Under the pieces are notes generated by a model. That model was not told where the DNA came from, ran no database searches, and saw only the letters and a program-made list of their open reading frames with translations. The translations under genes and the position numbers were made by a program. A stretch of DNA of 29,641 bases from a bacterium (lineage in GTDB: Bacteria; UBP18; UBA7526). Position 1 is the first letter of the stretch; the number at the start of each line of letters is the position of its first letter. Where the stretch lies: positions 1 to 29,641 of the forward strand of contig JAUWYL010000017.1 of the NCBI GenBank assembly GCA_030615855.1. The letters run 5' to 3'. Shown here one piece after another: positions 1 to 29,641 of this stretch.

Positions 1-1
1 T

Positions 2-340
2 ACCTCAGAGATGATCCCAGATGAGACAATTGAAGAGAGGGTTCGCACTCTATCCAAGAGGATATACTGGACATTTGGGAAAGAGACCGTAGGGGCTGCC
101 TTCCATTTCCTGGATTCAAAAGAGATAGATGGACTCATCTACATCATCTCTTTTGAATGCGGCCCAGACTCTTTGTTGAAAGAGATCGTTGATGATAAGG
201 CGCGAAAGAATAAGAAAGTAGCCTATATGTCCTTAGTAATCGATGAGCACACTGGCGAGACAGGAATGGATACCAGACTCGATGCCTTTGTTGAAATGAT
301 CAAACGACGGCGCAATAAAAAAGTTACTAACAGTTACTAA
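2..340 (+). CDS. C-terminal part of a 2-hydroxyacyl-CoA dehydratase activase-related protein (DUF2229-like), 5' truncated
   Basis: The frame is open to the window edge, so the ATG at 11 is probably internal and the real start lies upstream. The visible 112 residues contain a cysteine in ISFECGPDSL followed by LVIDEHTGETGMDTRLDAF. This resembles the C-terminus of the large proteins annotated as CoA-substrate-specific enzyme activase-related (DUF2229), which belong with the activator and component D proteins of 2-hydroxyacyl-CoA dehydratases. Family members hold an Fe-S cluster and use ATP to drive electron transfer; whether this one acts on a CoA ester cannot be seen here. The last residues (KKVTNSY) and the stop codon come from the gttactaa word tract that fills the following gap, so the C-terminus looks extended by repeat sequence. 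Confidence 0.65.
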   Translation, partial: TSEMIPDETIEERVRTLSKRIYWTFGKETVGAAFHFLDSKEIDGLIYIISFECGPDSLLKEIVDDKARKNKKVAYMSLVIDEHTGETGMDTRLDAFVEMIKRRRNKKVTNSY

Positions 341-485
341 ACCCCGATACTGTCGGGGCAGGGGTTACTAACAGTTACGAACGGTTACCAATGATTACTA
401 TGAAAGCAACCGTTAGTAACCTCTAGTAACAGCGAAGCCCTGTTACCAGATGGTACAGGGCGAAGCGTAGTAACCAATAGTAACC
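323..485. repeat. Iterated gttactaa / agtaac word tract (type A)
   Basis: This gap is built from near-copies of gttactaa. They run forward in the left half (323-395) and inverted, as ttagtaac/agtaacc, in the right half (410-485), so the whole can fold back. Two GC-rich hairpins sit inside. One is CCCCGA-tactg-TCGGGG at 342-358, two bases after the first stop codon. The other is GCCCTG...CAGGGC at 437-461. Neither is followed by a T tract, so I do not call them terminators. Confidence 0.75.
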
Positions 486-495
486 GAGGTTTTCT

Positions 496-1149
496 ATGGC
501 TATCAAATCAGTCTTTTTCCAGATCTACTGTGTTCTTTCTCTATATTTTGTCACCATAGTCGGGAGAAGGATACTTAACAGGGGAGAGGGATTTAATTAT
601 ACTCGTCGTTTAGCAAGATTTATTCATCCCATCTATGCCTTTGGCCTAGTTGGCTTCATGATCTCAACCTTTATCATGGCCCATAAGAGCCCTTATCCGC
701 TTCCCTTCTTGCCAGAATTCAACATTTCTCGCCCATTATCTCTTACCATTTCCCGATTACTCTTTCTCTTAGCTGCCGTAGTGGGCCTTCCCGGGATCGC
801 AGGATTAGCTAATAGAAGAGTTGGCCCCTTGAGACTGATGACAGAAAAATTTGTGAAGGGAGGGATAAGGCGCTATCTGAGGAACCCCATGTCCTTGGGT
901 GGATATCTATTCCTCGTCGCTTATTCCATACGCTTTCTTTCCACTTATCTCCTATTTGCTACATTCATCGGCCTCATCCCTGCCCATATCTTCTATCTCA
1001 AGACCTATGAGGAGAAGGAACTGGAACTCAAGTTCGGTGAAGAATACTTAAAGTATAAGAAAGAAGTACCCTTCCTACTACCGCGAATAAAAAAGCGCCG
1101 AAAGGCCGCAGAAAACAGAAAACGGTTAGGAGAAAACAGAAATCGGTAG
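496..1149 (+). CDS. Isoprenylcysteine carboxyl methyltransferase-like integral membrane protein (ICMT/PEMT superfamily)
   Basis: A 217-residue protein with about five membrane segments and the C-terminal signature of the ICMT / phospholipid methyltransferase superfamily: YLRNPMSLGGYL (127-138), TYEEKELELKFGEEYLKYKK (170-189) and VPFLLP (191-196). These conserved Arg-Asn-Pro, Glu-Glu and Phe-Gly...Tyr positions form the SAM site in characterised members, which methylate lipids or prenylated cysteines in the membrane. The substrate here is unknown. The ATG is preceded by gagg at a spacing of 6. The last 15 or so residues (AAENRKRLGENRNR) are translated from gaaaacagaaatcgg words that continue into the gap downstream, so the gene appears to have run into or been extended by a repeat tract. 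Confidence 0.7.
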   Translation: MAIKSVFFQIYCVLSLYFVTIVGRRILNRGEGFNYTRRLARFIHPIYAFGLVGFMISTFIMAHKSPYPLPFLPEFNISRPLSLTISRLLFLLAAVVGLPGIAGLANRRVGPLRLMTEKFVKGGIRRYLRNPMSLGGYLFLVAYSIRFLSTYLLFATFIGLIPAHIFYLKTYEEKELELKFGEEYLKYKKEVPFLLPRIKKRRKAAENRKRLGENRNR

Positions 1150-1240
1150 AGAAAACTGAGAACGGAAAACAGTTTTCAGTTCTCTGATTTCCGTACTGTT
1201 TTCAGATTTCGGACAACAGATTTCCGTCTCTAGATTTCCC
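1110..1240. repeat. Iterated gaaaacagaaatcgg word tract (type B, copy 1)
   Basis: Near-copies of gaaaacagaaatcggt run forward up to about 1168. Inverted copies (ttttcagttctc, gatttccgtac, ttttcagatttcgg) then continue to 1240, giving a long imperfect foldback. The first 40 bases are translated as the tail of the preceding membrane protein. A second tract of the same type lies at 4739-4829. Confidence 0.7.
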
Positions 1241-1269
1241 TATCCATTATCTATCACCCGGAGCATGCT

Positions 1270-1767
1270 ATGATTTCTTATCTCAAAGAAATCCTCTATA
1301 ACCATCCCTACTGGGTATTTATCATTCTCCATATGACCCTGGGAAGGGGAGCCTCCATCCTCTATGGTGTCTTGAGGGGGATGAACGTTTTATATTTTCT
1401 TCCTTTAGGAGTCTTCTTCGATATGTTCCAGGTTTGGCCTCTTTATTTTCTCTATGAAACGACAGAATCCCGTATGCCTTTAATAAGAAAATTAAAGGAG
1501 AAGATGAACAGAAGAGAGAATAAATTCCTCCATTCCAGAATATTTAAGGGAGTAAAATCTTTAGGTCATCTGGGAGTGGCAGTAGTTGCTCTATTGCCAG
1601 TAAAAGGATGCGGGATGTGGAGCAGCATCTTGCTTGCCCATATCTTGAAGATCAGACGCTCCCGGGCTTATCTATTATTCTTTATAGGGAGCATTATCGG
1701 TTGTCTAATTCTGGTAGGCATTGGAGACATCATAAGAAGTATCTGGCACCAATTAGTTAGTCAATAG
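1270..1767 (+). CDS. Small multi-drug export protein-like integral membrane protein (COG2426 / PF06695-like)
   Basis: A 165-residue, strongly hydrophobic protein. It has an N-terminal membrane region, a charged loop (ESRMPLIRKLKEKMNRRENK, about 67-86) and a C-terminal pair of helices beginning VAVVALLPVKGCGMWSSILL. The Pro-x-x-Gly-x-Gly pattern at the head of the second half and the GSIIGCLILVGIGD helix resemble the small multi-drug export protein family. That name is historical, and transport of drugs is not well established. The start has a ggag sequence at about 1260. The gene follows the ICMT-like gene in the same direction across a type B repeat tract; no functional link is evident. Confidence 0.5.
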   Translation: MISYLKEILYNHPYWVFIILHMTLGRGASILYGVLRGMNVLYFLPLGVFFDMFQVWPLYFLYETTESRMPLIRKLKEKMNRRENKFLHSRIFKGVKSLGHLGVAVVALLPVKGCGMWSSILLAHILKIRRSRAYLLFFIGSIIGCLILVGIGDIIRSIWHQLVSQ

Positions 1768-1819
1768 TCAATAGTCAGTAGTCTGTGCTACCGTAATTTT
1801 TGATTGTTTCGAATTAATA

Positions 1820-1848
1820 TTGCCTTTTCAATTAGGGTATGCTAAACT
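1820..1848 (+). promoter_or_regulatory. Possible sigma70-type promoter
   Basis: TTGCCT (1820-1825), a 17-base spacer and TAAACT (1843-1848) lie 120 bases before the gene at 1968. The -10 match is moderate, so this is a candidate only. Confidence 0.4.
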
Positions 1849-1899
1849 AATAGCAATAGAAGAGCACAGAGTATCAGACATATTTAAATTCCAATTACC

Positions 1900-1945
1900 A
1901 TCTGTGATCTGTGGCAATCTGTAACCAATCTGTGAATATCTGTGT
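1900..1945. repeat. Iterated aatctgtg word tract (type C, copy 1)
   Basis: Five near-copies of atctgtg separated by 3 to 9 bases stand just before the ribosome binding site of the gene at 1968. The same word fills gaps at 13417-13487, 15396-15490 and 21549-21595. Confidence 0.7.
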
Positions 1946-1967
1946 TTAGCAAAGGAGGTAAAAGAGT

Positions 1968-2708
1968 ATGTTAAAAAGAAGTGTATTATTGTTGTTGGTA
2001 GGGCTTTTGTTGGTAGGAGTGGGGAGTAAAGTCTGGGCACGCAAAGGATATAGTATGGTCGATGACCCCAGGATCTATCAGTATCGTAATGCCCGTGCCT
2101 CTATGACCCAGCCCTATACCCTTTATGTGAAGAAGGTAGATGATAAGAGACCGGATTATGAAAGGCTCGCTGCCAATCCTCATTATATGTATACCCTTGA
2201 TGGCTGGTGGCTAAGGGGGACTACCTTTGAAGGCCAGTTGACCGAGGTTATGACTGAAGAGTTGCGTCGTTCAAGTATCTTTCAAAAGGTTTCCAATACC
2301 CCGGAAGGAGCAGGCTATATCCTGGATACCTTGGTCAAGCACTGCTACGGAAAATACCAGAGAAGCGCTGCCTCCTACACCCCCTGGGGTGGCTACGCCC
2401 AGAACTACATCTTCGGTGGTACCACTCTGCTCGTTACCCTGAAGAAGAAAGATGGAACCATAGTTATGCAGAAGGAGTACTCTGAGGAGGCGAAGGGAAA
2501 GGTCTCCGCCCAGAGAAGTGCGGCCTGGATGTATGTCATGCTCGGTGACTCCCTTGAGAGATGTATGGAAAGGATGCTCAAGGATGTTGACACCGCTATG
2601 GGAGGAAAGGGCTTAACCTTCGGCCAGGCTCCACCAAAGGAGAGAAAGAAAGCAAAGAAGGAGAAGAAGAAAGAAAAGAGAAAAGAGAAGAAAAAGAAAA
2701 AAGACTAA
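1968..2708 (+). CDS. Exported envelope protein of unknown function with a lysine-rich tail
   Basis: A 246-residue protein with a clear Sec signal peptide (MLKRS, a Leu/Val-rich core, predicted cleavage after VWA at residue 24). There is no lipobox cysteine, so it is probably periplasmic or loosely envelope bound. The strand order resembles lipoproteins of the LptE / ABC-transport auxiliary kind: TLYVKKVDD, LTEVMTEELRRSSIFQKV, GYILDTLVKHCYG, then LLVTLKKKDGTIVMQKEYSEEAKG. This likeness is weak and I assign no function. Residues 221-246 are almost purely Lys, Glu and Arg. The start has a strong aaaggagg site 13 bases upstream. A DUF2846-like lipoprotein follows in the same direction, and the two may form an envelope pair. 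Confidence 0.7.
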   Translation: MLKRSVLLLLVGLLLVGVGSKVWARKGYSMVDDPRIYQYRNARASMTQPYTLYVKKVDDKRPDYERLAANPHYMYTLDGWWLRGTTFEGQLTEVMTEELRRSSIFQKVSNTPEGAGYILDTLVKHCYGKYQRSAASYTPWGGYAQNYIFGGTTLLVTLKKKDGTIVMQKEYSEEAKGKVSAQRSAAWMYVMLGDSLERCMERMLKDVDTAMGGKGLTFGQAPPKERKKAKKEKKKEKRKEKKKKKD

Positions 2709-2719
2709 AAAAAGATTGA

Positions 2720-2750
2720 CTTTCAAAGAAATCTGTGTTTGAAAGGAGGT
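2720..2750 (+). other. Hairpin ending in an orphan ribosome binding site
   Basis: CTTTCAAA (2720-2727) and TTTGAAAG (2738-2745) can pair around a 10-base loop. The 3' arm runs into aaaggaggtg, a perfect Shine-Dalgarno sequence with no suitable start codon behind it. The functional site (aaaggaggt at about 2789) lies some 46 bases further on. Confidence 0.4.
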
Positions 2751-2804
2751 GAAAATCAGATAACTATTAGGTAAAAAAACTAAAAAGAAAGGAGGTATAT
2801 AAAA

Positions 2805-3428
2805 ATGCCGGAAAAATCAGCCACATTGGAATTCGTGAGAAGGGGGAAACTGTTAGAACTCCATTCTGGCCCAATGGTTTTTGTTCTATTGGCGGTACTG
2901 TTTTGTGCGGGTTGTGCAGGTCGTTCTGTTTATATGAGACCTACACCAGCTTTGTTGCAGCCAACCGAGGATAAGGCTTTGGTCCGTTTTATGAGACCTT
3001 CCGGCTACGGATTTGCTATAAACTTCAATATTTTGGATGGGGAAAAGGTTATCGGAAATAGTGTGGCCAAATCTCAATTCGATTATCTCGCCGAGCCGGG
3101 GAAGCACTTATTCATTGCCATAGCTGAAAACAAAGTTTTCCTCGAGGCTGACCTTGAGGCTGGGAAAACCTACTATGTATTTACGAAGGTCTACACCGGG
3201 GCCTGGAAAGCAAGGGTGGCTTTCATAGCTGTCAATAGGGGTTCTAAATACTGGAACCAAGTTAGAGCGTTTGAAAACAGATTAAGGAAGGTTAGTCCTG
3301 ATACGACGGCTTTGAAGACATGGGAAGACGCAAATAAGGCAAAGATTGAGAAACTTGTTTCTCAATATGAGACACAATGGAAAAATACTTATCAATGGCC
3401 CAAGTTAGCACCAGAAGATGGTAGATGA
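2805..3428 (+). CDS. DUF2846-like lipoprotein
   Basis: A 207-residue protein. Residues 1-37 hold a long basic N-region (Arg12, Arg13, Lys15), a hydrophobic core (MVFVLLAVLF) and a lipobox-like CAGC with Cys37, so it is probably a lipoprotein. Cys rather than Leu at the -3 position is unusual. Residues 57-115 (ALVRFMRPSGYG, then a glycine-rich strand series ending in EAGKTYYVF) match the pattern of DUF2846-type small beta domains found in bacterial lipoproteins of unknown function. The C-terminal third is helical and charged. A strong aaaggaggt stands 7 bases from a short AT spacer before the ATG, so I keep this start rather than Met24. It probably shares a transcript with the gene at 1968. 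Confidence 0.7.
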   Translation: MPEKSATLEFVRRGKLLELHSGPMVFVLLAVLFCAGCAGRSVYMRPTPALLQPTEDKALVRFMRPSGYGFAINFNILDGEKVIGNSVAKSQFDYLAEPGKHLFIAIAENKVFLEADLEAGKTYYVFTKVYTGAWKARVAFIAVNRGSKYWNQVRAFENRLRKVSPDTTALKTWEDANKAKIEKLVSQYETQWKNTYQWPKLAPEDGR

Positions 3429-3825
3429 AGAAAGACTGAAGTAAATTCTTTCGTTTCCTTTTACTATGCTTCCATTAGTCTCTTATCTTCCAATCTTCGA
3501 GGATCGGAAGATGACACCTCCCATCTTATTTCTTTTTACTCCACTAACAAGCCTCCCATCTTATCTCGATATCCTCTCCACTTTATCTCTTTCCCTGTTT
3601 CCAAATTCTTAAGAATTTGGAAATAATAAAAGTGTGGAATTTTGAAGTATCGGAATTTTAATAGTTCCGATGCTGAGGATTAGGGGGTTTGGGGGAAAGA
3701 ATCTGCTTTCCCCCAAGGGGTGACAGTGGAGTCCCGATCCAGTGAATCGGGACGGAACGCCAGAGGGGTGAAACCCCTATGGAAGTATCCCCGGAGGGGA
3801 TATCTTAACATGGCAGGAGCCTTAT
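3429..3825. other. Gene-free structured region with consecutive hairpins
   Basis: I see no coding frame here. There is a hairpin at 3487-3510 (CTTCCAATC / GATCGGAAG) and a perfect 26-bp palindrome at 3598-3623 centred on CTTAAG. Four close-set hairpins follow: GGGGGAAAG/CTTTCCCCC at 3691-3714, GTCCCGAT/ATCGGGAC at 3731-3753, AGGGGT-gaa-ACCCCT at 3764-3778 and TATCCCC-gga-GGGGATA at 3786-3802. None is followed by a run of T. The block could be a structured RNA, a composite repeat or a 3'/5' untranslated region. Confidence 0.6.
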
Positions 3826-3854
3826 TTGACAAATAGAGGCTATTAAGATATGAT
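3826..3854 (+). promoter_or_regulatory. Sigma70-type promoter for the lolB-like gene
   Basis: TTGACA (3826-3831), a 17-base spacer and TATGAT (3849-3854) form a near-consensus promoter. Transcription would begin around 3861, about 20 bases before the ATG at 3881. Confidence 0.75.
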
Positions 3855-3880
3855 GTATAGAAGAAAGGCAGAGTTCTTTA

Positions 3881-4702
3881 ATGAAAAAGTGGCTTTTGAG
3901 TTTAATAATTTTGTTTCTTTTTCTTTTGGGGGCTTGTGCGCCGAGGTATGTCAAGCCCACTATTTACAGAGAAGCGACTTTAGAGGAGTTAATAGAATTA
4001 ATTCAAAGAAGAGAAAATAGAGTAAAGACCATTAAGGCCTCTTTAAGAATGGGCTTCAGGGATTTAGAGAAGAAGGGCTCCCAGCACTGCCTGGGAGTCT
4101 TTGTTTTTGAAAAGCCAGACAGATTCAGGATAAAGGGCTATCCCCAGATGGGACTCACTCTTTTTGAGGTTGTCTCGGATGGAGAGTCTCTCTGGGTATA
4201 TATCCCAAAGGAAGGAAAGGCTTACTTCACCCGCCTGCGTCCGTCTTCGCCGGACTTCGGCGGGCAGGCCCAGAATCTCAAGAAGGGAACTTCAAAGACC
4301 GATTTCAATCTTCAGGATTTGAGGAGTGCTTTTTTGGTTGCAGAGGTACTTAATCAACCGGATGTCAATAGGTTCTTAGAGAAGAGAGAAAAAGAGTATA
4401 TTCTCTACCTTGTAAAGAAGAGGCTTTTAGAGAAAGTTTGGGTCGAAAGAAGTGATTTTTTGGTGACCAAGATTGAAAGGTTCGATGAGGATGGTTCTTT
4501 AGCCTTAGAAGTCTCTTTTAATAAATATCAGAAAATAAATAGAATCGATTTTCCAGAGAAAGTGAGAATTTATAACCCAAAGGAGAAGAGGATACTAACA
4601 CTACTCATCCAAAAAGTAAGACTCAATGAAGCTATCAAGCCCGAAGTCTTTCAATTTAAGGTTCCAAAAGGAATAGAAATCATCAGTACAGATAAAAAGT
4701 GA
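3881..4702 (+). CDS. LolA/LolB-fold outer-membrane lipoprotein
   Basis: A 273-residue lipoprotein. The signal peptide ends in the lipobox LGAC with Cys19. The mature part begins with a helix (EATLEELIELIQRRENRVKT) and strand IKASLRMGF, then VFVFEKPDRFRIKGY, DGESLWVYIPKEGKAYF and, near the end, EVFQFKVPKGIEII. This is the order seen in LolA/LolB and DUF4292-like proteins, which hold a lipid or lipoprotein acyl chain in a half-barrel. The closing FKVPKG motif is shared with the LolA protein at 5928, so the two are probably related carriers. Residues 118-131 (RLRPSSPDFGGQAQ) are encoded by a GC-rich palindrome inserted in frame, an unusual feature. The ribosome binding site is weak (aaagg, 12 bases upstream). 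A near-consensus promoter lies immediately in front. Confidence 0.7.
   Translation: MKKWLLSLIILFLFLLGACAPRYVKPTIYREATLEELIELIQRRENRVKTIKASLRMGFRDLEKKGSQHCLGVFVFEKPDRFRIKGYPQMGLTLFEVVSDGESLWVYIPKEGKAYFTRLRPSSPDFGGQAQNLKKGTSKTDFNLQDLRSAFLVAEVLNQPDVNRFLEKREKEYILYLVKKRLLEKVWVERSDFLVTKIERFDEDGSLALEVSFNKYQKINRIDFPEKVRIYNPKEKRILTLLIQKVRLNEAIKPEVFQFKVPKGIEIISTDKK
4232..4270. repeat. GC-rich palindromic element inside the lolB-like gene
   Basis: GCCTGC (4233-4238) and GCAGGC (4264-4269) bracket an inner CGCCGG...CGGCG, giving a nested inverted repeat. Its GC content is far above that of the gene around it, and it is read in frame as 14 residues. Confidence 0.6.
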
Positions 4703-4738
4703 TTAGGTGGGAAAGTGAGCAGGCGGACTGTGATCGCT

Positions 4739-4829
4739 GAAAAACAGAAATCGGTTGTTAGAAAACTGTTCTCTATTCTCGGATTTCCCTACAGTTTTCC
4801 GACTTCTATCGACTGTTTTCGGATTTCAT
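4739..4829. repeat. Iterated gaaaacagaaatcgg word tract (type B, copy 2)
   Basis: Forward words (aaaaacagaaatcggtt, gaaaactg) at 4739-4770 are followed by inverted ones (tcggatttcc, acagttttccg, gactgttttcggatttc) to 4829. The arrangement is the same as in the tract at 1110-1240. Confidence 0.65.
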
Positions 4830-4860
4830 TGTTCAATGTTACTTGTTCAATGTTCAATGT
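4827..4860. repeat. ttgttcaatgt word tract (type D, copy 1)
   Basis: Three to four near-copies of ttgttcaatgt stand in tandem just before the acyltransferase gene. The same word occurs within 5880-5911 and 17124-17156. Confidence 0.7.
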
Positions 4861-4891
4861 AAAATGAGAGTAGGAAAGGGAGGCGAGAGCA

Positions 4892-5794
4892 ATGCCTAAA
4901 CATCCTTTGGATAAGTATTTTCTTTATCGATTTGTTCGCTTTATGTCCTTTACTTTACCTCTGGGCATTGGCTACCTATTAGCAACCATAACTGGGATCA
5001 TCGCTTATTCCCTATCAAGAAAGAATAGAAGGGCAATAATCTCCAATCTAACTCAGGTTTTGGGTAAAGAAGTGAGTAGAAGAAGAATTTGTTCCTTATC
5101 CCGCAATACTTTCTGTAATTATGCCAAGTATATTGTCGATTACTTCAGGTTTCCGCACATCAACAAAAATGACTGGAAGAGGATCATTCCTCAGTATGAG
5201 GGGGCAGATTTTATTGATAACACCCTGAAGAAGGGAAAAGGTCTTATGCTCTTGACCGCTCACATAGGGAACTGGGAGTTAGGAAGCCTACTATTCAATA
5301 TATTGGGCTATTCCATGAATGTGGTTACCTTGGTTGATGAAAATTTGAAGATTGATGAGGTAAGGGAAAGATGGAGAAGAAGCCGGGGAATAAAGTCCTT
5401 GACTGTTGGTAATTCGATAACTGCGGCCAAGAATATCGCAGATGCTTTAGCAAAGAATGAAATCGTGGCCATGCTTGGGGATCGGGCAACCAAGACCAAC
5501 AGGATGAAGATAAAGTTCTTCGGTAAAGAGACCTACTTTCCTACGGGAGCGATAATCTTAAGTCTATTAACTGGAGCGCCCATCGTTCCCGGTTTCGTCC
5601 TTTATAAGGGAAAAGGGAAATACTATGGAGTAGCAGAAGAGCCCATCTATGCTAAGGATACTGGCAATAGAGAGAAGGATATAAAAGAGACTCTGGAGAA
5701 AATAATTGAGGTTTTCGAAAAGTATATCCGCAAATATCCAGATCAATGGTATAATTTTTATCCCTTCTGGCAAAACGCAGATGACCGCAGATAA
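4892..5794 (+). CDS. Lipid A biosynthesis-type acyltransferase (LpxL/HtrB family LPLAT)
   Basis: A 300-residue membrane-anchored acyltransferase, near the usual length of LpxL/LpxM proteins. An N-terminal hydrophobic helix (about 18-40) is followed by the catalytic HX4E motif in LTAHIGNWELG (His124, Glu129). Next come the conserved MLGDRATKTN and FFGKETYFPTGAIILS, and YPDQWYNFYPFW at the end. Family members transfer an acyl chain from acyl-ACP to a lipid A precursor or another glycolipid at the inner membrane. No other lipid A gene is nearby, so the acceptor could instead be the lipid made by this cluster. The start has a gggagg site. The last residues (NADDRR) and the stop are read from a composite repeat that begins at 5780. 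LolB-like and LolA genes flank it on either side. Confidence 0.85.
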   Translation: MPKHPLDKYFLYRFVRFMSFTLPLGIGYLLATITGIIAYSLSRKNRRAIISNLTQVLGKEVSRRRICSLSRNTFCNYAKYIVDYFRFPHINKNDWKRIIPQYEGADFIDNTLKKGKGLMLLTAHIGNWELGSLLFNILGYSMNVVTLVDENLKIDEVRERWRRSRGIKSLTVGNSITAAKNIADALAKNEIVAMLGDRATKTNRMKIKFFGKETYFPTGAIILSLLTGAPIVPGFVLYKGKGKYYGVAEEPIYAKDTGNREKDIKETLEKIIEVFEKYIRKYPDQWYNFYPFWQNADDRR

Positions 5795-5911
5795 AAGATA
5801 GTAGAATAAGTGAATTGGTTGGACTGGGTAGATTAAAATCCAACTAATATACTAATCCAACTAATTCTCCCTTTAACTAATTGTTCAATGTTCATTGTTC
5901 AATGTTACTTG
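5780..5911. repeat. Composite intergenic repeat, copy 1
   Basis: In order: gatgaccgcagataaaagatag, an attggttggactgg word, inverted ccaactaatatactaatcc words, then ttgttcaatg/ttcattg words. The same order is found at 16995-17156. The left end supplies the stop codon of the acyltransferase gene, and the right end reaches the ribosome binding site of the LolA gene. Confidence 0.75.
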
Positions 5912-5927
5912 ATAAAGAGGTGAATTT

Positions 5928-6584
5928 ATGAGGAGGACATTGTTGCTTCTGTTGGCAGTGATCCTTTTGGGGAGTTCTGTTTGGGCGGGGAATGACCTGG
6001 ATAGTATCTTGAAGAAGATGGATAAGAGGCAGAGGGGGATGAAAGACCTTAAGGCCTCATTCACCCAAGAGAAGATCTTGGAATTATTAGAAGAGAAGTT
6101 AATTTCTCAAGGGAAGATGAAATATAGAAAGCCGGATAGGATGTCCTGGGAATATTTCGAACCCGATCCTCTTTTAATGATTATTAAGGGAAAAAGAATG
6201 TGGCTCTATTATCCAGATATGAAGGTGGCCGAGAAGTATGATTTAGAAAGAGCAGGGGAAACCTTGGGGCTCTTCGTGGGCTTTGGAAAGTCTATGGAAT
6301 ACTTGAAGAAGAATTATCAGATCAGCCTCCTTGAAAAAAAGAAGGATTTTTATTCTTTGGAACTCATTCCCAAAAGAGAAGAGGAATTAAGATATTTATC
6401 CAAAATAGTATTATGGATTGACACTAAAGAATACTGGCCAGTCAAAACTAAAATATATGAACCAAATGGAGATACCACCTTGATAGAATTTAGGAATATT
6501 GAACTCAATACTAAGATTCCAGACTCAGAGTTCGAGTTCAAGGTTCCCAAAGGGGTGGAGGTAGTAGAGCCCCTCAAGGAATGA
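5928..6584 (+). CDS. lolA: LolA-family outer-membrane lipoprotein carrier
   Basis: A 218-residue protein with a Sec signal peptide cleaved after SSVWA (residue 20) and no lipobox, as expected for a soluble periplasmic LolA. The mature start (LDSILKKMDKRQRGMKDLKASFTQ) and the strands KMKYRKPDRMSWEYFEP and IIKGKRMWLYYPDMKVAEKY fit the family. The end, DSEFEFKVPKGVEVVEP, completes it. LolA carries acylated proteins from the LolCDE complex to the outer membrane. LolA paralogs also sit in lipid and aryl-polyene gene clusters, where they are thought to ferry a lipid. The agaggtg site sets the start. Its place beside an LPLAT, a LolB-like protein and, further on, an RND exporter suggests a role in moving a cluster-made lipid rather than general lipoprotein sorting. 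Confidence 0.8.
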   Translation: MRRTLLLLLAVILLGSSVWAGNDLDSILKKMDKRQRGMKDLKASFTQEKILELLEEKLISQGKMKYRKPDRMSWEYFEPDPLLMIIKGKRMWLYYPDMKVAEKYDLERAGETLGLFVGFGKSMEYLKKNYQISLLEKKKDFYSLELIPKREEELRYLSKIVLWIDTKEYWPVKTKIYEPNGDTTLIEFRNIELNTKIPDSEFEFKVPKGVEVVEPLKE

Positions 6585-6589
6585 AAGAA

Positions 6590-6661
6590 GTTTACGGTTT
6601 ACAGTTTACGGTAAACGGTAAACAGGCCCGACGGATGTCGGGACGAGTAAACGGTAAACGG
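6590..6661. repeat. ggtaaacgg / gtttacgg word tract (type F, copy 1)
   Basis: Inverted words (gtttacgg, gtttacag) come first and forward words (ggtaaacggtaaac) follow. A GC-rich hairpin CCCGAC-ggat-GTCGGG sits at 6627-6642. The same word fills 17554-17584 and 22327-22448. Confidence 0.7.
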
Positions 6662-6672
6662 AAGAAAAACAT

Positions 6673-7509
6673 ATGGCTTTGAAGAGCGTGATTGTCTATT
6701 TTTCTCAGACGGGGAATACAGAGAAGGTAGCCCGAGCCATTGCCACAGGAATAAAAAGTACAAATAATTCCTGCACCCTAACCACTTTAAAAGAGGTGAT
6801 ATTAAAGAAATTAAGGGATTATGATTTAATCGGTATCGGCACCCCAGTCTTCTACTTCCAAGAGCCATGTAATGTAAGGAATTTTATCGCGAGACTCTCT
6901 TTCTTAAAAGATAAGTTGAGTTTTGTTTTCTGTACCCATGGTGGCCAGGATGCTAATACTTTAGCCCGCATGGCGAAAGGACTGAAGGAAAGAGGTTTGT
7001 TAGTTTTAGGGGGATTAAGTACCAGGGGTTATGATTCCTTTCAGCCCTATGTTGAGTTTGATTATAGCAAGGGCCATCCAGATGAAAAGGACCTAAAAGA
7101 AGCAGAAGAGTTTGGCCAAAAGATGGTCAAGAACTATGGATTAGTTAAAGAAAAGAATCAATTAGATATCCTTCCCGAATTTAAGTTTAGATTTTCATTA
7201 CTTCATCTCGCCTCTCTGTGGCTAACGGAGAAGAGAGTAAATAGGCACCTACCAAAGATAGAAGTAGATAGAGAAAATTGCACCAAATGTGGCAAGTGTG
7301 CCGAAATATGTCCTTCAGAAGCAATTGAACTCAATCCCTATCCTGTACGTAAAGGAGACTGTATCAGATGTTATTATTGCGAGAAGGTATGTCCTCAAGG
7401 AGCAATAGTTGTAAACTGGGGACCAACTAAGAGGCTCTTAGGTTACTTCAGAATATGCGATCGGGCTATAAAAGCCCCCTTTAAAATATTCAGAGCAAAA
7501 GGAGATTGA
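6673..7509 (+). CDS. EFR1-type flavodoxin-ferredoxin fusion (electron donor)
   Basis: A 278-residue fusion. Residues 1-155 are a flavodoxin-like domain with the FMN phosphate loop FSQTGNTEKVA (10-20) and IGTPVFYF (55-62). Residues 195-250 carry two [4Fe-4S] motifs: Cys203, 206, 209, 213 and Cys230, 233, 236, 240. This is the layout of EFR1-family ferrodoxins of anaerobes. Such proteins pass single electrons, which radical SAM enzymes need to cleave SAM. The next gene, a radical SAM enzyme, starts at the first base after this stop codon. That gap makes the fusion the likely electron donor of the operon. The start ATG stands at the edge of a ggtaaacgg tract that supplies only a ggaag-like binding site. 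Confidence 0.85.
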   Translation: MALKSVIVYFSQTGNTEKVARAIATGIKSTNNSCTLTTLKEVILKKLRDYDLIGIGTPVFYFQEPCNVRNFIARLSFLKDKLSFVFCTHGGQDANTLARMAKGLKERGLLVLGGLSTRGYDSFQPYVEFDYSKGHPDEKDLKEAEEFGQKMVKNYGLVKEKNQLDILPEFKFRFSLLHLASLWLTEKRVNRHLPKIEVDRENCTKCGKCAEICPSEAIELNPYPVRKGDCIRCYYCEKVCPQGAIVVNWGPTKRLLGYFRICDRAIKAPFKIFRAKGD

Positions 7510-8775
7510 ATGAAATTAAAACTAATTGTTCCGGTAGCCGTACAACAGAAGAGTTGGGTAAGGTATTTTGCCCTCCCCCCCTTAAACCTTCTCTATGTGG
7601 CAGCCCTGACTCCGAAAGACGTAGAGGTAATCCTTGTTGATGAGCATATAGATAGAATCGATTTTGAAAAAGAGGTCGATCTGGTGGGGATCACCTCCCT
7701 TACCGCCACCATCCCCCGGGCCTATGAGATTGCCGATGAATTCAAAAAGCGTGGGGTAAAAGTAGTCTTAGGTGGAATTCACCCCTCAGTACTTCCCGAG
7801 GAGGCCATCCAGCATGCGGATAGCGTAGTCATCGGCGAAGCGGAAAATCTTTGGCCAGAGGCAATTGAGGATTTTAAAAAGAAAAGATTAAAGAAATTCT
7901 ATCAATCCTCTCAGAAACCGAGTTTGAAAAACCTCCCTCTTCCCAGAAGGGACTTACTCCAGGGAAAAAGATACCTGACCAAGAACTTCATCCAGACAAC
8001 CAGGGGCTGTCCCTTTGACTGCGATTTCTGTTCCGTGACCAAATTCTTTGGTAAAAGACATCGTTTTCGGCCGGTAGGTGATGTCATCAAAGAGATCGAA
8101 AGCTTAGAAGGAAATTTTACTGTCTTTGCTGACGATAATGTGGTTGCTCATAAGAAGTATGCTAAAGAACTCTTTAAGGCTTTAATTCCCTGTAAGAAAA
8201 GATGGTTCAGCCAGGCGGATTTAACCATGGCTCAGGATGAGGAACTTCTCAAATTAGCTGCCCAGAGCGGTTGCGAGGGGGTCTATATTGGATTTGAATC
8301 TTTAACTGACATCGGTCTAAAGAAGTTCAAAAAATATATCAATTTTAAGGATGCCATTAATAGACTCAGAAGTTATGGTATCAGGATAGAAGGTTCCTTT
8401 ATCTTTGGTTTTGATTCTGATGATAAGAAAGTATTTGGAAAAACCCTCAAATTTGCTCAGGAGTTGAGGCTGGATATGGCTACTTTTCATTTATTAACTC
8501 CGTTACCCGGAACCAAACTCTATGAAAAACTGGAAAAAGAGAATAGGATAATAGAACGAGATTGGTCAAAGTACGACTTATCAACAGTAGTCTTTGAGCC
8601 CAAACAGATGACCAGGGAGGAATTACAAGAGGGAGTTCGTTGGGCAATGAGAAAGTTCTATTCCCTTCCTTCTATAGCTAAAAGACTATTTCCCCCTCCC
8701 TTTAAGACTTTGCCTCATATCGTAGCCTATAATCTAAGCCGTAAGGCTAATTTTCTTCGGTCGCTTAAAAGATGA
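7510..8775 (+). CDS. B12-binding-type radical SAM protein with DUF4070-like C-terminus (paralog of 15649)
   Basis: A 421-residue enzyme. Residues 1-125 form a cobalamin-binding-type Rossmann domain (VDLVGITSLTATIPRAYEIA, VVLGGIHPSVLPEEA, VVIGEAE). The canonical DxHxxG is absent, as in many radical SAM relatives. The radical SAM centre is TTRGCPFDCDFC with Cys167, Cys171 and Cys174. Then come ADDN (207-210), GFESL (261-265), EGSFIFGFDSDD (294-305) and TPLPGTKLYEKL (330-341). The ending DWSKYD...FEPKQMTREELQEGV resembles the DUF4070 tail of the group that includes the hopanoid methylase HpnP. Reaction and substrate are unknown; methylation, ring formation or C-C joining are all possible. It overlaps the thioesterase gene by 4 bases. 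Confidence 0.8.
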   Translation: MKLKLIVPVAVQQKSWVRYFALPPLNLLYVAALTPKDVEVILVDEHIDRIDFEKEVDLVGITSLTATIPRAYEIADEFKKRGVKVVLGGIHPSVLPEEAIQHADSVVIGEAENLWPEAIEDFKKKRLKKFYQSSQKPSLKNLPLPRRDLLQGKRYLTKNFIQTTRGCPFDCDFCSVTKFFGKRHRFRPVGDVIKEIESLEGNFTVFADDNVVAHKKYAKELFKALIPCKKRWFSQADLTMAQDEELLKLAAQSGCEGVYIGFESLTDIGLKKFKKYINFKDAINRLRSYGIRIEGSFIFGFDSDDKKVFGKTLKFAQELRLDMATFHLLTPLPGTKLYEKLEKENRIIERDWSKYDLSTVVFEPKQMTREELQEGVRWAMRKFYSLPSIAKRLFPPPFKTLPHIVAYNLSRKANFLRSLKR

Positions 8776-9194
8776 AGTATCATGAAATTGAGATAAGGGT
8801 AAGGTTTAATGAGGTGGACCAATGGGGGATGGTCTGGCATGGCCACTATATCAGTTACTTCGAGATGGGAAGGATTAATCTCGCCCGAGGCTTCGACCTA
8901 ACTCCTGCTGATTTCGTTAAGATGGGCTATACTGCTCCGGTAGTTGAATTAAAATGCAATTATAAAGAGCCGGCAAGAAATGATGAGGAACTTATAATCC
9001 GCACTACCTTAGAGAAACCAACTAAGGCTGCTCTTACCTTTAAGTATCAAATCTTAAGAAAGAAGGATAAGAAGTTATTAGTCAAAGGTGAGACGACCCA
9101 GGTTCTCCTTGATAAAAAAGGCGAGTTAGTTTTGATTATTCCCGAAGAAATAAAGAAAAGGATTAATAAATTACTTGCCTACCTGGAAAAATGA
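8772..9194 (+). CDS. 4-hydroxybenzoyl-CoA / YbgC-type acyl thioesterase
   Basis: A 140-residue hotdog-fold protein of normal family length. The signature VDQWGMVWHGHYISYFE (15-31) holds the catalytic Asp16 and the conserved Gly19, His23 and Tyr26. VVELKCNYKEPARNDEELII is the usual second strand pair. Such enzymes hydrolyse acyl-CoA or acyl-ACP in the cytoplasm. It overlaps both neighbours by ATGA, so it is translationally coupled between a radical SAM enzyme and a desaturase-type enzyme. This points to release or proofreading of a thioester intermediate in the same pathway. Thioesterases of this kind also occur in aryl-polyene clusters. Confidence 0.85.
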   Translation: MKYHEIEIRVRFNEVDQWGMVWHGHYISYFEMGRINLARGFDLTPADFVKMGYTAPVVELKCNYKEPARNDEELIIRTTLEKPTKAALTFKYQILRKKDKKLLVKGETTQVLLDKKGELVLIIPEEIKKRINKLLAYLEK

Positions 9195-10708
9195 CTAGAG
9201 AAAAATATGATGTCATAGTAATCGGCGCAGGAATAGGAGGGTTGACCTGCGCTTCTTTATTGGCTAAGGCCGGGATGCGAGTCTTGGTAGCGGAACAATC
9301 TTCCCGACCCGGAGGCTATGTTGGCTCTTTCAAAAGAAAGGGTTTCACCTTTGATTCTGCCGCCCACTTTGTTACCGGTTGCCATGAGGATGGCGTCATT
9401 GGAAAATTATTGAGGGAATTAAAAGTAGAAAGAGAGATAGAGTTTATCAAGGTGGAAGCTCCGGTAAGGTTTATCTTTCCTGATTTTGAATTTTCTTTTT
9501 CCCTTAATGACCTTGAAGGTGCAGAGAGAATCATTAAAGAGAGGTTTCCTCGAGAAGCAGAAAACTTGGATAGGTACAAAGAAACCTTAGAGAGGATCGG
9601 CCAGGACATCGTTAGATTAGGCTCCTCCTTCCCGGTATGGAAGATACCCTTCTTTCCCATGCTCTTTCCCTCACTCCTTAAGTATAGAAACTATACCGTC
9701 AGAAAACTGATGGATAAATGCTTTACTAACGAGAAACTGAAAACCATCCTTGCTATCTCGCCAGTTACTGTTCCTCCTTCCAAAGCCTCTCTACTTATGG
9801 CGGCAGTGATGAAGGCCGAATCACAAGAAGCCGGGATATACTATCCTAAAAGAGGGATGCAGTCTTTTGCTGATGTTTTGGTCAAAGGGTTAAGGAAATA
9901 TAAGGGGGAATTATTACTCAATACCTTGATCACTAAGATTCTAATTGACAGGGGTAGAGTCCAGGGCGTGGAGTTAGCCGATGGTCGAAGAATAAAAGCC
10001 TCTTATATTGTTTCTAATGCCAGTCTCAAGCAAACCTTCTATAAACTTGTAGGAAAAGAACATCTTAAGCGAAGATTTATAAAGCGAATAGAAAAAAAGG
10101 AGCTGTCTCTATCCTGTTTCATCCTCTACCTGGGAGTCGATCTGGATTTAGAATCTTTGGGTTTAAATTTTCGCATCAATGTCTATCCCACCTATGATGC
10201 AGAAAGGCAGTATAAAATATGGAAGGCTGGGGAGATACCTGAAGAGTTTTCATTTATAATAAGTGTTTCTTCTCTCATCGATCCCACAACTGCCCCCAAA
10301 GATAAGCACACCCTGATTATCACCACTGCCGCTCCCTATCATTACCGGGAAGACTGGGGAGCTAAGGATAGACGAGGCGCAGAATATAGAAGACGGAAAA
10401 AAAATATTATGGAGAGATTGATTGAGAAAGCAGAGAAAATCATCCCTGATCTATCTTCGCACATTATTTATCAGGAAGCAGCAACTCCCCTTACCCTAGA
10501 AAGAAAGACTCTCAATACTCAAGGGGCAATATATGGCCTGGCGGCCACGCCGGAACAGATCGGCCCGGGAAGGTTTAAGAATAAAACACCCATCAGGGGC
10601 CTCTATCTCGTGGGCCATTATACCTATCTGGCACACGGGATAGGAGCAGTGACCCATTCTGGAAGAGCGGTGGCTGACATGATAGTTAAACGAGAAAAAC
10701 AAAGATGA
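9191..10708 (+). CDS. CrtI/CrtISO-type FAD-dependent oxidoreductase, copy 1
   Basis: A 505-residue flavoprotein of the phytoene desaturase / carotenoid isomerase / retinol saturase superfamily. FAD is bound by YDVIVIGAGIGGLTCASLLA with Gly12, 14, 16 and 17, Glu35 at the ribose and RPGGYVGSF (39-47). The C-terminal FAD strip is GLYLVGHYTYLAHGIGAVTHSGRAVA. AATPEQIGPGRF precedes it, as in CrtISO-like proteins. Family members add, remove or isomerise double bonds in long hydrophobic chains. No phytoene synthase is in the window, so the substrate is not shown to be a carotenoid. It is coupled by ATGA to both neighbours, the second of which is its paralog. Confidence 0.85.
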   Translation: MTREKYDVIVIGAGIGGLTCASLLAKAGMRVLVAEQSSRPGGYVGSFKRKGFTFDSAAHFVTGCHEDGVIGKLLRELKVEREIEFIKVEAPVRFIFPDFEFSFSLNDLEGAERIIKERFPREAENLDRYKETLERIGQDIVRLGSSFPVWKIPFFPMLFPSLLKYRNYTVRKLMDKCFTNEKLKTILAISPVTVPPSKASLLMAAVMKAESQEAGIYYPKRGMQSFADVLVKGLRKYKGELLLNTLITKILIDRGRVQGVELADGRRIKASYIVSNASLKQTFYKLVGKEHLKRRFIKRIEKKELSLSCFILYLGVDLDLESLGLNFRINVYPTYDAERQYKIWKAGEIPEEFSFIISVSSLIDPTTAPKDKHTLIITTAAPYHYREDWGAKDRRGAEYRRRKKNIMERLIEKAEKIIPDLSSHIIYQEAATPLTLERKTLNTQGAIYGLAATPEQIGPGRFKNKTPIRGLYLVGHYTYLAHGIGAVTHSGRAVADMIVKREKQR

Positions 10709-12171
10709 AAGAAGAATATGATGTTATAGTAATTGGTGCCGGCATTGGGGGATTGACCTGTGGTTCTTTATTAGCCAAAGAAGGGCTGAAGGTTTTAATT
10801 GTTGAACAGGGTTCAAAGCCGGGAGGATATGCCACTTCCTATAAGAAAGATGGATTTGTCTTCGATTCCTGTATTCATTTTGTAGGTGGCTGCGGCGAGG
10901 GAGGAATGGTTAGAAGACTTTTTACAAAATTAGAAATTGAAGAAGAGATAGAATTTATTGAAATAGCATCCCCGGTAGGAATAACCTTAAATACCAGGAG
11001 AGTATTCCTTCCCATTAAGGATTTTCCTGGTTTTAAAAAAACCCTCCGGAAATTTTTTCCGGAGGAAACTACTCAGATCCCGAAATACCTACAGATCTTA
11101 CAAAAGATTGCTAAAGAAATTTTAGACCTTGCTTCCCCTTCCTTTCTAAAACTTCTTTTTTTTCCTATAACCTATCCCCATCTCGTAAGATACCGGAAGA
11201 GCACCCTGAAGGATTTACTTGATAAATACCTTACCGATCCCGAACTGAAAAATATCCTTTCTTGCGCTCCTACTACTCTCCCTCCTTCCCGAATCTCTCT
11301 CTTCTTTATGGCCATGGTGACCACCCAGGGCCATGAGGCCTTCTATTATCCTAAAGGAGGGATTCAGCATTTCAGCGATACTTTAGTAAAGGGATTAAGG
11401 AAATATAAAGGAGAACTATTGCTCGATACCTTAGTGAGCAAAATCTTAGTGGAGAAGAAAGGAGTCTGTGGGGTTGGGTTGGCCAGTGGTAGGAGAATAG
11501 GAACGAAGTACGTTGTTTCCAATACTACGTTGGAGCAGACTTTTAATAAATTAGTGGGAAGTGAAAATTTACCTGATAAGTATATGAGAAGAATAAAAAA
11601 TCAAAAGGTTTCTTTATCCGGCTTTATTCTGCACATAGCGACGGATTTAGACCTCAAATCTCTGGGATTAAGTTTTACCAATGCTATTCTTCCTTCCGAC
11701 CTGGAGAAGGAGTTTGAAGCATTAAATAACAACCAGATGCCAGATGAATCGAGTCTCATTATTAGCGTTCCCTCCCTGGTAGATACTACCCTGGCCCCAC
11801 AGGGAAAGTATATCCTGAGCATCGTTGTTCCTGCTCCTTATAGCTATGATTGGCAGAATAAGAAAGAGGAGGTAGCCAGAAGAATTATTAAGCAAGCGGA
11901 GAAAGCAATCCCCAATCTTTCTACCCACATTATCTATCAGGATATCTCTACTCCTTTAACTTTAGAGAAGTATACTTTAAATACCAAGGGAGCGATGTAT
12001 GGATTGCAGGTAACACCAGAGCAGTTTGGAATAAATAGGATAAGCCAGAAGACACCGATAAAGGGATTATACCTGGTTGGCCACTATACCCGTCCGGCAC
12101 ACGGAGTGCCGGGGGTGGCTATGTCCGGCCAGTTTGCTGCTCAAGCAGTACTTCATAGCAGAGAAAGTTAA
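10705..12171 (+). CDS. CrtI/CrtISO-type FAD-dependent oxidoreductase, copy 2
   Basis: A 488-residue paralog of the preceding protein, sharing architecture and long matching stretches: YDVIVIGAGIGGLTCGSLLA, KPGGYATSYKKDGFVFDS, ALTLEKYTLNTKGA-like motifs and GLYLVGHYTRPAHGVPGVAM at the end. Glu35 again matches the FAD ribose contact. The replacements around the last motif (RPAHGVPG for YLAHGIGA) and in CIHFVGGCGEGG suggest a different substrate or step. Tandem CrtI-type pairs act in sequence in carotenoid pathways, but no backbone enzyme is present here. The gene overlaps its neighbour by four bases and closes the coupled operon that began at 6673. Confidence 0.85.
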   Translation: MKEEYDVIVIGAGIGGLTCGSLLAKEGLKVLIVEQGSKPGGYATSYKKDGFVFDSCIHFVGGCGEGGMVRRLFTKLEIEEEIEFIEIASPVGITLNTRRVFLPIKDFPGFKKTLRKFFPEETTQIPKYLQILQKIAKEILDLASPSFLKLLFFPITYPHLVRYRKSTLKDLLDKYLTDPELKNILSCAPTTLPPSRISLFFMAMVTTQGHEAFYYPKGGIQHFSDTLVKGLRKYKGELLLDTLVSKILVEKKGVCGVGLASGRRIGTKYVVSNTTLEQTFNKLVGSENLPDKYMRRIKNQKVSLSGFILHIATDLDLKSLGLSFTNAILPSDLEKEFEALNNNQMPDESSLIISVPSLVDTTLAPQGKYILSIVVPAPYSYDWQNKKEEVARRIIKQAEKAIPNLSTHIIYQDISTPLTLEKYTLNTKGAMYGLQVTPEQFGINRISQKTPIKGLYLVGHYTRPAHGVPGVAMSGQFAAQAVLHSRES

Positions 12172-12247
12172 CTAATAAACCAATTTTGTCTAAACCGATG
12201 CTGGGGATCCCCCACTTGGGACCATTCGCGCGAAAGGTAGAATAGAT
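12172..12247. other. Short gap with small GC palindromes
   Basis: It holds GGGGATCCCC (about 12203-12212) and TTCGCGCGAA (12225-12234). The second matches the core of the longer palindromes at 22804 and 24100. I see no promoter. Confidence 0.5.
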
Positions 12248-13411
12248 ATGAGAAAGAAATTTATAATCCTTTTTTGCTTAACAGTATTCTTTGTCAGCCT
12301 AACCCCTTTCTCTGCGGGGAAAGAAGCCTACGAAAAGGGATATTTAGAAGAGAGAAACGGAATCTTCGTCTTACATCTCAAGGGGAGTCCTTATGAGATG
12401 GGCTACCAGCACGGGATGCTCACCAAGCACTTGATGGGCAAGAGCAAAGAGGCCTTTGATGAGGCGGTTCCATCGATAAAGGGAGGAAGGGCCGGGGAGT
12501 GGATTGTAAAGAGGTACCTCTTCTGGAAGTTAGGAAAGATGGAGAAGTATGTTCCTCAAGAGTTTATTGAGGAACTCAAAGGGATGGCGGATAGCATTAC
12601 AGAGAAAGAGGTCGATTACAGAGAAATCCTACTCTACCACGCTATGCGAGATATCGGCCAGGTCTTGGCCTGCTCAAGTTTCGTTGCTCTACCCCAGACC
12701 ACAAAGAACAAAGAACTTATTTATGGTCGGAACTTTGACTTCCTGAAAGGAAGCTCCTTAGAGAATCTGGTTACTTTTTATGAACCAGATAAAGGAAACT
12801 CTTTTGTTTCCATTGGCTGGCCGGGGATGATTGGGGTAGTGAGTGGGATGAATGATAAAGGACTTATCGTAGGGATACTCACCGCTTACTCAAAAGATGT
12901 CTCCTTTGATGGTATACCTTCTTGTTTTCTTACCAGAAAGGTTCTTCAGTATGCTAATAATATAAAAGAAGCAGAAGAGATCATCATTAAGAGCAAAAGG
13001 ACTGGCCCCAATATCATCCTTTTAACGGATGAGAAAGAGGCTTTAATTATAGAATGCTCGGCGACAAAATATGCTCTGCGAAAACCACAGGATGGTCTTC
13101 TTTGTTCAAGCAATCATTTCTTAAGTGCTATCTATGAAAGGGATAAGAAGCGAAGGAAGACCTTGGAATCCGGGGATAGTGAGAAAAGGTATAAAAGGAT
13201 GGAGAGATTATTAAAAGAAAATAGTGGACAGATTGATATAGAATATGGTATTAAGATATTGGGGGATGATGTAATCTTAAAAGAGAACACTCTCCATTCT
13301 GTGATCTTTCTTCCCCGAACATTAGAATTCTTAATTGCCCCAGGCCCGCATGCTTCTGGTAATTTCATTAAGTTTCACCTAAAAACTTTAGAAGAAATTC
13401 ACCATCAATGA
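12248..13411 (+). CDS. Exported C45-type autoproteolytic acyltransferase / amide hydrolase
   Basis: A 387-residue Ntn-hydrolase-like protein. A Sec signal peptide covers about residues 1-23. GSPYEMGYQHGMLTK (46-60) is the conserved N-terminal motif of the acyl-CoA:6-aminopenicillanate acyltransferase (C45) and choloylglycine hydrolase-like group. The presumed nucleophile is Cys142 in LACSSFVAL, where family members cut themselves to expose the Cys. IYGRNFDF (158-165) and WPGMIGVVSGMNDKGL supply the oxyanion and Asn/Asp positions. Members hydrolyse or transfer acyl groups on amides. Here it would act outside the cytoplasm, perhaps on the exported lipid; the substrate is unknown. It is separated from the upstream operon by 76 bases and may be on the same transcript. 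Confidence 0.75.
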   Translation: MRKKFIILFCLTVFFVSLTPFSAGKEAYEKGYLEERNGIFVLHLKGSPYEMGYQHGMLTKHLMGKSKEAFDEAVPSIKGGRAGEWIVKRYLFWKLGKMEKYVPQEFIEELKGMADSITEKEVDYREILLYHAMRDIGQVLACSSFVALPQTTKNKELIYGRNFDFLKGSSLENLVTFYEPDKGNSFVSIGWPGMIGVVSGMNDKGLIVGILTAYSKDVSFDGIPSCFLTRKVLQYANNIKEAEEIIIKSKRTGPNIILLTDEKEALIIECSATKYALRKPQDGLLCSSNHFLSAIYERDKKRRKTLESGDSEKRYKRMERLLKENSGQIDIEYGIKILGDDVILKENTLHSVIFLPRTLEFLIAPGPHASGNFIKFHLKTLEEIHHQ

Positions 13412-13416
13412 CATTA

Positions 13417-13487
13417 GATCTGTGATCTGTGTAAATCTGCCCCGAAGGGATCCCTTTGGGATAAACAATCTGTGTCTATCTGTGTTA
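13417..13487. repeat. Iterated aatctgtg word tract (type C, copy 2)
   Basis: Repeated atctgtg words surround a nearly perfect 20-bp palindrome at 13441-13460, centred on GGGATCCC with a single G-T pair. A strong aaaaaggaggt ribosome binding site follows for the next gene. Confidence 0.7.
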
Positions 13488-13503
13488 TAAAAAGGAGGTA
13501 TTC

Positions 13504-15051
13504 ATGCGCGTATTCTTAGTTGATGCCCCCCATAAAGTCTGGCCGGTGATGAGAGGGTGGACGCCCAATCCTGGAATTTTGCCTTTGGGTGCCTATTTAG
13601 AGAAGGACTTTGATGTTAAGGTGGTGGATGGAACGGTTCTGGAAGATTCCTGGAGGGACTTAGAAAAGATAATGAAAAAAGAGAAGCCAAAGATCGTAGG
13701 GATATCCTGCATCGCCACCTGCTTCATCTATGATACTATGAACGCCTGCCGCTTGATTAAAGAGGTAAGTCCTAAAACAATTATCGTTGCTGGGGGTAGC
13801 CATCCTGCCCTGGTTCCGGAAGAGACCCTAAGGAGTTGTAGAGAGATAAATTACATTGTGGTGGGTGAGGGGGAGGTTACTTTCTATGAGTTCCTGAAGG
13901 CCTTTGAGAAGGGAGAGAAGAACTTCTCAAAGATCAAGGGATTGGCCTATTTAGACGGAGATAGATTCGTCTATACCGGGGATCGACCTCTGATTGAAGA
14001 TTTGGATACCCTGCCCATGAATGCCTATCACCTCTTCGATATGTCCAACCCCAGATACAATATCGCCTCAGAGGGAAGAAACTCTCTATCCGTCACCTTC
14101 AGCCGTGGATGTGACTACAAGTGTACCTTCTGCTCAGAGACCGTTCTTTGGCGCCATAGATGGAGAAGAAAGAGTGCCCAGAAGATGGTGGATGAGTTCC
14201 AGTTACTGAAAGAGAAGTATGGGAGAACGGCCTTCTTCGTGGGAGACGACATGTTCAACTGGGATAGAAAACATACTGAGGAATTCTGTGATGAGATGAT
14301 TAAAAGGAAGGTAGGGGTAAACTTCTGGATTCAGACCAGGGCTGATTTTCTCTTAAGGGATAAGGATTTAATTCCCAGATTGAGGGAGGCCGGATGTTAT
14401 CAGATTATGATGGGTTTAGAACACCATAGCCAGAAGGTTTTGGATGCCATAAAGAAGAAGGCTTTGATTAAGGAGAGTCTGGAAGCCATGAGACTCATAA
14501 AGAAGCATAGAATCTCTGTTATGGCTACCCTAATGCTCGGCCACTGGAATGATACTAAAGAGGATATGTACGATCTCTACCGCTTTGTCAGACCCTATCT
14601 TCATCACTACGGCCAGGGGGTGATTACCCCTCTGCCCGGAACCCCATTCTATAGAGAGATGAAGAAGTTAGGTAGGATAAAAGTAACCGATTACTCAAAG
14701 TATGACTACATCCACGCCATAATGCCTACCAAGACCATGTCTCCTGAAGAAATCACAGGTACGCTATTAAACCTTCACAGGAAGTTCTATCTCAACTGGC
14801 GCTTCTTCTGGCAGACCATCTTTCCCGAGCATCCTATGATTAGACCTATTCACATACATTTTTTAAAGTATGCTTGGGATACCTTTAGGCAGGAGGCCTT
14901 TGGTGCCCCAGAGTGGGTCCAGCCAGGATACCAGACCTACGAAGAATACTTAAAGGAGAAAGAAACAAGGAACGCGAAACGTGGAACGCCTGCCAAAAGC
15001 GAGGTCTCGCCCCTCCGGGCCGGACGAAACGCTAAACGCACTATTTCTTGA
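13504..15051 (+). CDS. BchE-like B12-binding radical SAM protein, copy 1
   Basis: A 515-residue protein resembling the anaerobic Mg-protoporphyrin ester cyclase BchE. The N-terminal cobalamin-type domain includes VGISCIATCFIYDTMN, VAGGSHPALVPEE and YIVVGEGEVTFYEFL. Cys203, Cys207 and Cys210 in FSRGCDYKCTFC bind the [4Fe-4S] cluster. KMVDEFQLLKEKYGRTAFFV, DKDLIPRLREAGCYQIMMGLE and TPLPGTPFYREMKKLG line up with BchE in order. No canonical DxHxxG is seen. BchE forms a carbon ring on a tetrapyrrole; the role here is unknown because chlorophyll genes are absent. A strong aaaggaggt sets the start. The tail from residue 486 (RNAKRGTPAKSEV...) is translated from aacgcgaaac-type repeat words and overlaps the minus-strand gene by 11 bases. 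Confidence 0.8.
   Translation: MRVFLVDAPHKVWPVMRGWTPNPGILPLGAYLEKDFDVKVVDGTVLEDSWRDLEKIMKKEKPKIVGISCIATCFIYDTMNACRLIKEVSPKTIIVAGGSHPALVPEETLRSCREINYIVVGEGEVTFYEFLKAFEKGEKNFSKIKGLAYLDGDRFVYTGDRPLIEDLDTLPMNAYHLFDMSNPRYNIASEGRNSLSVTFSRGCDYKCTFCSETVLWRHRWRRKSAQKMVDEFQLLKEKYGRTAFFVGDDMFNWDRKHTEEFCDEMIKRKVGVNFWIQTRADFLLRDKDLIPRLREAGCYQIMMGLEHHSQKVLDAIKKKALIKESLEAMRLIKKHRISVMATLMLGHWNDTKEDMYDLYRFVRPYLHHYGQGVITPLPGTPFYREMKKLGRIKVTDYSKYDYIHAIMPTKTMSPEEITGTLLNLHRKFYLNWRFFWQTIFPEHPMIRPIHIHFLKYAWDTFRQEAFGAPEWVQPGYQTYEEYLKEKETRNAKRGTPAKSEVSPLRAGRNAKRTIS
14964..15040. repeat. aacgcgaaac word tract with GC-rich inserts (type G, copy 1)
   Basis: Words such as aacgcgaaac, gtggaacgcc and gacgaaacgctaaacgc run through the end of the radical SAM gene, with GC-rich segments (cctgccaaaagc, cccctccgggccgg) among them. 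They are translated as the last 25 to 30 residues of that protein. Confidence 0.6.
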
Positions 15052-15391
15052 GGAGCTTATCTATCTCTTCCACCCACTTCTGAGATATCTTTAAGACCTT
15101 TGGCCAGCCGAAGGCACGAATGCGAACCTTTAGAATCTGAGAAACGTTATTCTCATCCTGATAATCAATGGTTAAAAAGACCTTTATCCAGGTATGAATA
15201 TAATCCTTTATTACAGAGGCCTTAAATATTCTGGAAAGGGGAATGTTATAAAGGGGAAAGCCCCGCACTTTACACTCTATTCCTTCTTTGGCTAGAACTA
15301 ACTTTCCTGGCCGCTGTTTTGCAGGATAACCCGGTATTCCACTGTAGTAGATAACCTTGTTCTTCAAGATAGGCCTCACCTCGTTCGGCAA
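15041..15391 (-). CDS. Small hypothetical protein, only minus-strand gene
   Basis: Up to 116 residues with a coherent amino-acid pattern: GIPGYPAKQRPGKLVLAKEG, CKVRGFPLYNIPLSRIF, a run of alternating strands and a final helix WVEEIDKLLKK. The strand pattern with a closing helix recalls bacterial PH-like or GRAM-like domains, but I cannot name a family. The longest frame starts with TTG at 15391, without a good ribosome binding site. A TTG at 15367 has gaggtgagg 6 bases upstream and is the better start (108 residues). A near-consensus minus-strand promoter lies at 15545-15573. It converges on, and overlaps by 11 bases, the BchE-like gene. Confidence 0.6.
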   Translation of the reverse strand: MPNEVRPILKNKVIYYSGIPGYPAKQRPGKLVLAKEGIECKVRGFPLYNIPLSRIFKASVIKDYIHTWIKVFLTIDYQDENNVSQILKVRIRAFGWPKVLKISQKWVEEIDKLLKK

Positions 15392-15395
15392 TCTT

Positions 15396-15490
15396 CACAG
15401 ATTAGCGCAGATTGACTAAACTGATTAGCACGGATTTAGTGCGATGAGGATCAGTGCTAATCCGTGTCTTTTAATCTGTGCCCATCTGTG
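15396..15490. repeat. Iterated cacagatt / aatctgtg foldback (type C, copy 3)
   Basis: The left half carries cacagatt, gcagatt and agcacggatt words. The right half carries their inverses (gctaatccgtg, aatctgtg, catctgtg). It lies in the leader of the minus-strand gene. Confidence 0.7.
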
Positions 15491-15544
15491 TAACTATTCA
15501 AATTCCGATACCTTAAAATAGCCATAACTCCTCCTTCTTTCTAT

Positions 15545-15573
15545 ATCTTATAGGTTAAGTCCTTAAAAGTCAA
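15545..15573 (-). promoter_or_regulatory. Sigma70-type promoter for the minus-strand gene
   Basis: Read on the minus strand: TTGACT (15573-15568), a 17-base spacer and TAAGAT (15550-15545). Its -35 box touches the left arm of the hairpin at 15572-15637. Confidence 0.65.
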
Positions 15574-15637
15574 CCCCGCACCTTTTCAATATTCATTTTT
15601 TATCTTAATACTTTGAATGGATAAAAGGTGCGGGGTT
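15572..15637 (+). promoter_or_regulatory. 15-bp stem-loop abutting the ribosome binding site of the 15649 gene
   Basis: AACCCCGCACCTTTT (15572-15586) and AAAAGGTGCGGGGTT (15623-15637) pair perfectly around a 36-base loop. The 3' arm runs directly into aagga (15638-15642), which serves the ATG at 15649. Folding could limit ribosome access. No T tract follows, so it is not a plain terminator. Confidence 0.6.
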
Positions 15638-15648
15638 AAGGAATCAAG

Positions 15649-16944
15649 ATGAAACTTCTACTAATCTTTCCTATGGGAAAGGGCCGGGTGATGGGCAAGC
15701 ATTCTTTTTTCAAACTTGTGCCCTTGACTCTGCCCTATATCGCCGCCCTTACTCCAGAGGATGTAGAGGTTACCATTACCGATGACCTGGTGGATGAGAT
15801 AGACTTTGAGGCCGATGTGGATCTGGTGGGATTGACCGTTCTCACCCCTTTGGCTCCCCGGGCCTATGAGATTGCAGACAGGTTTCGAGCAAGAGGGGTA
15901 AAGGTAGTCCTGGGAGGGGTGCATGTCACCATGTGTCCTAAGGAGGCCTCTCCCCATGCAGATGCCTTAGTCCTAGGAGAAGCAGAGGAGACTTGGCCAC
16001 AGCTCATCGAAGATTTTAAAAAGGGAAGACTGAAGAAATACTATCGCTGTCCTGGGCCTCCTGACTTAAAAAGGATTCCTGTGCCCAGGTGGGATCTATT
16101 GAAGATGAGATATCTTCCCACCTATTCCGTTCAGACCAGCCGGGGTTGCCCCCATGACTGCGATTTCTGTTCCGTGACCACCTTCTTCGGTGGAAAGTAT
16201 AGACTGAGACCGGTAGAGGATGTGGTAAATGAGGTCCAGACTCTAATCGAGAGTAGACGTCAGAAAGCCCCTTTAGGAAATATCTTCTTCTTCAATGATG
16301 ATAATATCTTTGCTAATCCCAGCCATAGCAAGAGGCTCTTTAAGGCGTTAACTCCGCTTAGGATAAAGTGGTTGGGCCAGGCGCCGATTACCATGGCCTG
16401 GAACGAGGAATTACTAAAGATCGGTGCCGACTCTGGATGTATCGGGGTTTTAATCGGCTTCGAGTCTCTATCTCAGAAGAATATCGATAAGATGGGAAAG
16501 AGGATTAATAGAGTGAAAGAGTATGAGGAGGCAATCAAAAGGATTCATGCCTATGGGATCAAGATCATGGGTTCCTTTATGTTCGGCCTGGACGAGGACG
16601 ATAGAGGGGCCTTCGAAAGGGTAGTGCAATTCATGGAGAAGACCCATATCGATGTCCCGGGATTGGGAATCGCTACCCCCTATCCTGGAACAAGATTCTA
16701 TAAAAGGCTGCGTAGAGAGAACCGGATATTTGATAATGATTGGGCAAATTATGATAGTACGCGTAGCGTCCATCGTCCTCTCCGGATGAGCCCTCGGGAA
16801 GCGGATGAGGGTTTAATCTGGGCCTGGAAGAGGACAACATCCATTCCCTCCATATTTAAGAGGACGGTCTTTCCTTCCAACCGTTCCCTCTTCTATTTCC
16901 TCTTCAACTTCGTCTTCCGCCAGACAGTACGGCGCATGTTCTAA
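15649..16944 (+). CDS. B12-binding-type radical SAM protein with DUF4070-like C-terminus (paralog of 7510)
   Basis: A 431-residue paralog of the protein at 7510. Both have the cysteine motif at the same positions (Cys167, 171, 174 in TSRGCPHDCDFC), the same SVTxFFG after it, and matching VDLVGLTVLTPLAPRAYEIA and VVLGGVHVTMCPKEA in the cobalamin-type domain. GFESLSQKNIDKMGK, MGSFMFGLDEDD, ATPYPGTRFYKRLRRE and DNDWANYD follow in order, ending in a basic tail. The pair could carry out successive or alternative modifications of one substrate. The gene is preceded by a strong stem-loop touching its aagga site, which suggests separate translational control. No cobalamin riboswitch is visible. Confidence 0.8.
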   Translation: MKLLLIFPMGKGRVMGKHSFFKLVPLTLPYIAALTPEDVEVTITDDLVDEIDFEADVDLVGLTVLTPLAPRAYEIADRFRARGVKVVLGGVHVTMCPKEASPHADALVLGEAEETWPQLIEDFKKGRLKKYYRCPGPPDLKRIPVPRWDLLKMRYLPTYSVQTSRGCPHDCDFCSVTTFFGGKYRLRPVEDVVNEVQTLIESRRQKAPLGNIFFFNDDNIFANPSHSKRLFKALTPLRIKWLGQAPITMAWNEELLKIGADSGCIGVLIGFESLSQKNIDKMGKRINRVKEYEEAIKRIHAYGIKIMGSFMFGLDEDDRGAFERVVQFMEKTHIDVPGLGIATPYPGTRFYKRLRRENRIFDNDWANYDSTRSVHRPLRMSPREADEGLIWAWKRTTSIPSIFKRTVFPSNRSLFYFLFNFVFRQTVRRMF

Positions 16945-16994
16945 GACGCTGATTATCGCAGATCGAAACGCTGATTGCCACTGATAATACCATA

Positions 16995-17156
16995 GATGAC
17001 CGCAGATAAAAGATAGTAAAATAGGTAGATTAGTTGGACTGGTTTCCGCCAGAGGCAGATCCGCCTTTAGCTGAGGATTAAAAATCTACCAAATCCACTA
17101 ATATACTAGCCCAACTAATTTTTCATTGTTAATTGTTCAATGTTCATTGTTAATTG
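16995..17156. repeat. Composite intergenic repeat, copy 2
   Basis: It begins with gatgaccgcagataaaagatag as at 5780. A ttagttggactgg word and inverted ccactaatatactagccc words follow, then ttcattgttaattgttcaatg words. A GC-rich near-palindrome (about 17046-17078, core AGGCAGATCCGCCT) is inserted relative to copy 1. It ends just before the ribosome binding site of the FMN-binding protein gene. Confidence 0.75.
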
Positions 17157-17173
17157 AAAGTGGAGTGCGAGAG

Positions 17174-17548
17174 ATGAAAAAGGTTTTGGTCTTGATTTTG
17201 GTGGTTTTCTTGGCAGGTTTTACTGTGGCGAGCGCTAACGAGAAAAAAGAAGTAAAGCCAATAAAGATTAGCCAGATAGTGGATGGAGTTTACCTGGGGA
17301 AAAGCGGTGGAATTACAGGAGTAAAAGTAGAAGTCACTATTAAAAAGGGTAGGATTACAAAGATTGAGATACTAAAGGCCCGAGGCTTTCCCAAATATAA
17401 GAAGAGGGCCCTCAAAGAGATGCCGGGGAGGATCATTAAAGCCCAATCTTTAAGAGTAGATGCAGTAACTGGAGCCACAAAATCCTCAAGAAGCATTCTC
17501 AAAGCAGTAGGAAACGCACTCCTAAAACAGGAGAAAAGTAAGAAGTAG
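17174..17548 (+). CDS. Exported FMN-binding domain protein (covalent flavin type)
   Basis: I start at 17174, where a Sec signal peptide (MKKVLVLILVVFLAGFTVASA) begins behind ggagtgcgagag; the frame is open further upstream to 17126 but through repeat words. The mature 100 residues are one FMN-binding domain: DGVYLGKSGG (37-46), KVEVTIKKGRITKIEIL and DAVTGATKSS (96-105). In characterised members FMN is attached by ApbE through a phosphoester to the last Thr of a TGAT motif, here Thr102. Such proteins carry electrons outside the cytoplasm, as in RnfG and NqrC. No apbE gene is in the window. Its place among radical SAM genes suggests a periplasmic redox step. Confidence 0.8.
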   Translation: MKKVLVLILVVFLAGFTVASANEKKEVKPIKISQIVDGVYLGKSGGITGVKVEVTIKKGRITKIEILKARGFPKYKKRALKEMPGRIIKAQSLRVDAVTGATKSSRSILKAVGNALLKQEKSKK

Positions 17549-17553
17549 GTGAA

Positions 17554-17584
17554 ACCGTAAACGGTACACGGTAAACGGTTAACG
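17554..17584. repeat. ggtaaacgg word tract (type F, copy 2)
   Basis: Three copies of accgtaaacgg-like words run right up to the ATG at 17585. No clear Shine-Dalgarno sequence is present. Confidence 0.65.
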
Positions 17585-19159
17585 ATGCAGAAGACAGACT
17601 GTCTCTTTATCAACACCCCCAAGATGAATAGTTACTATAAGCCCTTGGGGAATTTTATTCTGGATACCTATATGCCCATGGGCTTATTAGCTATGGCCGA
17701 TTCATTGACTAAAAAAGGTTTCTCTTCTAAGATTATCCACTTAGGAGTGGAATGGATCCTAAACCACGATTTCTCTATTCTGAATTACTTCAAAGGTAGG
17801 AAAGTTAAAGTAATTGCCATTCCTCTCCACTGGCATCATCAGTCCTATGATGCCATTGAACTAGCCAGGAAGATAAAGAAAGCCCATCCTAAAGTCTATA
17901 TTGTCTTAGGAGGCTATACCGCCAGTTATTTTGATGAGGAGATTCTAAGAAGATTCTCATTTATCGATGGGATTATAAGAGGGGATGGAGAGAAACCTAT
18001 CCTTTCTCTGGTAAGAGCCATCATTAAGAAGAGAGCTCTATCGAGGGTTCCTAACTTGACTTGGAAAAAAGGAGAGAGAATCATCAGAAATAGGCTTTCT
18101 TACATTGCTACCCAGGAAGACTTGGATGAACTATCCTTCACCAATTTTAAACTATTGAAGAATTATCAGACTTATGTCAGACATATTGGTTTCTTACCCT
18201 TCTTTGCCAAGAATTTCTCCAAAGAGGCCAACTACTTAATGTTCTCCTACCGCAGCTCCACCTTTCCTCTCTTTACCGGTCGGGGGTGTCTGGCTAATTG
18301 CACTTATTGTGGAGGAGGGAAGAGGGCTCAGGAGTATATTAGTGGAAGAAAAGAGCCTATATTCAGGTCTCAAGAAAAAGTTTTAGAGTCTATAAAAGAG
18401 GCTCAGGAGTATGGGTATGAGACGGTTCTCATGGACTTTTATCCTTCTCCACAAAGTGATGATTATTACATAAAACTCTTTCAGATGATCAGAAAAGAGA
18501 GGATAGATATTGAGTGCCTCTTTGGCTGTTTCTTTCTCCCCTCTAAAGAATTTGCCGAGGAGTTTCACAAGACCTTTCCGGGTAGAAAATCGGCCATCTG
18601 GCTCTCCCCAGAAAGCGGGGTAGAGATGGTGAGAAAGAAAATAAGGGGGTTCTTCTATACTAATGGCCAGATTATGGAGGCCTTAGAAAATCTCAATAGA
18701 TTGCATATTATTACTGAGCTCTATTTTACCTTCGGCTTTCCCTTTGAGAAAGAAGAGGATGTCTTGAAGACCAAGAGATTTGCTTTCTATTTGAAAAAGA
18801 GATTTAAATCTATCTGGGCCATCAGGGCCTATCCCCTAGAGATGGAGCCCGCCTCTCCCTGGCAAAGAGACCCAGAAAAGTTCGGTGTGGTATCAAATAG
18901 AAAGAGTTTTATTGACTTCTACAAAGCAAATAGTCAGAAGAATCCAGAGGTTCTCAACAGCCTGGGTTACTATATCCCGGGTTTCTTCAATGAAGAGGCT
19001 TCTGACTTTGCTTCGTTTGAAAGAAAGATGCAGAGATTGAAGTGCAGGCATTTCTGCCTCATCCATCCTAATGCCCGAAAATCAGGCCCTCCCTGGCTGG
19101 GAAAACTCATGTGTCGGGGAATGAGCTTCTATCAAAAACTGAGAAGAAAAAAGACTTGA
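17585..19159 (+). CDS. Divergent B12-binding-type radical SAM protein
   Basis: A 524-residue enzyme without a close paralog in the window. The N-terminal Rossmann-like domain shows VIAIPLHWHHQSYDAIELA (77-95) and YIVLGGYTASYFDEEIL; IIRGDGEKPILSL follows. The radical SAM motif is GRGCLANCTYC with Cys235, Cys239 and Cys242, followed by a glycine triplet. WLSPESGVEMVRKK and TFGFPFEKEEDVLKT correspond to the later parts of the barrel. The C-terminal 60 residues hold KCRHFC, HPNARKSGPPWLGKLMCRG and a basic end, a possible extra cysteine site. The start codon follows repeat words with no clear ribosome binding site, so translation may depend on the upstream gene. The substrate is unknown. Confidence 0.75.
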   Translation: MQKTDCLFINTPKMNSYYKPLGNFILDTYMPMGLLAMADSLTKKGFSSKIIHLGVEWILNHDFSILNYFKGRKVKVIAIPLHWHHQSYDAIELARKIKKAHPKVYIVLGGYTASYFDEEILRRFSFIDGIIRGDGEKPILSLVRAIIKKRALSRVPNLTWKKGERIIRNRLSYIATQEDLDELSFTNFKLLKNYQTYVRHIGFLPFFAKNFSKEANYLMFSYRSSTFPLFTGRGCLANCTYCGGGKRAQEYISGRKEPIFRSQEKVLESIKEAQEYGYETVLMDFYPSPQSDDYYIKLFQMIRKERIDIECLFGCFFLPSKEFAEEFHKTFPGRKSAIWLSPESGVEMVRKKIRGFFYTNGQIMEALENLNRLHIITELYFTFGFPFEKEEDVLKTKRFAFYLKKRFKSIWAIRAYPLEMEPASPWQRDPEKFGVVSNRKSFIDFYKANSQKNPEVLNSLGYYIPGFFNEEASDFASFERKMQRLKCRHFCLIHPNARKSGPPWLGKLMCRGMSFYQKLRRKKT

Positions 19160-19184
19160 CTTTTATTTTTTTCTTTGGTATAGT
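19156..19184 (+). promoter_or_regulatory. Sigma70-type promoter before the PadR operon
   Basis: TTGACT (19156-19161), exactly 17 bases, then TATAGT (19179-19184). The -35 box overlaps the stop codon of the preceding gene. Confidence 0.75.
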
Positions 19185-19213
19185 TTAATTAAAATAGTTT
19201 AACTATAATAGTT
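19180..19213 (+). promoter_or_regulatory. Operator-like ATAGTT repeats, 14-bp period
   Basis: ATAGTT occurs at 19180, 19194 and 19208. The middle copy lies in the perfect palindrome ATAGTTTAACTAT (19194-19206). The first copy covers the -10 box, so a bound repressor would block transcription. The PadR protein encoded 230 bases downstream is the obvious candidate. Confidence 0.55.
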
Positions 19214-19221
19214 GTCCGAGG

Positions 19222-19402
19222 TCCCAAACCTAACAGTTGTTGGTGGGCGGGTTAGGGTAAGGTAGTGGGTTTAGTAATTGGGTAAGGGTTAGATACTTAA
19301 AGACCAACTACCTGACCCAACGACCAAACTAACATCTTAACCTTAACCCTAACCAAATGTTTTCTTATTAACTTGTCAACTAATCAACTTATCAACTGAT
19401 TC
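19222..19402. repeat. ggttagggt foldback and aacttatcaac words in the PadR leader (type H)
   Basis: G/T-rich words (ggttagggtaagg, gggtaagggttag) at 19249-19291 are answered by C/A-rich inverses (ctacctgaccc, ccttaaccctaacc) at 19308-19354. Tandem aacttgtcaactaatcaac words follow to 19402. No gene is seen in 19160-19425. Confidence 0.65.
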
Positions 19403-19425
19403 TGACTTTGGACAGGAGGACTCTT

Positions 19426-19953
19426 ATGGAGAAAGAACTCATTCTTCTCGGCCTTCTGAAGGAAGGGCCAAGGCATGGCTATGAATTAAAGAGAATAGTC
19501 GATGAGAAGATATCCACTTTTGCCCCTATCAGTGCTGGTTCTATTTACTATACTTTGAAGGGATTGGCAAAGGATGGCTTGGTAAGTATGACCAGGAAGA
19601 GAAGGGGCAAGTATCCAGAGAAAGAGGTCTATAGAATAACAACGAAGGGAGAGAAGAGACTTAGGGAATTACTTGAGGAGACCTGCTTCAATATCAAGAG
19701 GCTTTACCGGAGTATGGATATCGTTCTATACTTTATGAATTATCTCAAGCCAAAAGAAGTGATTAGAGGGCTAAGAAATAGGATTGGGCAGATCAAAGGA
19801 ATAAGAGAGGAAACCAAAGGGATCTATATGAAGATAAGGAGGGAGAGATATCCTTATTACATTCAGGCCATTGCCCAGAGGAATATAAGGTTTATGGATA
19901 AGGAAATAGAATGGATGGAGGACTTCATAAAAGAGATTAGGAGGAAATCGTGA
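19426..19953 (+). CDS. PadR-family transcriptional regulator
   Basis: A 175-residue regulator starting at the ATG at 19426, with aggagg 5 bases upstream; a TTG at 19408 in the same frame is less likely. Residues 1-80 form the PadR winged helix: LILLGLLKEGPRHGYELKRI, the recognition region ISAGSIYYTLKGLAKDGLVS and the wing RRGKYPEKEVYRITTKGEKRL. The rest is the helical dimerisation part. PadR proteins usually repress by binding an inverted repeat and are released by a small hydrophobic or phenolic ligand. The GTG of the BchE-like gene overlaps its stop codon. With the operator-like repeats upstream, this suggests self-regulation together with the 19950-26140 operon. Confidence 0.85.
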   Translation: MEKELILLGLLKEGPRHGYELKRIVDEKISTFAPISAGSIYYTLKGLAKDGLVSMTRKRRGKYPEKEVYRITTKGEKRLRELLEETCFNIKRLYRSMDIVLYFMNYLKPKEVIRGLRNRIGQIKGIREETKGIYMKIRRERYPYYIQAIAQRNIRFMDKEIEWMEDFIKEIRRKS

Positions 19954-21479
19954 AGGTGTTCTTGATTGATCCGCCGCATAAGATCTGGAGCGAGATGAGG
20001 GGTTGGGTACCGGCTCCAGCCCTGACCGCTTTGGGGGCCTATCTAGAGAAGGATTTCGATATTCGGGTTCTGGACTGCTCGGTGATGGAACATCCCTGGA
20101 GGGATTTAGAGGAGGCGGTAAGAGAAGAGAAGCCAGAGGTAGTGGGAATTACTACCATTGCCCTCATGTTCTATTATGATACCTTGAATGCTGCAAAACT
20201 GATAAAAATGGTCTCTCCTAAGACCAAGGTAATAGTTGGTGGGCCAGATCCCTCTCTAATTCCAGAGGAATTTTTAAGGGATGCTAAAGGAGATATTGAC
20301 TTCATTGTGGTGGGTGAGGGGGAGATTACTGCCTACGAGTTATTAAAAGCCATAGAGAGAAAAGAGAAGGACTTTTCCAAGATAAAGGGATTGGCCTATC
20401 TTGAGAATGATAAGTATGTCTATACCGGAGATCGGGAATTCATCAAGGATTTAGATAGCCTGCCTATGCCTGCTTATCATTTCCTTCCCATGGATAATCC
20501 CATGTATGGAATACCAGCCTTCATGCCCCCTCATACGGTGACCATCTGTACTTCCCGGGGCTGCCCCTATAGATGCACCTTCTGTACCCAGACTGTGATG
20601 TGGAGGCACACCTGGAGGGGAAGGAGTGCTAAGAAAGTAGTGGATGAGATAGAACTGTTGGTTACTAAATATAAGAAAAGGGCGATTCTGGTAGGGGATA
20701 ACGACTTTTTAATAAATAGGAAGCGAAATATCGAGTTCTGTGATGAGATGGAAAAGAGAAAGATCAAGATAGACCATATCTGGGTTCAGGCAAATCCAGC
20801 TCATATTATAAGGGATAAGAATCTTCTCACTCGCTTTAAGAAGGTCGGGATTTTCATGACCCTACTGGGAACAGAGTCTGCCACTCAGAAGATCGTGGAC
20901 AAGTATCATAAGCCCATGGGCGTGGAACAGAACATCGAGGCCTTCAAACTATTGAGGAAGAACAAGATACTGGTCTTAGCAAGCATGATGATTGGTGGGG
21001 AGTACGAGACCATAGAGACCATCAATGAGATGGCCAGATTGGGCAGGAAGTATGGCGACTTTCCTACCTGGGCCCATGCCACTCCTTTTCCCGGGACCCC
21101 TTACTATGAAGAATGTAAGAAGAAGGGGCTGATTGAAGTAACAGATTACAGAAAATATGACTGGGCCAGCGCCATCACCCCTTCCCGCACTCTTTCTCGA
21201 GAAGAGTTGGAGAAGTTGCGCATCGGTTTATTCCAGAGGGTGTATGGCCTGCGGCTCTTTGTCAAAGCCTTTTTTTCTCCCAACCCCAATATCAGGAGAT
21301 ATGAAAGATTTGCGGCCAACGAGTGGCTGGCAAGACAGATCTTCAAGAGGCCCTGGGTGGCACCAAATTATCAGAGCTTTGAGGATTATATGAAGGAACA
21401 CGGAGCTACACCCCATACCATCGCCTCCGGCGAGCTACGGGGCAGGCGAAATAACACGAAACAAAAGAATGCAAAATGA
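19950..21479 (+). CDS. BchE-like B12-binding radical SAM protein, copy 2
   Basis: A 509-residue paralog of the protein at 13504, with a shared opening (MKVFLIDPPHKIWSEMRGW, LGAYLEKDFD). Cys205, Cys209 and Cys212 in TSRGCPYRCTFC form the radical SAM centre. KKVVDEIELLVTKY, NDFLINRKRNIEFCDEM, RDKNLLTRFKKVGIFMTLLG and EQNIEAFKLLRKNKILV follow BchE closely in order, more so than copy 1. WVAPNYQSFEDYMKEHG then ends the conserved part. The GTG start has aggagg upstream and overlaps the PadR gene by 4 bases, so the enzyme is probably made only when the repressor gene is transcribed. The last 20 residues (ASGELRGRRNNTKQKNAK) come from a GC palindrome plus acacgaaa words. No Mg-chelatase or BchM gene is nearby. 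Confidence 0.8.
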   Translation: MKVFLIDPPHKIWSEMRGWVPAPALTALGAYLEKDFDIRVLDCSVMEHPWRDLEEAVREEKPEVVGITTIALMFYYDTLNAAKLIKMVSPKTKVIVGGPDPSLIPEEFLRDAKGDIDFIVVGEGEITAYELLKAIERKEKDFSKIKGLAYLENDKYVYTGDREFIKDLDSLPMPAYHFLPMDNPMYGIPAFMPPHTVTICTSRGCPYRCTFCTQTVMWRHTWRGRSAKKVVDEIELLVTKYKKRAILVGDNDFLINRKRNIEFCDEMEKRKIKIDHIWVQANPAHIIRDKNLLTRFKKVGIFMTLLGTESATQKIVDKYHKPMGVEQNIEAFKLLRKNKILVLASMMIGGEYETIETINEMARLGRKYGDFPTWAHATPFPGTPYYEECKKKGLIEVTDYRKYDWASAITPSRTLSREELEKLRIGLFQRVYGLRLFVKAFFSPNPNIRRYERFAANEWLARQIFKRPWVAPNYQSFEDYMKEHGATPHTIASGELRGRRNNTKQKNAK

Positions 21480-21537
21480 CACACGAAATAACACGAATCA
21501 AAGGATACGAAACAATACGAATAAAGAACGTAAAGGT
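21421..21537. repeat. GC palindrome plus acacgaaa word tract (type G, copy 2)
   Basis: TCGCC...GGCGA brackets a GC-rich segment at 21421-21449. Near-copies of aacacgaaa, tacgaa and acacgaat then run to 21537. The first 60 bases are translated as the end of the BchE-like protein. Confidence 0.65.
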
Positions 21538-21548
21538 TTTATTTTCCT

Positions 21549-21595
21549 ATCTGTGATCTGTGCTGGTCTGTAAATATCTGTGGAAATCTGTGTTG
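21549..21595. repeat. Iterated aatctgtg word tract (type C, copy 4)
   Basis: Five atctgtg-like words in tandem stand just before the taggaggt binding site of the next gene. Confidence 0.7.
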
Positions 21596-21611
21596 TAGGA
21601 GGTCTAACGGG

Positions 21612-22325
21612 ATGAAGATTTTGGGAATCTGTGGGACACATAAGAGGCAGGATCAGGAGTCTTCCAGTGAATGGCTGTTGAAGGAGGCCCTGAAGGCCGC
21701 AGAGAAGAAGGGAGCAGAGACGAAATCTATAAGACTCATTAACTATAAGATTACTCCCTGCTTAGCCTGTAATAAGTGTCGGATTGGGGAGAAGTGTCCT
21801 TTATTGGAAGACCCCAATGATGATGTCAAAAAGATCTTTGATATGATTGATGAGGCGGATGCTCTAATCTTCTCCTCCCCTACCTATGCCTATCAGCAGC
21901 CGGCGGTCACCTTAAGCCTTTTCCACCGAGTCATTCCCTTGCACGAGATCGAGAGGTCTAAGGAGTGGGGACTGGATATCCGGGCCTATAAGTGCAATCC
22001 CTTCCATGGGAAACCGGTGGGGAATATGGCGGTCGGTGCTGGATTGGGGATGGAGGGAGCCCTCTATTATCTCTTCCATGTCTTGAAGGCCCTGGGTGCT
22101 ACCTCTGTTATCTGTACCGGGATAAGTCTATTGGAGGCAGAGACCAAGAACCTCTTCGCCGCTGCCCCCATGGATCCAGCGATAAAGAAACTCTTGGAGA
22201 TGCCGGGGACCAAACTTGAAGAGAATGAGTGCGCTATCGAACTCGCCCGGGCAGTGGGTAAGAGAGTAGTGGATGTCTATCATTCAGAGGTCTTCCAGTC
22301 ACTCAAGGATGTTTTGAAATACTAG
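21612..22325 (+). CDS. Iron-sulfur flavoprotein (Isf-like NADPH-dependent FMN reductase family)
   Basis: A 237-residue flavodoxin-fold protein. The start MKILGICGTHKRQDQESSSE corresponds to the FMN phosphate loop. A compact cysteine motif, Cys50, 53, 56 and 62 (CX2CX2CX5C), matches the [4Fe-4S] motif of archaeal Isf proteins. EADALIFSSPTYAYQQPAVT (81-100) is the usual flavin-contact stretch. Isf-type proteins shuttle electrons between ferredoxin and other partners in anaerobes, or reduce small molecules. The strong taggaggt site fixes the start. Its position between a BchE-like enzyme and a PCP_red-like protein suggests an electron supply role in the same operon. Confidence 0.8.
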   Translation: MKILGICGTHKRQDQESSSEWLLKEALKAAEKKGAETKSIRLINYKITPCLACNKCRIGEKCPLLEDPNDDVKKIFDMIDEADALIFSSPTYAYQQPAVTLSLFHRVIPLHEIERSKEWGLDIRAYKCNPFHGKPVGNMAVGAGLGMEGALYYLFHVLKALGATSVICTGISLLEAETKNLFAAAPMDPAIKKLLEMPGTKLEENECAIELARAVGKRVVDVYHSEVFQSLKDVLKY

Positions 22326-22326
22326 A

Positions 22327-22448
22327 GGTTAACGGTTTACGGTGTACGGTAAAAAACTGTAAACAGTAAACAGCCCGAAGGGCGGGCGAATTGAATAATA
22401 GTTATTCATCAGCGGGGCAAGTAAAACGCGCCGCTCAACAGTAAACGA
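22327..22448. repeat. ggtttacgg / gtaaacag word tract (type F, copy 3)
   Basis: Words ggtttacgg and gtgtacgg are followed by aactgtaaacagtaaac and, at the far end, cagtaaacg. Within it are GCCC-gaa-GGGC, TGAATAA-tag-TTATTCA (22392-22408) and an AGCGG...CCGCT pair. Confidence 0.65.
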
Positions 22449-22472
22449 ACCCTATCTTAAAGGAGGTCCTAA

Positions 22473-22718
22473 ATGGATTGGGACGAGAAGGCTTATGAGG
22501 ATTTTAAAAAGTTGATCGGCCAGGCGCCGGTCTTTTCGAGAAGGACGGCAGAGAGATTAGTCTCTCAGAAGGCGGAGGAGAATGCTAAGGCCAGGGGTTC
22601 AAATAGGATCGAGGAAGAGGATATGATAAGGGCTTTCTTAAGCGAGACCCCAGGTCCCTTCAAGAGACGGATGTTCGCCGATATGGAGAGGTTCGGCATT
22701 GATTATAAGAAGTATTAG
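22473..22718 (+). CDS. Stand-alone PCP_red-like domain protein (ChlB/BchB C-terminal domain type)
   Basis: An 81-residue protein with a strong aaaggaggt site. Residues 15-57 (LIGQAPVFSRRTAERLVSQK..., AEENAKARGSNRIEEEDMIR) follow the pattern of the PCP_red domain, the short C-terminal domain of the dark protochlorophyllide reductase subunit ChlB/BchB. In ChlB that domain covers the tetrapyrrole substrate. Here it stands alone, without any nitrogenase-like subunit. By hand it aligns without gaps to the last 81 residues of the U32 protein at 24692, with about 30 identities (WD, F, P, R, AE, AK, RG, EEED, AFL, P, F, M, GID). Function is unknown; a small substrate- or partner-binding module is the natural guess. 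Confidence 0.7.
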   Translation: MDWDEKAYEDFKKLIGQAPVFSRRTAERLVSQKAEENAKARGSNRIEEEDMIRAFLSETPGPFKRRMFADMERFGIDYKKY

Positions 22719-22749
22719 AAATGATCTGTAAATTTTGTAATAAGGAGGC

Positions 22750-22768
22750 CTTGCCGCAAAGCGGCAAG
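22750..22768 (+). other. Perfect hairpin after the PCP_red-like gene
   Basis: CTTGCCGC-aaa-GCGGCAAG, about 30 bases after the stop codon. Only a weak T-rich stretch follows (ccttgtttcttc), so a terminator is possible but not clear. Confidence 0.5.
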
Positions 22769-22803
22769 AACCTTGTTTCTTCACTTCGTTCAGAAATAGA
22801 GAG

Positions 22804-22831
22804 ACTTTCGCATTCGCGCGAATACGAAAGT
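22804..22831. repeat. 28-bp palindrome centred on CGCGCG, copy 1
   Basis: ACTTTCGCATTCGC followed by its inverse with one mismatch (aatacgaaagt). It lies 25 bases before the start of the FAD enzyme gene. A perfect copy lies at 24100-24127 after that gene. Confidence 0.75.
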
Positions 22832-22856
22832 GCTATATGGGAGGTATCAATATAAA

Positions 22857-24071
22857 ATGAATAAGGAGCCGCGGCCAAGAGTTGCCATAGTAGGAGGAGG
22901 ATTGAGCGGATTAGCTGCTGCCTATTTCTTGAAGAAGAAGGGGACAGAGGTCACGGTCTATGAGAAAACCTCTGAAGTGGGAGGGAAGTTAGCCCGAGTA
23001 ATAGTGGATGGAGTCTCCATCGATACTGGTGCTTTACTCTATTCCAAGGAACTCAATCCCAACTTTGATGTCTTAATAAATGAATTAGGAGTAGAGTGCG
23101 AAAGGAGATATCTGAATACCTTTGCTCTTCAAATCGAGGATAAGATTACTGCCTTGAATCCTTTAGCCCTAGCAAAGTCGAGACTCTTTTCCTTTGGAGA
23201 ATTCTTGAAATGGAGGAAGGTGAAGAAGTTCATCAATTCCTTAAGTTTTGATCTGGATGAGGTGGACGAAAGGATTGATAAACTACACCAGATATCCTTA
23301 GAGAAATATTTAAGGGACGTTGGTTTCCGGCAGGAACTCATCGACTCCTTCTTTCGGGCTTTCTGCTCCTTCGCCTATGTGGATGGAGCGAAAGATTTGG
23401 CTGCTGATTTCGGCCTCTTCCTCTTAGCCTTCCCCCTGAAGACTATCATGGCTCCGGTTAAAGGGATGAGCGAGGTAGCTCTAGAACTGAAGAGAAGGTT
23501 GGGAGATAGTGTAAGACTGAATACCAGAGTAGTTAATATATCCCAGAATCTGGACAGAACCTTTACCGTAAGAACGGAAAAAGAAGGAAAAGTTTCTGAA
23601 GAGACCTTTGACTATTGTATCTTAGCAACAGGAAGGAGAAATTTTAAGAATATCTTCCCAGAAGTTGACTTTGAGATAGAGATTACCAAGGCCCGGGGAG
23701 TGATTCTGGAATCAGACTGCCCTACTTATAAGAAGTATAACGTGCTCATCATCTCCAAGTATAAGAATGAGCATGGGGTTCAGGGAGGGAAGATTAAGCA
23801 CCTGCCGGATGGAAGGAGTTTCTATGGCATGATGCTCTATCGACCGGATGCTGACCTGGGGAAAGTATTCGGGAAGCACAAGGTCCATCACAGGTTCGGC
23901 TGGTCACCAGCCATGGCCTGGATGTCTCCGGGATGCAAAATACCGGATGTCAAGACTAACATTTCTAAATGCTTTGTCATCGGTGACTTCGACCACTATC
24001 CCGGCGTTGAGCCCTGCATCTTCGCCGCCCAAAAGGCAGTGAAATCCATCTTAAAAGAAACAACATCTTAA
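22857..24071 (+). CDS. FAD-dependent amine oxidase / protoporphyrinogen oxidase-like protein
   Basis: I start at the ATG at 22857 (404 residues), with gggaggt 11 bases upstream. The longer frame from the GTG at 22830 begins inside the palindrome and adds no conserved sequence. FAD is bound by VAIVGGGLSGLAAAYFL (9-25), Glu36 in VYEKTSEVGGKLA and, near the end, CFVIGDFDHYPGVEPCIFAAQ. The middle part (DSFFRAFCSFAYVDGAKDLAADFGLF, KGMSEVALELKRRLGDSVRL) resembles the phytoene desaturase / HemG-HemY amine oxidase superfamily. It is shorter than, and not a close copy of, the two CrtI-like proteins at 9191 and 10705. The likely job is desaturation or oxidation of a hydrophobic substrate. Palindromes flank it on both sides. 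Confidence 0.75.
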   Translation: MNKEPRPRVAIVGGGLSGLAAAYFLKKKGTEVTVYEKTSEVGGKLARVIVDGVSIDTGALLYSKELNPNFDVLINELGVECERRYLNTFALQIEDKITALNPLALAKSRLFSFGEFLKWRKVKKFINSLSFDLDEVDERIDKLHQISLEKYLRDVGFRQELIDSFFRAFCSFAYVDGAKDLAADFGLFLLAFPLKTIMAPVKGMSEVALELKRRLGDSVRLNTRVVNISQNLDRTFTVRTEKEGKVSEETFDYCILATGRRNFKNIFPEVDFEIEITKARGVILESDCPTYKKYNVLIISKYKNEHGVQGGKIKHLPDGRSFYGMMLYRPDADLGKVFGKHKVHHRFGWSPAMAWMSPGCKIPDVKTNISKCFVIGDFDHYPGVEPCIFAAQKAVKSILKETTS

Positions 24072-24099
24072 TGCGCTCTCGTTTTTATTGAGAAAAAAG

Positions 24100-24127
24100 A
24101 CTTTCGCATTCGCGCGAATGCGAAAGT
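24100..24127. repeat. 28-bp palindrome centred on CGCGCG, copy 2
   Basis: A perfect palindrome, ACTTTCGCATTCGC followed by its exact inverse, between the FAD enzyme and the flavodoxin gene. Confidence 0.8.
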
Positions 24128-24165
24128 GCTTTAACATATCATAATTCAGATTTAAGGAGGTTTTG

Positions 24166-24651
24166 ATGAAGATTTTGATTGTTTATTATTCCAAGACGGG
24201 GAAGACGAAGGAGATTGCCCATACTATGGCCAATGAATTGGCGGATGGGAACGAGGTGAAGTTAAGAAAAATAAGGATGAAGGACGAGAGAGGTCTTCTG
24301 GCTACTTATCTTTTGGATACCAAAAAGGCATTAAGAAGAGAGAAACCGGAGATTGAAGTGCTCGACTTTGACCATAAGGAGTATGATCTCATCATTTTAG
24401 GAACCCCAGTATGGAGTGCCAATACCGCCCCAGCCATAAATACTTATCTTGAGAAAAGTGACTTCCGGAATAAGAAGGTAGCCCTCTTCGTTACCCTGCG
24501 CCTGATGGGAGGAGAGAAGGTGGTGGGGATTTTAACCGAAGAGATAGAAAAGAAAGGAGGAAAGGTCATCGATTTTATCATCATCAAGACCGGTCTGTGT
24601 CACAAGAAAAAAATGCTTCAGGAAGCCCGCCGATTCGCAAGTAAACTTTGA
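24166..24651 (+). CDS. Flavodoxin family protein
   Basis: A 161-residue flavodoxin. MKILIVYYSKTGKTKEIAHT holds the FMN phosphate loop, LIILGTPVWSANTAPAINTY the second flavin contact, and KKVALFVTLRLMGGEKVVG the third. Start at the ATG at 24166, with taaggagg 5 bases away; the TTG directly before it is in frame but less likely. Family members carry one or two electrons from ferredoxin reductases to enzymes such as radical SAM proteins. It follows a flavin desaturase and precedes the U32 protein, which suggests an electron carrier for either. It is the third flavodoxin-type protein in the window, after 6673 and 21612. Confidence 0.8.
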   Translation: MKILIVYYSKTGKTKEIAHTMANELADGNEVKLRKIRMKDERGLLATYLLDTKKALRREKPEIEVLDFDHKEYDLIILGTPVWSANTAPAINTYLEKSDFRNKKVALFVTLRLMGGEKVVGILTEEIEKKGGKVIDFIIIKTGLCHKKKMLQEARRFASKL

Positions 24652-24691
24652 TTACGGGGCGCTAATCTGTGCCTAAAGGAGGTAAAGTAAA

Positions 24692-26140
24692 ATGAAACTA
24701 TCAATACCTTGTAATTGGGATATGGAGTTAATAAAAGCAACAAAAGACTTGCCTGTCTATGATTTTTATGGTGCTATAGCCACCACGCCGATCGGACATG
24801 GTAGACCGGCGCTCATTATTCCTGATGTGGATGAGGATTTCGTAGCAGAATATATTAAAAAGGTTCATTCTACAAACCGAAAATTTTCTTATGTACTTAA
24901 TGCTACCAGTATGGGTAATTTAGAGTTCGATCCCAAGTTTCATAGGAAAATACTAAACTATCTTCACTGGTTAGTTGATATAGGGGTAGATGCGGTTCAT
25001 GTATCAATTCCGTACCTGATGGAAATAATTATACATCAATTTCCTAAATTGAAGGTAACCACATCAGTGATGGCCCATACTTGTTCTGTTGATATGGCGA
25101 AAGAATTTGAAAGGCTGGGTGTATCAGCAATAAATCTGAGTTTGGAAATTAACAGAGATTTTAAAGCTATAAGGGCAATAAGAAAGGCGGTAAAAATTCC
25201 TCTGGTATTAATTCCTAACTTAGCAGACTTACATCAATGTCCCTACAGGCATTATCATTATAGTATACTTGGTTTTACTTCCCAAACCCATAGTAAGGAT
25301 AAAGCTCGAAGATACTGGGCTATGCAGCCCTGCAAGATGTATTGTAATGATCGGAAATTAAGTGAGCCGTTAGAAATTTTAAAATCATGCTTTATCAGAC
25401 CTGAAGACTTAAAATTTTATGAAAAGGAAGGGATAGATATTTTTAAGTTGTCAGGAAGGCATCAAAATACTGAATGGATAATGAAAGTAGCAAAAGCATA
25501 TGCTAACCGGGAGTATAAAGGAAATCTTGTGGATATCATAGATGCCATTATAATGAACAAAAAGGATATTAGAGAGTTTCATCCGGAGTTTATAACTGAA
25601 TCAGATCCAGAAATCCAGGCAGTTCCTGAATTTTATAGCTGGAGCAGATTAGATCTTAGTGCGTCTGATGTTGTTAACATAGATAATAGCAAATTAGACG
25701 GATTTATTGATCATTTTGTGAATAATGGTTGCAACCCTTCTATTGATTGTGATGAGTGTGGCTATTGCGCAAAATGGGTTGATAAAGCAGTTAAAATAAA
25801 CCCTGATTTGTCTAAACAATATTTAGAAGCCATAAAGAAACATCGCAATGCGTTACTGATGAGTAAATTTGCAAAAGAAGTTGAGGCGCTGGAGTGGGAT
25901 AAGAAAGTGAGGATTATTTTTGAAAATATGATAAGTTCAATCCCGCAGGTGGTTAGAAAAGTTGCCAAAACTGCAGTTTCTGTAAATGCAGAGAAACTTG
26001 CCAAGGAAAGAGGCGCTTTTATTGTGGAGGAAGAAGATTTGGCCAAAGCTTTTCTGGAAAGTTGCCCTTCTGAATTTCAGGACCAGATGGGAGAGAAGTT
26101 AAAATCCCACGGGATTGATATAGCTAAATTTAGAGATTAA
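24692..26140 (+). CDS. U32-family protein fused to a C-terminal PCP_red-like domain
   Basis: A 482-residue protein. Residues 1-300 look like a U32 peptidase-type barrel (HWLVDIGVDAVHVSIPYLM, FPKLKVTTSVMAHTCSV, IPLVLIPNLADLHQCPYR). Cys183, 214, 218 and 233 may bind a [4Fe-4S] cluster, as in UbiU/UbiV and other U32 proteins that act in hydroxylation rather than proteolysis. A second cysteine group, Cys347, 353, 356 and 359 in GCNPSIDCDECGYC, lies in a separate segment. Residues 402-482 are a PCP_red-like domain matching the 81-residue protein at 22473. Codon choice looks more AT-rich (AAA, ATA, GCA) than in the neighbours, which may mean a different history. A strong aaaggaggt sets the start. 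Function is unknown; oxygen-independent modification is possible by analogy. Confidence 0.75.
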   Translation: MKLSIPCNWDMELIKATKDLPVYDFYGAIATTPIGHGRPALIIPDVDEDFVAEYIKKVHSTNRKFSYVLNATSMGNLEFDPKFHRKILNYLHWLVDIGVDAVHVSIPYLMEIIIHQFPKLKVTTSVMAHTCSVDMAKEFERLGVSAINLSLEINRDFKAIRAIRKAVKIPLVLIPNLADLHQCPYRHYHYSILGFTSQTHSKDKARRYWAMQPCKMYCNDRKLSEPLEILKSCFIRPEDLKFYEKEGIDIFKLSGRHQNTEWIMKVAKAYANREYKGNLVDIIDAIIMNKKDIREFHPEFITESDPEIQAVPEFYSWSRLDLSASDVVNIDNSKLDGFIDHFVNNGCNPSIDCDECGYCAKWVDKAVKINPDLSKQYLEAIKKHRNALLMSKFAKEVEALEWDKKVRIIFENMISSIPQVVRKVAKTAVSVNAEKLAKERGAFIVEEEDLAKAFLESCPSEFQDQMGEKLKSHGIDIAKFRD

Positions 26141-26183
26141 AATGAAGGATTATGTTGAAATTTCAACACCCATGAAAGGTAGG

Positions 26184-26208
26184 GCCCTGAACCATTACGG
26201 TACAGGGC
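26184..26208. repeat. GCCCTG...CAGGGC hairpin, second copy
   Basis: GCCCTG-a-ACC, a short loop, then GGT-a-CAGGGC. It shares the stem and the ggtacagggc arm with the hairpin at 437-461. Confidence 0.6.
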
Positions 26209-26289
26209 AAGGGTTTGTTGTTACGGACCTGATTCGTACCAGATATTTCACCCCTGTATTTTTAATCACATATTAACTGCTTGAAGTAT

Positions 26290-26326
26290 AGCCACTATAT
26301 CTCTATGGTGTAGTGGCTTTTTGTTT
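26290..26326 (+). terminator. Rho-independent terminator after the U32 gene
   Basis: AGCCACTA (26290-26297) pairs with TAGTGGCT (26311-26318), followed by TTTTTGTTT within the next bases. This closes the operon that starts at 19426. Confidence 0.8.
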
Positions 26327-26353
26327 GACCTATTTTGTCTAATATGGTATATT
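26325..26353 (+). promoter_or_regulatory. Sigma70-type promoter for the RND exporter
   Basis: TTGACC (26325-26330), 17 bases, TATATT (26348-26353). It begins in the T tract of the terminator, giving the exporter gene its own transcript with a leader of about 20 bases. Confidence 0.75.
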
Positions 26354-26378
26354 ACCTGAAGAAGAGAGGTCATAAATT

Positions 26379-28931
26379 GTGAGGAAAAGAATTCTCAAGA
26401 AGATTGCTCGGATTTCATATCATAGATACAGATTAGTTTTAAGTATCGCTTTAATTCTGACCATTGTTTCACTTCTCTTATCCTTCCGTCTGGAACTAAA
26501 GACGGATATCATCAATCTCCTTCCTCCAGAATCCAAGGCAGCCAAGGTATTCTGTCGGGCCATCTCATCCTTCGGCACTTTTGATTACCTTATCGTCTTC
26601 ATCCGTACAACGGATACTCAACGCACTTCGTTTGCCTTGAGATATTCCACGGATAAAAACACGGATATTAAGCGATTAGAGAATTTTAGTGATTCCTTTG
26701 CCTATGAATTAGGAAAGTCCGACCTTATTGAAGGGATAGACTATAAGATTTCGGAAGAGATAAAGAGGTTCTTTCAGGAGGAGTTATTAAAGCGTCCTTA
26801 CCTTTACCTTTCTTCAAGCGATATTAGAAAGTTGAAGACTAAACTGAGCGATGAGGCCATCTATCGTCAGATAAAGGAGAACAAGCGCCTCTTAGCCAGC
26901 CCCATCTCATTCGCTACAAAGGACTTCATCCAGAAAGACCCCTTTAATTTACGAAGCATATTTAAAGGCTATATCCTGCAGCAGAAAGGCCCCTATAACC
27001 TCGACCTCAGTAGAGGCTATTACCTCTCTCCTGATCAGAAGGCCCTCCTGATGATTATCAAGCCCAAGAGGCCGCCCACGGATATTGATTTTGATAAGAA
27101 GTTGCTAAAAACCATTAAGGAGGCAGAGAAGAAGGCCTATAAAGAAGGAGTAAGAGTAGATTATACCGGTGGCTACATCATGGCCCTGGATGATGAGAGA
27201 ATGATTAAGAGGGACATCATACTTACCCTTTCCCTCGCCTTCTTTTTAGTCCTCACTCTATTCTTTCTTACTTTTAGAAGGAAGGAGACCTTCTTCTTTG
27301 TGAGCGTTCCCCTTTTAATGGGTCTGGCCTGGACGGTGGGGATCGCTTCTCTATATCCCAGGCATCTCAATATGGTCACCTTCGGCTTCTTTCCCATCCT
27401 AATCGGCTTAGGAGTGGATTATGCCATCCACATCTACAACCGCTACTTAGAAGAGAAGAGAAAAGGCAAGGATACCTTGAGCTCATTGGAGATTACTCTC
27501 TCTCAGACAGGGGAGGGGATACTGACCGGTGCTCTGACTACTGCGGTTGCCTTTTATTCTTTAACCTTCACTAAATTCCGGGGACTATCTGAGTTAGGAT
27601 TCCTTTCCGGGACAGGGATCTTAGCCTGCCTCCTGTCCATGTTCTTCATCCTTCCGGCTATTTTGAGCTGGCAAGTCAAGAGGAAGAGATTTGTACCGAA
27701 ACTCTTGCATCCCTTTGGATTGGAAAAGATTTCTAAGATTCTTTTAAAGTCTCCCAAGATTACCTTAATCGTTGCTATCTTTATCACTTTAATTTTGGGC
27801 TTAAGTGCTTTAGGGATCACCTTTGATAGTGACTTTCGGAACTTGAGACCAAAGGAGACTCCAGCCTTCAAGGTTCGGAATGAGATGGGGAAGAAGTTTG
27901 GCTCTCCTTCTGATCCCTTGATGATTATCGCTTCTGGAAAAAACAAAGAAGAAGTTCTTCAGGTAAATGAGAGAATAACCCAGAGAATAGAGGAATTAAA
28001 AAAAGAAGGGAGAATGGAATATTATCAATCCCCAATTAGTTTTCTTCCTTCAAAGAAGAGGGCTCGTGAGAATATTGAAGAGTTAAGAAGGTTTGACTTT
28101 GAGAGCATAATTACTACCTTTAAAGAAGCCCTCTTAAAGAATGGCTTCAGAATAGAGGCTTACCAAAGATATATAGATGAAATAAGAAATTTAGAGGCGA
28201 GGCTAAAAGGACCCGTCTCTATTTCAGGGAAGGATCTGGAGAAGATGACCAAACGCTATCTTATCGAAGACGAAGAAGGATTCAAGACTCTTACCCTGGC
28301 TTATCCTGTGAAGAAGATCCTTTCTCCAAAAGAAGTAGATGAGTTCGAAGAGAGAATAAAAGGAAACGAGAAGGGGATTAAGATTACTGGGGTGGGGATT
28401 ATTGCCAGTGAACTCAAGAGGTTAATCACTAAGGATTTTATCTTAGCTACAGTCCTTGCCTTTACTGGGGTCTTCATTATGCTTTTAATCCACTTTAGAA
28501 GAATAAAGATAGTAATTCTTGCTCTCATTCCCCTGATCTGTGGTATAATCTGGATGTTAGGGATTATGAGGCTTATCGGCCTTAGGATGAACTTCATCAA
28601 TATCGTAGTTACTCCTCTCATCTTAGGAATTGGGATAGACGATGGGATCCATATCATCCACCGCTACTTAGAAAAAGGACTTGTCCCCCGAAGCCTTGGC
28701 GTAGGGGGGGTAGAAGATGCCATTCATCATACGGGAAGGGCGGTGGTCATGACCTCTCTCACTACTATGGTGGGATTTGGGAGTCTGGTCTTTGCTCAGT
28801 ATAGAGGATTGGCCACCATGGGAGCCCTTGCCCTTCTTGGCGTAGGCCTATGTCTCATCGCTTCTTTAACCATTTTGCCAGTATTACTTAAGATAATGGA
28901 AAACACGAAACGACACGAACTAGAAAAATGA
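26379..28931 (+). CDS. RND/MMPL superfamily exporter (HpnN-like)
   Basis: An 850-residue transporter with two repeats, each made of one membrane helix, a large periplasmic domain and five further helices. First half: helix about 18-38, loop to about 275, then five helices including IGLGVDYAIHIYNRY with Asp347. Second half: LIVAIFITLILGLSALGI, a loop, then helices including LGIGIDDGIHIIHRY with Asp754 and Asp755. The acidic residues in the fourth helix of each half are the proton-relay positions of this superfamily. HpnN and MMPL members move lipids (hopanoids, mycolates, aryl polyenes) across the envelope. The GTG start has gagagg about 10 bases upstream. The last residues (ENTKRHELEK) are read from acacgaaa repeat words. 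Confidence 0.85.
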   Translation: MRKRILKKIARISYHRYRLVLSIALILTIVSLLLSFRLELKTDIINLLPPESKAAKVFCRAISSFGTFDYLIVFIRTTDTQRTSFALRYSTDKNTDIKRLENFSDSFAYELGKSDLIEGIDYKISEEIKRFFQEELLKRPYLYLSSSDIRKLKTKLSDEAIYRQIKENKRLLASPISFATKDFIQKDPFNLRSIFKGYILQQKGPYNLDLSRGYYLSPDQKALLMIIKPKRPPTDIDFDKKLLKTIKEAEKKAYKEGVRVDYTGGYIMALDDERMIKRDIILTLSLAFFLVLTLFFLTFRRKETFFFVSVPLLMGLAWTVGIASLYPRHLNMVTFGFFPILIGLGVDYAIHIYNRYLEEKRKGKDTLSSLEITLSQTGEGILTGALTTAVAFYSLTFTKFRGLSELGFLSGTGILACLLSMFFILPAILSWQVKRKRFVPKLLHPFGLEKISKILLKSPKITLIVAIFITLILGLSALGITFDSDFRNLRPKETPAFKVRNEMGKKFGSPSDPLMIIASGKNKEEVLQVNERITQRIEELKKEGRMEYYQSPISFLPSKKRARENIEELRRFDFESIITTFKEALLKNGFRIEAYQRYIDEIRNLEARLKGPVSISGKDLEKMTKRYLIEDEEGFKTLTLAYPVKKILSPKEVDEFEERIKGNEKGIKITGVGIIASELKRLITKDFILATVLAFTGVFIMLLIHFRRIKIVILALIPLICGIIWMLGIMRLIGLRMNFINIVVTPLILGIGIDDGIHIIHRYLEKGLVPRSLGVGGVEDAIHHTGRAVVMTSLTTMVGFGSLVFAQYRGLATMGALALLGVGLCLIASLTILPVLLKIMENTKRHELEK

Positions 28932-28984
28932 AAAGTTTAAGGTAACTAAGACACGAATTACAGGATGCGCTTCGCTGGCATCCT
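28900..28984. repeat. acacgaaa words and a hairpin after the exporter gene (type G, copy 3)
   Basis: The words aacacgaaa, gacacgaac and gacacgaatt run across the stop codon of the exporter. A hairpin AGGATGC...GCATCCT follows at 28962-28984. Nothing else is seen before the gene at 29046. Confidence 0.6.
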
Positions 28985-29045
28985 AGAGAGCATAAATAAT
29001 TAAGCATTGGCACGAATATCTGAAGAAAGGGTGAAGGGAATAAAA

Positions 29046-29641
29046 ATGAAGAGAATAATAGTAATTTTAGTTCTGATGATGGGAATAACGACAGTAGGAT
29101 GGGCTCAGGATTATGAGTTTGTCAAGAAGTGGGGGGATTGCGGAAGGTGGGATGGCGCCTTCCAGTATCCCATGGGTATTACCCTGGATGCTCGGGGGAA
29201 TATCTATGTAGCAGATAAGCAGAATAACTCTTTTCAGAAGTTTGATTCCCAAGGCAATTTTAGTGCTCGATGGCCCAGGGAATCCGAACTCGGTGCTGAA
29301 CTATACTACCCCTATGATTTAGCAGTAGATATGCTGGGTTATATCTATGTTGTCAATTCCTATGGGCACTCTGTTAAGAAATTCACTTCCCAGGGGAAGT
29401 TCGTTGCCAGATGGGGTACGGAAGGCCAGGGAGATGGTCAGTTCTACTATCCCTTTGGCATAGATGTTGATTCCTGGGGGAATATCTACGTTGCCGACAC
29501 TAAGAATAATAGAATCCAGAAGTTTGATTCCCAGGGGAAGTTCCTTCTCTCCTTTGGGGAAGAGGGGAAGAAGGAAGGGGAGTTTAGAGTTCCTTCTGAT
29601 CTTGCTGTTAATAGATTGGGAAATATCTATGTCGTTGACTC
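29046..29641 (+). CDS. Exported NHL-repeat protein, 3' truncated
   Basis: An open frame of 198 codons that runs off the window. A Sec signal peptide ends at about VGWA (residue 20). The mature part is built of repeats of about 45 residues, each with a core of the kind YPMGITLDARGNIYVADKQN and YPFGIDVDSWGNIYVADTKN, followed by xxQKFDSQGKF. Four repeats are visible, all with the Gly-Asn-Ile-Tyr-Val pattern of NHL beta-propellers. Such proteins are usually extracellular or surface binding propellers. The start has aaggg about 10 bases upstream. Nothing links it to the redox cluster except position after the exporter. Confidence 0.8.
   Translation, partial: MKRIIVILVLMMGITTVGWAQDYEFVKKWGDCGRWDGAFQYPMGITLDARGNIYVADKQNNSFQKFDSQGNFSARWPRESELGAELYYPYDLAVDMLGYIYVVNSYGHSVKKFTSQGKFVARWGTEGQGDGQFYYPFGIDVDSWGNIYVADTKNNRIQKFDSQGKFLLSFGEEGKKEGEFRVPSDLAVNRLGNIYVVD

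Follow-up and report, generated by a model that had tools for sequence, protein, structure and literature searches.

U32 oxidases (UbiU/V, TrhP, and RlhA) are enzymes that hydroxylate without the use of O2, prephenate serving as the donor. In the O2-independent hydroxylation of ubiquinone, the U32 proteins UbiU and UbiV work as a pair and act together with the SCP2 protein UbiT on a prenylated aromatic (PMC10470549; PMC11574389). The three proteins have been described as a metabolon (PMC10470549), which serves here as our precedent for an assembly of such enzymes. The cysteine motif CX6CX15CX3C is common to the U32 oxidases UbiU/V, TrhP, and RlhA (PMC11574389). The PCP_red domain (PF08369), known from the C-terminus of BchB/ChlB proteins, is represented by the NMR structures 2kru and 2l09. 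In DPOR, the substrate site is made up of residues of the nitrogenase-like subunits, including D274 of the opposite BchB subunit (PMC12518044). In the open-access literature, to which our search was confined (subscription journals were outside its scope), no description was found of a role for PCP_red, nor of a function for the DUF2621 family (PF11084). Within that scope, PF08369 is named in one paper, and no paper was found in which the domain goes by the name PCP_red.

The window analyzed here, i.e., the whole stretch of 29,641 nucleotides from a bacterial contig, encodes a domain of this broad group twice, once as a small protein of its own and once at the C-terminus of a U32 protein (Table 1). 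The two copies align without gaps (30/81 identities, 47 positives; BLASTP E 9e-17), as the first-pass annotation had proposed when it described an ungapped match to the U32 tail with about 30 identities. Its placement of the match in the C-terminal region of the U32 protein was also right, although the residues given (402–482) were two positions off. The copies were further said to be four genes apart; in fact, only the FAD oxidoreductase and flavodoxin genes intervene, and the U32 gene is the third downstream. A whole-genome search with the small protein found these two copies only in the 1.375-Mb metagenome-assembled genome (MAG), the U32 match having an E-value of 2.2e-12, and both are retained in two congeneric MAGs. 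As that annotation had stated, nitrogenase-like subunits are absent: the genome holds no PF00148 protein above the cut-off.

Table 1. Domain-bearing genes of the window and their neighbors, with the evidence for each assignment.
Feature	Position	Strand	Evidence
TIGR04190-type B12-binding radical SAM protein	17585..19159	+	TIGR04190 E 1e-70, below cut-off
BchE-like B12-binding radical SAM protein	19950..21479	+	TIGR02026 254.7 bits
NADPH-dependent FMN reductase-type flavoprotein, directly upstream of the stand-alone domain	21612..22325	+	PF03358 E 9.4e-21
Stand-alone domain copy, 81 aa	22473..22718	+	ORF, Shine–Dalgarno sequence, conservation in two congeners with low dN/dS, AF2 model
FAD-dependent amine oxidase/desaturase-type oxidoreductase	22857..24071	+	PF01593 E 4e-24
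Flavodoxin	24163..24651	+	Flavodoxin families, E 7.5e-12 and weaker
U32 protein, 482 aa, TIM-barrel-type core followed by the domain	24692..26140	+	PF01136 E 1.2e-14; 5d88 match; Cys/His columns in 23 homologues
Fused domain copy (U32 protein residues 400–480)	25889..26131	+	30/81 identities to the stand-alone copy; matching helix pattern

The short open reading frame of the stand-alone copy is a real gene, because a Shine–Dalgarno sequence (AGGAGGT, 22461–22467) lies five bases 5' of its ATG, this sequence and the start are found at the identical place in both congeners, and the dN/dS values are low (about 0.04–0.15; 0.04 for the window genome against either congener). For the FAD oxidoreductase, the ATG at 22857, preceded by ggaggt at 22840–22845, is the most likely start rather than the GTG at 22830. 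Unlike the tightly conserved stand-alone copy, the U32-borne copy is changing fast: compared with the congener G001, positions 25862–26137 have changed far more than the U32 core (8 synonymous and 28 amino-acid changes versus 38 and 20; Fisher p 5e-5). A DNA-pattern search of genome contigs returned three loci only. In a sister genus (G003), a contig end falls inside a domain copy nearly identical to the stand-alone one (L037:9901–10017); its neighbors are a ketoacyl synthase and a ketopantoate reductase whose sequence is divided between two ORFs, surroundings unlike those of the window.

The first-pass annotation had called the domain PCP_red-like. Both copies do match PF08369 (stand-alone copy 23.1 bits, E 7.8e-5; U32 copy 14.4 bits, E 0.04), but below the curated cut-off of 32.5 bits, and the resemblance to DUF2621 is at least as good. 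Against PF11084, the U32 copy scores 27.3 bits and the stand-alone copy 19.7 bits (curated cut-off 27.7); the matches begin at profile position 56–57 of 139, leaving the N-terminal half of the profile uncovered. Of the 51 sequences in the domain alignment, 44 have a PF11084 match at an E-value up to 0.1, and 20 have one to PF08369. When profiles were compared with each other (hhalign), that of 29 aligned domains from the window and from Asgard archaea matched a profile of 12 PCP_red domains, taken from proteins annotated as PCP_red or BchB-type, with 96.3% probability (E 1.9e-9), DUF2621 with 97.5%, and, in a further profile–profile comparison, the N-terminal domains of bacterial FMN reductases with 97.1%. 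Reversed profiles stayed below 1% (PCP_red reversed, 0.6%), and 30 column shuffles of each reached at most 6.2% (3.5% for PCP_red). Because these values of 96–97% stand against 0–6% in the controls despite Pfam scores below the cut-offs, the domain is, as judged from sequence profiles, a distant relative of both families.

With PCP_red, it shares the signature W...A...P..R...E..A...V. Compared with the short PCP_red form, helices 1 and 2 of the window-type domain are four residues longer, a long form that also occurs in some BchB-type proteins; moreover, it has an additional fourth helix and ends in a GID..Y tail, and the carriers are other enzymes. The likeness to the C-terminal part of DUF2621 spans the whole domain including the tail (profile positions 56–136), whereas the hydrophobic N-terminal part of that family is missing and the scores lie under or just under its cut-off. 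The earlier statement that the domain contacts protochlorophyllide in ChlB/BchB finds no support: the DPOR papers place the substrate site elsewhere without mentioning the domain, and no statement that it touches protochlorophyllide was found in the open-access literature on DPOR.

Both copies are predicted to share a four-helix topology. In the AF2 model of the stand-alone protein (51 homologues; pLDDT 97.3), the helices comprise residues 5–15, 20–40, 48–58, and 61–73, and in the U32 model (pLDDT 87.5) residues 404–414, 419–439, 447–457, and 460–472, an offset of 399; the predicted folds are thus alike. The most constant residues are W3, P19, E35, P60, and F63. No catalytic-looking residue common to the whole domain alignment was found, and the shared polar residues of ligand type are limited to E35, R41, and D50. 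A Foldseek search of solved structures returned AAA+ lid domains and the PCP_red structures 2l09 and 2kru, with a best E-value of 0.07 and no significant match. The VIA Z-scores of 7–9 to AAA+ lid domains are within the chance range for helical bundles. We claim no fold family, because both programs put AAA+ lids first and neither gave anything significant. A histone fold, at which the lengths of the helices and some weak profile hits on histone-fold proteins had hinted, is likewise not claimed.

The U32 protein itself belongs to its family without difficulty (PF01136, 54.6 bits; cut-off 22.4) and matches the U32 structure 5d88 over 231 aligned residues (VIA Z 21.3, rmsd 2.8). The Cys/His site of its core (C183, H189, C214, C218) does not reproduce the motif of the U32 oxidases exactly. 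A second cysteine site of the form CX5CX2CX2C (C347, C353, C356, C359; 25730–25768), invariant in 23 homologues of this U32 subfamily, possibly holds a second Fe–S cluster. The core is common to the TrhP/RlhA-type proteins, and the TrhP model NF011996 matches residues 45–167 (E 2e-7), although far below its 534-bit cut-off; the additional C-terminal domain and the biosynthetic surroundings also set the window protein apart. By analogy, it is likely an Fe–S, O2-independent hydroxylase-type enzyme of the general U32-oxidase kind.

Elsewhere in the window (4892–16944 and 26379–28931), genes for a LolA/LolA2-type protein, a lipid A-type acyltransferase, a 4HBT thioesterase, two CrtI-type desaturases, and an HpnN-like MMPL exporter are found, and the B12-radical SAM proteins number five. 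The BchE-like one lies far below the TIGR02026 cut-off (481.35), and membership in BchE was rejected. From this content, the window is likely a gene cluster for the O2-independent synthesis of a lipid or polyene that is then exported. Judged by gene position, the FAD oxidoreductase is a possible partner of the domain proteins, and the flavodoxin a possible electron donor; a protein joining the domain and the FAD enzyme, which would act as a Rosetta stone, was looked for in the genomes surveyed and none was found.

Outside the window, the domain was searched for with an eight-sequence profile, to which a Lokiarchaeota contig (L014) contributed two sequences, in 386 varied genomes and in 195 genomes from the phylum to which that contig belongs (labeled Promethearchaeota). 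To control for circularity, the window sequences were also searched alone, without the Lokiarchaeota ones: the two-sequence window-only model found a U32 protein of the Lokiarchaeota contig (E 3.4e-12), and the small protein alone matched an Asgard U32 protein with 43% identity (E 4e-17). The domain occurs in 18 of the 195 Asgard genomes, in one to eight copies each, and 177 are without it. Its carriers belong to one cluster and comprise two radical SAM/SPASM proteins (N-terminal domain), an ABBA prenyltransferase (at either end), a U32 protein (C-terminal domain), and a U32–domain–SCP2 fusion. Typically, the cluster opens with a TIGR04190-type B12-radical SAM protein, a short protein without Pfam match, and the two radical SAM/SPASM proteins; a TIGR04072-like B12-radical SAM protein and the aromatic prenyltransferase (PF11468) with an N-terminal domain follow; and it closes with a U32-related protein without the domain, the U32–domain–SCP2 fusion, and the U32–domain protein, with a separate SCP2 protein in some genomes. 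Such clusters, seen in L074 (2929–15536) and similarly in L075–L087, bring together an ABBA prenyltransferase, U32 and SCP2 proteins, two radical SAM/SPASM proteins, and two B12-radical SAM proteins. They are candidates for an anaerobic pathway whose product would be a quinone-like molecule or a prenylated aromatic. The closest families to the radical SAM/SPASM proteins are AhbD and NirJ, although the scores fall far below those cut-offs.

An independent search for PF11468 in the 195 Asgard genomes gave 12 proteins in 11 genomes, all 11 of them domain-positive, and none in the 177 domain-less genomes (Fisher p 1e-13, a value that ignores relatedness). All 12 prenyltransferases carry the domain, including one cut by a contig end that retains the last 30 domain residues. 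In these 11 genomes, the detected domain copies lie in the cluster or within a few kb of it; two clusters are present in G472, and that of G475 is divided over two contigs. At L080:17605–17832, a few kb beyond the cluster, a truncated additional copy of the radical SAM-type domain (75 aa) is probably a gene remnant. In G571, the prenyltransferase has its domain at the C-terminus instead of the N-terminus, which fits a tether and not a part of the active site.

Because the domain has no shared catalytic residues, is attached at either end, and occurs on several unrelated enzymes of one cluster, a docking part is the simplest reading. We therefore favor, with a probability of about 0.5, a docking module without catalytic function that assembles the enzymes of a pathway acting on a hydrophobic substrate independently of O2.

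A different account would make the domain a stabilizing or regulatory appendage with no specific partner, its recurrence in the cluster reflecting old duplication and fusion. We regard this as improbable. In the domain tree, 12 carrier labels need 11 changes, the minimum possible (81 columns, many forks unresolved), and since the tree requires only this minimum, the copies appear to have been tied to their enzymes for a long time; they look like specialized inherited parts that have largely followed their carriers, not recently swapped cassettes. Such sorting by carrier speaks for an appendage, as do the single copy seen in several genomes and the rapid change of the window U32 copy relative to its core. 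On the other hand, the free 81-aa protein is under strong purifying selection with nothing to stabilize in cis, and the prenyltransferase keeps its copy in every case, once at the opposite end. The suggestion in the first-pass annotation of a reusable module is thus upheld as to the module, which is found on at least five unrelated enzyme types, while reuse is limited by the way the copies sort.

In other bacteria, FMN reductases with an N-terminal domain were found in three genomes (G047, G192, and G324), and one of them matches the FMN reductase of the window at E 1.3e-11. These fusions bear on the window because its FMN reductase gene directly precedes the stand-alone domain gene. Further carriers are BchB-type proteins (C-terminal domain), a CGGC domain fusion, and DUF2621 proteins with hydrophobic N-terminal parts. 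Short stand-alone relatives of 78–80 aa adjoin metallo-beta-lactamase-fold genes in three bacterial genomes (L108, L110, L111). L101 (463–2436), L103, and L109 hold universal stress protein domains with three PCP_red domains behind them, as well as a protein that consists of three PCP_red domains; here, the domain group is put to another use. Since most carriers are Fe–S or flavin enzymes (BchB type, U32, radical SAM/SPASM, FMN reductases) and flavodoxin-type genes flank the domain in the window, it could be thought to dock ferredoxin or flavodoxin, as a redox donor common to the carriers, to redox enzymes that are sensitive to O2. The ABBA prenyltransferase, with its domain in 12 of 12 cases, makes this very unlikely: the PF11468 family is not known to need electrons.

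The Asgard cluster resembles the UbiU–UbiV–UbiT system in that U32 and SCP2 proteins, here even fused, stand beside an aromatic prenyltransferase. That enzyme, however, is of the ABBA and not the UbiA type; the Ubi proteins are not described as having the domain (PMC10470549); and the window differs in the inexact cysteine motif of its U32 protein and in a genome without SCP2. The main rival to docking is that the domain itself binds the hydrophobic intermediate common to the enzymes (a prenylated aromatic, tetrapyrrole, or polyene lipid) and offers it to them or hands it from one to the next, in a carrier or capping role. The presence of the domain beside lipid-binding SCP2 domains, the tetrapyrrole substrate of BchB-type proteins, carriers that would work on one molecule in turn, and the LolA- and MMPL-type lipid export proteins of the window cluster all agree with it. 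Yet SCP2 domains already serve lipid binding in the Asgard clusters, the DPOR papers do not put the domain at the substrate site, the universal stress and CGGC carriers have no obvious substrate of this kind, and the predicted compact four-helix unit offers few shared polar residues. Overall, we consider intermediate binding unlikely.

Returning to docking, the domain of about 80 residues would mark enzymes that act jointly, without O2, on one hydrophobic intermediate, probably aromatic or polyene-like, and domain–domain contacts or a common partner would gather them into one complex. In the window, the U32 enzyme carries one copy and the stand-alone protein supplies the second, which may link the U32 enzyme to the neighboring FAD, flavodoxin, FMN-reductase, or B12-radical SAM enzymes. 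We infer the docking as well as the partners, substrate, and pathway. Several observations count against this reading: other enzymes of the cluster, such as the B12-radical SAM proteins, lack the domain; the window genome has neither prenyltransferase nor SCP2 and may thus encode a pathway other than that of the Asgard cluster; and the copies, sorting by carrier in the tree, do not seem to be interchangeable tags. An obligatory pairing between domain copies is ruled out by single-copy genomes, e.g., G493, G543, and G548.

Two enzymes tie the window to the Asgard cluster. The U32 protein of the window shares 58% identity with that of the Lokiarchaeota contig L014, the two being sisters with 100/99 support. 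We read L014 as Asgard, because it also encodes a U32 protein fused to SCP2, which groups with Asgard proteins of that kind; the U32 gene would then have been exchanged between domains of life, in either direction. The TIGR04190-type protein of the window shares 35–37% identity with the Asgard proteins of the family that opens the cluster. Searches of the window genome for a PF11468 prenyltransferase and for SCP2 found neither. An identity of the bacterial and Asgard pathways was dropped, because what they have in common is limited to the domain, the U32 protein, and the TIGR04190-type enzyme.

What is new here is a module common to unrelated enzymes of the Asgard cluster, which the U32 and TIGR04190-type genes connect with the window. 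The open-access literature (subscription journals being outside the scope) yielded no paper that mentions Lokiarchaeota together with an aromatic prenyltransferase. Tentatively, Asgard archaea and some bacteria may possess an undescribed anaerobic assembly line, in which U32, radical SAM/SPASM, and ABBA prenyltransferase enzymes are joined by paralogous four-helix docking domains, with a prenylated quinone-like aromatic as the possible product in Asgard archaea and a related membrane lipid in the window organism.

When unrelated enzymes of a pathway carry one accessory domain, the domain directly reveals which of them cooperate, and the present case gives a testable idea for the roles of the PCP_red and DUF2621 families. 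The domain also points to an uncharacterized O2-independent pathway in Lokiarchaeota-type archaea, and prenylated or quinone-like aromatics made there would bear on the energy metabolism of the Asgard archaea.
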